A DNA stretch of 64,000 bases from a virus (IMGVR_UViG_3300035183_000733:276496-340495); one strand, 5' to 3'; shown: positions 1-64,000, counted from the stretch's first letter. A program made the numbers and translations. The notes: generated from the letters alone by a model not told the origin.

Positions 1-285
1 TGGGCGGTAATTTCGGCTACGCAGGTCAAGCAGTCAGTGTTTGATACCAATGACATGTCTATGGGCGCTGCGTCCGAATCGTCAGGGCTCGTGGCCACGG
101 TCGACCTCATGATGGGTATAATCCAGGACCCGCTCATGTACGCCAACAAGAAGTACAAGCTGAAAGTGCTCGCCAACCGGCACGAGGGGTACAAGAACGC
201 ATCCAAGATATTCGACATAGACTACAAGTACATGAGGATAAGCGAGGACCCTACTACGGGTATCATGGAGGACACATTCGATTAA
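1..285 (+). CDS. 41: Replicative DNA helicase, C-terminal fragment (T4 gp41-like)
   Basis: The frame is open from the first base of the window, so only the last 94 residues are present. They read like the end of a DnaB-type RecA core: WAVISATQVKQS, then an ESSGLVATVD segment matching the ESFGLPATAD region of T4 gp41, then a short basic tail. In T4 this enzyme unwinds duplex DNA ahead of the replication fork. It sits just upstream of recombination genes. The GTG at 37 is not a start, because coding continues upstream of it. The helicase identity is fairly secure, but Walker motifs lie outside the window. Confidence 0.75.
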   Translation, partial: WAVISATQVKQSVFDTNDMSMGAASESSGLVATVDLMMGIIQDPLMYANKKYKLKVLANRHEGYKNASKIFDIDYKYMRISEDPTTGIMEDTFD

Positions 286-295
286 AAATAACAAC

Positions 296-1159
296 ATGAA
301 CAATGAAACTGACAGAAAGCAACAGCACGCAAACAATGGTTACGGAGAAGAGACCGGAGCCATCAATATCGATCCATACTCGGACGAGATTCTCGAGGAG
401 GCTCTGGAATCTGATCAGGGCGCCATTCACATATTTGGCAAGCGGCCGGATGGAGTTCTAAGGAACAATCTGGAAGAACCAAATATAATAGGAATAGGAA
501 TACTCCTAAATATGAAAAAGAGCAAAAAAGACAAGAAGCCGGCCAAGCCAACGGCTCGCTCAGTATTCGGTGGCGACGAACCCGCGTCGGGCGGTTCCGC
601 TGGCAGGCGCGAGTTTATGAAGGACGGCAAGAAGTATTCCTACTCTAAACTTAGCTTCGACGAGTTTGATATACAGGAAAGTAAGAAGGGCAATAATACC
701 GCGTCAAAGACCGCGCCGCGCCAAGAGGATAAGATCTTCGGCAACACATACAACACTGGCAGCACTGAGACTCACAAACTGCCCGACATAAAGGTCAACG
801 ATGAATATGCTGATGCGAGGCTCGACGATTGCTACAACTCGGAACAGTACATGGTCAGGCGAGAGTTGCTCAACAAGGTATACGAGATATACAACAACTC
901 GCAGTGGAAGGGACTACCTAAAGACAAGAAGTTCCCGAAGGAGCTGGCGCCGTTCATATTCAACGACCTCTGGAACGGACTGAACAATGGGTCGGGGTAT
1001 TCCGCGATGGACATGTTTATAGCCATCGCCGAGTTCATGGACACATCGTACGAGAAAGTGTACGAGGCGGCAGGACTGAAGGTCAAGACCATGGTTATTC
1101 AGGAGCTCGAGGGCAAGTACGCCATACTATCAAAAAAGAAACGAAACAGACTATTCTAA
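296..1159 (+). CDS. Hypothetical protein, 287 aa
   Basis: Not recognised. The N-terminal ~60 residues are polar and acidic, followed by a Lys/Ser/Gly-rich linker (about 65-150) and a compact alpha-helical C-terminal domain (about 165-287) rich in aromatic and charged residues, ending in a basic stretch KKKRNR. No signal peptide or membrane segment is seen. It starts 11 bases after the helicase stop and its stop overlaps the next start (TAATG), so it belongs to the same transcription unit. The location next to helicase and gp46/47 suggests a role in DNA metabolism, which is inference only. Confidence 0.6.
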   Translation: MNNETDRKQQHANNGYGEETGAINIDPYSDEILEEALESDQGAIHIFGKRPDGVLRNNLEEPNIIGIGILLNMKKSKKDKKPAKPTARSVFGGDEPASGGSAGRREFMKDGKKYSYSKLSFDEFDIQESKKGNNTASKTAPRQEDKIFGNTYNTGSTETHKLPDIKVNDEYADARLDDCYNSEQYMVRRELLNKVYEIYNNSQWKGLPKDKKFPKELAPFIFNDLWNGLNNGSGYSAMDMFIAIAEFMDTSYEKVYEAAGLKVKTMVIQELEGKYAILSKKKRNRLF

Positions 1160-1737
1160 TGATAAAGGTAAATTCAAACATCACGTGGGACCAGTCGAAG
1201 ATACTGGATACGTGGAGACCGGTTTTGGAAAAGGCCGGAGTGCGCGAGGACTTGATGCAGTTCGCCGCCAATTATGCTCACTGTCACACATTGAGGGACA
1301 ATAATGCTACCAGTATTTTTTCGAACCAAAAGGAAACTCCATCTATGTTGCCGGTCGCAATTAAGATACTTACCATGCTTAACATAAATGGTAAAAACGT
1401 CCAGCTGACGACGGCACCAAATTATGAGTATATTGATGATGTTACAGAGAATATTGGATTTGGTGAAACTCACACATTCCAAGTATCCATAAATATACCA
1501 GTTACAGAACCAATTAGTTCATCGCTTGCCGAAGAACTTATGACCAAGAAACTGGCGGATATGATAAACTTCAATCTAAGGAGATTTGACACAATAGTAA
1601 TATACCTACTGGCAGAATCCAGCAGAATATCTGAGACCACACTCGCGCCCAAATTGTACATGAGATGCAGACTAAATTTCTGGGATAGAAACAGCGAGCC
1701 GGAGAACTTGTACCAGGTAAGTAATGATGGTGAATGA
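1159..1737 (+). CDS. Hypothetical protein, 192 aa
   Basis: Not recognised. It is soluble by composition, with an N-terminal helical part and a beta-rich C-terminal part. It overlaps the upstream gene by one base and the next gene by 14 bases, which indicates translational coupling between helicase and gp47. Codon use is slightly more AT-rich than in its neighbours. Confidence 0.55.
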   Translation: MIKVNSNITWDQSKILDTWRPVLEKAGVREDLMQFAANYAHCHTLRDNNATSIFSNQKETPSMLPVAIKILTMLNINGKNVQLTTAPNYEYIDDVTENIGFGETHTFQVSINIPVTEPISSSLAEELMTKKLADMINFNLRRFDTIVIYLLAESSRISETTLAPKLYMRCRLNFWDRNSEPENLYQVSNDGE

Positions 1738-1924
1738 TGGTGAACAATACCATATCACGAGAGTAAATGTGGTGGACAAAGATTCGTACATTGCCGCAAA
1801 GGATAGTTACATGACAGCCATAAATGAATCCGACGTTTTGCGTCTCGCGGAAGAAATTGAGGCGAAGGCAGAAACATTGAAGAACTCCGCGTCTATACTT
1901 AGACGAGCTATATTCGAAAAATAA
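1724..1924 (+). CDS. Small coiled-coil protein, 66 aa
   Basis: A short ORF overlapping both neighbours, by 14 bases upstream and one base downstream. The C-terminal half (residues ~30-66) is a strongly charged amphipathic helix with heptad-like Leu/Ile spacing. The function is unknown. Position and overlaps support it being a real gene in the operon leading into gp47. The second Met codon (1727) is an alternative start. Confidence 0.5.
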   Translation: MMVNDGEQYHITRVNVVDKDSYIAAKDSYMTAINESDVLRLAEEIEAKAETLKNSASILRRAIFEK

Positions 1925-3039
1925 TGGTTACAAATTTCCCAGCAGCGAAGCGTGTCTGGTTCATAACGGACATCCATTTTGGCGTGCGGAGCAACCTCGT
2001 GGAGTGGATGGACATCCAGGAAGACTACTTCCTTAATTGGTTCATACCTCTGTGCGAGCGCGAGTATAAGCCTGGCGACATACTCATGGTCGGCGGCGAT
2101 GTGTTCGACAGCCGCAATGCCATAAACCTGCGCGTGCTCAATCTCGGCATGACCGTGTTCCAGAAGCTGTCCAGCATATTCAAGGACGGCATAATCTGCA
2201 TACTCGGTAACCACGATTGTTACCTCAAGTCTTCTAACGACATTAACTCGTTAAAGCCCATCGGTTTCATCCCAGGCGTCCACCTTTATGAGGAGCCGGT
2301 ATCTGTGAAACTCGGACACACCAAATGGTTATTGATGCCATGGAGGAAGAACCACGAGGAGGAAGGCAAGTGTGTCCAAGAGCTCGGCATCGGAAACGAC
2401 TTTTTATTGTGTCATGCAGACATCGCCGGTATGAAGTTCAATAAGAACGTGGAAGTCACTCACGGTTGTGACATAAGTACGTACAAGCAGTTCAAGCGCG
2501 TGTACTCTGGTCACATACATTTCGCACAGAAGAAGGCAAACGTTAATATGCTTGGCGCGCCTTATCAGCTAACGCGTTCTGACTCGGGTAATGCTAAGGG
2601 TGTTACCATTCTCGATTTATCTACGGACGAAGAAACTTGGATAGAGAACACATATTCCCCAAGGTTCTTATCTTACAAGTTGGACTCGCTACTTGACATG
2701 ACGCCAGAAGAAGCGAGACAGCGATTCAAGAATAATTTTGTCGACTTGCACGTAGAGTCGAACGATATGTTCAAAGTACCGGTAAGCACGTTCTTGTCGT
2801 ACGTTGAGGGATGCTACCGCGAGGTTAACTTCAGACCGACACAGGACAACCTTATAGATCTGAACGAAAATAAGCTCGACAACTTTGACTCTGAACTGAG
2901 TATACCCTCGCTCATAAAGAATTATGTCGATGCCACCGGATTCGGTGATACGGAAAAAAACAGATTGTTGAACACACTAAATTTCTTGCACACCCAGGCC
3001 GAGGAACGCAAGAACAAAGAAAGGATGCCAGACTTATGA
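1924..3039 (+). CDS. 47: Recombination endonuclease subunit, SbcD/Mre11-type (T4 gp47)
   Basis: A calcineurin-like metallophosphoesterase with all expected metal-binding motifs in order: ITDIHFG (DxH, residues ~16-22), GGDVFD (~58-63), GNHD (~96-99) and SGHIHF (~195-200). The length (371 aa) is close to T4 gp47 (339 aa). In T4 it pairs with gp46 to process double-strand ends for recombination-dependent replication. The partner gene overlaps it by four bases immediately downstream (ATGA), the classical gene order. The beta-rich C-terminal part (about 230-371) probably binds gp46. Confidence 0.93.
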   Translation: MVTNFPAAKRVWFITDIHFGVRSNLVEWMDIQEDYFLNWFIPLCEREYKPGDILMVGGDVFDSRNAINLRVLNLGMTVFQKLSSIFKDGIICILGNHDCYLKSSNDINSLKPIGFIPGVHLYEEPVSVKLGHTKWLLMPWRKNHEEEGKCVQELGIGNDFLLCHADIAGMKFNKNVEVTHGCDISTYKQFKRVYSGHIHFAQKKANVNMLGAPYQLTRSDSGNAKGVTILDLSTDEETWIENTYSPRFLSYKLDSLLDMTPEEARQRFKNNFVDLHVESNDMFKVPVSTFLSYVEGCYREVNFRPTQDNLIDLNENKLDNFDSELSIPSLIKNYVDATGFGDTEKNRLLNTLNFLHTQAEERKNKERMPDL

Positions 3040-4709
3040 GATACGAAACAATAGAATTCAGAAACTTCGCAAGCTATGGCAACAAGGACCAGGTAATAGA
3101 CCTTCGTGGGCCTGCTGGGTTCTTTTTGATACTGGGCAAAAATGGCGCGGGCAAGTCCACAATATCGGATGCGATTAAGTTTGGTACATACGGCAAGGTG
3201 GACAAGAAAAGCCTGAAGGATCTCGCCAACAGGTCCAACAAGAACGGGTGGGTTAGATTAACTATAGACAGCAAGGGACGCAAGATAGTGTCGGAACGCA
3301 CCGTTATGCCAAACGGTATGGAGCTGTCCATAGACGGACAAGCATACGACAAGGCGAACTATAGCGGTCGTGGACCAAATGAGTATCTCTGCGAGGAGCT
3401 GCTTGATATTCCGTTCTACGTATTCACCAACGTAATATCATTGAACATAAACGACTTTAAGAGTTTCATGAGCATGGGGGCCAAGGATAAGCGCGAGATA
3501 GTAGACCGCGTACTTGGCTACTCCATATTAAATGAGATGAAGGAGATACTCGGCAAGAGCAGCAAGAGCCTCAAGGACAGCATCGATTCCCTGCACAGCA
3601 AACTGCAAGGCGCCAAGGTGTCACTCGATAGCTCGATGACCCAGCTCGAGGAGACGATGAAGAAGCTGCAGGAGAATAACGACGAGGAGATAGCGGACGT
3701 TGTAAAACAACTGGAGAGCTTCAAGAATCTTCTCAACCTGCAGTCGGAGAAGGTCAAGGAGTTTCGCATAAGAAAGGAAGAGGTAGAGAAGGAAGCAAAC
3801 AAATACCTGGAGCTGATAACAAAGGCGAGAGGCACTGTCAAGTACGCGAACGATAGGCTCAAGTTATTCGACAACAATCAGTGCCCAGAATGTGGCGCGG
3901 ACCTCGATTCAGAATACCATGTGTCTTTGAAGCATGGGCTCGAGAAGGATCGCGACGTTGCGGCAGAGGAGGAGGCCAAACTGATAAAAGAAGCCAAGGC
4001 CGTCAAGGAGAGGAGGGACGCAATAAACCAGGAAGAACGTGACCTCATGGACAAGGGGTCTAAAATTCAGAGCAAGATAAGCGGGCTTAACACCATGCTG
4101 AAAAATCTCGAGTCTAACAAGAACTCGACTACTTCGACAGAGGGCTTACGTAATGTGATAGCGAGAGTAGAAGCGGAGATGAAAGAATGGGCGGACCAGC
4201 GAGCTATCGACGAGGAGAAGCTCGCATGGAACAAAGTTGTGGAAGAGGCGGTTGGCGAGAACGGCATAAAGAAACTCGTGATGCAGAGAATAATACCCGC
4301 GTTCAATAACGAGATATACAGCATGATGCTCCAGATGCACCTCGACTACCAGGTGACGTTCGATGAGAACTTCGACGCAAAGCTGTACCACCTCGGCGAG
4401 GAGATCTCGCCAGCGACGCTCAGCTTCGGCGAGAGTAAGAAGGTGGACTTCGTAATACTCGTGGCCTGGATAAGGCTTATGAAGATGAAGTTCCCGACAC
4501 TAAACCTGTTGTTCCTCGACGAGATATTCTCCTCGGTTGACCAGGACGGAATACACTCTATCTTGCAGATCTTAAACAAGCTGTGCCACGAATTGAACCT
4601 CAATATTTTCGTAATATCACACAATCCGCTCCCGCAGGAGGTATTCGACTACAAGATAGAAATAGAGAAGAAAGATGGGTTCTCCAACCTGCGAATAGAA
4701 AAGGCGTGA
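3036..4709 (+). CDS. 46: Recombination endonuclease ATPase, SbcC/Rad50-type (T4 gp46)
   Basis: An SMC-like ATPase. Walker A GKNGAGKST lies at about residues 33-41, a long coiled coil spans ~170-400 and is split by a zinc hook CPECG near residue 283, the ABC signature LSFGESKK is near 462 and Walker B LLFLDE near 491. The length of 557 aa matches T4 gp46 (560 aa). It forms the Mre11/Rad50-like complex with the overlapping upstream gp47. Reading is clean from ATG to TGA. Confidence 0.95.
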   Translation: MRYETIEFRNFASYGNKDQVIDLRGPAGFFLILGKNGAGKSTISDAIKFGTYGKVDKKSLKDLANRSNKNGWVRLTIDSKGRKIVSERTVMPNGMELSIDGQAYDKANYSGRGPNEYLCEELLDIPFYVFTNVISLNINDFKSFMSMGAKDKREIVDRVLGYSILNEMKEILGKSSKSLKDSIDSLHSKLQGAKVSLDSSMTQLEETMKKLQENNDEEIADVVKQLESFKNLLNLQSEKVKEFRIRKEEVEKEANKYLELITKARGTVKYANDRLKLFDNNQCPECGADLDSEYHVSLKHGLEKDRDVAAEEEAKLIKEAKAVKERRDAINQEERDLMDKGSKIQSKISGLNTMLKNLESNKNSTTSTEGLRNVIARVEAEMKEWADQRAIDEEKLAWNKVVEEAVGENGIKKLVMQRIIPAFNNEIYSMMLQMHLDYQVTFDENFDAKLYHLGEEISPATLSFGESKKVDFVILVAWIRLMKMKFPTLNLLFLDEIFSSVDQDGIHSILQILNKLCHELNLNIFVISHNPLPQEVFDYKIEIEKKDGFSNLRIEKA

Positions 4710-4717
4710 TATATAAA
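4710..4717 (+). promoter_or_regulatory. Candidate late promoter TATATAAA
   Basis: A TATATAAA box directly after the gp46 stop and 18 bases before the start of a tail gene. It resembles the T4 late consensus TATAAATA, and the same core recurs before other morphogenesis genes in this window. Confidence 0.5.
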
Positions 4718-4734
4718 GAAAATATTCACAGACC

Positions 4735-5592
4735 TTGCCATTCAATGATAAGTATAATACTGACGATGTGCTGCTTAGGTGCATCGCAATTGGGCTCCTG
4801 GACTTCCTGAATAAGAAGGTCTACATCACCCAGGTGGTGTCGGACGAGGACGTGAGGCAGATCCCGGTGCCGTTCTTCTATGCGATGTACGGCAGCGAGA
4901 GGTTCTTGCAAGACTTCTACATAAACTACCAGTCCAATTGCGACGGTCCTACGTTCACAGAGGGCAACACCGATCCGGTGCCGAGGGGCGTCATCAATCT
5001 TACCGCCATGACCATAAACACGGCGGCCCTGACCAACAAGTTCAACCGCGGTACATACAACAAGGAGGTTGACGGCAGCATACAGGCATTCTCGGCTTTC
5101 CTGAATGTCATACCCCTGACCTTGACTTACGACGTGGAGATTCTATCAAACACGTTGGTCGAGGCGTACAAGATAATTCAGGAGACTATAGCTACGTTCT
5201 ATAAGGCAGCCACCTTCGCGGTAGATTACAAGGGAATGCGCATACCCCTACAGGTGGGGTTCTCCCAGGATTACGCGATCGAGAAGCCGATAACCTTCAC
5301 TTACGGGGACGATACCAGCAAGGCAATATCCATAAAGTTCACACTCGAGATGGAGGCATACCAGCCTGTTCTTGACGCCACAACGGAGATGTTCAGGGGC
5401 AAAACAATGCACCACGGTATTGGAAACGAGATGTTTTCGTATTCTGGGGTATCTGGCGTGTTCGCTAAGTTGTCTGTGGACGTGGACCCGCAAATGACCG
5501 ACATAAAGAATGAGACCGATGCTAATGGTAACCCAGTGGAACCAGGAATATCGGGGATAAACGGACCGCCGCCCCCGCAAATACCAGCCTGA
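4735..5592 (+). CDS. 15: Tail sheath stabiliser / tail completion protein (T4 gp15-like)
   Basis: The pattern of T4 gp15 is visible: an N-terminal segment KKVYITQVVSDED followed by IPVPFFYAMYGSERF (compare the VPITYASKEHF region of gp15), then a central LTYDVEILSNTLVEAYKIIQ block (compare IYELSIFTRYEDDMFQIVEQ), and a Pro/Gly-rich tail. The length is 285 aa versus 272 in T4. gp15 caps the tail tube and sheath and joins the tail to the head. The only plausible start is TTG at 4735, since there is no in-frame ATG nearby. It lies just behind a late-type promoter box. Confidence 0.72.
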   Translation: MPFNDKYNTDDVLLRCIAIGLLDFLNKKVYITQVVSDEDVRQIPVPFFYAMYGSERFLQDFYINYQSNCDGPTFTEGNTDPVPRGVINLTAMTINTAALTNKFNRGTYNKEVDGSIQAFSAFLNVIPLTLTYDVEILSNTLVEAYKIIQETIATFYKAATFAVDYKGMRIPLQVGFSQDYAIEKPITFTYGDDTSKAISIKFTLEMEAYQPVLDATTEMFRGKTMHHGIGNEMFSYSGVSGVFAKLSVDVDPQMTDIKNETDANGNPVEPGISGINGPPPPQIPA

Positions 5593-5629
5593 TGAAGTAA
5601 AAGGACGGAATTTTCGACGGTTTGCTCGA

Positions 5630-5640
5630 TATATATAAAA
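5630..5640 (+). promoter_or_regulatory. Candidate late promoter TATATATAAAA
   Basis: The TATATATAAAA box lies 24 bases before the ATG at 5664 and shares the core seen upstream of the sheath, tube and other late genes. Confidence 0.5.
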
Positions 5641-5663
5641 GGAAAATAAAAACTCTATAAAAG

Positions 5664-8591
5664 ATGAATTTGAGAGAGAAAATCCAGGCTCTGTGCAACA
5701 GCACCACTTCTGCAGAAGTAAGGGCCATCTGCGAATCTTTCTTGCAGAGCGCAGAGCCTGCAAAAGTCGCCGAAACTTCGCTGTTCGAGAGCCTAAACGG
5801 TCTTAAGGCCGACTCTCAGGTCAACGCGCTGTTGACTGAACAGGAGAACCTACAGAAAGGAATACACGGCATCCAAGCCACAATATCCAAGAACGCCGCA
5901 GCCAACATCATGGCGAACTGGGGTGGGACCGGATCGCACAAGACATCCAACGTCGGCAATCACGTCAACAAGGTGATGATCCGCGAGAAGGCTCGGGAAG
6001 TTGAGAACGAAAAAGCGATACTCGAGGGTCTCAAAAAGATCGGCGACAAGGACCTGTCTGCCCAGCAGATGGTCAGCAAGCTCGAGCTCGCTTCGTACGG
6101 AGTGTCTGAGTCCATAGAGGCGCTCAAGAAGACAAACATGTCCAAGCACCCGCAGTTCAAGTACATCCTCGAGAAGTTCGAGGGATACGTGAACAGCAAC
6201 ATATCTGAGTCGAAGATAGTGACCGACTACGTGTCGAGCATATCTCCGTTCACGTGGGACAAGGAAGTTTCCGAGTCGTACAACAAGGTTAAATCCAACC
6301 TCGAGGGCAAAGCTGCCATAGTTGAGGTGCAGAACGCGATATTCGACATAAGGAACACCGACACCAGGGGGTTCTTTTCCTCGGTAGTCGAGAAGCTCAC
6401 AAACTGGGTCAACAACGAAAAACGCAACGTGCCGACGCTCATCAAGGAGATGAAGTCGTACCAGTTCAACTCAATCGTTAGGAACCTCACCAACAAGCTT
6501 ATGCTCATGGAGAACTCCAAGGGCACACAGTTCAACGTGCCAGTGAGTGGATCCAACTGCACAATATCCAACATCTACTCGCCTGTTATCATGAAGTCTG
6601 GCTTCCGGATTTTCAAGGCCGGCAACAACTTCTACGCTGCGAACAGCGCTGGCATCAACAAGATGTCAGAGGCGCAGGTAAACGCACTCCCTAAGGAATA
6701 CCTCGAACTTTGCGAGGCATTCTTTAACGAGTCCGTTAAAGTAGCAAACGATAATATCGTAGTTTACGTAGGCAAGCACAAGGTTACAATCGGCGATTCT
6801 ATCAAGGTAAACGAGCAGGAAGTTACCCTCAATACCCTCGGCAGCACGCTGATGAACTACTCACAGGGAACCATCTTCGGTTCTACGAGCCCTATGATTA
6901 AGGTGGCCGTAAAGCTCGCTGAGAGCGCAGCATCCATCATGGAGATTGACTTCGGTAAGGCCATATTCTCTAACCTGTACGAAGGTACTGGTGTTTATAT
7001 GTTCCGTTGCGCAGACAAGGTTTACCTCAACAAGGTCAATCCTTCTATGAACGAGAATAAGTTCTTCGAGGCTAACGGTATGCAAGCCGTAAAATTCGTT
7101 AAGAACTTCTTGAGCTACAACGTATCTGAATCTCTCGCAGACCTTCTGACTGGTGACGCCAAGAAGAAGTCCGATATGGAGAAGAATCTCGGCGTTGTTA
7201 TGAATAACATCAACTTGCTCGAGGGCGAACTCAACAAGATTGAGAACGCAATATCGGCAAACCCTGAGATAGCCGATGTTCCAGAAATATTGGCCGCTAA
7301 AGAACTCGTATCCGCCGAGCTCAACAACGCAAGATCATCTTGGCAAGAGCTGAACACCGAACTTAAGAAGTTCGAGAACGCTGATGAAGAGGAAGAGGGC
7401 GAGCCTGTAGAGATTAAGGATGAGGAACCGGAGGGCGATAAGCCAGCCGAGGAGCCTGGAGTTCCTGCAGAACCAACTCCCACAGACATTCCTTCTACAG
7501 ACGGTGCGCCAGCTGCATCGTCAGCCGAAGTAGTTAACGTGGGACTTGCTGGGGCGGAAGGAGCGCAAGTACAGACACAAGCTATACAAGGTAACGACCA
7601 CATAGATGCCAACGCAGCTGCGGCAGAACCAGCAGCGCCTGGAGCTGCAGTTGTCGACGCGGGATTTGCGGGAGCTGAAGGCAGCCAGACACCGGTAGCT
7701 GATGGCAGCAACCTCGCAGACGTTACTGCGGTACAACCTACATCTACAAACGCCGAGATAACAATACCAGATAACCTCGCGCCTAACGCGCAGGATGCTC
7801 CTGCAGTTGATTCAGCACCTTCGGTAGATCCTAACCCGGCAAATGCACCTGGCGAGGAACCTGCACAGGAACCAACCGCTGATGCGGCCAATGCTGAAGG
7901 CAGAGAAGGCGCGGTAGTAGAACCGGCGGCACAGGACCAGGGTGAGGAGAAGTCTAACGAGGCGCTCAACACTAATGTCCAGGTTAAGCTCAAGGGTTCC
8001 GACAGAATGGGAAAAATCACGGCATCTAACACAACGGAACATACGTTCACGATTCTATGGGATGACGGCGGGTCCGGAAACTACAACGAGGACCAACTCG
8101 AAGAGATAAAGCCTAAATCGGCAGACAACCAAGCGGCCAATGCTGCCGCAGCTAAGGACGCCGCTAAAGAAGTAGCTGAGAACGAGCAGGCACCAGAGGG
8201 ATCCGATGCTAACGCGCCTGAGAATCTCGATGTGTACGTAAAGGGCACGATTACCATCAACTTCGGTCCTTACAAAGAGGGCGAGCAGGTCGAGATAAAC
8301 GCGGCCGATTACACGGCAGCCGGTGACGACGATCCAGTTAAGATCAAGGAGCCTAAGGAGGACATCGGAACGCTTCCTAAGAAGTACGTAAAGATTGTCG
8401 AAGAGACACCAAAAGAGGAGATGAGTGAGTTGCAAACTAAGCTCGAAAGTGTTGTAAAAAATCTCGAGGAAATCGGAACATTTATCAAGGGAAATGATAA
8501 AATAGAAAGTAAGTTGATAGAAGAAGCGCTCGAAAAGCTTAAATCATATTCGGGAGCACTTTCGGGAGCACTTTCTAAAGAGAGTAAGTAA
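5664..8591 (+). CDS. Large structural protein with acidic Ala/Pro-rich region, 975 aa
   Basis: Not assigned to a family. Residues 1-570 are mostly helical. Residues ~570-840 are low complexity, rich in Ala, Pro, Glu and Asp, with a near-repeated motif (GLAGAEGAQ and GFAGAEGSQ, about 43 residues apart). Around 770-800 lies an SH3/KOW-like piece (VQVKLKGSDRMGKI). The last ~60 residues form a coiled coil. A late promoter upstream and a strong terminator downstream make it a monocistronic late unit. Size, abundance-type signals and position between tail completion and sigma genes suggest a virion or scaffold protein, which is inference. Confidence 0.6.
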   Translation: MNLREKIQALCNSTTSAEVRAICESFLQSAEPAKVAETSLFESLNGLKADSQVNALLTEQENLQKGIHGIQATISKNAAANIMANWGGTGSHKTSNVGNHVNKVMIREKAREVENEKAILEGLKKIGDKDLSAQQMVSKLELASYGVSESIEALKKTNMSKHPQFKYILEKFEGYVNSNISESKIVTDYVSSISPFTWDKEVSESYNKVKSNLEGKAAIVEVQNAIFDIRNTDTRGFFSSVVEKLTNWVNNEKRNVPTLIKEMKSYQFNSIVRNLTNKLMLMENSKGTQFNVPVSGSNCTISNIYSPVIMKSGFRIFKAGNNFYAANSAGINKMSEAQVNALPKEYLELCEAFFNESVKVANDNIVVYVGKHKVTIGDSIKVNEQEVTLNTLGSTLMNYSQGTIFGSTSPMIKVAVKLAESAASIMEIDFGKAIFSNLYEGTGVYMFRCADKVYLNKVNPSMNENKFFEANGMQAVKFVKNFLSYNVSESLADLLTGDAKKKSDMEKNLGVVMNNINLLEGELNKIENAISANPEIADVPEILAAKELVSAELNNARSSWQELNTELKKFENADEEEEGEPVEIKDEEPEGDKPAEEPGVPAEPTPTDIPSTDGAPAASSAEVVNVGLAGAEGAQVQTQAIQGNDHIDANAAAAEPAAPGAAVVDAGFAGAEGSQTPVADGSNLADVTAVQPTSTNAEITIPDNLAPNAQDAPAVDSAPSVDPNPANAPGEEPAQEPTADAANAEGREGAVVEPAAQDQGEEKSNEALNTNVQVKLKGSDRMGKITASNTTEHTFTILWDDGGSGNYNEDQLEEIKPKSADNQAANAAAAKDAAKEVAENEQAPEGSDANAPENLDVYVKGTITINFGPYKEGEQVEINAADYTAAGDDDPVKIKEPKEDIGTLPKKYVKIVEETPKEEMSELQTKLESVVKNLEEIGTFIKGNDKIESKLIEEALEKLKSYSGALSGALSKESK

Positions 8592-8596
8592 AGACT

Positions 8597-8626
8597 GAAC
8601 GGGGACTTAGTGCCCCGTTCCTTTTT
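8597..8626 (+). terminator. Rho-independent terminator
   Basis: An 8-bp GC-rich stem (GAACGGGG / CCCCGTTC) with an 8-base loop is followed by CTTTTT. It ends the 975-aa structural gene unit. Confidence 0.85.
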
Positions 8627-8649
8627 AAAAAAAAACAAGTTTCCCGTAC

Positions 8650-9000
8650 ATGGCAATTTATGTAAAGAATAGCGACCTGCTCGAGGAGATAATAGTGTCG
8701 AAGGAGCAGAAGAAGCTAACACCACGTGCGTTCGAGATGTTGATGAAAATCGCGAATGAGAGCAACAAGAAGCTGAGGTACAAAAACCCGCTCGACAAGG
8801 AGGATTGCATCTCCTCGGCCATCGAGGACCTTCTGAAGTACTGGGACAGGTTCGATCCGGCAAAGTCAAACAACCCTTTCGCGTTCTATACGCAGATTGC
8901 GAAGAATGGGTACGGCAAGGTATGGAAGAAGCTACACCCCGAGGGATTTGATAATATGCTTTCGCTCTCGCAGGACAATGTTCACAACAACTTCTGCTAA
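8650..9000 (+). CDS. 55: Late-transcription sigma factor (T4 gp55-like)
   Basis: The order of features matches T4 gp55: KEDCISSAIEDLLKYWDRFDP corresponds to the gp55 segment [20 protein letters not shown], followed by NPFAFYTQIAKNGYGKVWKK, corresponding to [20 protein letters not shown]. This is the conserved sigma region 2 that binds core polymerase and the -10 box. The protein is 116 aa, shorter than the 185 aa of T4 gp55. The missing part is at the C-terminus, where T4 carries its sliding-clamp contact. It is flanked by terminators, so it may be separately controlled. It presumably reads the TATATAAA boxes in the window. Confidence 0.72.
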   Translation: MAIYVKNSDLLEEIIVSKEQKKLTPRAFEMLMKIANESNKKLRYKNPLDKEDCISSAIEDLLKYWDRFDPAKSNNPFAFYTQIAKNGYGKVWKKLHPEGFDNMLSLSQDNVHNNFC

Positions 9001-9019
9001 GCACGAACAAACAAACTTG

Positions 9020-9044
9020 AGGGGCCTGACGAAGGCCCTTCATT
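9020..9044 (+). terminator. Terminator after the gp55-like gene
   Basis: A GGGCC / GGCCC stem with a short loop (CTGACGAAG region), followed by an AT-rich run. Confidence 0.65.
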
Positions 9045-9087
9045 ATTATTATTGGGAAATTGAAATTTAAATAAACGGGCTGCTGTT

Positions 9088-9597
9088 ATGAGTATAAAAA
9101 ATTTAAAGCCAAACCAGGGTCCTAACGGTAAGTATAAGCAAGGATATTTCCAATTAAAAAATCCCCAGAAATATGTAGGGGACCCTAACAAAGTGATATT
9201 CAGATCATCGTGGGAGTATAGATTCATGCAATGGTGTGATATACATCCTAAAATAGTTAAATGGGGAAGTGAGCCGGTACCAATCCCATACATAAATCCC
9301 GTACGAAGTGCTGAGAAAAAAACACAAGTTATAAATAACTACTACATCGACTTCTACATGGTTGCCGAGAAAGATGGCAAGCAGCAGGCGTACCTTGTCG
9401 AGGTCAAACCGGAGAAGCAGAAGTACCCGCCTGACCCGTCCAAGCTGAACGAGAACTGCACGGCTAAGCGCCTATCGCGCTATAATCAAGAGCTAAAGAC
9501 TTATCTCATAAATCAGGCAAAATGGGCTGCGGCTAAGCAGTACGCGGCATCTCGCGGCATGCTATTCAAGATAGCCGACGAGAACTTTTTGTTTTAA
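9088..9597 (+). CDS. 4: Head completion nuclease (T4 gp4-like)
   Basis: Clear correspondence to T4 gp4 (also called gp50/gp4): KYVGDPNKVIFRSSWEYRFMQWCD then KIVKWGSEPVPIPY, then YYIDFYMV and LVEVKPEKQ, matching the YRGDPKKITYRSNWE, WGSETAVIPY, FMDIW and IEIKPKKE blocks. The DF...EVK arrangement is that of a PD-(D/E)XK nuclease. gp4 acts on filled heads before tails join. The length of 169 aa compares with 150 in T4. ATG at 9088 is the obvious start. Confidence 0.85.
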   Translation: MSIKNLKPNQGPNGKYKQGYFQLKNPQKYVGDPNKVIFRSSWEYRFMQWCDIHPKIVKWGSEPVPIPYINPVRSAEKKTQVINNYYIDFYMVAEKDGKQQAYLVEVKPEKQKYPPDPSKLNENCTAKRLSRYNQELKTYLINQAKWAAAKQYAASRGMLFKIADENFLF

Positions 9598-9613
9598 CCA
9601 CGTATAAAGGACA

Positions 9614-10264
9614 ATGGAGAAGAAACCGTCGCAGCAATTCAAGGACTACATAACGGAGAACCGCTCGTTCGACTTGTCCGTTAAGAATTCGTATTCCTTG
9701 TGGTTGTCTAAGTACGTAAAGAAGAAGGATGAGCAACCGCAGGAGAAGGTGTCCGACAAGGATCTGATAACCGGGAAGATGTACACGTTTGCGTACATGA
9801 GTAGGGAGAAGATAAACGAGAATACGCAGTACGTGGACCACAGACCGGTTCTGTTCAGCATGGGCAAGGTTACGCGAGGCGGCAAGGAGTTCGAGTCGGG
9901 TATAAACTTCAACGTCATACCGTTCAAGCCGAGACTGATGATACTCGACCGCATCCACAAGTTCTACGCGTCGACCATAGAGCAGAACTGGAACAACCTG
10001 GACAACGGCAAGGCTGGGAAGAAGCCTATGAAGATAAACTATGCCATAGCCAAGAAGATACTGGTCGGGACGGGCTGGGAGATGGGCTACCAGGTCTTCG
10101 ACAGAAAGAGCATGCAGAAGCTTGAGATAATTGATTATGCGGACTGGACCGCCATGTGCGCCGTTTACACTAAGGCAATCCGTGGCAAGCAAATCAAAGA
10201 CATCTGGTCTGAATATATAAAAAGGATGGCAAACCCGCAGGTGGACAACCTAAACGATAACTAA
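9614..10264 (+). CDS. T4-type structural protein of uncertain role, 216 aa
   Basis: A soluble protein with a LITGKMYTFAYMSRE segment and HRPVLFSMG block near residues 45-85, a style seen in T4-like virion proteins of cyanophages, but I cannot assign it firmly. It lies between gp4-like and portal genes, 13 bases after one and two bases before the other, so a head or neck role is likely by context. A late-type TATATAAAA box lies inside its 3' end, probably for the portal. Confidence 0.5.
   Translation: MEKKPSQQFKDYITENRSFDLSVKNSYSLWLSKYVKKKDEQPQEKVSDKDLITGKMYTFAYMSREKINENTQYVDHRPVLFSMGKVTRGGKEFESGINFNVIPFKPRLMILDRIHKFYASTIEQNWNNLDNGKAGKKPMKINYAIAKKILVGTGWEMGYQVFDRKSMQKLEIIDYADWTAMCAVYTKAIRGKQIKDIWSEYIKRMANPQVDNLNDN
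10214..10222 (+). promoter_or_regulatory. Candidate late promoter inside the upstream gene
   Basis: TATATAAAA lies 45 bases before the portal ATG, inside the 3' end of the preceding coding region. Confidence 0.35.
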
Positions 10265-10266
10265 CA

Positions 10267-11874
10267 ATGGCAGGATTTTTGGACAGGATCTCAGGAGGGT
10301 CACTAATATCAAACATACAGGCGAGGGTCAAAAATCTCGCGAACCTTGGTATTCGCTATGACGACAAGGTCATAAAGAACTCCATGGCCATCGGCGCAAC
10401 CGAGGGCAAGTTCCTTAAGCAGGGTGTTCTCGGCGACGAGGCGCTCATGTATTCGTTATCGATGGCCGACGTTGGCGCAAAGAAGTACGTGGCGTTCTTT
10501 GATAAGGACTACGCCGCGCGCAGGGAGTTCTTGCGCAAGTTCTCCATGAACGGAGAGATCCAGTGGATACTCGATACTATAACCGACGAGGCTGTTGTGC
10601 AGGACGAGCGTCAGTTTTTCTGCTATACGACACCGCTCTCTCTCGACGTCAACGACGAGGTGAAGGAGGCGTACGAAGAGAATTTCAAGAAGCTGTACAC
10701 GTACTTCCACTTCAACGACGACATCACGGCCTGGCAGTACTTCTACCAGCTGATGGTCGACGGGTTCCTCGCATTCGAGATAATATGGGACGACAATGCG
10801 GAAAAGATAATAGGTTTTAAAGAGCTCGATGCCATCACGCTGCGCCCTGGCGTCGAGAAGCAACCGGACGGCACGTTCAAGAACGTGTGGTACCAGAACG
10901 AGAACGACATACACCTCAAGCGCAAACTGTACGACTCGCAGGTCATATACATCGCGTACGCCAAGGGCAACTCAATATCGAGGGTATCGTACGTGGAGCG
11001 ACTTATACGCTCGTTCAACTTGCTCCGTATAATGGAGCACACCCGCGTTATATGGTCCGTGATGAACGCGTCGTTCCGTATGAAGATGGTTGTGCCTATC
11101 GGTTCCAAGTCGCCGCAGAAGGCTAAAGAATCGCTCGGAGAGTTGTTGACAATATACAAGGAGGACGTTAGGCTCGACCAGGATTCGGGTGAGCTGTTCA
11201 TAAACGGAAGGCCGAACATACCTTTCTACAAGAACTACATGTTCCCTAATAAGAACGGTGAGCAGGTGGACATTGAGACCATTGGCGGCACCGGTCCGGA
11301 ACTATCCGACACTGCGCAGCTCGATTACTTCTACAACAAATTAAAGCTTGACTCCAAAGTTCCGTTCGCTCGTTTCGACCGCGCAAACGGCGGGGGTCAG
11401 TTCGTTATAGGTTCGGAGGGCATGGACCGTGAGGAGGTCCGCTTCGCGAAATTCGTGAACAGGCTCAGGTCTATATTCCAGGAGATAATAGTTAAGCCGC
11501 TGTACCTGCAGATGGTGAAGGACTTCCCTGAGCTCGAGGACGACGAGATATTCAAGTCGCAGATAGGCATAAGGTTCAACAAGGACAACGTGTTCGAACG
11601 CCAGCGCGAGATGGACGTGCTCACTAAGACCGCCGAGTTCCTTGGTGCGATGAAGGAGATACAGACAATAAGGGGCGGAGAAGAGACGTCATACTTCCAT
11701 CCGAAGTTCTTGATCGAGCGCTACATGTTCTTGCCTCAGGCCGACCTTGACCTGAACGAGAGATACTGGAAGGAAGACAAGGACGCTGGCAATGCGCCTG
11801 GCGGTGGTAAAGAAGGTGAAGAAGGCGGTGGTGAGAAAGAAGAAGGCGGTGGCGGAGGGGGATTCAGCCTATAA
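10267..11874 (+). CDS. 20: Portal vertex protein (T4 gp20-like)
   Basis: A 535-aa portal protein. Typical elements are GEIQWILDTITDEAVV near residue 97, WQYFYQLMVDGFLAFEIIWD near 157, a central LIRSFNLLRIMEHTRVIWSVMNA helix and FARFDRANGGGQF with a downstream QIGIRFNKDN segment. T4 gp20 is 524 aa. It forms the dodecameric ring through which DNA is packaged. The final 35 residues are an unusual Gly/Glu low-complexity tail. It is separated by two bases from the upstream gene. Confidence 0.88.
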   Translation: MAGFLDRISGGSLISNIQARVKNLANLGIRYDDKVIKNSMAIGATEGKFLKQGVLGDEALMYSLSMADVGAKKYVAFFDKDYAARREFLRKFSMNGEIQWILDTITDEAVVQDERQFFCYTTPLSLDVNDEVKEAYEENFKKLYTYFHFNDDITAWQYFYQLMVDGFLAFEIIWDDNAEKIIGFKELDAITLRPGVEKQPDGTFKNVWYQNENDIHLKRKLYDSQVIYIAYAKGNSISRVSYVERLIRSFNLLRIMEHTRVIWSVMNASFRMKMVVPIGSKSPQKAKESLGELLTIYKEDVRLDQDSGELFINGRPNIPFYKNYMFPNKNGEQVDIETIGGTGPELSDTAQLDYFYNKLKLDSKVPFARFDRANGGGQFVIGSEGMDREEVRFAKFVNRLRSIFQEIIVKPLYLQMVKDFPELEDDEIFKSQIGIRFNKDNVFERQREMDVLTKTAEFLGAMKEIQTIRGGEETSYFHPKFLIERYMFLPQADLDLNERYWKEDKDAGNAPGGGKEGEEGGGEKEEGGGGGGFSL

Positions 11875-11951
11875 TCCGGAACATAATCTAATCTAAATGT
11901 AAAAATACGCATTCATTCAACGGTATAGAATACACCGGTGACAAGTTCGAA

Positions 11952-12167
11952 GTGAGGGGCGGAGTTCTGTACGTTGACGAGAATGCCGTTGCCGATTTTA
12001 GGCAGGACACCGAGTACGTCTCCATATCCGGTGATGGCAACCTGTTCTGTGATTCTAAAGTGATAGTCGAGGGACAATTTGCCGGATCGATAAACGCCGA
12101 TAAGGTGATAATAAACGGGGAGTTCACCGGCAAGATAAACGCTAACAAAGTAACGGACAATAGATGA
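11952..12167 (+). CDS. Small beta-repeat protein, start uncertain
   Basis: A short protein made of repeating Val/Gly/Asn strands (VEGQFAGSINADKVIINGEFTGKINANKV), reminiscent of bactofilin-type beta-helix rungs. The given start is GTG. Coding character continues upstream in frame (NGIEYTGDKFE), but there is no start there. An ATG at 11897 would be in frame only if the T at 11900 were absent (ATG-T-AAAAATACG). This is either a sequencing insertion or a real lesion. It overlaps the next gene by four bases. Confidence 0.45.
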   Translation: MRGGVLYVDENAVADFRQDTEYVSISGDGNLFCDSKVIVEGQFAGSINADKVIINGEFTGKINANKVTDNR

Positions 12168-12484
12168 AAATAATAAAGCGATTCAATGACGGAACCGCAC
12201 TCGTACAACGGGGCGAATGTCAGCCGGAGATCATAAAAATCGAAGACATAAAAGAAGAGGACAGAGCATGCAAGGTCACCATAGTGTCGCTCGACGACGA
12301 CGGGTTCGTCATAGAAGGAACGGACCTTCACGTTACCATAAGCAGCAAGTCCAAGCTGCACATAAAGGTAGACACACCCGACGAGCAGTACCAAGGCACC
12401 GTCCTCGGTGATAAACTCCTCGAATTCATGCAGAATCTGATAAAGATACTCGAAACACCGACAATAGCAAGGCCCTCCAAATAA
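12164..12484 (+). CDS. Small virion-associated protein candidate, 106 aa
   Basis: The first 35 residues form a small beta barrel-like segment (KIIKRFNDGTALVQRG). The rest has alternating hydrophilic strands (LHVTISSKSKLHIKV) followed by VLGDKLLEFMQNLIKIL. This strand-then-GDKL pattern is common at the end of baseplate spike and hub proteins. The function is not established. It overlaps the preceding gene by four bases and is followed by a terminator. Confidence 0.5.
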   Translation: MKIIKRFNDGTALVQRGECQPEIIKIEDIKEEDRACKVTIVSLDDDGFVIEGTDLHVTISSKSKLHIKVDTPDEQYQGTVLGDKLLEFMQNLIKILETPTIARPSK

Positions 12485-12500
12485 GAGGGCCTTCTTATTT
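12469..12500 (+). terminator. Terminator after the portal operon
   Basis: AAGGCCCT / AGGGCCTT, an 8-bp stem with a 9-base loop, followed by CTTATTT. It overlaps the last codons of the upstream gene. Confidence 0.75.
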
Positions 12501-12543
12501 CCCGTGAGTAGGAACATAGGCGCATCCGGAATATAAAAAGGTT

Positions 12544-13173
12544 ATGGAGAAGAAAGACACCCTATATTTCATGTTCAAGATTGATGTTGGCAATGCCAGT
12601 GAGCAGCAGGCGAGAGAATGTGCGGCCGCCGTGAACCAGATGATTAGCAGCAAACAGAAGCCCGACGACCAGTACTTCGAGAAGTGGTTCGTCCTGCCGG
12701 TTCGTGACGAGGGCACGAGCATAGAGCTGATATACCCGCCGTCCGACGGCGCGCGCGAGCAGATGGAGATGCGCTATGACCAGTTTATGGAAGAGCTCGA
12801 CGACATTTTGAACCGCAAGTCGGTCGACGAGTATTTTGAGGAGGACTTGAACAAGGCCTGCGAGAACGGCAGATTTATCGGTCAGATTGGTTACCCCATA
12901 GACGATAACAGACTCGAACCTGTCAACCTAAAGAATGCTTCGCACATTGTTAACAGCTTTTCTATAGAGGACGGAATTTTGTGGGCGAACGTCAAAGTAC
13001 TCGACACGCCGCCTGGTAAAATCCTACAGGGACTTCTCGACAGGAATCTCGTGGTGTTCAGGCCCGTAGTGGAAGGCTCTGTTGAGAGGATAGGCGAGAC
13101 GGATTATGCGCGCATCAAAAAATTCTTGGGTGTGCACGCTATAAACATAACGGAGGATTCGTTCAATGTTTGA
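12544..13173 (+). CDS. Prohead-protease-like fold, catalytic residues apparently lost
   Basis: The C-terminal half follows the T4 gp21 prohead protease pattern: RFIGQIGYPIDDNRLEP, then a segment NASHIVNSFSIEDGILWANVKVLDTPPGK, then QGLLDRNLVVFRPVVEG. In active enzymes the first block reads GELNHP with the catalytic His and the last reads GVSSRG with the catalytic Ser. Here these are GQIGYP and FRPVV, so neither catalytic residue is seen. The N-terminal 100 residues are unrelated and helical. It may be a structural or scaffolding derivative, or just a similar fold. It sits close to the portal gene, where T4 places gp21. Confidence 0.4.
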   Translation: MEKKDTLYFMFKIDVGNASEQQARECAAAVNQMISSKQKPDDQYFEKWFVLPVRDEGTSIELIYPPSDGAREQMEMRYDQFMEELDDILNRKSVDEYFEEDLNKACENGRFIGQIGYPIDDNRLEPVNLKNASHIVNSFSIEDGILWANVKVLDTPPGKILQGLLDRNLVVFRPVVEGSVERIGETDYARIKKFLGVHAINITEDSFNV

Positions 13174-13558
13174 CTCGAATTTTTACGAGCTTGCGCCAGG
13201 TTCCATAGGCAAGTTGTTCTACAAGCGCAACACCATGAGTGAGGACGAAAAGCAAGCGTACGTGAGCAAGATGACCGGTGAGAGGATGCGAGCGTTCCTC
13301 ATGAACTCAACTTACGGCATGAATGCCAACGGACCAACTGACCCACAGGAAGCGTACAACAAGGCCAGGCGAGACTCGTGGAACGAGCTCGACGGCGGTG
13401 TAGGCGCCGAGACGCTGGAGATATACGTACAAATAGGGCAGAAGGAGTCAATGGACCTAATAACTAAAATAGAATCGTCCCAGGGGTTCGTGTGTTGGAC
13501 CGATTCGGATTTTGTGAATCAAATAAAACAAAGATATAATGAGGACAATCGTGGTTAA
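13166..13558 (+). CDS. Hypothetical protein, 130 aa
   Basis: Not recognised. It is soluble and mixed alpha/beta, with many polar residues. It overlaps the previous gene by eight bases and the following P-loop remnant by about 20 bases. Confidence 0.5.
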   Translation: MFDSNFYELAPGSIGKLFYKRNTMSEDEKQAYVSKMTGERMRAFLMNSTYGMNANGPTDPQEAYNKARRDSWNELDGGVGAETLEIYVQIGQKESMDLITKIESSQGFVCWTDSDFVNQIKQRYNEDNRG

Positions 13559-13813
13559 CCTATTCTCAGGGCCGGGCGCCGGCAAATCGATGTTCCAGGC
13601 GGGCCTTTACTGGGAGCTGAAGTGGAAGGGAGTCAACGCCGACGTCTTCGACAAGCAGCACCACAGAGGGTGAAGAAGTTCCTGAACGACAACGGCATCG
13701 AATATATCACCATAAAGAGCAAGAAGACATCACTAAGGGTGCTGACGAGCCTGGTTATGAAGGAACTGAAGAAGTCCGGGTGGAAGAAGTCCAACGTCAA
13801 AACAGGGAAATGA
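13539..13813 (+). pseudogene. Remnant of a phage P-loop nucleotide kinase/ATPase
   Basis: The ATG at 13539 opens a reading NLFSGPGAGKSMFQAGLYWELK with a perfect Walker A, the start of a P-loop family common in large phages. After about 40 residues it reads VFDKQHHRG and stops. The family normally has a long acidic middle before its FAKQHHR-like motif, so roughly 30 residues or more appear deleted. Then, in another frame, comes VKKFLNDNGIEYITIK, the usual C-terminal end. An internal deletion plus a frameshift best explains this. The third frame runs into the next gene with an ATGA overlap. Confidence 0.6.
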
Positions 13814-14532
13814 GCACAAAAATTTACGACGCATACAGGGTGCCGAAGTCGGTGGACCTGCGAGATCTGCTAAACAGGATGAAAAGCGCGAGCACCGAAG
13901 CGCTCGCCAAGGACCATGATTATTTGTACCTGCTACACGCACTGTCTGTCGCCAAGGCGGCGCAGGAGGTGGAGTCCGGTTCCAGCGACTACAGGGCGAA
14001 GGATATACTAAAGGAGAACGAAGAGAACAAGTTTGGGTTCACCTCATTGTTCTGGCTCGAGCACTGCTGCAAGGAAGCGGCCATGAGCCACCAGCAGAAC
14101 CTGATGGCCATAGAGTTCTCGATGTCCCTGTGGCCTGACGAGGAACACTGGTACATAAAGTTCTTCGTCAATTGGTGTGGGTTCAACCGGAAGATGATGA
14201 ACGCCGTGCTGGAGGCATGCCCGGAACTGGAGGACTTCCACTACCAGAACCAGACCGACCCGCCTGACGACATACCGTACGAGGAATTCAAGAAGCGCGA
14301 TCAGAAGTGGGAGGAGCTCACCAAGCCTAACGGGAACTACAGGAACATGCTGCAGTTCATCGTGTTCGATCACAACGACCTGTCCGAACTCATACGCAAG
14401 TACTGGTGGACCGGCGAGCAGGACCTTTACAAGCACCTTGCGTACAAGTTCGACAAGAAGGTGTTGAAGGAAAGGGGGGACGAGGAAGGCGAAACAAAAA
14501 CAACCGAGGAGATAGAAAATAACAATGAATAA
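13810..14532 (+). CDS. Hypothetical protein, 240 aa
   Basis: The start is chosen at ATG 13810, which overlaps the preceding stop as ATGA; an earlier GTG-type start at 13780 is less likely. The protein is Trp/Tyr-rich and helical (FWLEHCCKEAAMSHQQN, WPDEEHWYIKFFVNWCGF) with an acidic C-terminal tail of Glu/Lys/Thr. No family is recognised. It overlaps the thymidylate-synthase-family gene by eight bases and is probably co-translated with it. Confidence 0.6.
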   Translation: MSTKIYDAYRVPKSVDLRDLLNRMKSASTEALAKDHDYLYLLHALSVAKAAQEVESGSSDYRAKDILKENEENKFGFTSLFWLEHCCKEAAMSHQQNLMAIEFSMSLWPDEEHWYIKFFVNWCGFNRKMMNAVLEACPELEDFHYQNQTDPPDDIPYEEFKKRDQKWEELTKPNGNYRNMLQFIVFDHNDLSELIRKYWWTGEQDLYKHLAYKFDKKVLKERGDEEGETKTTEEIENNNE

Positions 14533-15631
14533 CGTAGACAGACAATATCTTGACCTGTTGAGAACAGTCCTCAAGAAAGGCCGCAAGAAGGCAGACCGCA
14601 CCGGCGTGGGCACGATGAGCATGTTCGGGTACCAGATGCGCTTCGATATGCGCGAGGGTTTCCCTTTGCTCACTACCAAGAAGCTCTTCACCAAGGCTAT
14701 AGTGCATGAGCTTTTGTGGTTTTTGAAAGGTGGTGACAATATAAAGTACCTCGTCGACAATGGTGTCGGTATATGGAACGAATGGCCCTGGCAGGCTTAT
14801 ATGAAGGCGCACGACAAGCTTAAGTCGAAGCTCGACGAGGCTACTCGTAACGCGGACACGACAAGCTCCGCTGAGGAGGTTGATAATTTAAAGAGGATGC
14901 TTTCCAACCATCCACCGCTCACGCTTTCCGAGTTCGTCCTAAAGGTTCGTGAGGACAACGAATTCGCGGATAAGTGGGGAGACCTTGGCCCAGTTTACGG
15001 TAAGCAGTGGGTGTCGTGGGAAGGCACCATGGGCAAGAACAACAAGCACATAACCGTCAATCAGATCGACCTCATGCTCAAGGATCTGGCGGCAAATCCA
15101 GACTCACGCAGGATTATGGTGAGTGCGTGGAACGTGTCGCAAGTGCCGGAGATGAAATTGCCGCCGTGCCACTGGGCGTTCCAGTTGTGGACGAGGGAGC
15201 TGAGCAAAGACGAGAGAGAATCAATAGGACGCGAGCGCAACCAACTTCCGGATCAACATGATGAATGGAACCATAAAACATTTGACGAGGTCGGATTACC
15301 AAAGCGTGCTGTATCCCTAATGTTCCAGATGCGCAGCGTGGACTGTTTCCTCGGGATGCCGTTCGACATCGCATCCTACGGGATACTCCTTGAGATGATA
15401 GCGCAAGTGTCCGGTATGGTAGCGGATGAGCTGTTGGTTACCTCTGGAGACACTCACATCTACCTCAACCATCTTGAGCAGGTTAATGAACAGTTGACGA
15501 GGGAACCTTACGACCTTCCGAAGATAAAACTCAACCCGGATGTCAAGTCGATATACGACTTCAAGTTCGAGGACATTACGTTCGAGAACTACAAGGCGCA
15601 TCCGTCAATCAAGGCTGACGTAGCAATATAA
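14525..15631 (+). CDS. Thymidylate-synthase-family enzyme, predicted dCMP (hydroxy)methylase
   Basis: TS core motifs are clear: DRTGVGTMSMFGYQMRF at the N-terminus, DLGPVYGKQW, PDSRRIMVSAWN, active-site PPCHW (Cys215) and GDTHIYLNH. The protein is 368 aa against about 264 in E. coli, with two insertions (about residues 95-140 and 225-262). At the residue that chooses the pyrimidine base, TS enzymes have Asn in GLPFNIA. Here it reads GMPFDIA with Asp281. Asp at this site is the hallmark of T4 dCMP hydroxymethylase, and the preceding MRSxD also matches gp42 rather than the usual QRSxD. It may therefore make 5-methyl- or 5-hydroxymethyl-dCMP for modified DNA. Substrate choice is inference. Confidence 0.85.
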   Translation: MNNVDRQYLDLLRTVLKKGRKKADRTGVGTMSMFGYQMRFDMREGFPLLTTKKLFTKAIVHELLWFLKGGDNIKYLVDNGVGIWNEWPWQAYMKAHDKLKSKLDEATRNADTTSSAEEVDNLKRMLSNHPPLTLSEFVLKVREDNEFADKWGDLGPVYGKQWVSWEGTMGKNNKHITVNQIDLMLKDLAANPDSRRIMVSAWNVSQVPEMKLPPCHWAFQLWTRELSKDERESIGRERNQLPDQHDEWNHKTFDEVGLPKRAVSLMFQMRSVDCFLGMPFDIASYGILLEMIAQVSGMVADELLVTSGDTHIYLNHLEQVNEQLTREPYDLPKIKLNPDVKSIYDFKFEDITFENYKAHPSIKADVAI

Positions 15632-15644
15632 AACAACAATACAA

Positions 15645-16007
15645 ATGGAGAAGATCAAAGAAACAATACTGCACTTCGGAAAACCTAACGCCAACGGCAA
15701 GGTGTACGACGCAAACGACTTCCAGATGCCTTCACAGGTCCCGGTAGTAATATCCAAGCCTAACAACATGGGCATGCCCTTATTAGAGCAGGTTGGTACC
15801 GCGGTGCTGACCAAGAACGGGGCGGAGACCGTCGAGGCGGAGATAACACTCGGCGGCGGCGCGCACCTCGACTTCGCAAAGGAGAAGATCGGAAACGGTT
15901 TCAAATTTGTAGCATCTGGCGAGGGACATGTTGACGAGAGCGGCTATATTAGGGAGTACAAGATGTTGCGGATAATCATAACAGACAAACCCGCTAATAC
16001 TTACTAA
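15645..16007 (+). CDS. Hypothetical protein, 120 aa
   Basis: The N-terminus HFGKPNANGKVYDANDF resembles the NGRVYP-type opening of head-maturation proteases, but no protease domain follows. The rest is a small beta-rich domain with a Gly-rich turn (ITLGGGAH). The function is unknown. It follows the TS-family gene after 13 bases. Confidence 0.5.
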   Translation: MEKIKETILHFGKPNANGKVYDANDFQMPSQVPVVISKPNNMGMPLLEQVGTAVLTKNGAETVEAEITLGGGAHLDFAKEKIGNGFKFVASGEGHVDESGYIREYKMLRIIITDKPANTY

Positions 16008-16008
16008 C

Positions 16009-16227
16009 GTGAAATCTGATATACGGATGAACAAGACCATCTGTCTGTATTTTGATGCGGAGGCGGTCTACATAACGAAGACTGGGTGGGGCGACTTTCA
16101 CGTCATACGCGAACTCGGCGACATAAACCAGAGTGTTTACGCGCGGATGTCTGAAGCCGAAGTCTACGCCAAGTACAAGGTTAATCCTAATATAAATTTG
16201 AACAATGATACAAGAACTCTTAACTGA
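16009..16227 (+). CDS. Small hypothetical protein
   Basis: The GTG start at 16009 immediately follows the upstream stop; an ATG at 16027 is an alternative. It encodes up to 72 residues of mixed composition. It overlaps the clamp-loader gene by 23 bases and contains its putative promoter. Confidence 0.4.
   Translation: MKSDIRMNKTICLYFDAEAVYITKTGWGDFHVIRELGDINQSVYARMSEAEVYAKYKVNPNINLNNDTRTLN
16191..16197 (+). promoter_or_regulatory. Candidate promoter TATAAAT before the clamp loader
   Basis: TATAAAT lies 7 bases before the clamp-loader ATG. It matches the core of T4 late promoters but sits inside the upstream small ORF. Confidence 0.3.
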
Positions 16228-17176
16228 GAAACTCAGACCACAGAAATTCGAGCACCTGATCCTCTGTGACAGGGTGAGGAACGCGCTCGGCAACGGCAAG
16301 CTGCACCAGAACGTACTGCTGTATAGTTCGCCTGGCACAGGCAAGACATCGGCAGCGAAGGTTCTCGTTAACGGCGCACCATTCCTCTACATCAACGCAT
16401 CCGACGAGGGTAACGTCGACACGTTGCGCACGAAGATAACCAACTTCTGCTCGACAATATCCGTGATGGACGGGCTTGACGACGGGCCAGCTACAGTGCC
16501 AACCAAGTACGTGATACTCGACGAGATCGACGGCGGTTCCGACCAGTTCTACAAGGCGCTCCGTGCCACCATAGAGAAGTTTGCGAAGAACACAAGGTTC
16601 ATAGCGACCTGCAACCACATAAACAAAGTGCCAGAGCCGGTGCAGTCGAGGTTCGAGTGCATAAACTTCGACTTCGTGAACAAGGAGGAGGAAAACCAAG
16701 TGCGCGCCGAGTGGATGAAGAGGATGGGCATGCTTATGGGCAAGCTCGGTATCGAGGCAACAGAGGGCGCGCTGAAGGAGTTCGTCGACAGGAACTTCCC
16801 GGACATGCGCTCCGCGCTAAATAAGATCCAGAACTTCCACATACAGGGGTTGAAGGTCTTAACCGCAGACAAAGTCAAGGAGCTCAACTGGGACTTCCTT
16901 GATTTGTACAAGGTGATAATGAAAAAGCCCAACCCGCTCGAAGTCTACAAGTACGTTGTGAGCGAACTGTCTCAGAAGGTAGACGAGACCATGGAGGCAC
17001 TCGGTAACGAGTTCATACTGTGGCTCGAGAAGGAACACCCGGAAAAACTGCCAGTCATTCCTCACATAATCATCGCGAACATAGATCATCAGTCCAAGCG
17101 CAATGTGGTTATAGACCAGGTTGGGTGTCTGGTGTCTCTCGTATTCACCATACAAATGAAGATACACGCGTCTTGA
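16205..17176 (+). CDS. 44: Sliding-clamp loader ATPase subunit (T4 gp44-like)
   Basis: An AAA+ clamp loader: Walker A SSPGTGKTSAAK near residues 40-50, Walker B VILDEIDG near 108-115, and QSRFEC near 142-147 where clamp loaders carry the SRC-type sensor. The length of 323 aa is the same as T4 gp44 (319). It opens the processivity clamp on DNA for the polymerase. It overlaps the next ORF (TGATG), which is in the position of the small subunit gp62. Confidence 0.9.
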   Translation: MIQELLTEKLRPQKFEHLILCDRVRNALGNGKLHQNVLLYSSPGTGKTSAAKVLVNGAPFLYINASDEGNVDTLRTKITNFCSTISVMDGLDDGPATVPTKYVILDEIDGGSDQFYKALRATIEKFAKNTRFIATCNHINKVPEPVQSRFECINFDFVNKEEENQVRAEWMKRMGMLMGKLGIEATEGALKEFVDRNFPDMRSALNKIQNFHIQGLKVLTADKVKELNWDFLDLYKVIMKKPNPLEVYKYVVSELSQKVDETMEALGNEFILWLEKEHPEKLPVIPHIIIANIDHQSKRNVVIDQVGCLVSLVFTIQMKIHAS

Positions 17177-17439
17177 TGAGGAGTGAAATTAAAATACTCG
17201 AACACAACCTGGACGCTTTCATAAACCAGGTGATGTGCAGGCGCGACCGCAACCAGCACCGCGCGTGGGCAATTTACAACCTGTCGATAAAGCAGTACGT
17301 CGATAATGATGCTGGCAGAGAGCTGAATGTTGAATACTCCCACTACTGGCACACAGGCGAGCTTACGTCGGACCAGTTCGGAGAGTACCTGAAGGAATTC
17401 AAGAACAAGATATTAAACAAAATAAGAAGCAACCCGTAG
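17176..17439 (+). CDS. Possible clamp-loader small subunit (gp62 position), 87 aa
   Basis: The ATG at 17176 overlaps the gp44-like stop, which suggests coupling. The protein is small and helical (LEHNLDAFINQVMCRRDRNQHRAW). T4 gp62 is 187 aa, so if this is the partner it is short. After the stop at 17439 the same frame continues with sensible coding (TSQGAFDENAKK) beyond a second stop, so truncation by point lesions is possible. Assignment is by position only. Confidence 0.4.
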   Translation: MRSEIKILEHNLDAFINQVMCRRDRNQHRAWAIYNLSIKQYVDNDAGRELNVEYSHYWHTGELTSDQFGEYLKEFKNKILNKIRSNP

Positions 17440-17454
17440 AACTGAACATCTCAG

Positions 17455-17860
17455 GGTGCATTCGACGAGAACGCGAAGAAGACCATGGTCCAGTGGAACC
17501 TTGGCGAGTTCAAACAGACTCATCCCAGGCTCTACTCGGCGGCGTCCATGAAGGAGTGCCAAGCTGTACAGGGATCATCACAAGGATGAGAGCTTGCGAT
17601 TGCAGAGGGTCCTCGTGGAACGCGGTTTCGTCACATGCGGCATAGTGGATGCAGCGACGACCGACAAGTCCTACTCATCCAGGAAAAATTTGTCAGATTA
17701 TTTCGCAGGTCCGAATAAATTTCTTAATTTTGTGAAACAAATGGGCGATGAGCCCGTATATAAGATAACAACAAGAACAATGAAAAAGAATTTATCACTC
17801 AGCTCACTATTGTCACTGTCACTGCTCTCCGGCAAGAGAGATAGTTGGGCCATGTCATAA
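17455..17860 (+). pseudogene. Broken ORF of unknown family
   Basis: Two adjoining frames each give plausible protein: FDENAKKTMVQWNLGEFKQT up to about 17560, then after a shift AKLYRDHHKDESLRLQRVLV continuing to about 17790. No intact start joins them. A last in-frame tail from an ATG at about 17779 is a Leu/Ser-rich hydrophobic stretch. One small indel near 17560 would restore a single ORF. The family is not recognised. It is followed by a strong terminator. Confidence 0.45.
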
Positions 17861-17880
17861 TTCTTTCAAAGATATTTGAG

Positions 17881-17914
17881 AAAGCCCGACCGAAACGTCG
17901 GGCTTTCTTATTTT
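17881..17914 (+). terminator. Terminator before the first tRNA cluster
   Basis: A perfect 10-bp stem AAAGCCCGAC / GTCGGGCTTT with a 6-base loop, followed by CTTATTTT. Confidence 0.85.
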
Positions 17915-17920
17915 ACAACT

Positions 17921-18007
17921 GGAGGGTAGACCCATGAGGTTTGGGGGCTGCCTGCTAAGCAGACTGGTCGGTGAAAACCGGCCGTGGTTCGAGTCCACTG
18001 CCCTCCA
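17921..18007 (+). tRNA. tRNA-Ser (anticodon GCT)
   Basis: The acceptor GGAGGG pairs with CCCTCC. The anticodon loop carries GCT, a long variable arm is present as expected for Ser, and the T arm is GTTCGAGTC. It is the first gene of the tRNA cluster. Confidence 0.85.
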
Positions 18008-18087
18008 CATGAATACGTCAGTAAAAGGCACGTACGCACAATTGGAAGGGTAAAGCGTAATTGGTATCGAACTAAATTTAGTGTACT

Positions 18088-18297
18088 ATGGAACAAAGTT
18101 TTTACAAGATCAAGTTGATGGGGAACGTCGACCTGATGAAGAAGGCAAAGAAGCTATCGAGCATAGGGCTTGGAAGCAATGGAACAGCGATATACAGAAC
18201 AGTATCGTTCAAGACCAAGGAGGAGGTGGAGACCTATCTCAAGGGCCTGAACATACAGTTTGAGGCTGTGTCCAAGATGGCAACAGTGGCTAAGTAA
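18088..18297 (+). CDS. Small hypothetical protein, 69 aa
   Basis: A basic, compact alpha/beta protein between two tRNA-Ser genes (VDLMKKAKKLSSIGLG, then a YLKGLNIQF segment). It resembles small phage proteins with ribosomal L7/L12-like or TATA-like folds only in size. The function is unknown. Its stop is three bases before the next tRNA. Confidence 0.55.
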   Translation: MEQSFYKIKLMGNVDLMKKAKKLSSIGLGSNGTAIYRTVSFKTKEEVETYLKGLNIQFEAVSKMATVAK

Positions 18298-18299
18298 CC

Positions 18300-18385
18300 G
18301 GAGACGATCCGGCTGGATCAGGGGCTCGCCTCGAAAGCGAGTAGGTCGCGAAAGCGGCTTGGGGGTTCGAGTCCCTCCGTCTCCG
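18300..18385 (+). tRNA. tRNA-Ser (anticodon CGA)
   Basis: The acceptor GGAGACG / CGTCTCC is perfect. The anticodon loop CTCGAAA gives CGA. It has a long variable arm and a GGTTCGAGTCC T arm. Confidence 0.85.
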
Positions 18386-18386
18386 C

Positions 18387-18470
18387 TGAGGCGTGGCGGA
18401 ATTGGTAGACGCGCACGGTTGAGGGCCGTGTGTCCGAAAGGACGTGGGGGTTCGAATCCCCCGAGGTCAC
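18387..18470 (+). tRNA. tRNA-Leu-like (anticodon GAG), acceptor stem mispaired
   Basis: The D arm (GCGGAATTGGTAGACGC), anticodon loop TTGAGGG, variable arm and T arm are those of tRNA-Leu. The two acceptor strands (TGAGGCG and GAGGTCA) pair at only about three of seven positions. It may be degenerate, chimeric or carry assembly errors. Confidence 0.55.
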
Positions 18471-18475
18471 TAATT

Positions 18476-18541
18476 GCCCGGGTGGCGGAATGGCAGACGC
18501 GCTGCGTTCAGAGCGCAGTGTCTAACGACGCCTCCCGGGTA
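18476..18541 (+). tRNA. tRNA-Leu-like (anticodon CAG) lacking the T arm
   Basis: The acceptor GCCCGGG pairs with CCCGGGT at 18534-18540, the D arm and anticodon arm (loop TTCAGAG) are intact, and a variable arm is present. Only about three bases separate the variable arm from the acceptor strand, so the whole T stem-loop is missing. It is probably non-functional unless the sequence is wrong. Confidence 0.45.
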
Positions 18542-18590
18542 CAAATCTGCATGGTCGGGCGATGCAGACGAAAGGATAGCAGCCCGAATA

Positions 18591-18628
18591 TGCGCAAGTG
18601 GTGTATGGGTCGACTCCCTTCTTGCGCA
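18591..18628 (+). other. Truncated tRNA-like hairpin
   Basis: TGCGCAAG and CTTGCGCA form a perfect 8-bp acceptor-like stem. Between them are only the beginning of a D-arm-like sequence and a short GGGTCGACTCCC T-arm-like hairpin; no anticodon arm is present. It looks like a tRNA with an internal deletion. Confidence 0.4.
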
Positions 18629-18639
18629 CTGTTGTAAAT

Positions 18640-18720
18640 GCCCCGGTGGCGTAAAGGTAGCCGCGTTAGTCTTAGGAACTAATGTCGAAAGATGTGCCGG
18701 TTCGAATCCGGCTCGGGGTA
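18640..18720 (+). tRNA. tRNA-Leu (anticodon TAG)
   Basis: The acceptor GCCCCGG / TCGGGGT pairs with G-T wobbles, the anticodon loop CTTAGGA gives TAG, a variable arm is present, and the T arm is CCGGTTCGAATCCGG. Confidence 0.8.
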
Positions 18721-18729
18721 CGATTAAAT

Positions 18730-18810
18730 GCCGAGTTGGCGGAATGGTAGACGCGCTGGATTCAAAACCCAGTGCCACAAGGCGTGTGGGTTCGAGTCCC
18801 ACACTCGGTA
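18730..18810 (+). tRNA. tRNA-Leu (anticodon CAA)
   Basis: The acceptor GCCGAGT / ACTCGGT pairs, the anticodon loop TTCAAAA gives CAA, and long variable and T arms are present. One A-C mismatch closes the anticodon loop. Confidence 0.82.
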
Positions 18811-18828
18811 CCAGACATTTTGTACCTG

Positions 18829-18991
18829 AGTTTAGAGAAGAAGAAGCTAAACGAGAGGATAGCACAGCTCAGGCCGAGCTCAGGGATGCCCTGACTAAGA
18901 AGGCCTCGAACACTAAGGTAAGGAGATCGACGTTGCCAGGCACACAATAAAGATTGCCGAGGCGAGGGCAGAACTCGCTAAACTAAAATAA
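18829..18991 (+). pseudogene. Fragment of a coiled-coil protein
   Basis: One frame reads FREEEAKREDSTAQAELRDALTKK; after a shift another reads KIAEARAELAKLK followed by TAA. Both are strongly alpha-helical and charged, so a small coiled-coil ORF was probably present and has a frameshift. No clear start is seen. Confidence 0.35.
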
Positions 18992-19024
18992 CGTAACATG
19001 AAAACACGATTATGTACGGGACAT

Positions 19025-19104
19025 GCTCCCGTGGCTAACGCAAATCGGTACAGCGGATGGGCCTAAACCCCATGCTTGTCAGGGTTCGAATCCCTGCGGG
19101 AGTA
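19025..19104 (+). tRNA. tRNA with anticodon TAA (Leu codon UUA), atypical
   Basis: The acceptor GCTCCCG / CGGGAGT is perfect and CCA follows at 19105-19107. The anticodon stem ATGGG/CCCAT is perfect with loop CCTAAAC, giving TAA but with C rather than U at position 33. The variable loop has only six bases, unlike normal tRNA-Leu. The identity is uncertain. Confidence 0.6.
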
Positions 19105-19111
19105 CCAACAA

Positions 19112-19198
19112 GGAGAGGTGCCTGAGCAGTCCAAAGGAACGGCCTGGAAAGCCGTGGTCGACATAGTTGGCCCGTGGGTTCGAACCCCACCCTCTCCG
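19112..19198 (+). tRNA. tRNA-Ser (anticodon GGA)
   Basis: The acceptor GGAGAGG / CCTCTCC is perfect, the anticodon loop CTGGAAA gives GGA, and it has a long variable arm, T arm GGTTCGAACCC and discriminator G. Confidence 0.87.
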
Positions 19199-19205
19199 CA
19201 AAAAA

Positions 19206-19236
19206 GAAGCCCGGAATTTATCCGGGCTTCTTTGTT
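19206..19236. terminator. Bidirectional terminator
   Basis: A perfect 10-bp stem GAAGCCCGGA / TCCGGGCTTC with flanking A and T runs. It separates the plus-strand tRNA cluster from a converging minus-strand gene ending at 19245. Confidence 0.85.
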
Positions 19237-19244
19237 TTGTTTCA

Positions 19245-19670
19245 TTATTCCCCGGCCATCAGATCATACACGTTGTCCCAGAACTTGGCTATCGGCTGTT
19301 TGTATCCTTTCCAAACTTCCTGCTTGACGAGCTCCTTTACTTTGTCCAACTTGCTTGCGTCACCATCTTCCTCGCCGCTCCTTATCGCTTCCTCCTCCTT
19401 GGATCTTTTCATGAGCTCCTTGCGGATCTTATCGGGGCCGCTCTTCTCGAGCTCCTTGTCCATGCGCTTGCGCAGCTCCTCCGCGTCTTTGTCGCTGAGC
19501 TTCTTGCTCTTTATCGCCTTCTCGAGCTTCGCGTTTATCTTCTCGATCTTCTCGTCCTTGGTCAGCTGGCGCCACTCGTCCTCTTGGTCCTCCTTGTTCT
19601 CTTCTTCGTTAGTCCTGCCGAGTTTGCTCTCGTTTACTTGGAAGTTTTCGAATCTGGATATTTTAATCAT
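19245..19670 (-). CDS. Charged coiled-coil protein with capsid-targeting-like leader, 141 aa
   Basis: One of the few minus-strand genes. It begins MIKISRFENFQVNES, similar to the short leaders at the start of several other genes here and to T4 internal-protein targeting peptides. The rest is extremely rich in Lys and Glu (about residues 20-120, long helix), then an aromatic end (KQPIAKFWDNVYDLMAG). It may be an internal head protein, which is inference. It shares a terminator with the tRNA cluster. Confidence 0.6.
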   Translation of the reverse strand: MIKISRFENFQVNESKLGRTNEEENKEDQEDEWRQLTKDEKIEKINAKLEKAIKSKKLSDKDAEELRKRMDKELEKSGPDKIRKELMKRSKEEEAIRSGEEDGDASKLDKVKELVKQEVWKGYKQPIAKFWDNVYDLMAGE

Positions 19671-19709
19671 GTTATATGACGGTTATATTCGTTTCAATAT
19701 ATATTCTCC

Positions 19710-20186
19710 ATGAATACCGCAAAGATGCCCATAACACTACATTATAACCCGGCACCTAAGAAGGGAAAATTCGAGAAGATGTTCAAGCCATGGTGGCTGA
19801 TAGGGTCTACCGACTGCGACGTGTCAGAGTACTACGCCTGGTTCCTCCGGAAGCGTACCGGCATCGTATTACAGGAGCCGGCCTGGGGCGCACACGTTTC
19901 CGTAGTGAGAGGTGAGGTACCTCTGAATCAGGACGCCTGGAACAAACACCAGGGCAAGGTGGTGGAAGTCACGCTCGAGGTCGACGTCAGGACCAACGGT
20001 GAACACTGGTGGCTCAGAGCGACAAGCGAGGAGCTCAAAGACATACGAGAGGAACTTGGCCTGTACCGGCACGGCAAGCCGTTCGAGGACGGCGGTCACA
20101 TGGGTTTGCACCTGACCATCGGAAATCCGATACCGCTCCACAAGGAAATATCCATGTACTATCACAGGGTGTTTACGATGTTTTAG
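19710..20186 (+). CDS. Putative 2H-phosphoesterase-like protein, 158 aa
   Basis: Two HxS/T motifs spaced as in 2H phosphoesterases are visible: AHVSVVRGE near residues 61-69 and LHLTIGNP near 134-141. Such enzymes open cyclic phosphates in RNA or cyclic oligonucleotides. The intervening region is beta-rich. A second, clearer 2H protein lies at 46146. Substrate unknown; possible roles are RNA repair or defence-signal hydrolysis. Confidence 0.5.
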   Translation: MNTAKMPITLHYNPAPKKGKFEKMFKPWWLIGSTDCDVSEYYAWFLRKRTGIVLQEPAWGAHVSVVRGEVPLNQDAWNKHQGKVVEVTLEVDVRTNGEHWWLRATSEELKDIREELGLYRHGKPFEDGGHMGLHLTIGNPIPLHKEISMYYHRVFTMF

Positions 20187-20200
20187 CTATATTCGTTCCG

Positions 20201-20579
20201 ATGCTGTTGACAAGGATAATATCATTCGTGGTAGGTGCTGCGTGCATGCTACTGTTCTTCACGTACGATCTGTACGAGTGGGCGCGCGAGGAGAAGGTGA
20301 TGGTCGTGTCGGCCAAAGCGAGCACTGCGCAGGATGGTCGGTTCAAGGGTGCGTTCCTGATATACAGGGAGCTCAAGGGGGTCGGCGACCCTCGCACGGT
20401 TCTCGTGGACCAGGGACGTACGAGACTGCGAACGTGGGCGACGTCAAGGTGGAGTACCTCAGATCGACCGGTACCTATGTGATTTTCTTTTTTTTTTTGG
20501 ACTGGTGTCCATATTCGTATTTGGTGTGACTGTGGTCGGCGCAGGATTTATGTTCGAACTCATAGACGCATTTACTTAA
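20201..20579 (+). pseudogene. Frameshifted two-TM membrane protein
   Basis: The ATG at 20201 gives an N-terminal membrane helix (ISFVVGAACMLLFFTYDLY) and a soluble domain. Past about 20410 a different frame is needed (YETANVGDVKVEYL), and after a run of ten T bases at about 20488 a third frame gives a second membrane helix (IFVFGVTVVGAGFMFEL) ending at TAA 20577. Two small indels, one in a homopolymer, would restore one protein. Confidence 0.5.
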
Positions 20580-20585
20580 AACCAT

Positions 20586-20657
20586 GGCCTCGTAGTTCAA
20601 GGGATAGAACGGAAGTTTCCTAAACTTTAAATACAGGTTCGAGTCCTGTCGAGGCTA
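20586..20657 (+). tRNA. tRNA-Arg (anticodon CCT)
   Basis: Acceptor GGCCTCG / CGAGGCT, anticodon stem GAAGT/ACTTT with loop TTCCTAA, T arm ACAGGTTCGAGTCCTGT. It is an isolated tRNA between two membrane-protein remnants. Confidence 0.85.
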
Positions 20658-20673
20658 CTAAAAAACAAAAGTT

Positions 20674-20912
20674 ATGCCAGTAGAATTATTTAGAATCCTC
20701 GTGACAGCAACAGTTCTGTGCTTGGCTCTCTACGCCATATTCACAGCATTCAGCGTGTTCACCTGCCAGCCTTACAAGAGGTACAGGCGATTCAAAGACT
20801 GCCTCTTCGAGGGCGACGGGCAGGGAATGGGGTTGCGGTTACCTGGTTTTTCAGCATCGCACTCGGTATTGTATGGCTCGGTATTGGAATTTATCATTTA
20901 TTATTCGGATGA
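20674..20912 (+). pseudogene. Frameshifted small membrane protein
   Basis: The N-terminal frame from 20674 contains one hydrophobic helix (LVTATVLCLALYAIFTAFSV). The end is only sensible in another frame (VTWFFSIALGIVWLGIGIYHLLF), reaching a stop at 20912. A single indel near 20820 joins two membrane helices. Function unknown. Confidence 0.45.
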
Positions 20913-21101
20913 ATAAACTGAAGATAGAGAACAAGGGCCTGACAGGCTACTACCTCCGGGAGAAGTTCGAAGACGAGAAGTCCGGTCTTGTGTTCATAAC
21001 AGGCGAGACCTGCGACGAGATAGACCTGCATGCAGTACGAGGACGATGAGGACCTCGAGAAGAAGCTGTCGTACATACTAATGATTTTAACGGACAAGTG
21101 A
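20909..21101 (+). pseudogene. Frameshifted small soluble protein
   Basis: The ATG at 20909 overlaps the previous stop. It reads NKLKIENKGLTGYYLREKFED to about 21030 and then needs a shift to QYEDDEDLEKKLSYI, ending at TGA 21099. Unknown family. Confidence 0.4.
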
Positions 21102-21334
21102 TGGACATACAAAGGAAAATATCGAAGAGGCAAGAGGCCAACAGAGAGATACTTCGCGCCATAAGCGCACAGGTCGAAGCACATCCCGAACTGAGGTTCC
21201 ACCAGATCCTTCAGAACATGAACATATCGCAGACGCAGATGATAGGCGAGGCACCTAACGAGAGGATGGTCGGAAAAGACCAGTTCTACGAGGAAAGCGT
21301 CGACACACTAAAGAGGATAAATGGCCAAGAGTAA
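21101..21334 (+). CDS. Small hypothetical protein, 77 aa
   Basis: The ATG at 21101 is preferred over a GTG three bases earlier. The protein is helical and charged (SKRQEANREILRAISAQVEAHPELRFHQIL). It starts within the stop region of the preceding broken gene and overlaps the next by 14 bases. Unknown function. Confidence 0.5.
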   Translation: MDIQRKISKRQEANREILRAISAQVEAHPELRFHQILQNMNISQTQMIGEAPNERMVGKDQFYEESVDTLKRINGQE

Positions 21335-21493
21335 GAAGCCCAAGAAGTCCGATCGTCTCCAGCAGACCGTGGAGTTCCTGAGGAAGGCCCTCGCGAGCGA
21401 CAAGCAGAACGACCCGGGAGGTATGCCGAGACAAAGAAGAAGTACGGCAGGGCCAAGCTCAAACTAAAATTTCTGAAAGATGAAGGACGATAA
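21321..21493 (+). pseudogene. Frameshifted small basic protein
   Basis: From ATG 21321 it reads KSKKPKKSDRLQQTVEFLRKAL; after a shift near 21420 it continues RYAETKKKYGRAKLKLKFL to TAA 21491. A basic helical protein, possibly nucleic-acid binding. Confidence 0.4.
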
Positions 21494-21776
21494 CGACATA
21501 GCATATTTTGAGCTGTTGCAAGACCTGCCAGGATGTCCGGCCGGATCCTCGTTCACGTACGTGAGCAACGACTCCGGCGAGTACATATTTAACGGACCCA
21601 TCCAGTTCCCGGCGTACTTCGTTACGGAGCACCCGAAGTGGTTCAAGCCGATATATATGTATGAATACCGGTCCAACTTCAAGAAGAGCTTCGTCTACTA
21701 CGCAATGAACGAGAGGGGATGCAGCAAGGAAGAGGCTGAGCACCGGTGGGAACTGTTTTTAAATGACCCACGCTGA
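21480..21776 (+). CDS. Hypothetical protein, 98 aa
   Basis: An aromatic-rich soluble protein (PAGSSFTYVSNDSGEYIF, KPIYMYEYRSNFKKSF) of a type frequent in phage accessory regions. It is intact and overlaps neighbours by 14 bases at both ends. No function assigned. Confidence 0.55.
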   Translation: MKDDNDIAYFELLQDLPGCPAGSSFTYVSNDSGEYIFNGPIQFPAYFVTEHPKWFKPIYMYEYRSNFKKSFVYYAMNERGCSKEEAEHRWELFLNDPR

Positions 21777-21954
21777 CATGAAAGGAAAATACAAAGCCAA
21801 GTTCGACATCAACGACCTGGCGAAGAAGGGTGACATAGTAACCGTAACCGCAATAACGGATGCGATGATCACGTTCAACAAGGAGAATGGGAAGACTTAC
21901 TCGATGGACAAGAAGACATTCTTCTCCAAATTTACCCCACACGCTGCCCGTTAA
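21763..21954 (+). CDS. Small beta-barrel-like protein, 63 aa
   Basis: A beta-rich sequence (KAKFDINDLAKKGDIVTVTAITDAM) suggesting a small barrel. It converges on and overlaps the end of the minus-strand PrsW gene by 23 bases. Unknown function. Confidence 0.45.
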   Translation: MTHADMKGKYKAKFDINDLAKKGDIVTVTAITDAMITFNKENGKTYSMDKKTFFSKFTPHAAR

Positions 21955-22630
21955 ATCGGACAAGCTGCCACCACATAACGAGCGTAACGAGAACGCCAGG
22001 TCCGAGCACCATCCATATCGGGTGACCCGGTAAACCGGCGCTCGGTGCCATCACGTTGAAATCATACAGGCCGTGTAAGAATACGGGCACCAGCATTGCG
22101 AGTATCTGGTAAAGGTAGTTCAATGTACTATCCATCTTTGACAATGCGATGAAGTACCCCATCATCAATCCAGTGACTACGTGCAGCACTATCGCAGAGA
22201 ACGCACGGACGAGCAACACGTCGTTCCCATACATTTGCAGGTACATTACATTTTCCATCACGGCAAACCCAGCGGATATGCACATCCCGTAAAACATTAT
22301 CGCACACGGGTGTGCGTGCTTTATCCTATACTGCTCGGTTGCCTTGAACATGAAAAATTTCATGCCCTCCTCGAGCACCGCTATCTGGAAGAATGCGAGC
22401 GCAAGCATCGCATTCATCGGCTGCGACGACAGGGGAGTAGTTTGCCACTCCGGAAATATCCACAGGAACCACCCGGTTATTGTGGCGGAGATCATGCCCA
22501 TCTGGAAATACAACTGAGACATCCTCCTACCTATAGTCTGGTACGGCGCGCTGAAATATATCATCGCAGCGTAGACGAGCGCGGGCAGGAAGGTGAATAT
22601 GAAGGGCAAAAGTCTGTTGTCCTCTAACAT
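21932..22630 (-). CDS. PrsW-family intramembrane metalloprotease
   Basis: An integral membrane protein of 232 aa with about seven hydrophobic helices. All four PrsW-type conserved motifs are present in order: EEGMKFF (EExxK), GFAVMENVMY (GFxxxEN), HVVTGLMMGY with a conserved His, and LHGLYDF (HGxxD). PrsW in Bacillus cleaves an anti-sigma factor. In a phage it could process a host membrane regulator or antimicrobial target. It is on the minus strand behind a TATATAAC box, diverging from the 22864 gene. Confidence 0.8.
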   Translation of the reverse strand: MLEDNRLLPFIFTFLPALVYAAMIYFSAPYQTIGRRMSQLYFQMGMISATITGWFLWIFPEWQTTPLSSQPMNAMLALAFFQIAVLEEGMKFFMFKATEQYRIKHAHPCAIMFYGMCISAGFAVMENVMYLQMYGNDVLLVRAFSAIVLHVVTGLMMGYFIALSKMDSTLNYLYQILAMLVPVFLHGLYDFNVMAPSAGLPGHPIWMVLGPGVLVTLVMWWQLVRFNGQRVG

Positions 22631-22632
22631 AA

Positions 22633-22640
22633 GTTATATA
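22633..22640 (-). promoter_or_regulatory. Candidate late promoter for the PrsW gene
   Basis: On the minus strand it reads TATATAAC, starting about 10 bases before the ATG. The core is the same as before the tail genes. Confidence 0.4.
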
Positions 22641-22670
22641 TCAACTTCGCGTTACTCCACTGGAAGTCTA

Positions 22671-22717
22671 TGATAATCAAGCCTCTCGGCGATGCTTATA
22701 TAACTACTTGATTATCA
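22671..22717. repeat. 11-bp inverted repeat in a divergent intergenic region
   Basis: TGATAATCAAG (22671-22681) and CTTGATTATCA (22707-22717) are perfect inverted copies about 25 bases apart, between the divergent PrsW and 22864 genes. It could be a repressor operator pair or a hairpin. Confidence 0.5.
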
Positions 22718-22737
22718 ATAATTTATATTATGAAATC

Positions 22738-22759
22738 TTTACAACCAAGAGGTTGTAAA
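22738..22759. repeat. 9-bp inverted repeat (operator or hairpin)
   Basis: TTTACAACC and GGTTGTAAA are perfect inverted copies with a 4-base loop, upstream of the promoter of the 22864 gene. There is no T run, so an operator is more likely than a terminator. Confidence 0.45.
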
Positions 22760-22806
22760 TTTCCAGCAAAATTTTCCACAAATTTTTTTATTATCCAAAA
22801 AGCTCG

Positions 22807-22814
22807 TATCTTTA
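22807..22814 (+). promoter_or_regulatory. Bacteroidetes-type -7 box TATCTTTA
   Basis: TATCTTTA differs by one base from the TAnnTTTG consensus. It lies 50 bases upstream of ATG 22864, behind an AT-rich tract and two inverted repeats. Confidence 0.55.
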
Positions 22815-22863
22815 CTATATCAAATTAAACGAAACAAATTTACAAACCTAAAAACTAAAAGTC

Positions 22864-23499
22864 ATGTCAACAAAGAAATCAACCACTCCGAAAACAAACT
22901 TGTTCGCTACAGCTAAAACCGAAGTTACCGCCAAGTCTAATGAAGACAAAAAGATGGTTACGGTTACTGAGCCCGAAGTAGTAAACGCAATTGATGACCT
23001 TGTTAAGGGTCGCGAGATGGAGAAGGCCGGTAAAGCTATGCAGGCCAAAGCTGAGAGCATCCTTAAACCTGCTGCTCAGACCGAGTGGATGAACGAATAC
23101 AAGAAAAGCAACAAGCGTCCTGGGTCATTCATCATGGCCAACCAAAATAACGGAGTTCTTTACATCGTTATGGACTCATACAAAAAAATTGACGAGGATC
23201 GCGCAACATACCTTAAAGAAACTTACGGCGAGGACATCGTTGAGACTGCTGACGAATTCATCATCAACAACGAGGCTATCGAAAAATATGCCGAGGAGAT
23301 TTCCGAGGCCATCATGAAAATCAAGTCTATCCCTGATGAAGTAAAATTGAGCATGTTCACAAAACGCACAAGCTTCAAGGTTGCCAAGGGTACCATCGAG
23401 AACTTAACAAAAATCGCTGCCGACAACAACACAACTCCTGAGACATTGTTCAGCGAGATCGTTCCTACAACTCAAATCAAAGTTCGCGGAGACAAATAA
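22864..23499 (+). CDS. Hypothetical protein, 211 aa
   Basis: It begins with a Thr/Lys-rich disordered tail, followed by a helical segment and a mixed domain (GSFIMANQNNGVLYIVMDSYKKI), ending in a helix-rich region. No family recognised. It has its own host-type promoter with operator-like repeats and its own terminator, and its codon use is smoother than that of neighbours (many AAA/GAA), suggesting an early, well-expressed protein. A nucleic-acid-binding role is possible but unproven. Confidence 0.6.
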   Translation: MSTKKSTTPKTNLFATAKTEVTAKSNEDKKMVTVTEPEVVNAIDDLVKGREMEKAGKAMQAKAESILKPAAQTEWMNEYKKSNKRPGSFIMANQNNGVLYIVMDSYKKIDEDRATYLKETYGEDIVETADEFIINNEAIEKYAEEISEAIMKIKSIPDEVKLSMFTKRTSFKVAKGTIENLTKIAADNNTTPETLFSEIVPTTQIKVRGDK

Positions 23500-23504
23500 T
23501 TTAC

Positions 23505-23527
23505 GAGGGCCGAAGGCCCTCCTTTTC
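23505..23527 (+). terminator. Terminator after the 22864 gene
   Basis: GAGGGCC / GGCCCTC stem with a GAA loop followed by CTTTTC. Confidence 0.75.
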
Positions 23528-23538
23528 TCATTAAAGCC

Positions 23539-24228
23539 ATGATCAGGATACCATACAACAAGTTCAGATACATTTATCCGCCGAGACCCGAGAACGCACT
23601 CGATTTCGGGCGACTAAAGGAATACGATACCGAGGAGTACGGCGCTCAGCCTAAGCTCGATGGCGATTGTACCCTGTTATTCACCAACGGCATCGAGTCG
23701 CACGTGTGGAACCGCCACAAAGAGAAGTTCACCAAGTGCAAGATCGACCTGACCAAACTGCATCGCGAGACCGTATCTGACGTGAAGGGCGCGCAGACAA
23801 ACAAATGGATGGTCCTCGTAGGCGAGTACATGGCGAAGTCCAAACGCAACCACATGGACAAAGTGTGGAACGACAAGTTCGTCATATTCGACATCATCGT
23901 TTACGATGGGTTCCAGCTAATAGGCACAACGTTCAGGGAGCGCATCGAGTTATTGGACCGCCTCTACGGCAAGGACGACATGGTGCTAACCCCTGACGGA
24001 GTTGACACGATGAAGTTCATGTATAACACAAACGTCGAGAATGCGTTCAGGGTGAAGACATTCTTCAACTGCTTCGAGCCGTTATGGAAGGACCTTGTAA
24101 AAATTGACATGATGGAAGGTCTTGTCCTCAAGCGTCTCGACGCTATACTCGAGAATGGCGTCACAGAACGCAACAACAGTGCCGGCCAATTGAAGTTCAG
24201 AAAACCGACTAAAAACTATCAATTTTAA
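23539..24228 (+). CDS. ATP-dependent nucleic acid ligase (RNA ligase-like)
   Basis: A covalent nucleotidyltransferase with motif I QPKLDGDCTL (Lys nucleophile near residue 39), motif III-like KFVIFDIIVYDG, motif IV MEGLVLKR and motif V LKFRKPTKNYQF at the very end. At 229 aa it is a minimal ligase without an OB fold. Similar small ligases in large phages are thought to seal RNA. Nearby genes (CCA-adding enzyme, NAD enzymes, 2H proteins) fit tRNA repair. RNA versus DNA substrate cannot be decided here. Confidence 0.78.
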   Translation: MIRIPYNKFRYIYPPRPENALDFGRLKEYDTEEYGAQPKLDGDCTLLFTNGIESHVWNRHKEKFTKCKIDLTKLHRETVSDVKGAQTNKWMVLVGEYMAKSKRNHMDKVWNDKFVIFDIIVYDGFQLIGTTFRERIELLDRLYGKDDMVLTPDGVDTMKFMYNTNVENAFRVKTFFNCFEPLWKDLVKIDMMEGLVLKRLDAILENGVTERNNSAGQLKFRKPTKNYQF

Positions 24229-24271
24229 TACCATCGTGGAGGCGAAAGGTACGAATATCAAAGCAAGCAAT

Positions 24272-24781
24272 ATGACAACAACTCAAACAACTCAAAAAAC
24301 TGCGAGCAAGCAGGACATCAAAGACGCTGCCATCGAACTGATGAAGCAGAACGGAACAACAACAAACCTTGACATCAAAAATTACTTACGCGCTAAGGAT
24401 TTCTGGGTATCGCAAAACGAGGTTAGCCAAACGATGAGCACCATCGCGAGCGAGGAAAATTGGGACCGCACATGGAACGGTACATACAACACCTGGTCAA
24501 TCCCGGCTCCCGCTACCACAGATGACAGCAATGACTCAGGAGATACAACCAATGTCATCGTCACGGCCAACCCGGCAAGCGCGGACAAAGCACTCGAGGA
24601 CGTAATCACGGCCATCGCGAGCAAGCTCGGAATCTACAAGCAGGCTATCAACAAGAACTCGAACCTTCAGGAGGACCTCGGGTTCATCGACCGTGACTAC
24701 TCGACCATCGGTCAGGTGTTCGGTAAAGACATCAAGGACTGCAAGACGGTTCAGGACATCGTAAACGCAATCAACGCTTAA
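24272..24781 (+). CDS. Winged-helix plus ACP-like domain protein, 169 aa
   Basis: The start ATG 24272 is preferred; a GTG at 24236 would add 12 residues. Residues ~10-75 look like a small winged helix (KDAAIELMKQNGTTTNLDIKNYLRAKDFWVSQNEVSQTM). After a Thr/Asp-rich linker, residues ~105-169 follow the acyl-carrier-protein pattern (ALEDVITAIASKLGI, LQEDLGFIDRDYSTIGQVFG). The DSL motif that carries the phosphopantetheine Ser is not present (FIDRD instead). Function unknown; it lies six bases upstream of the PARP gene. Confidence 0.5.
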   Translation: MTTTQTTQKTASKQDIKDAAIELMKQNGTTTNLDIKNYLRAKDFWVSQNEVSQTMSTIASEENWDRTWNGTYNTWSIPAPATTDDSNDSGDTTNVIVTANPASADKALEDVITAIASKLGIYKQAINKNSNLQEDLGFIDRDYSTIGQVFGKDIKDCKTVQDIVNAINA

Positions 24782-24786
24782 ATATC

Positions 24787-26070
24787 ATGGCAGCAGTTAC
24801 TACCGAAAAAGGATTCAAGGTCGTACGCTTAATCTGCGTGACCGGAGCGAACAACAACAAGTTTTACAACATGACTCAGATCTCGCCCGATGAGTTCGAG
24901 GCACACTGGGGGCGCGTAGACTCTACCGAGACACGCAAGAACTACCCAATGAGCGACTGGGACAGCATCTACCGCGACAAAACGAAGGCGAGCAAGAAAC
25001 CCAAGCCGTACACGGATGTGACCCACCTGTATGCGGAGGAATCCGTTAACGAGAGCGCCGGCACGACCAAGTCCATATTCAACAAGGACCGCAGTGCCGA
25101 GGTCAAGAAATTCGTGGAGATGCTGATGAAGTTCGCCAACCAATCGGTTGAGGCCAACTATACAGTGTCTGCGTCTAAAGTTACAAAGGCACAGGTTGAT
25201 CACGCGCAGCAGGTACTCGATGCTATCACCGGATTATTCAAGGTCGGCAACAAGGCGGACGAAATCAACGAGAAACTTATCGAGCTCTACCAGATCATCC
25301 CGAGAAAGATGAAGAAGGTGCAGGACCACTTGCTACCCGAAGGAACAAGTATTAAGGACAAAAAACAACTGCAGGAGTATATGAATCAAATCCTCCTTGT
25401 TGAGCAAGATGCCCTCGATGCCATGGCCGGTCAGGTTGCCATGAACGTGAAGGAGAAAGACGCGACGCCGGAGCAGAAGGAACACGATCTGTTGCACACT
25501 CTTGGATTGGAGCTCATGAACTGTCGTCCCGCGGAAATCGAAATGATCAAAAGGATGCTTGGCCCTAACGCGAAACAATTTGTACGCGCCTTCCGGGCGG
25601 TTAACAACCAAACGCAAGCCGGGTACGACAACTTCCTTAAGAAAGCGAAAAACAAGAAAACTGCGCTGTTGTGGCACGGCTCACGTAACGAGAACTGGTG
25701 GAGCATTTTCCAGCAGGGGCTGAAGATCCGTCCGTCAAACGCGGTGCTTACCGGTTCGATGTTCGGCTACGGTGTGTACTTCGCAGACAAGGCGCAGAAG
25801 TCTATCGGATACACATCTCTGAGCGGCTCGTATTGGGCACGAGGCGGTTCCAAAACTGCCATCCTTGCGCTTTACGAAATCCACCAGGGCAAGCAGAAGG
25901 AGATCCTTAACTGGAAATCCGAGCACAGCTCTCTCGATGAAGCTAAGATGAAGCGTGACGGATACGACTCTGTGTTCGCCAAGGGCGGCGCTGACCTCCG
26001 CAATAACGAATACATTGTCTACAACACCAACCAGAGCACGATTCAGTACCTGGTAGAAATACGAGACTAA
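24787..26070 (+). CDS. Poly(ADP-ribose) polymerase with WGR domain
   Basis: A 427-aa PARP of the bacterial/eukaryotic PARP1-2-3 layout. The WGR domain is at residues ~8-80 (FYNMTQISPDEFEAHWGRVD), a helical PARP regulatory domain at ~100-245, and the catalytic domain at ~280-427. The H-Y-E triad is intact: LLWHGSRN (His297), GYGVYFADKAQKS (Tyr331) and NNEYIVYN (Glu408). WGR domains sense broken nucleic acid ends, and the triad predicts transfer, probably polymerisation, of ADP-ribose from NAD+. The gene lies among NAD+ synthesis, ligase and NADAR genes. Whether it targets host or phage molecules is unknown. Confidence 0.88.
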   Translation: MAAVTTEKGFKVVRLICVTGANNNKFYNMTQISPDEFEAHWGRVDSTETRKNYPMSDWDSIYRDKTKASKKPKPYTDVTHLYAEESVNESAGTTKSIFNKDRSAEVKKFVEMLMKFANQSVEANYTVSASKVTKAQVDHAQQVLDAITGLFKVGNKADEINEKLIELYQIIPRKMKKVQDHLLPEGTSIKDKKQLQEYMNQILLVEQDALDAMAGQVAMNVKEKDATPEQKEHDLLHTLGLELMNCRPAEIEMIKRMLGPNAKQFVRAFRAVNNQTQAGYDNFLKKAKNKKTALLWHGSRNENWWSIFQQGLKIRPSNAVLTGSMFGYGVYFADKAQKSIGYTSLSGSYWARGGSKTAILALYEIHQGKQKEILNWKSEHSSLDEAKMKRDGYDSVFAKGGADLRNNEYIVYNTNQSTIQYLVEIRD

Positions 26071-26220
26071 TGGAGCTAACCGGTCTTCAACGAAGGCGAG
26101 GATTATCCAACCATGTGGTGGCATGCCGTATTTTTCCGTCAGGTAAACGGCCCGAACCGGCTGTCACACATACAAATAAAATTTGTAAAAGGCCGCAACT
26201 TTCCACCCATTTACGGATAA
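26070..26220 (+). pseudogene. Frameshifted small ORF downstream of the PARP gene
   Basis: The ATG at 26070 overlaps the PARP stop. After four codons a different frame reads FNEGEDYPTMWWHAVFFRQV and HIQIKFVKGRNFPPIYG to TAA 26218. One indel near 26085 restores it. Unknown family. Confidence 0.4.
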
Positions 26221-26249
26221 ATATGTTGAAATAAAAACACAACTAACCA

Positions 26250-26420
26250 ATGAAGAAATTTATCATCGTAGCCGCAATTGCATTAGGGTTTGCCTCGTGC
26301 AGCGGAGGAGCGGAAGAGGCTCCATCGACCACAGACAGCACTGCCGGCGTGGTCGACACCACAGCTTGCGTAGCACCAACTTGCTGTGCAGACAGCACTG
26401 CATGTGACACCGTCAAGTAA
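26250..26420 (+). CDS. Small secreted lipoprotein, 56 aa
   Basis: MKKFIIVAAIALGFASC is a signal peptide with a lipobox ending at Cys17, followed by SGGAEEAP. Acidic residues shortly after the lipidated Cys are typical of surface-exported lipoproteins in Bacteroidetes. The mature part is only about 40 residues, Thr/Ala/Asp-rich with four more Cys (including PTCC). Small phage lipoproteins in other systems block receptors and cause superinfection exclusion; that role is inference here. It ends at its own terminator. Confidence 0.75.
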   Translation: MKKFIIVAAIALGFASCSGGAEEAPSTTDSTAGVVDTTACVAPTCCADSTACDTVK

Positions 26421-26443
26421 TTGACGAAATCCTCACTGAGGAA

Positions 26444-26470
26444 AGGGACCCGATTTTGGGTCCCCTTTTC
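26444..26470 (+). terminator. Terminator after the lipoprotein gene
   Basis: GGGACCC / GGGTCCC stem with a GATTTT loop followed by CTTTTC. Confidence 0.8.
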
Positions 26471-26553
26471 ATTTATATTTGAATGTAGATAAAGAGCAAG
26501 AGCTAATCGAGAGATACAGGCATCTCCTGGGTTCAATATCAATAAAAAATTCG

Positions 26554-26561
26554 TATCTTTA
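26554..26561 (+). promoter_or_regulatory. Bacteroidetes-type -7 box TATCTTTA
   Basis: TATCTTTA lies only five bases before ATG 26566, so the transcript would be nearly leaderless. It decides the start of the CCA-adding enzyme gene, since the frame is open further upstream. Confidence 0.55.
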
Positions 26562-26565
26562 CATT

Positions 26566-27756
26566 ATGAATATTCCACAGGACATCAAGGACATCCACCA
26601 AATTATGACTGCCGCTGGTCACCAGCTCTTTGTTGTTGGGGGATGTGTCCGTGACCACCTGCTCGGGTCCAACATCAAGGACTACGACATGGCCACAGAC
26701 GCCATGCCAGAAAAAATATCCGAACTTCTCAAAGACAACTACCGCTTGGATTACACGGGCAAGAGTTTCGGGGTGATACGAGTTTATACCAAGGACTGTC
26801 CAAAGGGATACGAGATAGCGACTTTCCGCGAGGACGTCTCCGTCGGGCGTCAACCAGAGGTAAGGCTCGGCGCAACAATCGAAGAGAACGTGCTGCGGCG
26901 CGACTTCACCATCAATGCTTTGTTTTACGACCTCGACAAGTGCGAGATAATCGACCTTGTTGGCGGCGTTGAAGACGTAGAGAACAGAGTATTGCGCTGT
27001 GTAGGCAACCCGGTGGACCGGTTCAACGAGGATAGATTGCGCGTGCTGAGAGCCATCAGATTTGCGCTTCGCTTTGGTATGAAGATACACGAGGATACCG
27101 CCGAAGCCATTATGAAATGCCGGGTACTCGAAGGACCAGACAAAGATGGTAATACAGTGCCTATTGTTCGCGAGCGCATAAATGAAGAAATGTTCAAGGC
27201 GTTCGAACAACTCAACTCACCGTTGATGTACTTCACATTGTTGCAGGAATATGGTCTACTCTATCAAGTCATGCCCGGGTATTACTATCCGGAGCAATGG
27301 ATTAACACAAGAACTCCGGAGGTACTTGTAGCTTCGCTGTTCCACGCATCTGATACAAGCCGACAGATGCTCACCCGTAAACTGAAGGAGGAGATAAAAT
27401 TACCGAATAAGTTTGTGGACGGTGTGGAGCTATTGCTCGATGCTGCCAAGTATGTTGAGCATGCTACCGACGAGCTTCATACGTTCGCGTTTACGATAGC
27501 TAAACGCAGAGAACGCCTCGAGCTGGCGGACGCGGATCTTACCGTGTTTTTACATTGGGTAATGTCCAAAGAGGAGAAGCGCCGTAATGCGAACGCGTTG
27601 GCACTTAGCGTTTACAAACTCAGTGTGACCGGACAATCTTTGTTAGATGAAGGTATGAAGGAAGGACCGGAGATGGGCGAAGAGCAGAGACGCCGCGAAG
27701 CTATAAAGTTTAACCAACTGCTGCAGCAATGTGACAGGGTAGTGAGAGATAAATGA
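26566..27756 (+). CDS. cca: CCA tRNA nucleotidyltransferase / poly(A) polymerase family
   Basis: A class II nucleotidyltransferase: LFVVGGCVRDHLLG with IKDYDMATDA (the metal-binding DxD) at residues ~17-45, then FREDVSVGRQPEV, RRDFTINAL and the ERNEDRLRVLRAIRFA-type tRNA-binding helix (FNEDRLRVLRAIRFALRF). The start 26566 follows a promoter box directly; an upstream in-frame extension is not supported. The length of 396 aa is normal. It would add or repair CCA ends of tRNAs, useful for a phage with many tRNA genes, most of which lack encoded CCA. Confidence 0.88.
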   Translation: MNIPQDIKDIHQIMTAAGHQLFVVGGCVRDHLLGSNIKDYDMATDAMPEKISELLKDNYRLDYTGKSFGVIRVYTKDCPKGYEIATFREDVSVGRQPEVRLGATIEENVLRRDFTINALFYDLDKCEIIDLVGGVEDVENRVLRCVGNPVDRFNEDRLRVLRAIRFALRFGMKIHEDTAEAIMKCRVLEGPDKDGNTVPIVRERINEEMFKAFEQLNSPLMYFTLLQEYGLLYQVMPGYYYPEQWINTRTPEVLVASLFHASDTSRQMLTRKLKEEIKLPNKFVDGVELLLDAAKYVEHATDELHTFAFTIAKRRERLELADADLTVFLHWVMSKEEKRRNANALALSVYKLSVTGQSLLDEGMKEGPEMGEEQRRREAIKFNQLLQQCDRVVRDK

Positions 27757-27845
27757 GATTCAGAATAGGACCAATACTTTTGTTCATCGCCATATTATTG
27801 GTGGGCTTCATGATTGCGGACATCGTGACGGTGCTCGCGCAATAA
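27753..27845 (+). CDS. Single-helix membrane miniprotein, 30 aa
   Basis: ATG 27753 overlaps the preceding stop (ATGA). The product is almost wholly one membrane helix (ILLFIAILLVGFMIADIVTVL). Phage miniproteins of this type are often inhibitors of host membrane processes; no function can be named. Confidence 0.45.
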   Translation: MRFRIGPILLFIAILLVGFMIADIVTVLAQ

Positions 27846-27889
27846 CGAGAAACGACACATGACAAAGGTCACACAAGACAGTTTGAACT

Positions 27890-29073
27890 ATGGAAATATC
27901 AAAGCAAATAGATAAGCTCGCCGAAGACATTCACCTCAGCGACATTTACGGGTGCTTCGTGGAGATGGGATGCGGCGTTGCCGTAGTCAACGCACTGATG
28001 AGCATTGCCGGTGCGACCGCGACAGTTTACGTGTCCGAGTGTCCATATTCTCGCGAGTACCAGCACGACAACTACCATAACGAAGGAACCAGGGCGGTGT
28101 CCAAAGAGAGCGTGTCTAAAATTTTGGAGTGGAGATGGAAGGATATGATCGGTCTCAACGGCGTGAATGCCGCTTACATCGCATCATTCCAACTTGGTGG
28201 AGACGGCAAGTCGACACACGGCTGGATCGCGTACGCATACAAGTCGAAGACGAGATACTACCATATATCAATACACGAGAGCCTCACAAGAAAGCAGTAC
28301 CTCGAGAGGATAGCACTGTGCGGTCTGCTCATCATAGCCGCCAGGAACGAATACGTTCCGACCGGTGCGTGCGTGGACATCGTCGACGGATTCGATGACA
28401 ATCAGGCCGAAATGTTCGACATGGTGAGACACACGAGACAAGACGACTTCCTGTGCATCAGAGACGGCAAGTTCTACCGTCTGGAGGATTTTTTCAGGGA
28501 GGAGAGGTCCATCCTGTTATTCAAGGGAAGCTTCAACCCTATACACAACGGGCACGTGGAAATAGCAGAGGCTGTTAAATCCGAATACAACAGCAAGCCA
28601 AAACTCATGATAAGTGCCGAGATATACGGCAAGGGCACGCTGTCTTCACAGGAGCTCAAGAGCAGAATAGAAGACCTCAACAAGCTCGGCTACGATGTGG
28701 TCGTATCACGCAGTGGATTTTTCACATAAAGTACCTTCGTCAGAAGTTCAGCCAACCCATCGTGTTCGCGGTTGGCGTAGATACGCTTGTGCGTATATTC
28801 CAGAGCTCGTACCCGGTACTGAAGGACGACGGAACGCCTAATCACCCGTATCACAGGGAGGTGGAGACGTTCGACAAGGACTTCGACAATGTGAAACTTT
28901 TTGTTGTGAAGAGGGACGGGTTCGAGATACCCTATGTACTGACGCAGCTCGAATCGGTGATGTCGCACATTGAGGTGAGAAGCATAGAGCACAGCAACGT
29001 CAGTTCCACGCAGGTGAGGGCCGGCGCTGTCGAACACATACCCGAGGTTCTGAGGGACAAATATAAGAAGTGA
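27890..29073 (+). pseudogene. PncC-like / nucleotidylyltransferase (NMN adenylyltransferase-like) fusion, frameshifted
   Basis: Residues ~10-180 resemble the CinA/PncC (NMN deamidase) family: GCGVAVVNALMSIAGATATVYVSECPYSREY, with SKESVSKILEWRWK. From ~205 a nucleotidylyltransferase begins with LLFKGSFNPIHNGHVEIA, the HxGH signature. The frame stops at 28727, but the next frame continues HIKYLRQKFSQPIVFAVGVDTL and ends with the ISTxxR-type motif NVSSTQVRAG. Adding a single T to the T5 run at about 28719 restores one protein. Next to NadV this would be the NMN adenylyltransferase step of NAD+ synthesis. It may be a read error, real decay or programmed slippage. Confidence 0.6.
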
Positions 29074-29085
29074 TGTATTACGCGC

Positions 29086-29364
29086 ATGTCTATAACTATA
29101 GTGATAACAGCTTTGGCGTTCTTGGCATTGGGAATAGGCTTCTATCTGTCGTTACGGAGAGACGCCTATCGGAGCAGGCAGAGGTTCGAGCCGAGAGCGA
29201 GTGCAAAAACTTTATTAAAATCACACGAGCAAAAACCGGCGGCTTTCAAGTTGAAGTCCTACGACGAGACAACAGATCTGGAAGATTTACTCGACAAGGC
29301 AGTGAGAGATGAGGACTACGAACTGGCCGCGGCAATAAGAGACGAACTAAATAAAAGGAAATAA
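29086..29364 (+). CDS. Membrane-anchored protein with UVR-like motif, 92 aa
   Basis: One N-terminal membrane helix (ITIVITALAFLALGIGFYLSL), a polar linker, and a C-terminal segment LEDLLDKAVRDEDYELAAAIRDELNKRK typical of the UVR interaction motif of UvrB/UvrC and ClpC-type proteins. It suggests a membrane adaptor. Its stop overlaps the next start by one base. The 58673 gene product ends in the same motif. Confidence 0.55.
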   Translation: MSITIVITALAFLALGIGFYLSLRRDAYRSRQRFEPRASAKTLLKSHEQKPAAFKLKSYDETTDLEDLLDKAVRDEDYELAAAIRDELNKRK

Positions 29365-29984
29365 TGGAACAAACCACCGAAATTGAAAGAAGCCAGATTT
29401 GGAAACAGATCCACGAGGTTGTTAACAAGATACCTCGAAAAAACGTCGAGGGTGATGCTATGGATGCCGCAAGCGCCGCAACAGAGATCGAGCAATTGCT
29501 GTTCCAGAAAAAAACAACCGAATACACGGTGCGGTACCCCATTGCATTCCACACCGTGGATGTCGCAGTGGTTAAGACGGACCACGACCACAATATAACA
29601 CACGTATTGCTCATCCAGAAACCACACGAGGTATCGCTCGGCATCTGGAGATTCCCTGGTGGATTCATCGACCCGACCGACAAGAGTGCGGAGGAAGCTG
29701 GTGCACGTGAGGTCAAGGAGGAGACCGGCATGGACGTGTTCGAAATGAACTACATCGGATCTTCCAACATCGACGACCCGAGGTACAGGGATACACCACA
29801 CGGAATCATAACATCATTCTTTTATGCCATCCATAAGGACGGAGAGGCTGGACAAGGATTCGATGACGTGGCGGTGACAAAGTGGTTCGACGTTAAGGAA
29901 CTTTACTCGCCTGAGTTTAAGATCAACCCTACACACGCGCCTCTGTTCGCTATGTTCAAAGAGTTGGTAGACCAAAATCAATAA
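29364..29984 (+). CDS. Nudix hydrolase, ADP-ribose-pyrophosphatase/NrtR type
   Basis: The Nudix box GGFIDPTDKSAEEAGAREVKEETGM is complete except for a short insertion, as in ADP-ribose pyrophosphatases that read GGFxDPxDxSxEEAA. The N-terminal ~70 residues form a helical extension. The length is 206 aa. It would hydrolyse ADP-ribose or a related nucleoside diphosphate. It sits directly between the adenylyltransferase-like gene and nadV, so NAD+/ADP-ribose metabolism is the most likely pathway. Confidence 0.82.
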   Translation: MEQTTEIERSQIWKQIHEVVNKIPRKNVEGDAMDAASAATEIEQLLFQKKTTEYTVRYPIAFHTVDVAVVKTDHDHNITHVLLIQKPHEVSLGIWRFPGGFIDPTDKSAEEAGAREVKEETGMDVFEMNYIGSSNIDDPRYRDTPHGIITSFFYAIHKDGEAGQGFDDVAVTKWFDVKELYSPEFKINPTHAPLFAMFKELVDQNQ

Positions 29985-30007
29985 TATAAACCTAAATAAA
30001 AACCAAA

Positions 30008-31696
30008 ATGAAGAAACATCATGGCGATTACACGGATGCCGAGCTGCAAAACATGAGTGTGACAGAGCTCGTAGCCATCATCCAAAATTTACAAGATGAA
30101 GACAATTTCATCATCATGTCGGACAGTTACAAAATGACGCACCACCTTCTCGTACCTGATGGAATCGAGGAGACCTATTCGGGTCTTGAGTCGCGCGGCG
30201 GGGATATGCCTTACACTATCCTTTGCTTATTGCAGTACTATCTGAAAAAATACTTTGCCGGTGTTCGCATTACCCCAGCAAAAATCGAGGAAGCTCGTAA
30301 GAAGAACATCGCACACTTCGGCTTCGACTGTTTTAACGACAAGATGTGGTACCACATCTGGGAGAATCACGGAGGAAGATTACCTCTCGAGATCAAGGCA
30401 GTTCCGGAAGGTACTCCGGTTGCGGTGAAGAACATCATCATGACTATCCGCAATACAGATAAGAAGTGCTCACCACTCACCAACATCAGCGAAACCACGT
30501 TGATGAAATTGTGGGCGCCTAACACTGTCGCGACGTACGCTCGCCTGGTGAAGGAACTTATCGTTAAGTATCACGCATTGTCGTCCGACGCGCCACAGTG
30601 GCTGATCGACTTCATGCACCACGACTTCGGATACCGTGGAGTTAGCTCGGAAGAGTCCGCTCGCATCCTTGGTACCGCGGCGCTTATCTCGTTCAAAGGA
30701 ACCGACACATTAGGTGCTTGTGTTCTTGCCGAGAAGTACTACGGTTGTCCAATGGCCGGTTTCTCTGTTATCGCGTCGGAACACTCAGTGCATTGTTCAT
30801 ACGATGGCGATGCGAGCGATCCTGAGGGATACCGCACCATCATCAACAAGGTCAAGACCGACCCATTGGTGCTAAATGCCAACCCTGCAAGTGGGGTGAT
30901 CATCTTATCTCTCGTATCGGATACCAAGAATATCTATAACGTGTGTCACAGAATCCTTCCTGGCCTTAAAGACGAGTTCATCGGATGGACCAATAATCAT
31001 GGTATCCCTATCAAGATTGTCGTACGTCCTGATTCCGGAGATGCCGAGATGGTTCTATTCGGATTGTTCAACGATTCAAAGGTGGACCCGCACTACGTGT
31101 CGCAAGTTGTGATGAAGGTGTCTAAACACATGGACATTGACATTGTCGAAGCGCAGAGCCTCGTGGATAAAGGAATTTTCAATATCCTGTTCGACCACTT
31201 TGGATTCACCACAAACTCGAAAGGTTTCAGAGTATTCCACCCTCAGATCGGTGTGCTCCAAGGAGATGGTGTGAATTACAAATTGATGTCCCTACTTTAC
31301 GAACGTATGATCTCCGTGAAAATCGACATCATGAATCTGGTGTTCGGTTCCGGTGGAAAATATCTACAGGCACACGACCGCGACGAGCAGAAGTACGCTA
31401 TCAAGGCTACGCATGTAATTATCAACGGAGTCGGCGTGAACATCGAGAAGAACCCTGTGACCGATGCGGTTAAGAAATCAAAAACTGGATACTGTAAACT
31501 TGTTCGTGCCGAAAGAAAGCCTGGAATGCAGGCGTGGGAAGCATTCAAGACGGTGCAGTCAACAGATCCAGATTTCGACAAATACGAGGACGTATTGGTG
31601 CCGGTATTCCGAGATGGAGAGATCCTTGTGGAGTACACGTTCGACCAGGTTCGTAAGAACGCTGAAATCGAGATGGATGTTGAGATAACAGCCTAA
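30008..31696 (+). CDS. nadV: Nicotinamide phosphoribosyltransferase (NAMPT/NadV)
   Basis: Highly characteristic motifs: SDSYKMTHHLLVPDGIEETYSGLESRGG near residues 38-65, DFGYRGVSS, SFKGTDTLGA, VIASEHS, VVRPDSGD and GVLQGDGVNY. It makes NMN from nicotinamide and PRPP. At 562 aa it is slightly longer than the ~490 aa norm because of N- and C-terminal extensions. Nicotinamide is the by-product of NAD+ consumption by the PARP, so the pair can cycle. The gene has its own terminator. Confidence 0.95.
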   Translation: MKKHHGDYTDAELQNMSVTELVAIIQNLQDEDNFIIMSDSYKMTHHLLVPDGIEETYSGLESRGGDMPYTILCLLQYYLKKYFAGVRITPAKIEEARKKNIAHFGFDCFNDKMWYHIWENHGGRLPLEIKAVPEGTPVAVKNIIMTIRNTDKKCSPLTNISETTLMKLWAPNTVATYARLVKELIVKYHALSSDAPQWLIDFMHHDFGYRGVSSEESARILGTAALISFKGTDTLGACVLAEKYYGCPMAGFSVIASEHSVHCSYDGDASDPEGYRTIINKVKTDPLVLNANPASGVIILSLVSDTKNIYNVCHRILPGLKDEFIGWTNNHGIPIKIVVRPDSGDAEMVLFGLFNDSKVDPHYVSQVVMKVSKHMDIDIVEAQSLVDKGIFNILFDHFGFTTNSKGFRVFHPQIGVLQGDGVNYKLMSLLYERMISVKIDIMNLVFGSGGKYLQAHDRDEQKYAIKATHVIINGVGVNIEKNPVTDAVKKSKTGYCKLVRAERKPGMQAWEAFKTVQSTDPDFDKYEDVLVPVFRDGEILVEYTFDQVRKNAEIEMDVEITA

Positions 31697-31712
31697 CCTA
31701 AATAAATCAAAA

Positions 31713-31757
31713 CCCGGAACAACCCATAATTTTTTTATGCAGGTTCCGGGATTTTGT
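31713..31757 (+). terminator. Terminator after nadV
   Basis: CCCGGAAC / GTTCCGGG, an 8-bp stem with a loop of about 22 bases, followed by ATTTTGTTT. Confidence 0.65.
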
Positions 31758-31768
31758 TTCAATAAAGA

Positions 31769-32273
31769 TTGCGATGCCAGATAAACCCATACCCAGGCAA
31801 CCTGAGACACATCAAGGTCGAAGAGACTGATGAAATGCGCAGGAAGAAATTGGACGAGGCTATCGAAAGCTTCGGCCGTGACTTGAAGGGTCACAGCTTA
31901 TCGTCGCTCGACAGCGAAGGGGTGTTCTTATTCATCAACGACGATTTCCCAATCATAGTCACGGCCAGCAGGGCGGAACCTGTCGGCGAACCAAGACGAC
32001 GAGAAGCGGTACCCAATAGTTCATGCGATACTGTCGGTTAGGAACCTGTCAGATGGCCGGCGCGAGTTCTACGTGAAGTTCGAGTCAATAGTGTCCATTC
32101 CACCGGGTGAGGGATTGGAATATAAATGCCCTCACATCGACACAGTTAGGATGGAACTGATTAAATTCGACAGATGGAGCTACGAAATCGACGGCGAGTT
32201 CTATACGGTATCCGACATGCGCGGTACCATGCTGAATAAAAAATACGCGTTACTGCCAGACCTGATAAAATGA
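31769..32273 (+). pseudogene. Frameshifted hypothetical protein
   Basis: The first frame reads RHIKVEETDEMRRKKLDEAIESF and LSSLDSEGVFLFINDDFPIIVTA, then fails; another frame picks up at LSANQDDEKRYPIVHAILSVRNL and continues to TGA 32271. At least one indel near 31980, perhaps another near the start where an ATG at 31772 is out of frame. Unknown family. Its end overlaps the Nudix gene start. Confidence 0.45.
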
Positions 32274-33142
32274 TTTATACTTGCGGAATATTCATAATAG
32301 ACACAAGAGACCGGGTTCTTGTGTGCCACATCACCAACCAGCCGATGGAGGGACGGACGTGGTCCATTCCGAAGGGGCTGCCGGATGACGGTGAGTCGTA
32401 TCCAGAAGCTGCATGTAGAGAAGCCCTGGAGGAGACCGGGATAAGGATAGATCCTCTCGATGTCATATTCCTCGAGAATTCTCCGTACTTCTCAAAATCT
32501 ATGAACGGCAAGAAGACCCTCGTGCCGTTCCTCGCGGTCATCGAAGAATCCGGTGATGACATCAAATGCGAGTGCACGTCCATGTTCACCAACCCGAAGG
32601 GCGTGCAGCAACCGGAGGTCGATGACTTTAAGTGGGTATCGTTCGAGGATGCAGCAGCAATAATTCATGAATCGCAGATGGTCAAGCTCGAGGAGGCAAA
32701 ATGCATCTACGATAAGTATAAGTCTGACCCGCAGATTCCGCCCGACCTGACGCCAGAGGCGGAAGCCGAATGGCGTCGCAATTATCCAATACCCATAGAA
32801 GATTTCGGCAAGGACTGGGTTGCGCAGTTCCACTTGCTGCTACTCGGGTACAAGATGGGCATTAACACGAATATATCGCTCAGGCAGGTACTAAACACAA
32901 CCCGTCAGATCCTCATCAACTCCAGTGGATTCGATCCGCTGGTTAGATCGAGAACTATAGTTGTGATAGAGGGAGACAACGGGGAGCAATGGGAGGACTA
33001 CCACAAGTGGGTGGACAGCATTTACGAGGTCGATACCGCAAGACTGCAGATGAACTCGACAAAGAGTGGAAGGCTTTTATCGTTGAACTCATGGAACAGA
33101 ACGGCATCACCGTTAATCCAAACTGGATCAATACCATCATGA
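32270..33142 (+). CDS. Nudix hydrolase with helical C-terminal domain (C-terminus frameshifted)
   Basis: The N-terminal ~140 residues are a Nudix domain: TWSIPKGLPDDGESYPEAACREALEETGIR is a correct Gx5Ex7REUxEExGU box. A helical extension follows. Past about 33030 the present frame is unconvincing, while other frames continue ADELDKEWKAFIVELMEQNGI and then NGFATWLIKTYNARK to TGA 33273, so two small indels are likely and the real C-terminus is about 33275. The type of Nudix (diadenosine, RNA cap or ADP-ribose) cannot be told. Confidence 0.72.
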   Translation: MIYTCGIFIIDTRDRVLVCHITNQPMEGRTWSIPKGLPDDGESYPEAACREALEETGIRIDPLDVIFLENSPYFSKSMNGKKTLVPFLAVIEESGDDIKCECTSMFTNPKGVQQPEVDDFKWVSFEDAAAIIHESQMVKLEEAKCIYDKYKSDPQIPPDLTPEAEAEWRRNYPIPIEDFGKDWVAQFHLLLLGYKMGINTNISLRQVLNTTRQILINSSGFDPLVRSRTIVVIEGDNGEQWEDYHKWVDSIYEVDTARLQMNSTKSGRLLSLNSWNRTASPLIQTGSIPS

Positions 33143-33271
33143 TGGATCGCCCTCCAAAACCCATGCGCAAAAACATTCCAAGCTACTCAAGGATAACGGT
33201 TTCGCCACGTGGCTCATTAAGACGTACAATGCGAGGAAATTAAATCACCAGACAATACACCCCACTCAGAT

Positions 33272-33592
33272 ATGAAATACTTAGGAGAGACGCTTGTGGA
33301 GCAGAAGGACACTCCATACAAGGATTATGCCAAGGCTGAGTTTGCCCTACTGTTCATCATGAAATACGGCGGGATAGACGGAGCGCACCACAAGGACTGG
33401 GTCCTCGACCAGGTCGCGAGGATACTCAACGATTCTCCGGTGACCATATTCCTGGCAAAATGGGATAACGGGCAAGAGGAGTACAGATTCCGCGTCGGCG
33501 ATTCTTCGCGTTACCTCAATTGGGTCGCCGAATGCAAGAACGGGGAGGACGGACCGGACACGTACAGCTACGAGGAAGGAATTGCGCCCTGA
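33272..33592 (+). CDS. Hypothetical protein, 106 aa
   Basis: Soluble with an N-terminal helix (KDYAKAEFALLFIMKYGGIDGAHHKDWVLDQVARIL) and a small beta sheet (YRFRVGDSSRYLNWV). The pattern is like phage proteins of unknown function seen in many large phages. It follows the Nudix gene, overlapping its restored C-terminus. Confidence 0.55.
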   Translation: MKYLGETLVEQKDTPYKDYAKAEFALLFIMKYGGIDGAHHKDWVLDQVARILNDSPVTIFLAKWDNGQEEYRFRVGDSSRYLNWVAECKNGEDGPDTYSYEEGIAP

Positions 33593-33652
33593 TGTTTTTC
33601 ATCTCGTAAAAAATAGTATACTTACCTGAATAGAAAAACTAACAGGTAAGCG

Positions 33653-34285
33653 ATGGAAGAAATAAAGATACAGCAGACTGTTGCGGTCCTGGTGGACGGC
33701 AACAACATGGACAAGAGCGCTAACACCTTTGGTGAGTTCATGATGATGGATTACGACCGGTTGATACCGCGTCTTATAGGTAGGCGCAGTCTGTCAAAGT
33801 TCTTCTACCTCAGGGAGGGAAAGAAGATCTCGAAGAAGCTCGCCGAGAGATTACACAAGAATTTTTACGGAATAGTCAAGCCATGCTACAAGAGTGCAGA
33901 TGTGCCGCTAACTATAGAGGCGGTCCAGCTCGTTGACAAGGTTGACACCATAATAATCCTATCGGGTGATTCCGATTACATGGAACTCGTCAAGTATTTG
34001 AGCGCTCGTGGTTGTAGGACCGAGATTGCCGCATTCAGGCACAGCGCATCGACGGCCCTCATAGAGATGGCAGACTTCTACCACGAGATAACGGTGGATG
34101 ACTGCTTCACTGTGGAGAAACACGGCAAGGATGAGCACGTGGAGTTTGCGCCGGAAATACACGGTGACCTCGGGTTGGCTCCGAAGAAGAAACATGTCAT
34201 CCTTCCGAAGGACACCAGGGTCGTTGACGTGACAAACCCGGCGTTAACCGAGAAGATACGGTTGTACGACGAGACCGATCGATAA
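33653..34285 (+). CDS. NYN-domain ribonuclease (LabA/PIN-like)
   Basis: VAVLVDGNNMDKS at residues ~10-22, a conserved Asp region KVDTIIILSGDSDYMELVKYL near 95-115 and AFRHSASTALIEMADFY near 125 are the NYN/PIN core: three acidic metal-binding positions. These domains cut RNA, including tRNAs. After the stop at 34283 the adjacent frame keeps plausible coding (DNAYVIILDNGNETKRR) to about 34365, so the C-terminus may be frameshifted. It is upstream of the NADAR gene. Confidence 0.78.
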   Translation: MEEIKIQQTVAVLVDGNNMDKSANTFGEFMMMDYDRLIPRLIGRRSLSKFFYLREGKKISKKLAERLHKNFYGIVKPCYKSADVPLTIEAVQLVDKVDTIIILSGDSDYMELVKYLSARGCRTEIAAFRHSASTALIEMADFYHEITVDDCFTVEKHGKDEHVEFAPEIHGDLGLAPKKKHVILPKDTRVVDVTNPALTEKIRLYDETDR

Positions 34286-34394
34286 TGCCTATGTGATTAT
34301 TCTTGACAACGGCAACGAGACCAAGCGGAGGAGGAATAACTTTAAAACCGAAGAAGAAAATGTCAATAAAAATTAAGGAGGACAGACGGACAGG

Positions 34395-34901
34395 ATGATC
34401 GACAAGAGCTACATAGTGCACGACGACTATAACGTAAAGGGCTTCGACGGGAAGTACAGGTTCCTGTCCAATTTCTTCATGACACCGGTTTATTTCGAGG
34501 GCATCAAGTACCCGTCGAGCGAACACGCATATCAGGCCGCTAAGACAGAGGACCAGCCCACCAGAATGACTATGTTCCTGAACTGTACGGCTGGTGAAGC
34601 AAAGAAGAACGGCAGGATCGTAACCATTCGCGATGACTGGTCCAGGATAAAGTTCGACGTGATGAGCGTCATCGTGTTCGAAAAGTTCTACCGTAATATC
34701 GAATTGCGTCGTGAGTTGCTTGCAACTGGCAAGCGCCACCTCGAGGAGACAAACCACTGGAACGATACCTATTGGGGTGTGTGCAATGGCAAAGGAGAAA
34801 ATAACCTGGGCATAGTACTCATGGGCGTGAGGGCGTACTGGGGTTCCAAGTACCCGGAGCTGCTCGGCAAACCAGTGGCAAACATAAAACCTTTATTTTA
34901 A
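34395..34901 (+). CDS. NADAR family (YbiA-like) ADP-ribose glycosidase
   Basis: Typical NADAR signature: YRFLSNFFMTPVYFEGIKYPSSEHAYQAAKTED near residues 20-55, then a central helical part, and HWNDTYWGVCNGKGENNLGIVLM near 120-145. The length is 168 aa. Members remove ADP-ribose attached to guanine in DNA or RNA or cleave related N-glycosides. In a phage that carries two ADP-ribosyltransferases this could protect its own nucleic acid or counter host DarT-like defence. The substrate here is inference. Confidence 0.87.
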   Translation: MIDKSYIVHDDYNVKGFDGKYRFLSNFFMTPVYFEGIKYPSSEHAYQAAKTEDQPTRMTMFLNCTAGEAKKNGRIVTIRDDWSRIKFDVMSVIVFEKFYRNIELRRELLATGKRHLEETNHWNDTYWGVCNGKGENNLGIVLMGVRAYWGSKYPELLGKPVANIKPLF

Positions 34902-34911
34902 AATATGAGAC

Positions 34912-35190
34912 ATGGAACAGCCAGAAATAAAAATAAACGATTCGCTGGTGTGCAAGAACACTGCGCCACTTACCGGGAATGAGGTGGCACCGCCGCTCGA
35001 GATGGACAAGGATTACGAAGCAAAGAACGTGCACGTATGCGAGTGCGGACAAACGCACATCGATGTGGGACTCAAGTCAGTTTACAACTGGATCCGTTGC
35101 TACAAGTGTGATACGCATCTCCCAAACGGAGATAGTGTCCACTGGTGTCATCCGAGCAGATTTCAAATAAAAAAGGCCATGTTACCATGA
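34912..35190 (+). CDS. Small zinc-ribbon-like protein, 92 aa
   Basis: Cys/His pattern CECGQTHID, then RCYKCDTHL and HWCHPSRF in the C-terminal half, suggesting one or two zinc sites. The N-terminal 40 residues are flexible. Function unknown; it lies 11 bases after NADAR. Confidence 0.55.
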   Translation: MEQPEIKINDSLVCKNTAPLTGNEVAPPLEMDKDYEAKNVHVCECGQTHIDVGLKSVYNWIRCYKCDTHLPNGDSVHWCHPSRFQIKKAMLP

Positions 35191-35214
35191 CCTATAAAAA
35201 ATTAAAATTAAACT

Positions 35215-35466
35215 ATGGTGTTAATTATCATCATCACATACATAATAGGGTTCGTCTTGAATGTCGCGTTGTTCGCCACGTTCGGCAAGGCGATGGGGTT
35301 CGATTACAGCGCCCCCAAGGACTATTCTAATTGCGACGACTGGGACGGCAACGTCCAGGCGTACACTGCGTTCTCGTTAGGGTGGCCTATAATAGACACA
35401 TTCCTTATCCTGTGGGGACTGTGGACCGCTCTGACAAAATTAACAGGGGTATTCGTTAAATCATGA
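35215..35466 (+). CDS. Two-helix membrane protein, 83 aa
   Basis: The N-terminal helix LIIIITYIIGFVLNVALFATF and a second hydrophobic segment IIDTFLILWGLWTALTKL flank a polar loop. Unknown function. It overlaps the following gene by four bases. Confidence 0.5.
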   Translation: MVLIIIITYIIGFVLNVALFATFGKAMGFDYSAPKDYSNCDDWDGNVQAYTAFSLGWPIIDTFLILWGLWTALTKLTGVFVKS

Positions 35467-35765
35467 AGCCGGAAGAAGGACAGAAAATTTACGTGCCCAC
35501 CTCGCTGTATGTTTACAGGGGTGCGGACGATTTCGAGGGTGGCCTTGCCACCATCAACAAGATAGAACACAGTACGCATTTGCCAGAAGACCACTACAAC
35601 TACACTATGGTCGGCATCAAAGAGAGGCCTGGTACTACTATGTATAACTGGAAGTATCTCATGGAGAACCAGGACAAGTGGCGCGAGGAATACGGCGATC
35701 GTATAGCGCATCCAGATCCTGACGAACGTCCGGAGTTCAACCAACCTAATGCGGATTGGAGATGA
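35463..35765 (+). CDS. Hypothetical protein, 100 aa
   Basis: A small beta-rich domain (GQKIYVPTSLYVYRGADDFEGGLATI, then an EHYNYT-like segment VGIKERPGTTMYNW) with an acidic Pro-rich tail. The type is frequent in large phages but has no known role. Confidence 0.55.
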   Translation: MKPEEGQKIYVPTSLYVYRGADDFEGGLATINKIEHSTHLPEDHYNYTMVGIKERPGTTMYNWKYLMENQDKWREEYGDRIAHPDPDERPEFNQPNADWR

Positions 35766-36106
35766 TGGAATTAACGGAGAAACAAATAAACTATATAAGT
35801 ACGCTGGCATAGAGGACAAGATTCCTTCTGTGTGACCTACTTACGAGGCGGCTGCTATAGAGATGGCGCAAGACCTATGCTACACATGGGATGCTCGCGA
35901 ACCGGAACTTTATAGAGTGGCGTGTCTACTGGAGCTTAGGGTGCCAGGGTTAAAATTATCACAGCACCTGGACCCCACACACATAATAAAAAACATAACA
36001 TTATAAAATACTCGATGGCAAAATAACTTCAAGAGCAAAGGTTACAGCGCAGAGGAGATCGCGGAGTATGGTAGCTACATCGAGTTGATTGAGGAGAAAA
36101 TAAAAT
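35765..36106 (+). pseudogene. Broken small ORFs
   Basis: From ATG 35765 the frame stops after 15 codons. Another frame gives EDKIPSV, a TGA at 35833, then TYEAAAIEMAQDLCYTWDAREPELYRVACLLELRV to TAA 36004. Further on, NNFKSKGYSAEEIAEYGSYIELIEEKIK ends at 36106. It looks like one or two small genes with an indel and in-frame stops. No intact gene is seen in this 340-base stretch. Confidence 0.45.
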
Positions 36107-36845
36107 GAAAGTCTGGTTCATAAGCGACACACATTGCAAGCACATGTTTCTGGATATACCAGACGGGGTTGATATGGCCATACATGCCGGGGACATGTCC
36201 AACTCGAAGGAACCGGCCGTCAACAACAACGAGGTACGCGATTTCCTCGAGTGGTACAAGTCACTCACGCATATCAAGTACAAGGTGCTTATTGCCGGCA
36301 ACCATGATACGTCCATAGAGAAGGGACTCGTCACGAGAGGGGACATACATGAGTCCATAACTTATCTCGAGCACGAATACGCAGAGGTCGGCGGACTCAA
36401 GATATTCGGCAGCCCGTACACCCCGCAATTTGGGAAGGACTGGGCATTCAATGTGCCGCGCGGGTGCATCTCCTCGTATTGGGACGATATTCCAGAAGGT
36501 CTCGACATACTGATAACGCACGGCCCTCCCAAGGGAATACTCGACCTTACGCAGTACGACACGAGGGCTGGCGCGGATGGTCAGTCATTCTTCCAGTGCG
36601 GGTGCAAAGATATGTTGCGCGCGATAGCCAGGAAAAAACCGAGGTACCACGTGTTCGGTCACATACACCCAGAGGAGAACTGCCCAAATAGCGGCGCTCT
36701 GAATATACAGCATTGCGACACAACATTCATAAATGCTGCGGTGTGCAGCTTCGGTAAGTCTGTTTTTGACGGTGTCAAATTCAAGAACATACATAACAAC
36801 GGGCACCTCTTTGAGATAAATAAACTGTCTGTGGAAAAATTTTAG
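36105..36845 (+). CDS. Calcineurin-like metallophosphoesterase (MPPED-like)
   Basis: All motifs are present: FISDTHCKH (residues 4-12), HAGDMS (~29), GNHDTS (~66), ITHGPPKG (~146) and GHIHPEE (~184). At 246 aa the layout resembles the MPPED/239FB class of cyclic-nucleotide phosphodiesterases rather than gp47. The substrate is unknown; nucleotide or cyclic-nucleotide hydrolysis is possible. Overlap of ATG with the preceding remnant (ATGA). Confidence 0.85.
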   Translation: MKVWFISDTHCKHMFLDIPDGVDMAIHAGDMSNSKEPAVNNNEVRDFLEWYKSLTHIKYKVLIAGNHDTSIEKGLVTRGDIHESITYLEHEYAEVGGLKIFGSPYTPQFGKDWAFNVPRGCISSYWDDIPEGLDILITHGPPKGILDLTQYDTRAGADGQSFFQCGCKDMLRAIARKKPRYHVFGHIHPEENCPNSGALNIQHCDTTFINAAVCSFGKSVFDGVKFKNIHNNGHLFEINKLSVEKF

Positions 36846-36878
36846 ACGGGGCGTGTACAACGGAACAGATTATTTTCG

Positions 36879-36886
36879 TAATTTTG
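36879..36886 (+). promoter_or_regulatory. Possible Bacteroidetes-type -7 box TAATTTTG
   Basis: TAATTTTG matches TAnnTTTG exactly and lies upstream of a 30-aa ORF and the second tRNA cluster. No clear TTTG -33 box is visible. Confidence 0.4.
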
Positions 36887-36948
36887 CTTCAGAATCCGAA
36901 ACAAATAGGATATATAGGATATAACGTAAAACTTTAATACAGCAGAAA

Positions 36949-37041
36949 ATGTTCGCAACAATAACAAAAGGGATGTACACAGGGACCACCTTCACAACGA
37001 AGAAGGATGGTAAAGTATTCTCCGGGATTTGCGAGTCATGA
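36949..37041 (+). CDS. Miniprotein, 30 aa
   Basis: A short Thr/Lys-rich ORF (ITKGMYTGTTFTTKKDG) between a host-type promoter and a terminator. Function unknown; supported by its own flanking signals. Confidence 0.35.
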   Translation: MFATITKGMYTGTTFTTKKDGKVFSGICES

Positions 37042-37069
37042 TGTGCTGAACAGTATACAAGATTCCTAA

Positions 37070-37098
37070 AATCCCGGTTAAAACAACCGGGATTTTTT
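37070..37098 (+). terminator. Terminator before the second tRNA cluster
   Basis: AATCCCGGTT / AACCGGGATT stem with a short AAAAC loop followed by TTTTTGTTTTT. Confidence 0.8.
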
Positions 37099-37108
37099 GT
37101 TTTTATAC

Positions 37109-37180
37109 GCATCCGTAGCTCAATGGTAGAGCTCCCGGCTCTTAACCGGTAGGTTGAAGGTTCGAGTCCTTCCGGGTGCA
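37109..37180 (+). tRNA. tRNA-Lys (anticodon CTT)
   Basis: Normal class I cloverleaf: acceptor GCATCCG / CGGGTGC, loop CTCTTAA, T arm GAAGGTTCGAGTCCTTC. Confidence 0.88.
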
Positions 37181-37204
37181 CAAAAGGTCTGGCGACCAAA
37201 ATAT

Positions 37205-37285
37205 TGCGGGGTGACTGAAGATGGTATCAGGTAGGACTCATGATCCTATGCGCAAGCCTCGGAGGTTCGAGTCCTCCTCCCGCAC
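37205..37285 (+). tRNA. tRNA with CAT anticodon and extended variable region
   Basis: Acceptor TGCGGGG / TCCCGCA, anticodon stem TAGGA/TCCTA with loop CTCATGA, T arm GGAGGTTCGAGTCCTCC. The variable region has about 12 bases (TGCGCAAGCCTC), longer than in normal tRNA-Met or tRNA-Ile. Confidence 0.75.
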
Positions 37286-37399
37286 AAATGCCGAGTTGAA
37301 AGGGAACGCACAGCCGGCGGGCTGCCCCTCGGCTCCAATTAGGGAATGACACTGCTGTGGTACACCGAGGCAGTGAGGAAGACAGGAATCGGTGTTCAT

Positions 37400-37472
37400 G
37401 CGGGAGTAGCTCAGTTGGTAGAGCGTCACCTTGCCAAGGTGAAGGTCGCGGGTTCGAATCCCGTCCCCCGCT
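37400..37472 (+). tRNA. tRNA-Gly (anticodon GCC)
   Basis: Class I: acceptor GCGGGAG / CCCCCGC with one mismatch, anticodon stem TCACC/GGTGA with loop TTGCCAA, T arm GCGGGTTCGAATCCCGT. The preceding ~110 bases (37287-37399) hold only imperfect hairpins. Confidence 0.87.
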
Positions 37473-37564
37473 CAGTGGACAAGAATGGTCGGGGTTGCGA
37501 TACCGATCACCCAATGAGAGAGGACCTCGAATCTCGCACAAGGTCATTATCTCACTTGTCCGCC
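37473..37564 (+). ncRNA. Structured element A between tRNA genes
   Basis: An outer stem GGACAAG / CTTGTCC, an internal hairpin GGTCGG / CCGATC and a second hairpin GACCT / AGGTC with loop CGAATCTCGCACA. It is about 60-65 percent identical to element B at 38078-38164, with compensating stem changes. No ORF. Function unknown. Confidence 0.45.
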
Positions 37565-37665
37565 ACATTAAGTGGTTCTGTTGTCGTCGTTCATTATTGA
37601 GAAATTTAGAACTCGACAATCCAAAGTAAATCCTGGTAATAGGGTCCAGGAGAACCGCTGAACAT

Positions 37666-37737
37666 TGCGGAGAGGTTGTTGGTAACCTTCTGGTCTCATA
37701 AGCCTGGACCCCGGCAGTTCGATTCTGCCCTCCGTTA
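37666..37737 (+). tRNA. tRNA-Met (anticodon CAT)
   Basis: Class I: acceptor TGCGGAG / CTCCGTT, anticodon loop CTCATAA with one T-T mismatch in the stem, T arm GGCAGTTCGATTCTGCC. It is preceded by a small hairpin TCCTGG...CCAGGA at about 37631-37650. Confidence 0.8.
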
Positions 37738-37738
37738 C

Positions 37739-37814
37739 AAAGGACAAACTGATGTAGATCGTGAGACCGAAAGGCCGCCGGAGCCAAGGTGAAAATTCCC
37801 TTCAGTCCCTGTCT
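37739..37814 (+). other. Structured spacer between tRNA genes
   Basis: GACA and ACTGA at the left pair with TCAGT and TGTC at the right, and AAGGTGAAAATTCCCTT inside looks like a T-arm hairpin. No proper anticodon arm. Possibly a degraded tRNA. Confidence 0.3.
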
Positions 37815-37823
37815 AAAATATTT

Positions 37824-37910
37824 GCGGGTGTCGCGTAGTTGGTCCATCGCACCAGCCTTCCAAGCTGGTCAGATAAGGTCAGATCGTGAGTTCGAATCTC
37901 ACTACCCGCT
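37824..37910 (+). tRNA. tRNA with TCC anticodon (Gly codon GGA) and long variable region
   Basis: Acceptor GCGGGTG / TACCCGC, anticodon stem CCAGC/GCTGG with loop CTTCCAA, T arm GTGAGTTCGAATCTCAC, and CCA encoded after position 37910. The variable region has about 17 bases (TCAGATAAGGTCAGATC), unlike normal tRNA-Gly. Confidence 0.75.
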
Positions 37911-37912
37911 CC

Positions 37913-37998
37913 ACGTTCTCTCTGGGTGACTATGAGATGTACCTGACTCTTAACCGCTGAACCTGGGACCAGTTGGAGGTAGCAAGTGGAGAGAACGT
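37913..37998 (+). other. Structured element with 10-bp terminal stem
   Basis: ACGTTCTCTC (37913-37922) pairs perfectly with GAGAGAACGT (37989-37998). The inside contains a CTCTTAA heptamer like the Lys anticodon loops nearby, but no matching stem or T loop. It may be a degenerate tRNA or another RNA. Confidence 0.35.
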
Positions 37999-38003
37999 AT
38001 TTT

Positions 38004-38077
38004 GCATGTAACGCATAAGTGGTGGTGCGCCAGCCTTCCAAGCTGGAACAGAGTCGGTTCGATCCCGACTACATGCT
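38004..38077 (+). tRNA. tRNA-Gly (anticodon TCC)
   Basis: Class I: acceptor GCATGTA / TACATGC, anticodon arm CCAGC-CTTCCAA-GCTGG identical to that of the tRNA at 37824, T arm GTCGGTTCGATCCCGAC. Confidence 0.87.
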
Positions 38078-38164
38078 CAGTGAACAAGATGATTGGGGTT
38101 ATGCCAATCGTCCTATGAAAGAAGAAGCAGAATCTCACACTGCATCGATATTTCACCTGTTCAT
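38078..38164 (+). ncRNA. Structured element B between tRNA genes
   Basis: Outer stem TGAACA.G / C.TGTTCA, hairpin GATTGG / CCAATC and a second hairpin GCAG / CTGC with loop AATCTCACA. Paralogue of element A (37473-37564): stems covary while CAGTG, GGGGTT, ATGA and AATCTC are kept. Confidence 0.45.
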
Positions 38165-38167
38165 TAT

Positions 38168-38240
38168 GCTGCTGTAGTTCAGTCGGTGGAACACGTCCTT
38201 GGTAAGGACGAGGTCGCGGGTTCGATCCCCGCCGGTAGCT
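38168..38240 (+). tRNA. tRNA-Thr (anticodon GGT)
   Basis: Acceptor GCTGCTG / CGGTAGC, anticodon stem CGTCC/GGACG with loop TTGGTAA, T arm GCGGGTTCGATCCCCGC. Confidence 0.87.
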
Positions 38241-38242
38241 CG

Positions 38243-38425
38243 ATGAAGACAAGAGAGATAAAAACGAGGCAGGTCGAACTATACGAGATAGATAAACCTG
38301 TCGAATATAAATTGAACGCTATGTCCGATTATTATTGCAAGATAATGGGCGGAAAATTTAAACCGTCTGTACAGTTCTCGATAACAACTTATCTTGAGCA
38401 TACGGGCATTAAGAGAAGAATGTAA
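38243..38425 (+). CDS. Small hypothetical protein, 60 aa
   Basis: ATG 38243 begins two bases after a tRNA. The protein is basic with a central Tyr-rich segment (VELYEIDKPVEYKLNAMSDYYCK). Function unknown; intact and sandwiched between tRNA-Thr genes. Confidence 0.5.
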   Translation: MKTREIKTRQVELYEIDKPVEYKLNAMSDYYCKIMGGKFKPSVQFSITTYLEHTGIKRRM

Positions 38426-38428
38426 ATT

Positions 38429-38510
38429 GCCTGAGTGGCATCAGTGGTCGACTGCGCCTGCCTTGTAAGCAGGAACTCAAACAACGGGGGTTCGAATCCC
38501 TCCTCAGGCT
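38429..38510 (+). tRNA. tRNA-Thr (anticodon TGT), 12-base variable region
   Basis: Acceptor GCCTGAG / CTCAGGC, anticodon stem CCTGC/GCAGG with loop CTTGTAA, T arm GGGGGTTCGAATCCCTC. The variable region AACTCAAACAAC is longer than usual for tRNA-Thr. Confidence 0.78.
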
Positions 38511-38659
38511 CAAAAAATAATGGCAGATCCGCATGACCGTTTCGGATACTAATACCCAAAGGTCGTTAATCATGGGAGCCAAAAAATTTAAGAAACGAAA
38601 ATGAAGCAGAAACGAAAATATAAACGGTAACGCCTTGCTGACTGCGAGGCATCAATCAT
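38511..38659 (+). other. Spacer with three minimal ORFs
   Basis: No ordinary gene. Three consecutive tiny ORFs start with ATG: MADPHDRFGY, MGAKKFKKRK and MKQKRKYKR, the last two highly basic. They may be chance. No terminator or promoter is obvious. Confidence 0.2.
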
Positions 38660-38732
38660 GCGCTCGTAGCAAACCGGTTGTAGGCAAATGGCTTTTAACC
38701 ATTCAGGTCTGGTTCGACTCCAGACGGGCGCA
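38660..38732 (+). tRNA. tRNA-Lys (anticodon TTT)
   Basis: Class I: acceptor GCGCTCG / CGGGCGC, anticodon stem AATGG/CCATT with loop CTTTTAA, T arm TCTGGTTCGACTCCAGA. Confidence 0.87.
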
Positions 38733-38756
38733 CAAATAAGAACGAAGTAAAATTTT

Positions 38757-38844
38757 GCGTCTGTTGCTCAGTTGGCCGAGAGCACCACACTTTTAATGTG
38801 GAGTGGGGTAACCACCATCGCAGGTTCGAATCCTGCCGGGCGCA
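38757..38844 (+). tRNA. Class-II-like tRNA with TTT (Lys) anticodon
   Basis: Acceptor GCGTCTG / CGGGCGC, D arm GCTC/GAGC, anticodon stem CCACA/TGTGG with loop CTTTTAA, T arm GCAGGTTCGAATCCTGC. Between anticodon and T arms are 18 bases able to form a GTGG-GGTAA-CCAC stem-loop, a true variable arm not expected for tRNA-Lys. A normal tRNA-Lys(TTT) lies just upstream. Confidence 0.78.
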
Positions 38845-38856
38845 CAAAATTTAAAC

Positions 38857-38944
38857 TGCCCCGTTCGCTTAGCTGGCCGAAAGTACCGGACTCTTAATCC
38901 GGAGAAGGTAACTTCCAACGTGGGTTCGAATCCCACCGGGGCAA
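38857..38944 (+). tRNA. Class-II-like tRNA with CTT (Lys) anticodon
   Basis: Acceptor TGCCCCG / CGGGGCA is perfect, anticodon stem CCGGA/TCCGG with loop CTCTTAA, T arm GTGGGTTCGAATCCCAC. The 17-base variable region forms GAAG-GTAA-CTTC. A normal tRNA-Lys(CTT) is at 37109. Confidence 0.78.
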
Positions 38945-38960
38945 CCAAAATGTATGAACG

Positions 38961-39227
38961 ATGGAATGTAACGTAGAACGCGAGCTCAGAGAGCGGCTCG
39001 TGAATTTCAGGAGGATCTGGGTGCACTACACTCGCCTCGGCTCTCTGTGTGTTACGCTCTTCCCGGCGGAACCGCACTCTCAGTACCGGATAGTCACCAG
39101 GCAGAAACTCGGCGACCGCATCTGGCGCAGGACGAAGACCACTGACGAGAACGGCAACGAGACCGTGCTCAAGGAGCTGGACGTTGACCTGATCGAGAGA
39201 ATTGTGAGGGAAGACTTAGCGCTGTGA
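38961..39227 (+). CDS. Small hypothetical protein, 88 aa
   Basis: A basic, Arg-rich protein (ERELRERLVNFRRIWVHYTRLGSLCVTLF, then RQKLGDRIWRRTKTTDENGNET). Unknown function. Its last three codons overlap the acceptor strand of the following tRNA, so the gene may be shortened or the overlap real. Confidence 0.45.
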   Translation: MECNVERELRERLVNFRRIWVHYTRLGSLCVTLFPAEPHSQYRIVTRQKLGDRIWRRTKTTDENGNETVLKELDVDLIERIVREDLAL

Positions 39228-39300
39228 CCAGAGATGGTATTGGACCTCCCTCATAAGGAGGCGCGGAAACGCATCGCCGGTTCGAGTCCGGCCAGCGCTA
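39218..39300 (+). tRNA. Class-II-like tRNA with CAT anticodon
   Basis: Acceptor AGCGCTG / CAGCGCT is perfect, anticodon stem CCTCC/GGAGG with loop CTCATAA, T arm GCCGGTTCGAGTCCGGC. The 14-base variable region contains a GCG-GAAA-CGC hairpin. It overlaps the end of the upstream ORF. Confidence 0.78.
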
Positions 39301-39484
39301 CAAGTTAGTTCTAAATTTTGTATATTGCCAGTAACTGTTTGATTACAGATAACTAAAACTAAAAAGGAAAAAATATGTTTTTAATAGGATTCTCAGGTAT
39401 TGCCCCGCTACGAGAGCTACTGTCAGTAAGTAAAAACAACAGAAGGGAAGGCTTCTGAATTTATAATTTAAAAACTAAATGACA
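39301..39484 (+). other. AT-rich spacer, no convincing gene
   Basis: Markedly more AT-rich than the rest of the window. A 27-codon ORF (39375-39458) and a weak promoter-like TATATTGC near 39316 are the only signals. It may be the left part of an acquired segment ending near 40270. Confidence 0.3.
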
Positions 39485-39753
39485 ATGGAAAAGAAATTAG
39501 GGAAAATTGAAAGCGTAACCTTTGGACACGGAGGAAATGTGCTTGGGATGCCGAAATGATTAAGTGGGACAAAAATTGCAAATGGACAGAAGCCGACAGA
39601 GATAAGCAATACGCTGAGATTATGCGTTACCTATCAAAATTATTAAAGGAGGCAAAAGTTGATAGTGTTGATAAATTAAAAGGTGTGCCGATTGAAGCAA
39701 CTTTTGATGGCAATATGCTAAAGGAGTGGAGAATTTTGACGGAAGTTATTTAG
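39485..39753 (+). pseudogene. Conserved phage/plasmid protein with internal deletion
   Basis: ATG 39485 reads KKLGKIESVTFGHGGN, then, in another frame, WDAEMIKWDKNCKWTEADRDKQYAEIM and GVPIEATFDGNMLKEWRILTEV. These are the two ends of a protein I recognise from Bacteroidetes phages and plasmids, whose middle (~25-40 residues with a Gly-rich beta part) is missing, together with a frame change. The stop is TAG at 39751. Confidence 0.5.
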
Positions 39754-39795
39754 TACACAGGTGAGCTGGGTTGTTTTTATTTCTTCTTAGCCCGT

Positions 39796-39833
39796 GTTAT
39801 ATTTTCGGTTGCTTTTCGCAACTGGAATATAAC
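39796..39833. repeat. Long imperfect hairpin in AT-rich island
   Basis: GTTATATT...CGGTTGC and GCAACTG...AATATAAC pair over about 15 bases with a TTTTC loop. It opens a 130-base stretch (to about 39960) with more inverted segments (CGGTCGG...TTATGAA against TTCATACAACCACCG), resembling an integron attC-type site or a Bacteroidetes interspersed repeat. Confidence 0.4.
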
Positions 39834-39976
39834 GGTCGGGTGTTTATGAAGTTGGGGCATTCAAGGCTCTAATGTTCATACAACCACCGAAGTAAAATAG
39901 TAGCACAAAGGCTGAGTGCTTAGTTATCAGCCCTAAGCCCTAATTTTGTTAGCGGTTCGTGGTAGTTGTAAAAAAA

Positions 39977-40008
39977 TTTGGTTGTTACGATATTTATACG
40001 TATCTTTG
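39977..40008 (+). promoter_or_regulatory. Bacteroidetes-type promoter TTTG-N20-TATCTTTG
   Basis: Both boxes match the known consensus (TTTG at -33, TAnnTTTG at -7) with 20-base spacing. It ends five bases before ATG 40013, so the message would be leaderless or nearly so. Confidence 0.7.
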
Positions 40009-40012
40009 TCGT

Positions 40013-40252
40013 ATGGAAAATATAAAAGTAAAAAATTTGAAACGTGGTTATGGTGTAAACCATTCAAAACATGGCTACATTCAATATCGTGGACTTGCAA
40101 CAAAACACCCTTATACAGATGAGCCAAAAGTACCACATAGATATGTATTTTGGCCTGCAATAGATGAAGACGGTAAAGCATTGCCTGATGTTGTTTTGAC
40201 AGATGGTAATGAAATTGTTGAACTGGTTGATAAATATGAGGAGGTGGAATGA
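40013..40252 (+). CDS. Hypothetical protein from AT-rich island, 79 aa
   Basis: The start ATG 40013 is fixed by the adjoining promoter. The protein is basic at its N-terminus (IKVKNLKRGYGVNHSKHGYIQYRGL) with a VPHRYVFWPAIDEDG segment. Base composition is distinctly lower in GC than that of its neighbours, which suggests recent acquisition from a Bacteroidetes genome. Function unknown. It overlaps the next gene by four bases. Confidence 0.6.
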   Translation: MENIKVKNLKRGYGVNHSKHGYIQYRGLATKHPYTDEPKVPHRYVFWPAIDEDGKALPDVVLTDGNEIVELVDKYEEVE

Positions 40253-40638
40253 GAATAGAAATTAACCTTATAGACATGAAGAACGCTCAAGGACAAATTG
40301 ACAGGAAAGGCAGGAACACAATGAACATGAAGAGACTACGCGAGCTGAAGGATCAGTTCGTGACAGAGAATTACGGCAATGACAGCATGACGAGCGATGT
40401 GGTGGCGGTGGCGGCCATAGACAAGTTCTTTAATTTCGTGAAGGCAAAGGAGAAGGAATGTAGGGCCAACGATTTCAAGCCGGACCCGTCCCCAATGATC
40501 GGAACCAACCCGTTCCGCAAGGACGCTGTTAGCGACGGTGACCACCTTTTTATACCCCCGACGGAAACGGACCGTGGTTCCATGGACGAACGTTTTAACC
40601 GCCTGCTCAACTACAGGGTTGAGACCTCGGTGGAATAA
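40249..40638 (+). CDS. Hypothetical protein, 129 aa
   Basis: ATG 40249 overlaps the previous stop; ATG 40321 is an alternative that would remove a first part resembling the AT-rich island. The rest has normal phage composition: a helical part (DVVAVAAIDKFFNFVKAKEKE) and a polar tail. Unknown function. Confidence 0.5.
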   Translation: MRIEINLIDMKNAQGQIDRKGRNTMNMKRLRELKDQFVTENYGNDSMTSDVVAVAAIDKFFNFVKAKEKECRANDFKPDPSPMIGTNPFRKDAVSDGDHLFIPPTETDRGSMDERFNRLLNYRVETSVE

Positions 40639-40661
40639 ATATCCAGATAAATAGATTAAGA

Positions 40662-40742
40662 GGTGACCGAAGGGGAGCATGCTTCCCTGGCAAATATCCG
40701 AGCGCGTCCTCGCCTTAAGTCCGTAAATAGGGGCTGGTCACC
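40662..40742 (+). other. Structured spacer with 7-bp terminal stem
   Basis: GGTGACC pairs with GGTCACC at 40736-40742 and encloses a GGGAG/CTTCCC-type hairpin. About 80 bases, directly before a tRNA, like the elements at 37-38 kb. Confidence 0.3.
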
Positions 40743-40747
40743 AACTT

Positions 40748-40820
40748 GCCGATGTAGTTCAGCTGGTAGAACGTCGGTATCGTAAACCGAAAGTCGCAGG
40801 TTCGAATCCTGTCATCGGCT
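40748..40820 (+). tRNA. tRNA-Thr (anticodon CGT)
   Basis: Acceptor GCCGATG / CATCGGC, anticodon stem TCGGT/ACCGA with loop ATCGTAA, T arm GCAGGTTCGAATCCTGT; CCA encoded directly after. Confidence 0.87.
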
Positions 40821-40837
40821 CCAAAAATTATTACGGT

Positions 40838-40963
40838 ATGGAGTTCAAGGAGCTGGAGATAATAAAGATTGAGACGGAGGATCGGTTCTTCGTCACCGAC
40901 CAGGGTGAGCTCGGTATAGAAATGCAGATAACAGTGCTGCCGAGTGGCAGCGTGATTGAATAA
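40838..40963 (+). CDS. Small hypothetical protein, 41 aa
   Basis: A compact acidic ORF (KELEIIKIETEDRFFVTDQGELG) after a tRNA. It may be one small beta domain. No function assigned. Confidence 0.4.
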   Translation: MEFKELEIIKIETEDRFFVTDQGELGIEMQITVLPSGSVIE

Positions 40964-40978
40964 CAAAAACAAAAAGCC

Positions 40979-41570
40979 ATGAAAAAAGAATCGGTAGTTC
41001 TTGAGATACGTGCGGCGGCCGGTAGAGATGATGCAAAACTTCTTGTAGAAGAAATGACGTCTATTTATCGCAAAGCCGCCATCTGGCTCTCACCGTTGGA
41101 CTCGAATACCCCCTACGGAGAAGAGAGGCAGGGTCCAGACGAGCATCGTCACGGTGGCAGTCATGGACGATAAACCACAACAAAACTTCGTGCTAAACCG
41201 CAACGACGTCGACCGCAAGTACTGCAGGTCTGGCGGCAAGGGCGGGCAAAAGGTGAACAAGGTCGAGACTTGCGTCGTGCTCACGCATATTCCGTCCAGC
41301 ATGCAGGTCAGGTCGGAGGAGCACAGGACGCGCGAGAAGAACGAGGCCGCGGCCTGGGAACGCCTGGAGGACAAGCTGCGGGCCATCCACGACAACGGGG
41401 AGGGCCGCAAGATCCAGGGCATCCGCAACTCGCAGATAGGCACCGGAGAGCGCAACGACAAGCGCAGGACCTACCGGGACCAGGACGGCTACGTCATCGA
41501 CCACGTCACAGGGAAACGGATTACGATGAAGGACCTGTATAAGGGGAACATCGGAGGTCTCCACGTGTAA
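40979..41570 (+). pseudogene. Class I peptide chain release factor (RF1/RF2-like), internally deleted
   Basis: The N-terminal frame reads VVLEIRAAAGRDDAKLLVEEMTSIYRKAA, typical of the start of phage release factors. After SPLDSNTPYGEERQ the frame breaks, and the next frame reads GRVQTSIVTVAVMDD, then RSGGKGGQKVNKVET with the catalytic GGQ, and HIPSSMQVRSEEHRTREKNE to the end at 41568. About 35-45 residues normally present between YxKAA and the HR.SPxD/RRHTS region are missing, plus a one-base shift. The C-terminal 138 residues are intact and could act alone as a GGQ ribosome-rescue-type factor. Confidence 0.7.
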
Positions 41571-41577
41571 AAGTATT

Positions 41578-41844
41578 ATGGATATAGAGATGGTTTACAT
41601 ACAGCACTGCGACCTGCCGGAGTGCGCGCTCGGGACTGCCGAGTGGGACTGCCCGAGTTGTGGAGGACACAACATCGAGTACGACGATTTCTTTTACGAG
41701 GAGTACGAAAAGGAACACAAGGGTGAGCTTTGCTGCGATTGGTGCCGGGCAGAATTTGAAGTTGAGAAAAAAGAATACGGTATTTACAATATTAAAAAGG
41801 AGGTAAACAATGAGCAATTGGAAAGTAATAAAGACAAAGATTGA
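41578..41844 (+). CDS. Zinc-ribbon protein, 88 aa
   Basis: Two CxxC pairs, CPSCG near residue 30 and CCDWC near 57, make a zinc ribbon flanked by acidic stretches. Possibly nucleic-acid or protein binding. It overlaps the RNA ligase gene by 35 bases. Confidence 0.6.
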   Translation: MDIEMVYIQHCDLPECALGTAEWDCPSCGGHNIEYDDFFYEEYEKEHKGELCCDWCRAEFEVEKKEYGIYNIKKEVNNEQLESNKDKD

Positions 41845-42889
41845 GGTGTTCGATCACCCGGATGCGGCGAAACTGCAAATCGGAAAGATTGGCACATACC
41901 AGGTAGTTGTGCAGAAGGGACTGTACAACGGTGGTGAGGACGTGGTATTCGCTCCCGAGAAGTCCATCCTGAACGGTGAGCTTGAGAAGGAGTACAAGAA
42001 CTACCTGCACGGTCCTGATAAGAACAGGGTTGGTTCTATTCGTTTGAGAGGTGAGCTATCTTGTGGTATCATCATACCTAACGAGCTTGTGTTCGCGCAG
42101 TGCGGTAAGCACATAAGCGAGCTGCCTAACGACGAGGACCTGTCGGAGATTCTTGGTATAACCAAGTACGTGCCGAGGGTTCCTTCCGAGATGGAGGGCG
42201 TGGCGGTTCCTATCGAGTACGACAACTTCTCGATAAAGCACGACGTCGAACAGTTCGGTGTTTACGCTGCTGACTTCGTGGACGGGGAGCGTGTCGTGAT
42301 AACGGAGAAGCTGCACGGGTCGCAGCTCGTGGCATACATCTCTGTGCACAACGACAACCAGGTTAAGGCAAAGTGGGTGTCTACCAAGAACTACAACGCC
42401 GAGGGCTTGTGCCTTGTGGAGAGCGATACCAACTTCTACTGGATGGCGGTTAACGATATAGGGTTATTCTCCAACATACTGGACTTGCTGCCCAATCTGT
42501 CCGCCCTCGCCGGGCTCAGCTCCGGCGATGAGATGGTGGTGCAGGTGTTCGGTGAGGGTATTCCTTGTCAGGCCATGAAGTATGGTTTCGTCAACCCGAC
42601 TATGAAGATATTCGGTGTGACGATAAACGGAAAGACATATCCTTACGATCAGCTTCCGGAGTACTTCAGAAAGAATTGGGTTCCTGTTCTGTACGACGGA
42701 CCTTACGAGAACGTGCCGGAGCTCAAGAAGCTTGCGCTCGGTAACGAGAAGGTGTCCGGCCAGGAGCTGCACATTAAGGAGGGCATTGTAATAACTCCTT
42801 ACGAGGTGCGCAGGGCCAAGGACGGGACATGGCTGAAAGTTAAGGTGATTAACCCGAAATACAAGGAGACAGGCGAAGAATTTTCGTAA
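41810..42889 (+). CDS. RNA ligase with N-terminal OB domain (Rnl5/DraRnl-like)
   Basis: Residues ~8-110 form an EMAP/tRNA-binding-like OB fold (EVFDHPDAAKLQIGKIGTYQVVVQKGLY). The ligase core begins with motif I ITEKLHGSQLV (Lys nucleophile near 167), with motif III-like QVFGEGIPCQ, motif IV KEGIVITP and motif V WLKVKVINPKYKE. N-terminal OB plus ligase is the architecture of Deinococcus RNA ligase, which seals nicks in RNA. The length is 359 aa. It probably repairs tRNAs together with the other RNA enzymes in the window. Confidence 0.85.
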   Translation: MSNWKVIKTKIEVFDHPDAAKLQIGKIGTYQVVVQKGLYNGGEDVVFAPEKSILNGELEKEYKNYLHGPDKNRVGSIRLRGELSCGIIIPNELVFAQCGKHISELPNDEDLSEILGITKYVPRVPSEMEGVAVPIEYDNFSIKHDVEQFGVYAADFVDGERVVITEKLHGSQLVAYISVHNDNQVKAKWVSTKNYNAEGLCLVESDTNFYWMAVNDIGLFSNILDLLPNLSALAGLSSGDEMVVQVFGEGIPCQAMKYGFVNPTMKIFGVTINGKTYPYDQLPEYFRKNWVPVLYDGPYENVPELKKLALGNEKVSGQELHIKEGIVITPYEVRRAKDGTWLKVKVINPKYKETGEEFS

Positions 42890-42913
42890 ATCTACAAGGA
42901 TTTAAGTGTACGT

Positions 42914-43225
42914 ATGTGTAAAGTAATAAATATAAAAGATAAAGGTGACGAATCAAATTTTGTGTATATCGGGAGACCTACAAAATTTGGCAACCCGTAT
43001 TCGCACAGGGAGGGAACGCTCGCCGAGTTCAGGGTTGCGTCAAGGAAGGAAGCGCTCGAGAAGTACGAGAAGTACCTATTATCGAATCCCTCGCTGATGG
43101 AATCCCTGCACGAACTGAAGGGAAAGACCCTGGTGTGCTGGTGCAAACCCAAGGCTTGTCATGGGGATATTTTAAAAAAATACGTGGATAAACTCGAAAA
43201 AGGTTTACCTGCGACGTTGTTCTAA
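42914..43225 (+). CDS. DUF4326 family protein
   Basis: The family pattern is complete: YIGRPTKFGNPYS, EALEKYEKYLL, then LKGKTLVCWCKPKACHGDIL, with the CWC and CHG residues. The length is 103 aa. DUF4326 proteins are common in phages; biochemical function is not established. It follows the RNA ligase by 24 bases. Confidence 0.8.
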   Translation: MCKVINIKDKGDESNFVYIGRPTKFGNPYSHREGTLAEFRVASRKEALEKYEKYLLSNPSLMESLHELKGKTLVCWCKPKACHGDILKKYVDKLEKGLPATLF

Positions 43226-43238
43226 AGATAAATAGATT

Positions 43239-43412
43239 ATGAACTTTGAACCTGAATACAGGATGGAATCGTTGACGAAAAAACAATATGAGCGCGCTAT
43301 CAAATCAAAGTGGCGTAGACTGCGTTTTTGCGCGCGACTTCGTATTGCGTATCGCTCACTGGGGGCGGCGCACGATCTATCGGTCACACCCGATAGGAAT
43401 ATAAGAGGGTAG
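43239..43412 (+). CDS. Small basic protein, 57 aa
   Basis: Arg/Lys-rich (KKQYERAIKSKWRRLRFCARLRIAYRS). A nucleic-acid-binding role is plausible from charge alone. The start ATG 43239 is 13 bases after the DUF4326 stop. Confidence 0.45.
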   Translation: MNFEPEYRMESLTKKQYERAIKSKWRRLRFCARLRIAYRSLGAAHDLSVTPDRNIRG

Positions 43413-43452
43413 GAGAGACCCTCGAATTTCTCTCCAAAACAAGCATAGGAAT

Positions 43453-43968
43453 ATGAAAGTGTTTAAGAAGTTTGGAGAGGAGCAAGTGCCGGATCTGGCA
43501 GCATACGTCAAGGACTACGTATCTCTCCACAAGGATGTAACAATAATGGTAGGCTGTGACGCGGCCGATTCTGGATGGTACCTGAGGTACTGTACTGTCG
43601 TTCTATTGCGCCACGAGGGCAAGGGAGCGCACTTTTTGTTTTACAAGGATTCGGTCAAGAAGAGTTCGCCTAAGAAGCTGCAGACTCCAGACGAGATATT
43701 CATGAAGATCTGGGGCGAGGTGGAGCGTATATTTGAAGTGGCCGAGTACCTCGAGACAGAGCTGACGAAGTCTGGCGTGTACGAGTATGCACGTAAGCCG
43801 GGGTACAAGTTGGTCGAAACCCACGTCGACATCAACCCGGACCCGCACGAGGGCTCGCACCTGGTGTACAACGCCGCCACTGGATTCTTCTCCGGTTCGG
43901 GTTACATCGTCAAGGCCAAGCCTTGGGCATGGGCCTCGACTTGCGCAGCTGACATGCTGCTCAGGTAG
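43453..43968 (+). CDS. YkuK-like RNase H-fold protein (DUF458)
   Basis: TIMVGCDAADSGWYLRYCTVVLLRHEGKGAHFLFYKDS near residues 30-70, VETHVDINPDPHEGSHLVYNAATGFF near 120-148, and KAKPWAWASTCAADM at the end match the Bacillus YkuK family (RNase H-like fold with conserved Asp residues). Substrate unknown. The length of 171 aa is typical. A terminator follows. Confidence 0.78.
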   Translation: MKVFKKFGEEQVPDLAAYVKDYVSLHKDVTIMVGCDAADSGWYLRYCTVVLLRHEGKGAHFLFYKDSVKKSSPKKLQTPDEIFMKIWGEVERIFEVAEYLETELTKSGVYEYARKPGYKLVETHVDINPDPHEGSHLVYNAATGFFSGSGYIVKAKPWAWASTCAADMLLR

Positions 43969-44012
43969 GATATATGCCTCCATGCTTAGGTCATGCATAA
44001 ATCGACCGGCAG

Positions 44013-44037
44013 CCCCCGCACTATCGCGGGGTTTTTA
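44013..44037 (+). terminator. Terminator after the YkuK-like gene
   Basis: CCCCCGC / GCGGGG stem with a short ACTATC loop followed by TTTTTATTTT. Confidence 0.78.
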
Positions 44038-44047
44038 TTTTCAGAAT

Positions 44048-44215
44048 ATGGAGTTCTACTGCGATAACAAGAGACACCTGGTGTTGTCGTACAGCATAGA
44101 GAACCTTCACAAGATGGCTGAGGATCTCAATATAAAGCGCTGCTGGTTCCACAAGCAGATAGCCCATATAATAGGACACTATTGCCTGAGAAATGTTGGA
44201 AATTTCTTCGGGTAG
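44048..44215 (+). CDS. DUF4031 family small protein, 55 aa
   Basis: NKRHLVLSYSIENLHKMAEDLNIKRCWFH matches the DUF4031 core (HLv..s...LH.MAe.lgi...wFH). The usual C-terminal Asp/His motif (HYD) is shortened to HYCLRN. Start at ATG 44048, the first after the terminator. Confidence 0.6.
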   Translation: MEFYCDNKRHLVLSYSIENLHKMAEDLNIKRCWFHKQIAHIIGHYCLRNVGNFFG

Positions 44216-44241
44216 TTGTATTATAGTTCCCAGGAAGTTGC

Positions 44242-44249
44242 TATCTTTG
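44242..44249 (+). promoter_or_regulatory. Bacteroidetes-type -7 box TATCTTTG
   Basis: An exact TAnnTTTG match, with a TTGT about 22 bases upstream as a possible -33 box, 29 bases before ATG 44279. Confidence 0.65.
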
Positions 44250-44278
44250 TTATGTTAATCAATTAAAACAATTAAAAC

Positions 44279-45160
44279 ATGACAAGAACAATGGAAATAG
44301 CGTTGACACCAGCGCACGAAAAAGTAGTCGGCAAATTAGCAGCCAACGAGCCTTACAATAAGAAGGCAATCCTCGACAGAACAGCGATGATCTCTGTTAA
44401 GAAGGAAGGCGGAGTAATCGTTACCCGCGACAAGGGCAACATCGTATCTAAGTTCCGCCCGAGCAAGATCTACGAAATCGTAGACTTCAATGATGCGGTA
44501 AAAACTTTGCTGTCGGTTATTGACGGCATATTCAACCCTGAGTTCTACAACATCACGGTTAAAGCCGGGTACCAGGAGCTTAAGCTTCGCGGCAAGTCGC
44601 ACAAGATCAACGGGGACGTGTTCCACGAGATGGTGTGGTTGACAAACAGCACCGACGGTACAAAGCGTCTTTCAATCCGTTATGGATTGATGCGCCAGTG
44701 GTGCTCTAACGGTGCGGTGATGACTTACAAGGGATCATCGTTCCGGGTGAAACACCTGACGACTAATAACGTTAACGAGGAATTGAAGGCGTTCATGCTG
44801 CAATTGCCTAAGCTTGACGTTACAAAAACAATCAAGCGCTTAAAAAGCATTGGTGGCAAAACCATCACGGTGCGCGAGTTGTCCGACTCGTTGGTAAACA
44901 AAATCGGCAAGAAGGGCAACGATACCATTTGGAAGTTGCTTGTCGACAAGATGGCCTCTTCGAAGACCGACAGAATCGGCACCAAGGAGGACGCGCTCAT
45001 CACAGGCATCAAAGTACCTTTCAATGAAATGACCAAAGAAACGCTGGACACTCCATTGGACAGCTGGAAGGTATTCAACTGCTACACCGAGCTTTGGAGA
45101 AGCTTGGACGCAGGGGAGATCGAGCGCGAGACCAACAAGATCCTTGAAATCCTTAACTAA
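44279..45160 (+). CDS. DUF932-like protein, 293 aa
   Basis: The central part (HEMVWLTNSTDGTKRLSIRYGLMRQWCSNGAVM, FRVKHLT) follows the phage/plasmid DUF932 pattern of a beta-rich domain with a conserved W/C segment. The C-terminal half is helical. Codon use is strongly biased to Lys AAG and smooth, and the gene has its own host-type promoter and terminator, like the 22864 gene. It is probably an early, well-expressed protein of unknown function. Confidence 0.6.
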   Translation: MTRTMEIALTPAHEKVVGKLAANEPYNKKAILDRTAMISVKKEGGVIVTRDKGNIVSKFRPSKIYEIVDFNDAVKTLLSVIDGIFNPEFYNITVKAGYQELKLRGKSHKINGDVFHEMVWLTNSTDGTKRLSIRYGLMRQWCSNGAVMTYKGSSFRVKHLTTNNVNEELKAFMLQLPKLDVTKTIKRLKSIGGKTITVRELSDSLVNKIGKKGNDTIWKLLVDKMASSKTDRIGTKEDALITGIKVPFNEMTKETLDTPLDSWKVFNCYTELWRSLDAGEIERETNKILEILN

Positions 45161-45168
45161 GTAATAAC

Positions 45169-45198
45169 GGAGGGGGTGGAAGTCCCCCTCCATTTTTA
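45169..45198 (+). terminator. Terminator after the DUF932-like gene
   Basis: GGAGGGGG / CCCCCTCC stem with a short loop followed by ATTTTTAA. Confidence 0.85.
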
Positions 45199-45206
45199 AT
45201 ACGCCA

Positions 45207-45392
45207 ATGAAAAAACAAACCATAGGAGAGCCAAGGCCGACCTCCACAATGAAAGAACTATTTGTGACATCGACTTAAAGGTCACGGAAAGAGGTACTAA
45301 AGGGCGGCATCTACAAGATGGGCTCGAACATATTCAAGCTCTCCCATTGGAATGATACGCGCGAAAATGAGGCGTGGATGTCTCCATCATAA
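45207..45392 (+). pseudogene. Small ORF interrupted by an in-frame TAA
   Basis: One continuous frame reads KKQTIGEPRPTSTMKELFVTST, TAA (45276), then KEVLKGGIYKMGSNIFKLSHWND to TAA 45390. The part after the stop looks coding. No shift is needed, only loss of the stop. Unknown family. Confidence 0.35.
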
Positions 45393-45451
45393 AAATCATA
45401 AACGTACGTACGATAAATAGAAGTCCAGATGATCTGGGCTTTTTATTACCC

Positions 45452-45960
45452 CAGAGTCAAAGAACATCCAGGCCAGCATCATGATGGACCTGTACCTCAA
45501 GGGGTATTCGCCGATAGTAGCGAATTTCACGTGTCAGGGCTTGTCCGAGTGCGAAAGATAAGCAGGTCTGACTTCAGGAAGGATTTCGAGAAAGAACACA
45601 AGCACAAATTGCTACTGGCGCGCAAAGCCACAAAGACATACAGCAAATGTGTTCGCGGGAAGAAGACCGACGAAACAGAAACGTACGTGCTCATACCCAA
45701 CTACTTCACGTACCTCGTTCCAGAGGGCCTGGTCAAGGTAGAGGAGGTTCCTGAGTACGCAGGTCTGCTGTACGTCCTATCCGACTACAAGGGTTCTACT
45801 GGGCGAAGAAACCACCACCTAAGCTGCACGACAACCGGATGGACGATAAGATGCTGCGCGCGATAGCGCACAACCTCATGTGCAAGTTAATTTTCGGCAG
45901 CTCGTACCAGACCTATATCAATAAGAATAATAGCGTCATAGATGGATATATAAATAAAAC
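45452..45960 (+). pseudogene. PD-(D/E)XK nuclease-like gene (MmcB-type), broken
   Basis: Frame 1 gives MMDLYLKGYSPIVANFTCQGLSECE; after a shift, ISRSDFRKDFEKEHKHKLLLA continues, then PNYFTYLVPEGLVKVEEVPEYAGLLYV; a further shift gives DDKMLRAIAHNLMCKLIFG to the end. The SRSDF..D..K and YLVPEGL..VEEVPE..GLLYV blocks are typical of this nuclease family, but the part carrying the catalytic EVK strand before SRSDF is missing. An internal deletion plus indels is likely. Confidence 0.5.
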
Positions 45961-45962
45961 GG

Positions 45963-46146
45963 ATGATGACTTTCCAGATATTCTCAATGAACGAGGCACA
46001 GAGCTTCGCTCCGGAGGAGCTGAAAGACAAGATTCGAGGATCTGAAGGAACCCAAAGTATTCTTCGAGACGATCAAGAACATATTCTTGATATATCCTCT
46101 GATGAAACTTGTTAACATACTTGAAAATGCAAGGAACATATCATAA
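45963..46146 (+). pseudogene. Frameshifted small protein with leader-like start
   Basis: ATG 45963 reads MMTFQIFSMNEAQSFAPEELKDKI; after a shift near 46035 it continues EDLKEPKVFFETIKNIFLIYPLMKLVNIL to TAA 46144. The start resembles the leaders of other genes here. It overlaps the next gene by one base. Confidence 0.4.
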
Positions 46147-46640
46147 TGAGACAATATGGATGTGTTATGTTAAACGTCCCCTTGAGGGGATGGTCCGAGG
46201 TACTAATGCACGTAGATCAAGACGATGTTTACGATCCGGACGGTGACCATGGGCTTAGCTTATATCCTCACATAACAGTCCTATACGGCGTGCACCAAGT
46301 GGAGAATCCGCTCGACATGATGCTGTATCTGGATACTATATGCAGGCAGACAGAAATAGAGTTCTTGCCGGTCAGTTTGTTCGACTCGGACCCGAGGTTC
46401 GACGTGCTGAAGTTCGGCGTTAACTGTAAGGTTTTGCACACGTACCACGACAAGATAAAGAAGAAGTTCCCATGCACAATCGACCATGAGTATAATCCTC
46501 ACATGACGATAGCATATATAAATAAAGGCACAGGATGGAAGTACAGTAATCTTGCATTCAGTATGCCTAAAATTACTATAGATTTGATGCGGTTCACGAA
46601 TGCGGACGGTCACGAAACACTAATAAAATTGAAGCCATGA
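46146..46640 (+). CDS. 2H phosphoesterase family protein
   Basis: Two HxT motifs, YPHITVLYG near residues 41-49 and NPHMTIAYI near 117-125, are correctly spaced for a 2H phosphoesterase (LigT/CPDase fold), in a 164-aa protein. Members hydrolyse cyclic phosphates at RNA ends or cyclic oligonucleotides; T4 encodes such a protein as an anti-CBASS factor (Acb1). RNA end processing or defence-signal cleavage are both possible. It overlaps the small terminase gene by four bases. Confidence 0.75.
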   Translation: MRQYGCVMLNVPLRGWSEVLMHVDQDDVYDPDGDHGLSLYPHITVLYGVHQVENPLDMMLYLDTICRQTEIEFLPVSLFDSDPRFDVLKFGVNCKVLHTYHDKIKKKFPCTIDHEYNPHMTIAYINKGTGWKYSNLAFSMPKITIDLMRFTNADGHETLIKLKP

Positions 46641-47461
46641 GTAAAGAGAAAGATGTTCAGGAGAAGATCAAGGCGAACCTTGAGGCCATCATGAACAACA
46701 TGGGGGTCAACACCACGCCCAAGTCGCCGGCGAATGCCAACCCGAACTCGGTCGCGGTCAAGCAGGTCAAGGGTATGGACCTTGACGGAGATCCGGACGG
46801 TACGCTCGACAAGATTGACCACCCGAACTCCGAGCCCATGAACATACATGCCGAGCGCGTGCAGCTGGAGAAGGAGGCTAAGAAGGTGCTCAACTCGGTC
46901 ATGAAGTTCTACGTTGACCAGAAGTACATAAAGAAGAACGACTACGTTCTCGCCAAGAAGAAGATAGACGAGATGGCGCTGTCGTCGATAATGTTCTCCC
47001 TGAAGTTCACGCAGCTGGCCATGATAAAGCTGCTCGAGGACATAGACATGGGCAACACGCACCCGAGAAATTTCGAGGCGCTCGCCACGCTCAACAATCA
47101 GTTGATGTCGACAATCAAGCACCAGGCCGCATACATGGTAACTCTCGAGGAGGGTTACAAGAAGCAGCAGCACGACAATACTGTGGTTGAGGAGATGCGC
47201 AATGCCAAACCACAGGAGGAAACTATAGACAAGCTTGACGGACCGGTGAAGGTAAGGGGCACGAAGAACCTCATGGAGACCATACAGACCAAGCTTATCG
47301 AGGACGCCAAGTTCGAATACAAGAAGGAGGAGAAACCGCGCCTGACCGATCCTGGAGCAAGGCCAGTCAACCCTCTGGCTGACGTAACACCGAAGGACAA
47401 GGACGCAAATAAGAACGAAGACGAGGACCACTTTGATTTAGATGATGAATACTTCGGATAA
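46637..47461 (+). CDS. 16: Small terminase subunit (T4 gp16-like)
   Basis: The central helical region LKFTQLAMIKLLEDIDMGNTHPRNFEALATLNNQLMSTIKHQ parallels T4 gp16 (MLMDAAKIFLETA...SPRHMEVFATLMGQM). The N-terminus has an NSxPxNIxAE-like extension and the C-terminus is an acidic tail. It is 274 aa against 164 in T4, with long extensions. It would recognise DNA and regulate packaging by the large terminase encoded 1.7-2.7 kb downstream. Confidence 0.7.
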   Translation: MSKEKDVQEKIKANLEAIMNNMGVNTTPKSPANANPNSVAVKQVKGMDLDGDPDGTLDKIDHPNSEPMNIHAERVQLEKEAKKVLNSVMKFYVDQKYIKKNDYVLAKKKIDEMALSSIMFSLKFTQLAMIKLLEDIDMGNTHPRNFEALATLNNQLMSTIKHQAAYMVTLEEGYKKQQHDNTVVEEMRNAKPQEETIDKLDGPVKVRGTKNLMETIQTKLIEDAKFEYKKEEKPRLTDPGARPVNPLADVTPKDKDANKNEDEDHFDLDDEYFG

Positions 47462-47576
47462 AATACCTTGCGAAGTGCGGAACCACCGTGCATGTCGGGA
47501 TCGCCTTCCAGAGCCACGGAGACGATGCCATGCACTTGTGCCTGAGATGTCTATATGTAATTACTGTAAAAAATGA
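47442..47576 (+). pseudogene. Small zinc-ribbon ORF, probably frameshifted
   Basis: ATG 47442 reads MMNTSDKIPCEV, while the next frame reads KCGTTVHVGIAFQSHGDD and MHLCLRCLYV. A CxxCG...CLRC zinc ribbon would be restored by one indel near 47480. It overlaps both neighbours (ATGA at its end). Confidence 0.4.
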
Positions 47577-48322
47577 AGCACCTGAGGGACATAAACGAGT
47601 TCAGGAGTTTCGATAATTCTAAGGTATCGAAGAACGGACAACTATTGACCGTGTATCACGGCACCAATTCCAAGTTCGACAAGTTCGACGCCTCATATAT
47701 GGGGCAGACCGACGAGGGTTATTATGGACGAGGGTTCTATTTCACCATTGACAAGGACTATGCCCGCGAGTACGGATCACGCGTCATCGAGGCAAACCTC
47801 GATGTTAAAAACCCGTTCTATCTTCGCACATGGTCGATGCTTGGCAGCTACGAGGAGATTTACCTAAGAGAGGATCTATCCAAACTCAAAGGCGTGCCGT
47901 CGTACTTCAAGCCGAACAAGGAGATTCCCGAAGGATTTGAACTGACCGTACGCGATACAAACCACGACGAAGTGGTCGAGATAGCAGTTGTTCCCAAAAA
48001 AGAACTGTGGGGCACTGACGACGAGGTGTACGGTCCGAGCATCTATCTGAAAAAGGAAGATGCTGCCAAGAAGGACATACTTGAAGGGTACAAGGAGCTT
48101 GCTGTGGTGCGATTCAACGATATGAGGGCCGACGTTGAATTTGACGGTGGCCTCGCCAACTGGGTTATCCAAAAGCTCGGCCGCTGGAACTTTCACGAAT
48201 TACTACAGAAGAACGGATACGACGGGATCTTCGTCGTCGGCAAGGACGGAGACAAGACGCCGATAGACGAGGTGTCCGAGATAGTCGTATGGGACCCATC
48301 CCAAATACAAATAATAAAGTGA
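47573..48322 (+). CDS. ADP-ribosyltransferase (ART-PolyVal type) with leader-like N-terminus
   Basis: LTVYHGTNSKFDKFDASYMGQ near residues 23-43, then YYGRGFYFTIDKDYAREYGSRVIEANLDVKNPFYL near 50-84, and YDGIFVVGKDG with SEIVVWDPSQIQII at the end. This is the YHGT...GxGFYF...A..Y...NPF...F.PSQI signature of ART-PolyVal proteins, found in phages and mobile elements. It is predicted to move ADP-ribose from NAD+ to a target. It begins MKHLRDINEFRSFD, like the short leaders of other genes here, and lies among packaging genes, so it may be packaged in the head like T4 Alt. The latter is inference. Confidence 0.75.
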   Translation: MKHLRDINEFRSFDNSKVSKNGQLLTVYHGTNSKFDKFDASYMGQTDEGYYGRGFYFTIDKDYAREYGSRVIEANLDVKNPFYLRTWSMLGSYEEIYLREDLSKLKGVPSYFKPNKEIPEGFELTVRDTNHDEVVEIAVVPKKELWGTDDEVYGPSIYLKKEDAAKKDILEGYKELAVVRFNDMRADVEFDGGLANWVIQKLGRWNFHELLQKNGYDGIFVVGKDGDKTPIDEVSEIVVWDPSQIQIIK

Positions 48323-48389
48323 CATGGCAGATAATAATTGGCATGATAAGAGATATAGATTTTGATGATAATTTAACCATAGAACATCT

Positions 48390-48533
48390 ATGGGGAGGGA
48401 ATTTGTAGATCCACTTCGCCAAGGCAGTGACGTGACGCATATCGGGTCTCTCGACATGTTGTTCCTGACATGGATAATAACGGAGGAGCTCAAGTACGGA
48501 GCGCTCGTGAGTGGGTTCGAGACTATAAAATAA
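48390..48533 (+). CDS. Small hypothetical protein, 47 aa
   Basis: A short ORF with a hydrophobic middle (SLDMLFLTWIITEELKYGALVSGF). An upstream ATG at 48324 opens a 13-codon ORF that may be its displaced start. Unknown function. Confidence 0.35.
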   Translation: MGREFVDPLRQGSDVTHIGSLDMLFLTWIITEELKYGALVSGFETIK

Positions 48534-48586
48534 TACTATCTATGTGCACGAGCGCGTATGGTACAAAATAAACTGGGGAATCAAAC

Positions 48587-49165
48587 ATGAAAGAAAACAT
48601 TCACCCACACAATCACCTGGTGAGGAGAGAGGACCGGGAGATGGTGCTCAACCAGAGAGGTAGGACCATCTGGTTTACCGGACTTTCCGGTTCCGGTAAA
48701 TCGACAATAGCGAGCAACATAGAGTTGACTCTTAACGAGAGTGGCTACGCAACGTACATACTCGACGGCGACAACGTTAGAATGGGACTGTGCTCCGGGC
48801 TTGGGTTCTCTCCCGAGGGCAGGAAGGAGAACCTGCGGCGAATAGCCGAGACTTGCAAATTGTTCAACGACGCAGGCATAATAGTATTCGCCTGCTTCAT
48901 ATCCCCGTACGAGACGGACCGTCAGATGGTACGCAGCATCATTGGTAAGGACTACTTCGAGGTATTCGTGTCCACTTCGCTCGACGTGTGCGAGGACCGC
49001 GACCCGAAAGGCCTGTATAAAAAAGCCCGGGCGGGTGAGATAAAGGGATTCACCGGGATAGACTCGCCGTACGAGGTCCCAAAGGACCCAGACATGGTCA
49101 TAGAAACGGCCGGTCTTAGTGCCAGGCAGTGCGCGTTTATGTTCCTCGAAAATTTTTCCCTATAG
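48587..49165 (+). CDS. cysC: Adenylyl-sulfate (APS) kinase, CysC family
   Basis: Walker A WFTGLSGSGKSTIA near residues 30-43, the APS-binding block DGDNVRMGLCSGLGFSPEGRKENLRRIAE near 64-92, and a lid with DPKGLYKKARAGEIKGFTGIDSPYE near 142-166 are all CysC hallmarks. The length is 192 aa. It would phosphorylate APS to PAPS. A kinase of this fold could also act on a modified nucleotide. It stands between the ART gene and the terminase genes and is the only sulfur-related gene in the window. Confidence 0.9.
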   Translation: MKENIHPHNHLVRREDREMVLNQRGRTIWFTGLSGSGKSTIASNIELTLNESGYATYILDGDNVRMGLCSGLGFSPEGRKENLRRIAETCKLFNDAGIIVFACFISPYETDRQMVRSIIGKDYFEVFVSTSLDVCEDRDPKGLYKKARAGEIKGFTGIDSPYEVPKDPDMVIETAGLSARQCAFMFLENFSL

Positions 49166-49185
49166 GAAAAATAATTTCTGGACGA

Positions 49186-49192
49186 TATATAG
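49186..49192 (+). promoter_or_regulatory. Weak late-type box TATATAG
   Basis: TATATAG sits 4 bases before ATG 49196. It deviates from the TATATAA core. Confidence 0.25.
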
Positions 49193-49195
49193 TTC

Positions 49196-50206
49196 ATGTG
49201 GAACACAAGAATTATCGACTTTTTGAGGTCGGAACTGCATGGTAATGACTCCATGTTCAAAGAGACTCCCTACTACAGGGGCGACGTAAACCTAAGAAAG
49301 GCTAATCTCGATTTTCATCTCACTGATAAAGAGCGTGACATAATGGGTTCCATAGGCGACCCAATGATGTTTGTCGAATATCTCGGATTCAATTCGCCAG
49401 TATTATCACCTACCCTTGGTAAAATAAAACTCTACGACTACCAGAAAGACTTCATACAGCACACGGAGTTCTATAAGTTTGTGGTGGTCGCCAAGTCTCG
49501 GCAGATGGGCATGACCTTGCTCGGGGCGATAATAGCATTGCATTATGCGACCACGTATTCTGACAAAATGTTCCTGTACCTCACTGTCAATAACGAGGGG
49601 GCTGCGGCTTTTATAGACAAGGTAAAAGCGCTCTACGCAAGTATGCCGTTCTTCATGAAACCCGGCATAATATCGTGGAACGCAAAGTCGATAGAATTCG
49701 ACAACGGGTGCAGAATAGTTGCAAAGGGCGCCACTCCGGATGTGCCGATTGGTGGTCAGACAAATTTCATATTCATGGATGAGGCTGGACTCATAAAGGA
49801 CGCGCATAAGGTGTTCAGGAGCATTGCACCACACATGGCGAAGGGCAAGGACTGCCGGGTGATCGTTGTATCGACGCCGAACGGATACAACTGGTTTTAC
49901 GATCTCTTCGTAAAAGCTGAAGACGAGGCCAACGAGTTCAAGCCGCTGAGGTATTTGTGGAACCTCGTGCCGGGCAGGGACGAGGCCTGGAAACGCAATG
50001 AGATACTCAACCTCGGCTCGGAGGATAAGTTCAACATGGAGTACGGACTGCAGTGGTCGGCAAAGAACACGGTCGGAGCTAAGATAACCGAGGACGATGT
50101 GGACACTATGCTGGAGCTACCAACCAAGGAGTGGCTCGAGTCCGAGATAAAAGAACTGAAGTCCAGGATAAAGAAACTGGAAGACTTGTACAATGGAAGA
50201 AAATAA
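49196..50206 (+). CDS. Terminase-like ATPase without nuclease domain (TerL paralogue)
   Basis: It matches the ATPase half of large terminases: LYDYQKDFIQ, Walker A-type VVVAKSRQMGMT near residues 97-108, Walker B FIFMDEAG near 197-204, and VSTPNGYNWFYDLF near 227. It then has NLGSEDKFNMEYGLQW, which aligns with the next gene just at its second intein site, and ends in a coiled coil; no RNase H nuclease domain follows. The Lys of GKT is replaced by Met, but a Lys sits earlier (KSRQ), as in other terminase families. It overlaps the next gene by 14 bases. Possibly a regulatory or recombined partner. Confidence 0.75.
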   Translation: MWNTRIIDFLRSELHGNDSMFKETPYYRGDVNLRKANLDFHLTDKERDIMGSIGDPMMFVEYLGFNSPVLSPTLGKIKLYDYQKDFIQHTEFYKFVVVAKSRQMGMTLLGAIIALHYATTYSDKMFLYLTVNNEGAAAFIDKVKALYASMPFFMKPGIISWNAKSIEFDNGCRIVAKGATPDVPIGGQTNFIFMDEAGLIKDAHKVFRSIAPHMAKGKDCRVIVVSTPNGYNWFYDLFVKAEDEANEFKPLRYLWNLVPGRDEAWKRNEILNLGSEDKFNMEYGLQWSAKNTVGAKITEDDVDTMLELPTKEWLESEIKELKSRIKKLEDLYNGRK

Positions 50207-53200
50207 CAGATACAAGAAGCAGCACGAGGAACAGAACGTCAAGAACCTGTCGCAGGTATGGACCACCGAGAAGGTAAATGAGCTTCTCGAGAACATAGAC
50301 GCGGGTGTCGACGTTAAGTCTACTCCATTCTGGGACGGCAAGCCCGAGTGGCGCTCTGCCAATATAGTATACGAGTATACAGTGGAGGAGATGGAAGAGA
50401 TACAGCGCTGCGCGAGGGACGTCATATATTTCGCCAACAACTACTGCTTCTCCATGACGGATGAAGGCGTAAAGAACATTAAGCTGCGTGACTACCAGGA
50501 GGACGTACTCAGGGATTTTCAGGACTCGAGGTTCTGCGTGTTCCTGTCCCCAAGGCAGGTGGGAAAAGCTCAGCCCTTGGACGCAATTGTCTGGAAATCT
50601 ACTGGCAAGGCAAGGTTCGGCGACCTTCTTTTAGGCGATAAAATATACGATGCCTCTGGCAACCTAACCAGCGTGGTTGGCATATTCCCGCAAGGTAAGC
50701 GAGATGTATACAATATAACATTTTCAGACGGGTCCACTGTCAGGTCTTGCGGCGAGCACCTGTGGACAGTAGAGACCGTAGATGGAACCGAAAAAACACT
50801 GGAGCTACGCGAGATAGTATCTAAAGGACTTCTGTCAAAGCGCGGGGATTATAAGTGGTTTGTCCGAACATCTGAACCGGTAAATTTTCCCGAGGCAGAT
50901 TTTAATATAGACCCATATTTTCTCGGACTTATGCTCGGAGATGGCTGCATGTCAAATAAGTATCTAAATGTGGCCAGCGCCGACTCACAAATAGTAGAAT
51001 ACCTGAACAACGAAGTATGCGAAGCACATGATGTGTGCATTAAACAAAATGGTCATGACAGATATGCGTATTTTGTTACCAAAAAATCAGGATACACAAA
51101 TGAGGTCATAACGGAGCTAAAATCGTTAGGGCTAATGGGCAAGAGGTCCGAACATAAATTCATACCCGAAATATATTTATATGGTTCTATACAGCAGAGG
51201 CTATCATTATTACAAGGTCTGATGGATACCAATGGACACGTTACTAAAAAGTCCAATGTAGTGTTTACCACTTCGTCGCCGAGGTTGGCCGACGATGTAC
51301 AACAATTGTGTGAATCCCTCGGCATAGTTGTGTGCCGCTCTGTCAAGGAAACTGGATACCGCAAAGAGGATGGCACGCGAGTGGCTTGCCTGCCTGCACA
51401 CAGGTTGAAACTGATGCTCCCGAATGGATTCGCATATCCTATATTCAGGCTGGACAGAAAGCAACGCCTTATACGGGATAAGCATTATGATTGGGGTCGC
51501 AGGCGCGGGATAGCTTCTGTTGAATTAGACGGGCATGAAGACGTTCAGTGCATAATGGTTGACAACCAAGACCATCTGTACTTAACCGACCATTTTATTC
51601 CGACCCACAATACTATAACCACAGGCATATTCCTTACGTGGTACTTGCTGTTCCACTCTGACAAGAACCTTATGGTGCTCTCCAATACGGGAGCTACCAC
51701 CATAGAGATCATAGATAAAATAAAGGTCATACTGCAGAACCTTCCGTTTTTCCTGAAGCCTGGTATCATACTGAACAACCAGATGACCATGAAGTTCGAT
51801 AATGGGTGCAGGCTCTTTGGACGTAACACTACCAAGACAGCGGCCATCGGTTTCGCCATTCACTTCCTGTACTGTGATGAGTTTGCTCACATACACCAGA
51901 ACTTCATAGACCCGTTCTGGCGGTCCGTATACCCGACGCTCTCGTCGTCTAACATATCAAGGGTGGTCATAACGTCCACGCCGAACGGTATGAATAAGTT
52001 CTACGACATATACACCGCCGCGCTCGAGGGCAAGAACGAGTTCAAGCCTATACGAATAGACTGGTGGCAGGTGCCCGGAAGGGATGAGGCGTGGATGAGG
52101 CGTGAGATAGGCAACCTCGGTTCGGAGGAGGACTTCAATCAGGAATATGGATGTTTTACAGGTGATAGCTTGGTTACTACAATCGATGGAGTGAAACCAA
52201 TTAGAGACATACACCCCGGCGATTTAGTCCTCACACATTCAAATCGCTACCATAAAGTCAAGGTGGTGTCGGAGCGCGTGTATGACGGGGAACTGCACGA
52301 GCTCTATTCGTACGGGAATAACCGGCCTATAAAATGCACAAACGAACACCCGATACGGACGGTATTGGAAGGTCGTAGATACGAGTGGACCTCCGCGGAT
52401 TCGATACGTACAGAAGATTGGCTGTGTTATGCCAAGCCACTTCTAAAAAAATCCAAGGTCATATCGGAAGATATGGCGTTGTTGATTGGTTGGTACATAG
52501 CCAAGGGATGCGCCCGCAAATCGCAGGTCAGTTTCGGCTTACATAAAGAAGAGACGGGGTTCAGGGACCAGATCCTACGGTGCCTTGCTACTGTATCTTC
52601 GGGTAAGGTGCATGTACGTGTCAGGGATAATTCTACCGAAATAATTGTTAACGATGCCGACCTTGTCGAGTTTTTTGTTAAAAACTGCGGAGCTGGAGCT
52701 TTAGAAAAAAAAATACCCTTTGAGTTAATAGCCGGGCACGAACAAATCGTGTATGATACATTGATAAATGGCGACGGTTTTTATAAGAACAAGACGCACG
52801 ACGGGTATACTACAGTTTCATACACGTTGGCTTATCAGTTGCAATTGTTATCGCATGCTCTCGGATATACATGCAGTATAACGTTTGGTAATAAATCCGG
52901 CATCCGTAAAGTGGTCGGCCGAGATGTTTTCGCCAATGAAGCCCACCAATTGCGGATAAACAAAGCCACGTCTAATAACGATAACAAGAAGAGCAGGATA
53001 AGGTGCCACAAACTAAGCGTGTCCGGACAGGTCAAAGCTGCGAAAAAATACCCATATTTCGGCACGGTTTACAATCTGGAGGTCGAGGTGGACAACTCTT
53101 ATTTCGTGGAGGGTCGTGCGGTACACAACTGTCAGTTCCTCGCGTCATCCAAATTATTATTGGACCACAAGACGCTTGGTCAGGTCAAGAGACTCACCAC

Positions 53201-54023
53201 AGAATTCGTGTGGCACGAGATAACCGATTTGCACAACAAGGAGATCAACTACGAGCACCTCAAGTGGCACCCCAAGTTCAATCTTGATACGATAAAGGAT
53301 ACGGACAGGTTCGTTTTCACAATAGATACGGCCGGAGGTGGGGGAGGTGACTACACCATACTGAACATCTTTAAGCTTGTGCCGATGCCGGAGAAGATGA
53401 TAGAGCAGCAGCTCACCGCAAATGATGAGGGCGACTTCATGTCTTTGCTCCAGGTGGGAATGTTCAGGTCTAATAAGGCCGGCGTAGAGGACCTGCAGCC
53501 TATTGTGGAGACTCTTCTGTACGACGTGTTTGGAGAGGACGCGGTCAAGATAGTGCTCGAGATGGACTTCAAGGGCAACCTCCTGTACGAGCGCATGAGC
53601 AACCACACCAAGTTCTACGAGGACATGTTCATACACACCAAGCACTCGGAGAATGCCAAGAGGATGCTCCCTGGCATCAAGCTGAACCCTAAGAACAAGT
53701 ACGAGTACTGCATGGAATTCAGGCGCTTGGTGAGATCCGGAAGGATTATACCTTGCGAGAAGAACACGTTCAACGAGCTGATGTCTTTCGGATTGGACAA
53801 GAAAGGCTCGTATTCGAGCCAGATAGGGCATGACGACATTGCTATGTCCATGGTAAATCTCGTACCTTTTTTCTCTTCGGACCAGTATTACGAGATTGTG
53901 GAGAATATATACGATGGACTCGATGAGAAGTACAGGACGCTTATCACAAACAAGCTGACGAGTACGAGGGATGAGCCGCAGAAAAGTTACGACTCAGACT
54001 TCTTGTCGGGGCTCATGAGTTGA
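50193..54023 (+). CDS. 17: Large terminase (T4 gp17-like) interrupted by two inteins
   Basis: A 1276-aa precursor. Exteins give a ~602-aa terminase: residues 1-125 with LRDYQEDVLRDFQ and Walker A FLSPRQVGK (K125), 474-653 with Walker B FLYCDEFAH and the TSTPNGMNKFYDIY motif, and 980-1276 with the RNase H-like nuclease (TIDTAGGGGGDYTI, VLEMDFKGN, GHDDIAMSM). Intein 1 (126-473) splits Walker A between GK and T. Intein 2 (654-979) lies at NQEYG/CQF. Both must splice for activity. The terminase packages DNA into proheads and cuts concatemers. Confidence 0.93.
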   Translation: MEENNRYKKQHEEQNVKNLSQVWTTEKVNELLENIDAGVDVKSTPFWDGKPEWRSANIVYEYTVEEMEEIQRCARDVIYFANNYCFSMTDEGVKNIKLRDYQEDVLRDFQDSRFCVFLSPRQVGKAQPLDAIVWKSTGKARFGDLLLGDKIYDASGNLTSVVGIFPQGKRDVYNITFSDGSTVRSCGEHLWTVETVDGTEKTLELREIVSKGLLSKRGDYKWFVRTSEPVNFPEADFNIDPYFLGLMLGDGCMSNKYLNVASADSQIVEYLNNEVCEAHDVCIKQNGHDRYAYFVTKKSGYTNEVITELKSLGLMGKRSEHKFIPEIYLYGSIQQRLSLLQGLMDTNGHVTKKSNVVFTTSSPRLADDVQQLCESLGIVVCRSVKETGYRKEDGTRVACLPAHRLKLMLPNGFAYPIFRLDRKQRLIRDKHYDWGRRRGIASVELDGHEDVQCIMVDNQDHLYLTDHFIPTHNTITTGIFLTWYLLFHSDKNLMVLSNTGATTIEIIDKIKVILQNLPFFLKPGIILNNQMTMKFDNGCRLFGRNTTKTAAIGFAIHFLYCDEFAHIHQNFIDPFWRSVYPTLSSSNISRVVITSTPNGMNKFYDIYTAALEGKNEFKPIRIDWWQVPGRDEAWMRREIGNLGSEEDFNQEYGCFTGDSLVTTIDGVKPIRDIHPGDLVLTHSNRYHKVKVVSERVYDGELHELYSYGNNRPIKCTNEHPIRTVLEGRRYEWTSADSIRTEDWLCYAKPLLKKSKVISEDMALLIGWYIAKGCARKSQVSFGLHKEETGFRDQILRCLATVSSGKVHVRVRDNSTEIIVNDADLVEFFVKNCGAGALEKKIPFELIAGHEQIVYDTLINGDGFYKNKTHDGYTTVSYTLAYQLQLLSHALGYTCSITFGNKSGIRKVVGRDVFANEAHQLRINKATSNNDNKKSRIRCHKLSVSGQVKAAKKYPYFGTVYNLEVEVDNSYFVEGRAVHNCQFLASSKLLLDHKTLGQVKRLTTEFVWHEITDLHNKEINYEHLKWHPKFNLDTIKDTDRFVFTIDTAGGGGGDYTILNIFKLVPMPEKMIEQQLTANDEGDFMSLLQVGMFRSNKAGVEDLQPIVETLLYDVFGEDAVKIVLEMDFKGNLLYERMSNHTKFYEDMFIHTKHSENAKRMLPGIKLNPKNKYEYCMEFRRLVRSGRIIPCEKNTFNELMSFGLDKKGSYSSQIGHDDIAMSMVNLVPFFSSDQYYEIVENIYDGLDEKYRTLITNKLTSTRDEPQKSYDSDFLSGLMS
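50568..51611 (+). mobile_element. Intein 1 (class 3-like) with LAGLIDADG endonuclease
   Basis: Residues 126-473 of the terminase (348 aa). It starts with Ala (AQPLDAIVWK) instead of Cys/Ser and ends THN before Thr. It has the WCT triplet of class 3 inteins: GEHLW (Trp at block B:12), VQCIMVDN (Cys at block F:4) and Thr before HN. The endonuclease domain has LGLMLGDGC and LLQGLMDTNG. It is inserted in the ATP-binding loop GK/T, a highly conserved site favoured by homing. Confidence 0.85.
52152..53129 (+). mobile_element. Intein 2 (class 1) with degenerate LAGLIDADG endonuclease
   Basis: Residues 654-979 (326 aa). Starts CFTGDSLVTTIDG, has a TxxH block CTNEHPIRT, and ends VHN before Cys, a standard class 1 intein. 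The endonuclease motifs are IGWYIAKGC and LINGDGFY; the first lacks the usual acidic residue (AKG in place of AEG), so cutting activity may be reduced. Confidence 0.88.
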
Positions 54024-54059
54024 GCCGGAAAATAACCCTTTTTCGGTAAGGCTCATAGA

Positions 54060-54067
54060 TATATAAA
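54060..54067 (+). promoter_or_regulatory. Candidate late promoter TATATAAA before tail sheath
   Basis: TATATAAA lies 34 bases before ATG 54102, in the short gap after the terminase. Confidence 0.55.
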
Positions 54068-54101
54068 GAAAATAAAAGTCCAAAATAACCTCCGTAAGAG
54101 A

Positions 54102-56795
54102 ATGGCACAAAAGATTAAACTGGACCTCAGCAGATTCAAAGCAAGTGGAGTTTACACTCTTGAATTCGACGCGAGTGAGAACATTTTCGTAACACCGCAG
54201 ACTATCCGTCTCGTTGTTGGTTTCTCGAAGAAGGGTCCCTTCAACAGCCCGGTATTCTGCCCGGACATCAAGACCGCCAGGACAGTGTTCGGCGATATTG
54301 ATTCGCAGCTCGAGCGTAAAGGTTCGTTCTTCCACAGAGCATTGTTCACCTGCCTTGCAACAGGCCCGGTGTTCGCCCTGAACCTCCTTGCACTCAACGA
54401 CGATACCGAGACTTCTCCGGATAACTCGGACAAGATCAACTACAAGTCTTTCTCTATCGATACAGAAGAAATCAACGGCGTTCTTACTCCGAGATTGTAC
54501 TCTTCGTTCTTCAACAAGGAGCGCTTCTGGTTCCCTGATACTGAATACTTCCAGGCGACTGTGTCTGTGGCGGATCAGCCTAAGTTCTTCCACATCACTA
54601 ACCTCGGTAAGACACCTCTTTCGGTGATAACCAAGAAATCCGACATAAAGGGATATGACCTTACGGTTAAAGAATGGTACGCAGGTACCACCGAGGAGAG
54701 ACCAGCATTCCTCGACGATAACGATTACATCAACGACTACTTCGTCGACGTTATCGCCATCGAAGGAAACTGGACTGACTTTGCTGCCCTGTCTATCGAC
54801 CCGGTGTACAGCAAGTACTTCAACGCTAAGGGCTTCAAGAAGGAGTTCCTCGACCAGTTCCTATCTCTGCCGGAGATTTCTCTGGTGGCTAAGATCACTG
54901 GATGTTTGATTCCTGACTTCAAGGATAAGAATGGTGTTAATCAGTTCATCGAGACCCTCGTTAACAACACGACTGCAGTCAGCGGACTCTTCGTGTCTAT
55001 CAACAAGAAGGCACTCGACGATATAGAAAACAACTCAAGCCAGATTGATCTCGTGGGTCACCACCTCATCGATGCCGCGGTATCTCTGCAGAGGAGCTTC
55101 GAGTTCCTTTCTTACAAGGCACCGCTTGTTAATGATTATGAATACGCGGACTACTCTCCGTCGTACATAGTGTACAGCTCGCCATTCGACGTGATAATCG
55201 CTCCAGAAGGAAGCGACATCTACAACGACTGGAAGACTGGAACTATCACTGATGGCGACTATATCATTAAGGATGCTTTCGGAACTAAGCAGTTCCTCAA
55301 GTTCTTCGCAGGTACAGATAGCCTCGGCGATCCGTACGTGGAAGTTCGCGCATACGACAGCGACACATTCCTGTCTCAGGAGAACATCGCGCTGTTCGGT
55401 ACTTCGTACAACACTTCGGGCTCGCTCGTCGCTACCAACCTCAACATTGTATCGCTTTACGGCAACTACAACGAGTTCTTCGACACGCTAAGTTCAGATC
55501 CATCTAAGCCGGCACTCGGCTCAAACGAGGCAATCATCTCAGCTGCAGACGCTGCTAAGATGAAGGTCGGCGACCTGTTGGTCGATTCGTCTGGCACGCG
55601 CCTCACGAGGATCGTGAAGATGGCCAAGTACGACATAGCGGGCAACGTTCGCGTCACCGCAAACCAGCCACTCAAGTTCTACGCTTCAAACCGTATCCAG
55701 AGGTTCCAGAGGATCCAGGATTACGTTAAGGAGCTTCAGTACTACTACCTACAAGGATTCACCCTCAAGGAGACCCACATGCCTAACGGCTCTGGCTCGA
55801 GGATGAACGAGATACTTGACGTTCTTTACAACACCAATCTTGCAAAGACCCTCAAGAGCAAGGACGCAATCGACTTCCGTTACATCGTAGACACGTTCAA
55901 TCACGGTCTCGAGCCTAACTCTAAGTCGAGGCTGTCTAAGCTCGCTAAGGACCGCCAGAAGTGTATCGCGCTGTTGAACACACCTTCTATGAAGGAGTTC
56001 CTCGACAGCACTGACCCAAGGTTCACCGATGCTCCTACTGCGTCGAACCCTAAACCGGTTCTCAACACGCTGTACATAGCACAGGGTGGTAACTTGAGCC
56101 TCAACCCGAGCTTCACTTACTCGCTCCCGGACGAAGAACTTGGTAACAAGTACTGCGGATTCTTCTCGCCGAACCTCATACTCAGGATCAACGGCAAGAA
56201 CCTTTCGGTTCCGCCTTCGGCCCACGTATCGAACAACTTCATACAGAAGTTCATAGCCGGAACTCCGTACGCTATCGTCGCCGGTTCAAGGCGCGGTATC
56301 ATCTCCGACCCTAACCTGGTCGGTGTTGAGTACGAGTTCTCTGACGAAGACCGCGAGAACCTGGAGCCGTTCGGATTTAACCCGATCATCCGCAAGCGTG
56401 GACAGGGCGTGCAGATCTTCGGAAACCAGACCGGATTCCAGAGGGTAAACTCTGCGCTCAACAATCTCCACGTACGCGACTTGCTCGTTACGATAGAGAC
56501 CGACGTCGAGGCTATCCTCGAGAGGTACCTCTTCGAGTTCAACGATCCCGCTACGCGTCTCGAAATCAAGACCAAGGTTGACAACTACCTCGAAGGTGTT
56601 CAGTCGGCAGGCGGTATCTACGACTTCGCTGTAATCATGGACACGTCCAACAACACGAACGAGATCATCGACCAGAACATCGGTATCATAGACGTGATTA
56701 TCGAGCCCGCTCGTGGTATCCACAAGTTCATCAACCGTGTGACTATTGTTAAGACCGGCGGTGTATCTTCAGGGGGATTCGCAGTGTTCGCATAA
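54102..56795 (+). CDS. 18: Tail sheath protein (T4 gp18-like)
   Basis: An 897-aa contractile sheath subunit. The N-terminus has the usual GVYTLEFDASENI and VVGFSKKGPFNSPVFCPDIKTARTVFG pattern. The C-terminus has FEFNDPATRLEIKTKV, GGIYDFAVIMDTSNNT, and IEPARGIHKFINRVTIVKTGG, the conserved core of sheath proteins. T4 gp18 is 659 aa, so the outer domains are expanded. Own late promoter and terminator; the tube gene follows after accessory genes. Confidence 0.93.
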   Translation: MAQKIKLDLSRFKASGVYTLEFDASENIFVTPQTIRLVVGFSKKGPFNSPVFCPDIKTARTVFGDIDSQLERKGSFFHRALFTCLATGPVFALNLLALNDDTETSPDNSDKINYKSFSIDTEEINGVLTPRLYSSFFNKERFWFPDTEYFQATVSVADQPKFFHITNLGKTPLSVITKKSDIKGYDLTVKEWYAGTTEERPAFLDDNDYINDYFVDVIAIEGNWTDFAALSIDPVYSKYFNAKGFKKEFLDQFLSLPEISLVAKITGCLIPDFKDKNGVNQFIETLVNNTTAVSGLFVSINKKALDDIENNSSQIDLVGHHLIDAAVSLQRSFEFLSYKAPLVNDYEYADYSPSYIVYSSPFDVIIAPEGSDIYNDWKTGTITDGDYIIKDAFGTKQFLKFFAGTDSLGDPYVEVRAYDSDTFLSQENIALFGTSYNTSGSLVATNLNIVSLYGNYNEFFDTLSSDPSKPALGSNEAIISAADAAKMKVGDLLVDSSGTRLTRIVKMAKYDIAGNVRVTANQPLKFYASNRIQRFQRIQDYVKELQYYYLQGFTLKETHMPNGSGSRMNEILDVLYNTNLAKTLKSKDAIDFRYIVDTFNHGLEPNSKSRLSKLAKDRQKCIALLNTPSMKEFLDSTDPRFTDAPTASNPKPVLNTLYIAQGGNLSLNPSFTYSLPDEELGNKYCGFFSPNLILRINGKNLSVPPSAHVSNNFIQKFIAGTPYAIVAGSRRGIISDPNLVGVEYEFSDEDRENLEPFGFNPIIRKRGQGVQIFGNQTGFQRVNSALNNLHVRDLLVTIETDVEAILERYLFEFNDPATRLEIKTKVDNYLEGVQSAGGIYDFAVIMDTSNNTNEIIDQNIGIIDVIIEPARGIHKFINRVTIVKTGGVSSGGFAVFA

Positions 56796-56812
56796 CACAA
56801 GCCATAGAAAAA

Positions 56813-56838
56813 AGGCCCGAAAATATCGGGCTTTTTTC
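56813..56838 (+). terminator. Terminator after the sheath gene
   Basis: GCCCGA / TCGGGC stem with an AAAAT loop followed by TTTTTTC. Confidence 0.85.
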
Positions 56839-56849
56839 ATTTAACGAGA

Positions 56850-56858
56850 TATATAAAT
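56850..56858 (+). promoter_or_regulatory. Candidate late promoter TATATAAAT
   Basis: TATATAAAT ends one base before ATG 56860. Confidence 0.5.
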
Positions 56859-56859
56859 C

Positions 56860-57426
56860 ATGAGGAAGATAAAGCTATTCAGTTCGTTCGAGAAATTTGC
56901 CGAGGCAGAGGAACGCGCATTCTAGGATCTCAACCAGGAAGAGAAGGAGAAAGGTTTCTCCGTGACCAAAGCTCCGGGAACATTGCCCACGGATGGACGT
57001 CCGTCCGTATTCCTCGCAGGCTCGATAGAGATGGGGAAGGCCGAGGACTGGCAGACTAAGGTGCAGGACCTACTAAAGGACGAGAATGTGGCCGTGTACA
57101 ACCCGCGCCGCGACGACTGGGACTCCTCGTGGGAGCAGAAGATGGAGAACCCGCAGTTCCGCGAGCAGGTGGAGTGGGAGCTTAACGCGCTCGACAGGGC
57201 CAGCGTCATCATAATGTACTTCGACCCGAACACCAAGTCTCCTATAACTCTTCTCGAACTCGGCCTGCACGCGCAGAGCGGCAAGCTACTCGTGTGTTGC
57301 CCGGAAGGCTTCTACCGCAAGGGCAACGTGGACATAACGTGCGCCAAGTACAACATCCCTACGTTCAACACGATAGAGGAGCTGACTGCTGCGACAATAA
57401 CCAAGATAAAATCAATGTACGCGTGA
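56860..57426 (+). CDS. Nucleoside 2-deoxyribosyltransferase-like protein with leader and in-frame TAG
   Basis: ATG 56860 gives a leader RKIKLFSSFEKFAEAEERAF, then TAG at 56923-56925, and the same frame continues DLNQEEKEKGFSVTKAP into a complete domain: RPSVFLAGSIEMG, YNPRRDDWD, SPITLLELGLHAQSGKLLVCCP. This is the nucleoside 2-deoxyribosyltransferase-like fold. A GTG at 56962 could start the domain without the leader. With leader, 188 codons. The amber codon may be read through, be an error or represent loss of the leader. Confidence 0.65.
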
Positions 57427-57428
57427 TA

Positions 57429-57437
57429 TATATAAAT
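57429..57437 (+). promoter_or_regulatory. Candidate late promoter TATATAAAT
   Basis: It overlaps the stop region of the upstream gene and the next ATG. Confidence 0.4.
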
Positions 57438-57503
57438 GAAGAACCTCAAGCAGTTCTGGAAGGCACGCCAGAGTCGGATATAAGTGACCAAACAAAAAAG
57501 TAA
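57436..57503 (+). pseudogene. Short leader-bearing ORF, frameshifted
   Basis: ATG 57436 after TATATAAAT reads MKNLKQFWKARQ and stops; the neighbouring frame reads LEGTPESDISDQTKK to TAA 57501. One indel near 57455 would give a ~22-residue protein consisting of the leader and a tail. Confidence 0.35.
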
Positions 57504-57527
57504 CCAAACAAAAAAACAAGCAATAAG

Positions 57528-57746
57528 ATGAAGAATCTCAAAGGATTTGACCAGCTAAACGAGGCTATCAGCAAGGAAACACTAAACCGTATGGAGGGCC
57601 TGGCTCACGAGAAGAATTTGAAGCAGTTCAACGAGCTTCTGACATCCCTGACAAAGGAATGGTTAAAGGAGGGGTTCGAACTGAGCGACATATCGGACTA
57701 TATCGACCAGAAACTGGACCACATAGGATTCAAAAATATGCGATAA
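57528..57746 (+). CDS. Small protein with capsid-targeting-like leader, 72 aa
   Basis: Begins MKNLKGFDQLNEA; LNE-A fits the cleavage consensus of T4 prohead protease (L/I-x-E before A/G). The rest is a small helical domain (LKQFNELLTSLTKEWLKEGFELSDISDYI). Possibly an internal head protein; not recognised otherwise. Confidence 0.55.
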   Translation: MKNLKGFDQLNEAISKETLNRMEGLAHEKNLKQFNELLTSLTKEWLKEGFELSDISDYIDQKLDHIGFKNMR

Positions 57747-57831
57747 GATTACTGAATCTCGCAAACAAGAACTAAGCAGCAGCGGATTTTTACAAATCCG
57801 CAGTAAAGGCGGAGCCTTGGCATGGACGAAA

Positions 57832-57933
57832 ATGAAGGGCACGAAGCAAACGAGAGCCCTATATCACTTAGTCGAAGCCATGGGCCATGCCGACCAGAAG
57901 TTCTGCGATACAGAACAAAACGAGGACAAATAG
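57832..57933 (+). CDS. Small ORF, 33 aa
   Basis: MKGTKQTRALYHLVEAMGHADQKF with a plausible helix. The frame is open upstream to about 57800 without a start, after a hairpin GCGGATTT/AAATCCGC (57782-57801). Low support. Confidence 0.3.
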   Translation: MKGTKQTRALYHLVEAMGHADQKFCDTEQNEDK

Positions 57934-57958
57934 AAGTGGGATTGTAAAATCTCGCAGA

Positions 57959-57967
57959 TATATAATA
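57959..57967 (+). promoter_or_regulatory. Candidate late promoter TATATAATA before tail tube
   Basis: TATATAATA lies 28 bases before ATG 57996. Confidence 0.5.
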
Positions 57968-57995
57968 AAAGGACTAAAATTAAACACTAAATACC

Positions 57996-58565
57996 ATGGC
58001 CGGCTTGCCCCACTATAAAAATTCGAAAGCTGCGATGGCTAACTTCGAGCCTGTGTACCTTAACCTCTTCGAGGTGTCCCTGACACCTCCTACGGGCATC
58101 GATCCAGGTACTGGTAACAACAACCAGAACTTGATGCTTGAGCACGTTAAAAAGATTACAGGTCTTGAGCTTGATAAGAACCCTGGAACTGTTGAGCAGT
58201 TCTACAAGTTCGCCAAGAGGCGTTACGCTGGTGCTAAGCCAGAAACGACCACGATGGACATCACCATCGATTTCGAGGTGAACCTCAATGACGCTAACTC
58301 GATGTACATATTCAAGACCCTGCGTGCATGGTCTGACCTCGTGTACAATCCGTTGACTGGCGCCATGGCACTCAAGAAGGACTACATCGGTTCCGGTCTC
58401 ATCACGATATTCAACCGTCAGGGTGACATCCACCGTCGTGTGCGTCTGCCGGTCATCTGGCCTATCTCTGCTATCAGCCCTATGGAGCTCGATTACCAGA
58501 GCACTGAGGTATACATGATTTCTCTTACGTTCGCAGCGGATTACTGGGAAGACGTGTTCATCTAA
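57996..58565 (+). CDS. 19: Tail tube protein (T4 gp19-like)
   Basis: 189 aa (T4 gp19 is 163). NLFEVSLTPP, MLEHVKKITGLELDKN, ITIDFEVNLNDANSMYIFKTLRAWSDLVYNPLTG and MELDYQSTEVYMISLTFAADYW are the conserved tube-fold segments. It polymerises into the inner tail tube inside the sheath. Own late promoter and terminator suggest high expression. Confidence 0.92.
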   Translation: MAGLPHYKNSKAAMANFEPVYLNLFEVSLTPPTGIDPGTGNNNQNLMLEHVKKITGLELDKNPGTVEQFYKFAKRRYAGAKPETTTMDITIDFEVNLNDANSMYIFKTLRAWSDLVYNPLTGAMALKKDYIGSGLITIFNRQGDIHRRVRLPVIWPISAISPMELDYQSTEVYMISLTFAADYWEDVFI

Positions 58566-58589
58566 GTTTTCCACTCGCAACTATTCAAA

Positions 58590-58616
58590 GGGAGCCCGAA
58601 ACGGCTCCCTTTTTTA
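58590..58616 (+). terminator. Terminator after the tube gene
   Basis: GGGAGCC / GGCTCCC stem, CGAAAC loop, then a T6 run. Confidence 0.87.
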
Positions 58617-58623
58617 TTTGGAA

Positions 58624-58631
58624 TATATAAT
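58624..58631 (+). promoter_or_regulatory. Candidate late promoter TATATAAT
   Basis: TATATAAT lies 41 bases before ATG 58673. Confidence 0.45.
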
Positions 58632-58672
58632 TTGAAACATCGCTTTTTGGCTCGGATAAAATATGTAAGGCC

Positions 58673-59503
58673 ATGATAATTATATCCAAAGACAGAATAT
58701 ACCACGAGTATTTTAAAGGCGGCATGAAGGTGATAGTAAATATCTCCTCCACAGATGTGAGCCTTGTCCGCTTCCTCACCGAGACGGTGCAGGTAGAGGA
58801 TAACGTTACGGTCGAGGACGTGCTGAGGCACCTCATAGATTACCAGGAGGACATAAGCTTCGCAATGGAGTCGAGCCTTGGCGGTTACACGCTTCAGCCG
58901 TTCCTTGACGAACTGCTGAAGGACCTGCCAAAGGAAGATCACTTACTTTATGCCGAGTTCTGCCACGAGGCGAACATCATAGACGGGATGCTGGTGCACA
59001 CGCCGAGATTCGGCGCAATGGGCAAGGACATAGCCGGCGGTACCGACAATGAGCTGCCTTACACGGTAGAGCTCGCTGCGATTTCATCTTACAAGCATCT
59101 CAACATAGTGCTCAACAAGGAGTACGTAGTGACAAAGATAGACGAGGTAGACGGCAAGCAAATAGACACGGTGCTCTTCGCTACAAGCAAGGAGTTCACG
59201 CTGTACGAGCTACTGCACGCTCTACTGTTCGAGATAAGCTACTACGGTACGCCCGAGATGCGCGCAGGCACGATGCTTCAGGAGGTGATAACCAACATAG
59301 GCCAGGGCGAGAACTTCAACATGTCCGTGGCCCAGATGGAGCACCTAAAGACGGAAGAGATAGCCAGGCTCGAGGCCGAGCTGGAAGAGTCCGTCAAAAA
59401 CGAGGACTATGAGAAGAGCGCGGAGATACGCGACCGTATCGACCAGCTCAAAAGAGATAGAATAGGGCCAGACCCTGGAACAAATGCCCAGCCTGAGGTA
59501 TAA
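58673..59503 (+). CDS. Tail-region protein with C-terminal UVR-like motif, 276 aa
   Basis: Residues 1-220 are soluble alpha/beta without recognised motifs. The C-terminus LEAELEESVKNEDYEKSAEIRDRIDQLKR is a UVR-type helix pair as in UvrB and ClpC adaptors, also found in the 29086 membrane protein. Position between tube and hub genes suggests a role in tail or baseplate assembly; not proven. 24 bases separate it from the next gene. Confidence 0.55.
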   Translation: MIIISKDRIYHEYFKGGMKVIVNISSTDVSLVRFLTETVQVEDNVTVEDVLRHLIDYQEDISFAMESSLGGYTLQPFLDELLKDLPKEDHLLYAEFCHEANIIDGMLVHTPRFGAMGKDIAGGTDNELPYTVELAAISSYKHLNIVLNKEYVVTKIDEVDGKQIDTVLFATSKEFTLYELLHALLFEISYYGTPEMRAGTMLQEVITNIGQGENFNMSVAQMEHLKTEEIARLEAELEESVKNEDYEKSAEIRDRIDQLKRDRIGPDPGTNAQPEV

Positions 59504-59527
59504 TCGTAAATAGAAACTTCAATAGAA

Positions 59528-60562
59528 ATGGATAACAACCACAACCAGAACCAGAACGAGACACCGGAAGAGAGGGCAAAGCGCCTGCTCCGCGAGAAGG
59601 AGGAGCAATCCGGAATGACATTCGATAAAAGCGAAGAGACAAAGCCAAAAAAAGAACCTGTTCCAGAACAGATGACTTCCCTTGGCAAGGCGTCTACTTT
59701 CTTTGAGAACCAGGGAACACAGGGGATACCTGGCGGTGACGCAGGCTGGAAACCTGTGCCGGTAGATAACTTGCCGAGCAACGGTTTGTTCTATCCCGAG
59801 GGTACTACACTCGAGATCAAGGCCGCGTCCGTCGGAGAGATACGTCACTTCTCTACTATCGACGAGCAGGACCCGCTCGACCTCGACGACAAGCTCAACT
59901 TAATAGTTGAGAAGTGCATGAGGCTCAGGTTCCCTGACCGCAATGCTTCATACCGCGACTTGAAGGAGGAGGACCGCTTCTACATAATCTTCGCGATACG
60001 CGAGCTCACATTCAAGGAGGGTGAGAATAAGCTTTTCATCAACGTGAGGTGTGGCGCTACGTGCCTCGGTGACGGATCGTTCCAGGAGAAGGTCGAGATG
60101 AAGAAGGAGAACTTCGAGTACTACAAGATAGACCCGAAGCTCATGCAGTACTACGATCCTAACGCTCGCGGTTTCGTAATCAACAGCGAGAAGGCTGGGA
60201 CTATAAAGCTTTACGTCCCATCGCTTGGCGTTACGTCGTTTATCAAGAATTACCTCAGGGAGAGGATACAGCGCAGGGAGTTTTACGACAAGGCGTTCAT
60301 CAAAGTCGCTCCGTTCCTGTTCGACGACTGGCGCACTCTCAACGAGGCAAAATTCCAACAGATGCAGAAGGAGTCCCTAAGCTGGAACGTTTACAAGCTG
60401 TCTGCCATTTTAAAAATTGCGGAGAAAATTCGATTCGGAGCAAAGACCGAGTTGAAGCGTCAATGCGACAAGTGCGGTGCTGAGGTCGCCGCACCTCTGG
60501 CCTTTCCCGGAGGAATCAAGTCGCTATTTCTCCCTGCTGACCCGCTCGACGACCTTCTTTAA
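59528..60562 (+). CDS. 26: Baseplate hub protein (T4 gp26-like)
   Basis: VDNLPSNGLFYPEGTTLEIKAASVGEIRHFSTID near residues 80-115, then DKLNLIVEKCMRLRF, EDRFYIIFAIRELTF, and a C-terminal zinc-binding-like CDKCGAEV follow the gp26-type hub family (LPSxGxFY...EIKxLSTID...DxxYLxFxIR...CxxCG). 344 aa with a disordered 75-residue N-terminus. It ends at CTT CTT TAA, where the next reading frame takes over without its own clear start (see frameshift site). Confidence 0.68.
   Translation: MDNNHNQNQNETPEERAKRLLREKEEQSGMTFDKSEETKPKKEPVPEQMTSLGKASTFFENQGTQGIPGGDAGWKPVPVDNLPSNGLFYPEGTTLEIKAASVGEIRHFSTIDEQDPLDLDDKLNLIVEKCMRLRFPDRNASYRDLKEEDRFYIIFAIRELTFKEGENKLFINVRCGATCLGDGSFQEKVEMKKENFEYYKIDPKLMQYYDPNARGFVINSEKAGTIKLYVPSLGVTSFIKNYLRERIQRREFYDKAFIKVAPFLFDDWRTLNEAKFQQMQKESLSWNVYKLSAILKIAEKIRFGAKTELKRQCDKCGAEVAAPLAFPGGIKSLFLPADPLDDLL
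60554..60562 (+). other. Candidate +1 programmed frameshift site CTTCTTTAA
   Basis: The upstream gene ends CTT CTT TAA. Moving from CTT to TTT by one base, as at CTT TGA in bacterial prfB, would continue into the +1 frame (AAT ACC TCG), which is open and coding-like for 140 codons. Confidence 0.4.
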
Positions 60563-60983
60563 TACCTCGGACCAGCCGAGCACGGAATCGATACGCTGTC
60601 TGCTGTATTCCACGAGGAGGGATATTGAGAACATCATGGAATTCCAGAATCAGATGGGACAGTGGGACGACCCCGAGAACCAACAGAGCATGCTCTCGTT
60701 GTTCCAGGTCGACATCGAGAATCTCGTCAACGTGCAGTTTGGCCTGATGTATCACCTCCGGGTTTCGCCAAGCGAGGTTAACAACTGGCCGTATTGGGAG
60801 TACGAGATTTATGTGGAAAGGCTGGCCGAAGTTCTCAAGAAGAAACAGCAAGCCGAAGACAAGCAAGGCAAGGAGATGATGAACCAGCAGTTCAATCCTC
60901 AGAAATCGGCCGATGGGTTCCTCAAAAAAGCCCAGGGCGCTGCGCCTAAAGTCTCAATGCCATCTTTCAGAATGCCTAAATGA
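60561..60983 (+). CDS. Tail-assembly chaperone-like extension ORF
   Basis: Coding begins right after the hub gene stop in the +1 frame: NTSDQPSTESIRCLLYSTRRDIENIMEFQ, then VQFGLMYHLRVSPSEVNNWPYWEYEIYVERLAEVLKKK, a pattern of phage tail chaperones, and a basic Pro/Met tail. No ATG/GTG/TTG lies in frame before ATG 60636. So it is either a +1 frameshift product fused to the hub protein or starts at 60636 (AGGAGG about 15 bases upstream). Followed by a terminator. Confidence 0.55.
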   Translation, partial: NTSDQPSTESIRCLLYSTRRDIENIMEFQNQMGQWDDPENQQSMLSLFQVDIENLVNVQFGLMYHLRVSPSEVNNWPYWEYEIYVERLAEVLKKKQQAEDKQGKEMMNQQFNPQKSADGFLKKAQGAAPKVSMPSFRMPK

Positions 60984-60987
60984 TAAG

Positions 60988-61014
60988 AGCCCCGATTATG
61001 TCGGGGCTTTTTAT
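60988..61014 (+). terminator. Terminator after the hub/chaperone unit
   Basis: AGCCCCGA / TCGGGGCT stem with a short loop followed by TTTTATTT. Confidence 0.85.
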
Positions 61015-61022
61015 TTCACGGA

Positions 61023-61030
61023 TATATAAG
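61023..61030 (+). promoter_or_regulatory. Candidate late promoter TATATAAG
   Basis: TATATAAG lies 21 bases before ATG 61052. Confidence 0.45.
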
Positions 61031-61051
61031 TAAATAGTATCCGTATACCAG

Positions 61052-61441
61052 ATGAAGCACTTAAAATTGTTCGAAACGTTCGACGTAAAGAAGGACGAAC
61101 AGGCTGAAGACAAGGTTCGTCAGATGAGCATTCACGCGCTCGCTGGGAAGCCGGAATATGTGGTGCTCTATCTGAAGAGCAAGCCGTCCACCGATGAACT
61201 GCACAAGGACCTCGAGGGCCTCGACATAGACTTTGCCAATATAAACGCCAAGAAGGCGCAGCATTACACTGTAGGCAATTCCAAGGCCGAGTTCAACCTT
61301 TACGCTAATGGTCCATCCATAGTGGTCGAGACGACAACGACGTACGTGCCTTCTGAGAAGATAGTCGACAAACTTAAATCCAAGGGATGGAGAGTAGTTG
61401 CCAGAGAGACTGCGGCACGTTCATTGGTGGTTACTCAGTAG
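61052..61441 (+). CDS. Leader-bearing hypothetical protein, 129 aa
   Basis: Starts MKHLKLFETFDVKKDEQAED, similar to the leaders at 57528, 47573 and 19670. The body is a small alpha/beta domain (DIDFANINAKKAQHYTVGNSKAEF, IVDKLKSKGWRVVARE). Possibly a packaged internal protein. Own late promoter. Confidence 0.55.
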   Translation: MKHLKLFETFDVKKDEQAEDKVRQMSIHALAGKPEYVVLYLKSKPSTDELHKDLEGLDIDFANINAKKAQHYTVGNSKAEFNLYANGPSIVVETTTTYVPSEKIVDKLKSKGWRVVARETAARSLVVTQ

Positions 61442-61446
61442 TGTAT

Positions 61447-61539
61447 ATGCAGAAGGGTGAGTTCATGTTGTACACTAATATCGGTGATGACGATGATACT
61501 ACAAGCATAATAACGCTCGCAGAAATAGTCAAGGAATAA
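61447..61539 (+). CDS. Miniprotein, 30 aa
   Basis: A small acidic ORF (MLYTNIGDDDDTTSIITLAEIV) between the leader-bearing gene and the tape-measure candidate. Function unknown. Confidence 0.35.
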   Translation: MQKGEFMLYTNIGDDDDTTSIITLAEIVKE

Positions 61540-61544
61540 TTTAG

Positions 61545-64000
61545 ATGACAAACAAGTCACTGAACATAATAGCGTCCTCCGCCAAGATGATGGCGGATTC
61601 GGCACGTTCCATGGAGGCTCTCGTCGAGAACCTCGAGACGGCCGTATCCACACAGAACACCATACTCGGCGCGTTCGTGGACAAGCTCGAACAACTTCTA
61701 AAGAAGGCTGGCGGCGGTGGCGGCGGTGAAAAAGCAGGAGGCGGTGGTAAGGGATCAAGCATGCTCTCATCCCTCGGAGGGCTCGGCAAGATCAGTAAAG
61801 ATACCGGCGACAACCTGAAGGCCATGGGAGAGGGTCTGACCGTTTTCTCGAAGGGGTTGCTCGACTTCGCCAAGGCTGGTATAAAATTCATGATAGTTCC
61901 GCAGAAGGTTATGACCTCGATGGTCGACCTTATAGTCAAGCTTGCGGAACAACTCGCCAAGATAGACGGAAAGAAAATACAAGAGGGCGCAGAAGGCTTA
62001 TCATCGATGGCCGGTGCTATTGCTATATTCGGATTGACGCTCGCGCTCGCGGCGCCTGTGTACTTAATAGCCGCGCTTGGCGCGCTCATAGTCATACCTA
62101 CAATAGCGGCGTTCGCATACGTGTTCAGTCTAATAGGAAAGGCCGCACCTGCGATCGACGCGGGGGCCAAAGCTGTAGCATGGATGGGCCTCGCCATCGC
62201 ATCGTTCGGGCTCGCGCTCTGGATAACAAAAACGCTGGTAGGCGGAAGCTGGAAGGACCTCGCAGTAGCCAGCTTGATAGTCGTAGGCGCACTCGCACTA
62301 TTCGGCATAACATTTTACATAATAAGCGAATTTGCCGACCCGATACAGAAGAGTGCAAAAGCCGTAGCTTGGATGGGTCTCGCCATAATAGCATTGGGCA
62401 TAGGTCTTGCTATATTCCAGGCGTTCAATATTTCGTTCGGCACTGTGCTCGTGGCAGCCGGAGCCGTCGCGATACTCGGTATTGCGTTCGGTATAGCCGG
62501 TATATTCGGCTCTCTCATAGAAGCCGGTGTCATACCTCTCGCGATGGCAGGTCTCGCGCTCATAGCGCTCGCGCTCGGCATTGGTGCGTTCAGGTTGTTT
62601 GGAATAGAGACTGCGGATTATCTCGCAGCGGGCGGAGCCGTCGCGGTCACCGCAGGTGCATTTATGCTCGCTGGACTGTTGTCTCCACTGATATTGCTCG
62701 GAGCCGTCGCATTGATAGTTGCCGGAGTCGCTCTCATATCGTTGTCCGCCGGTCTCGCTGTCATGAACACTATGTACGTTAAGGCCATGGACGGAATACT
62801 CGCTCCATCAACGGCGGATCCGGAACAGACGAACCTCGACATTGTCATAGGCAGCGTTGTGGACGCGTTCTTCATCAACCCGGTAAAGGCCGTGTTCATG
62901 ATGATAGGAGCCGTCGCCTTGATGTTCGCATCGATAGCTCTCGTGACACTCGCTGGCGGTTTATTCGTAATGAACGCGCTCTACAAGAAGGCGATGGACG
63001 GTGTCCTCGCCAAGAGCACCAACGAGGATTACCAGACCAACCTCGACTTCGTGGTCGGAAGCGTGGTCGAGGCGTTCTACATCAACCCAGTGAAGTCGGT
63101 GTTCATGATGCTCGGCGCCGTTGCTTTGATAGTAGCGTCCGTGTCCCTCGTAACGCTCGCTGGCGGTATAGCATTGTTCAACCTCGTATGGAAGAAGACT
63201 AAGGACTCAGGACTGTTCAAGCCGAGCGCTACGGACCCGGACGTATCCAACTTTGAATACACGCTCGACGCCATCATAGATGGTATGGTAATGGGTCCAT
63301 TCAGATTGATGGAGCTCTACGCCGCGGTGCCGGCGTGGATAATGGCGGGTATCGGGCTCATCACAATAGGTACAGGCTTGTCCAAGTTTGTCCAGATAGT
63401 CGAGAAGAATATAGACATCAACAAGATTGGCGACATGGTCACCACCGTGTTGACGACAGTTGCCGAGTGCTTGATAAACGTTGGCAACGGGGAGTCCGTT
63501 GACTGGGACGATGTAGAGGACGGCATAGAGGCCGTGTCGGATGTCGGCAATGTTCTTTCGTCTATAGCGGACGGCGTCGCCAAGATGGCGGAGCTCAAGA
63601 TACCTATTTACGATAAAAACGGTAACGTTACCTCGTACATAACAATTGGTGACAAGACATTCGACCAGGTGTCCGTCAACATGAAGAAGATAATCAACGC
63701 CGTCGTGGGAACGCTGACCGAGATAGGAAAGGGACAGGGCGAAGTTGGATGGTTCAGCAAGAGCGACGGAGAGAAGGGTGCCGACGCTATCCGCGGGATA
63801 GGACAAGACCTCGTCGGCCTCGCGGACTTCGTGCAGAAGGCCGCCAACCTGACGTTCCCTATCTACGACAAGGACGGCAAAGAAATTGGCAAGACCACCA
63901 TAGACCCTAAGATGCTCGAGAAGGGCGGCTCGGTTTATCGTAACATAGTTGCGATGATCAGGTCCGTGACAAGCGCTCTCGGAGAGATTGGTTCCGGCGA
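61545..64000 (+). CDS. Probable tape-measure protein, N-terminal 818 residues (partial)
   Basis: Open from ATG 61545 to the window end with no stop. The N-terminal ~60 residues are helical, a Gly-rich stretch (KKAGGGGGGEK) follows, then from ~140 to ~580 there are many hydrophobic helices, partly as three 69-residue tandem repeats, and after ~580 a soluble part with repeats of KIPIYDKNGN and TFPIYDKDGK. Size, hydrophobic helices, repeats and location after hub genes suggest a tail tape measure that sets tail length. Not proven; a membrane-active hub protein is an alternative. Confidence 0.6.
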   Translation, partial: MTNKSLNIIASSAKMMADSARSMEALVENLETAVSTQNTILGAFVDKLEQLLKKAGGGGGGEKAGGGGKGSSMLSSLGGLGKISKDTGDNLKAMGEGLTVFSKGLLDFAKAGIKFMIVPQKVMTSMVDLIVKLAEQLAKIDGKKIQEGAEGLSSMAGAIAIFGLTLALAAPVYLIAALGALIVIPTIAAFAYVFSLIGKAAPAIDAGAKAVAWMGLAIASFGLALWITKTLVGGSWKDLAVASLIVVGALALFGITFYIISEFADPIQKSAKAVAWMGLAIIALGIGLAIFQAFNISFGTVLVAAGAVAILGIAFGIAGIFGSLIEAGVIPLAMAGLALIALALGIGAFRLFGIETADYLAAGGAVAVTAGAFMLAGLLSPLILLGAVALIVAGVALISLSAGLAVMNTMYVKAMDGILAPSTADPEQTNLDIVIGSVVDAFFINPVKAVFMMIGAVALMFASIALVTLAGGLFVMNALYKKAMDGVLAKSTNEDYQTNLDFVVGSVVEAFYINPVKSVFMMLGAVALIVASVSLVTLAGGIALFNLVWKKTKDSGLFKPSATDPDVSNFEYTLDAIIDGMVMGPFRLMELYAAVPAWIMAGIGLITIGTGLSKFVQIVEKNIDINKIGDMVTTVLTTVAECLINVGNGESVDWDDVEDGIEAVSDVGNVLSSIADGVAKMAELKIPIYDKNGNVTSYITIGDKTFDQVSVNMKKIINAVVGTLTEIGKGQGEVGWFSKSDGEKGADAIRGIGQDLVGLADFVQKAANLTFPIYDKDGKEIGKTTIDPKMLEKGGSVYRNIVAMIRSVTSALGEIGSG
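62700..63320 (+). repeat. Three tandem 207-bp (69-aa) repeats in the tape-measure candidate
   Basis: Copies begin at about 62700, 62907 and 63114 (exact 207-base spacing). Each encodes GAVAL...A...L..LAGG...N..., then DGxLxxST and NLDxVxGSVVxAFxINPVKxVFMM. The third copy diverges at its end. Confidence 0.75.

Follow-up and report, generated by a model that had tools for sequence, protein, structure and literature searches.

Phage networks of NAD+ and ADP-ribose metabolism, including NADAR neighbourhoods with NadM and NadV, have already been described (PMC9503650). More than 48% of medium and jumbo phages encode a NADAR, and 33% of jumbo phages a NadV (PMC9503650). The NADARs tested take ADP-ribose off guanine, and in the toxin-antitoxin pairs DarT-NADAR and YarT-YbiA a NADAR and an ADP-ribosyltransferase (ART) share one genome (PMC11543638, PMC11125620). 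Another route of NAD+ rebuilding in phages is NARP1, composed of Adps and Namat, with an enzyme of NAMPT fold (PMC12774641). PARPs have been documented in a few jumbo phages, that of XacN1 being named (PMC7824862). The locus described here gathers a PARP, NAD+ salvage genes and a NADAR in one block. Its genes are real and ordinary in kind, their arrangement is unusual, and one of them is broken in this copy.

Genomic Context and Gene Content

The window, i.e., the whole stretch of 64,000 nucleotides analysed, belongs to a virus record of 373,759 bases (~374 kb), here called G000. The 20 tRNA genes of the window, together with the T4-like portal, the terminase and the contractile tail sheath, identify G000 as a jumbo myovirus-like, T4-like phage. 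Its sister phage, G002 (482 kb), has a portal 73% identical to that of G000, and the portal of a further relative, LR756500, is 50% identical. The large terminase subunit (50172-54023, 1283 aa) harbors intein-type Hint and LAGLIDADG homing-endonuclease domains, perhaps as two inteins, and is directly preceded by another terminase-like ORF (49193-50206, 337 aa).

The block genes form a single plus-strand run spanning 11 kb. The run opens with an ATP-dependent polynucleotide ligase (23539-24228, 229 aa, PF01068 9e-8) reduced to its nucleotidyltransferase domain, with orthologues in G002 (61%) and in phage G001 (58%), in which it lies 1.7 kb from the PARP. The initial annotation gave this position, 23539, as the start of the block; the PARP begins at 24787. 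The next gene (24236-24781) encodes a 181-aa protein of unassigned function, whose N-terminal part is conserved near PARP in several phages (tblastn matches in L003, L004, L006, L007 and L019) and whose C-terminus weakly resembles an acyl carrier protein (NCBIfam ACP 1.5e-4, under the cut-off). It is followed by the PARP1/2-like ADP-ribosyltransferase (24787-26070, PF00644 4e-26), by a tRNA nucleotidyltransferase of the CCA-adding/poly(A) polymerase family (26479-27756, PF01743 2e-32, PHROG tRNA nucleotidyltransferase 1e-62), and by the interrupted adenylyltransferase discussed below (27890-29073). Nudix hydrolase 1 (29364-29984, PF00293 4e-17, NF003787 4e-11), the nicotinamide phosphoribosyltransferase NAMPT/NadV (30008-31696), Nudix hydrolase 2 (32270-33142, PF00293 2e-16), an NYN-domain nuclease (33653-34285, PF01936 9e-21) and the NADAR hydrolase (34395-34901, PF08719 1e-22) complete the run. 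Judged from sequence profiles, these Pfam matches are far beyond chance. The gene kinds listed initially are thus real, both Nudix proteins included, but that list left the ligase, the CCA/poly(A) polymerase family enzyme and the NYN nuclease unnamed. The ART-PolyVal protein noted at 47.6 kb was also recovered (47570-48322, plus strand, PF18760 9e-17). Apart from the PARP, no further ART was recognised in the window. The ART-PolyVal gene stands 13 kb off the block and is at most a candidate member of the cluster.

Two flanking genes deserve mention. A 158-aa protein (19710-20186) with HVSV and HLTI motifs looks 2H-phosphoesterase-like by eye, without Pfam support, and has a G002 orthologue (54%). 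An RNA ligase (41807-42889, PF09414 1e-11) comes directly after the tRNA genes.

The PARP1/2-Like ADP-Ribosyltransferase

PARP1/2 enzymes modify proteins and nucleic-acid ends. The phage PARP is predicted to be composed of a WGR domain (residues about 11-66), a helical regulatory domain (about 104-240) and an ART domain (264-425). Its catalytic residues H297, Y331 and E408 are invariant in an alignment of 14 phage sequences, and its best sequence matches among solved structures are human PARP2 and PARP1 (5e-18). M325 is also kept; it falls at what is presumably the position of PARP1 M890, which is no more than suggestive of poly- rather than mono-ADP-ribosylation. In the G000 protein alone, the WGR match is under the Pfam cut-off (0.009) and that of the helical domain (PARP_reg) is weak (0.001). 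The WGR domain is nevertheless assigned because it passes the cut-off in 15 of 19 relatives and because the predicted fold agrees.

An AlphaFold2 model based on the 14 phage sequences (pLDDT 82.5) is matched best in the PDB by PARP1 and PARP2 structures with bound DNA double-strand breaks (E 3e-20 to 1e-18), aligning over 481-499 columns to WGR-HD-ART chains. The TM-scores of 0.5-0.6 indicate that the domains are placed differently. In the model, the layout is therefore WGR-helical-ART, nearest to that of human PARP1/2 in complex with broken DNA, and activation by breaks would be expected from this likeness. The WGR-PARP with an intact H-Y-E triad claimed at the outset thus stands, its residues and fold being intact, with the WGR domain recognised through relatives and fold. 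Tandem PARP genes are seen in one 290-kb phage record (L011:8119-9315 and 10001-11206).

NAD+ Salvage Genes and the Interrupted Adenylyltransferase

The NAMPT was described as complete, and it is: both NAMPT_N (2e-24) and NAPRTase (7e-36) domains are found, the protein exceeds the curated NCBIfam cut-off (422.6 versus 405 bits), matches human NAMPT along its length and displays the active-site motifs SEHS, GTDT, RPDSG and FGSGG. NAMPT occurs in 1,911 of 50,697 phage records. Nudix 1 most resembles the Nudix portion of bifunctional NMN adenylyltransferase/Nudix proteins (NF003787).

The adenylyltransferase is frameshifted near 28.72 kb in the G000 copy and intact in G002. Of the HIGH and ISSTxxR motifs looked for in NadD-type enzymes, the G000 copy shows GSFNPIHNGH and the similar VSSTQVR, in separate frames. 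The first ORF (27890-28729) encodes an N-terminal domain and the start of the NadD-like nucleotidyltransferase, which ends after 28 of the 133 profile positions. What follows, VSSTQVR included, is in a different frame (28579-29073); this remainder (28732-29073, NCBIfam NadD 5e-5, profile positions 112-173) has no start of its own at the break. The break itself spans 28704-28735: the codon-usage signal shifts frame at 28704, a premature stop occupies 28727-28729, the next start is at 28762, and the intact G002 protein aligns by tblastn as two pieces in two frames, split at 28732-28735. A programmed frameshift was considered but is less likely: the run of five T inside the break (28718-28722) does not make up a classical slippery heptamer in the frame required, and the sister gene is intact. 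Given that intact gene, a real one-base change or an assembly error is the likelier cause. Codon usage reveals a weaker second frame switch at 33054, inside Nudix 2, which hints at small indel errors in the assembly; the C-terminal extension of Nudix 2 may thereby also be frameshifted. Another switch lies at about 45793, and both in-gene positions are possible small assembly indels.

In G002, the adenylyltransferase domain matches PF01467 over its full length (1e-11) and TIGR00482 below the cut-off of that model (2e-13). The G002 protein is thus predicted to be a complete NadD-like domain behind an N-terminal domain of ~200 residues. The fusion proposed initially, of a GSFNPIHNGH nucleotidylyltransferase with a PncC-like domain, holds for its HIGH-type half, albeit frameshifted. 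Its PncC-like half is not supported: Pfam CinA (PF02464) gave no match even at E ≤ 5, an hhalign comparison with nine CinA/PncC sequences returned a probability of 1.5% (the query profile of two sequences having low power), and the PncC dyad Ser31/Lys63 (PMC5384747) is replaced by Met/Thr and Gln in a forced alignment. The predicted structure of the fusion protein (pLDDT 45, from three alignment rows) is uninformative. Beyond G002, no relative of the fusion was detected in 50,697 phage records (E 1e-3), plasmids, genome_contigs or viral_contigs; in the records searched, it appears to be a rare protein restricted to two phages.

Outside the window, G000 encodes on the minus strand a 642-aa fusion of an RNA_ligase domain with an NMN-adenylyltransferase-like HIGH domain (G000:138113-140041, L059/L060), with orthologues in G002 (58%) and LR756500 (39%), and no further phage match over most of its length. 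This second NMNAT-like protein might supply the missing adenylylation step.

NADAR and the Removal of ADP-Ribose

The NADAR aligns with E. coli YbiA (2b3w, 7e-16), with its SSEHAYQAAK and LEE segments lining up. As initially called, a NADAR protein is present in the block, and its catalytic residues are kept: the SEH...K motif provides Glu and Lys, the last strand a further Glu, and the roles of these residues have been documented (PMC11543638). It is accordingly classified by sequence as a probable YbiA-family member, as distinct from the histidine type reported for phage gp30.3 (PMC11543638, PMC11125620). No match to macrodomain, ADP-ribosylglycohydrolase or microbial PARG was found in the G000 genome, which leaves NADAR as the sole recognised ADP-ribose hydrolase among those searched. 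NADAR is a poor fit as an eraser of PARP1/2-like products, since the NADARs tested act on guanine-linked ADP-ribose. The proposal that it protects the phage from its own PARP is therefore not upheld, the PARP matching PARP1/2 best. No DarT was seen among the Pfam matches of the scanned block proteins. The NADAR (34395-34901) and the ART-PolyVal (47570-48322) weakly match two candidate-system models of PADLOC, PDC-M42C and PDC-M42A, and may represent a distant ART/NADAR pair.

Conservation and Linkage across Phages

The order PARP, tRNA nucleotidyltransferase, adenylyltransferase, Nudix, NAMPT is the same in G002, followed there by NYN, Nudix 2 and a NADAR. The PARP-to-NAMPT order was found again only in this phage. 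G000 and G002, however, are collinear over long stretches, with 206 reciprocal best matches, and have closely related portals, so that their common gene order can be inherited, and it was set aside as evidence for a unit. The true G002 orthologue of the G000 NADAR is located at 403.9 kb, 86 kb away, and the NADAR adjoining the G002 NAMPT (317.4 kb) is of a different subfamily, the one also found beside NAMPT in XacN1 and RAS14.

PARP, NAMPT and NADAR co-occur in G002, XacN1 and RAS14; LR756500 possesses a PARP and gives no NAMPT_N match. In XacN1, NAMPT, NADAR and a NadM-Nudix protein lie within 6 kb, and the PARP is 183 kb off; in RAS14, NAMPT and NADAR are 3 kb apart, and the PARP is 170 kb from NAMPT. 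The full combination had been thought undescribed; XacN1 already encodes these gene kinds, although with the PARP far away. New here are the PARP and tRNA nucleotidyltransferase inside a salvage/NADAR block, the NadD-like fusion, and a linkage pattern parting PARP from salvage, for which an earlier description in a subscription paper is possible.

This pattern was quantified post hoc on few records selected for carrying PARP, several of them fragments: of the ten records with both PARP and a tRNA nucleotidyltransferase, six have them no more than 10 kb apart (expected 1.7, p 0.0006); at this distance the count for PARP and a ligase is 7/10 (expected 2.9, p 0.002), compared with 2/7 for NAMPT (expected 0.6, p 0.11) and 1/7 for NADAR. 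NAMPT and NADAR are within 5 kb of each other in four of the seven phages with both (expected 0.35). When each lineage is reduced to a single record and those shorter than 80 kb are dropped, the counts become 4/8 for PARP-tRNA nucleotidyltransferase (expected 0.75) and 4/6 for PARP-ligase (expected 0.84); for NAMPT-NADAR at 5 kb, the lineage-collapsed count is 2/5 (expected 0.25, p 0.02). PARP is thus near ligase and tRNA nucleotidyltransferase genes more often than chance, as is NAMPT near NADAR, whereas PARP is not near NAMPT. The ligases concerned belong to different families in different phages. Cellulophaga phi4:1 has its tRNA nucleotidyltransferase, PARP and DNA ligase genes almost side by side. 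Single-protein scans of viral_contigs with NAMPT and NADAR gave little. In LR756511 (180000-190000, L096), an ADP-ribosylglycohydrolase, a ligase and a PARP lie within 7 kb on one strand, possibly a writer-eraser-ligase set.

Interpretation of the Locus

The genes may have been gathered for joint work in a single NAD+/ADP-ribose economy, in which PARP would consume NAD+ in modifying targets of the host or the phage, NAMPT and NMNAT would refill it, and NADAR and Nudix proteins would clear the products. Their confinement to one strand within 11 kb, the similar order in G002, the presence of PARP, NAMPT and NADAR in the XacN1 and RAS14 genomes, and the finding that a NADAR adjoins NAMPT in both sisters despite their different subfamilies all agree with it. 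Against one functional unit, however, PARP and salvage share a block only in the two sister phages, whose genomes are collinear to a large extent; LR756500 has a PARP and gives no NAMPT_N match, the distance exceeds 170 kb in XacN1 and RAS14, and NADAR chemistry does not suit the reversal of PARP1/2 products (PMC11543638, PMC11125620). This reading is rather unlikely, i.e., possible but not favoured, and a salvage/NADAR cluster with a break-response PARP fits the evidence better. At the other extreme, genes frequent in jumbo phages could simply be side by side in this clade. The high background frequencies of NADAR and NadV (PMC9503650) and the genome-wide synteny of the sisters, which accounts for their shared order, speak for such a chance neighbourhood, but the closeness of NAMPT and NADAR remains above chance after lineages are collapsed, as does that of PARP with ligase and tRNA nucleotidyltransferase, which makes it unlikely. 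It is still less probable, to the point of being improbable, that the region serves RNA/tRNA repair, with PARP replacing KptA at RNA ends among the 2H-like phosphoesterase, ligase, tRNA nucleotidyltransferase, NYN nuclease, RNA ligase, 20 tRNA genes and NADAR. Such genes do surround the block (2H-like at 19710, RNA ligase at 41807), G000 gives no KptA match, and NAD+-dependent RNA repair has been proposed in phages (PMC9503650); yet the WGR and helical domains are typical of DNA-break PARPs, LR756500, G008 and G010 carry both PARP and KptA, so that PARP is no replacement there, and the 2H call is based on two motifs only.

The locus is probably a phage NAD+-salvage/NADAR cluster of known type, lying beside a break-sensing PARP with its ligase and CCA enzyme. 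NAMPT would convert nicotinamide and PRPP into NMN, and the HIGH adenylyltransferase would convert NMN into NAD+, in what is predicted to be the canonical nicotinamide-to-NAD+ salvage. The rebuilding of NAD+ by these two enzymes, as initially put forward, keeps its route beside NADAR, but the NMN-adenylylating gene is frameshifted, so that in the G000 copy the host or the second NMNAT-like protein would have to carry out the last step. The Nudix proteins would trim NAD+ and ADP-ribose compounds, NADAR would take ADP-ribose off bases or small molecules, and the set as a whole may counter NAD+-depleting or ADP-ribosylating host defence. The PARP, ligase and tRNA nucleotidyltransferase would constitute a break-response set, the PARP being switched on at a nucleic-acid break and the nicotinamide it releases being available for recycling by the adjoining NAMPT. 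Co-transcription of the whole plus-strand run is possible.

A broader version, in which several phage lineages share a eukaryote-like break-response module (a break-sensing WGR-HD-ART PARP, a ligase and a tRNA/poly(A)-type nucleotidyltransferase, sometimes with an ADP-ribosylglycohydrolase eraser as in LR756511), here beside a salvage set recycling the released nicotinamide, is doubtful. If these three enzymes act together, phages would use PARP-guided break repair, otherwise typically eukaryotic, in small and testable versions, and the cluster would be a clear case of an NAD+-consuming set beside its own NAD+ supply. Taken as no more than an ordinary variant, the locus still indicates that NADAR tends to travel with NAMPT, one NADAR subfamily being replaced by another; its NadD-like fusion protein, seen in two phages only, is a rare addition.

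Comparison with Known Systems

The closest systems are phage NAD+ salvage sets combining NadV with NadM or NadR, as in KVP40 and XacN1 (PMC9503650, PMC7824862), in which NAMPT, a HIGH adenylyltransferase, Nudix and NADAR are close to each other, as in G000. Here, in contrast, the adenylyltransferase is NadD-like, carries an extra N-terminal domain, is separate from Nudix and is frameshifted; the NADAR is of the YbiA type, and the block also includes a PARP and a tRNA nucleotidyltransferase. G000 resembles NARP1 (PMC12774641) in NAD+ rebuilding by a NAMPT-fold enzyme, but this enzyme fits canonical NAMPT, its NMN still needs an adenylyltransferase, and no Adps was recognised among the annotated block genes. 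As with DarT-NADAR and YarT-YbiA (PMC11543638, PMC11125620), a NADAR and an ADP-ribosyltransferase coexist in the genome; the ART-PolyVal gene, however, is 13 kb off, and the PARP represents another ART class. Finally, PARP1/2-type ARTs, including those of Cellulophaga phi4:1 and XacN1 (BBA65562) (PMC7824862), have in common with the G000 PARP the WGR-helical-ART layout and the H-Y-E triad, with identities of 33% and 26%, respectively. The G000 enzyme differs from PARP1/2-type ARTs in having no zinc fingers and in adjoining NAD+ salvage genes.
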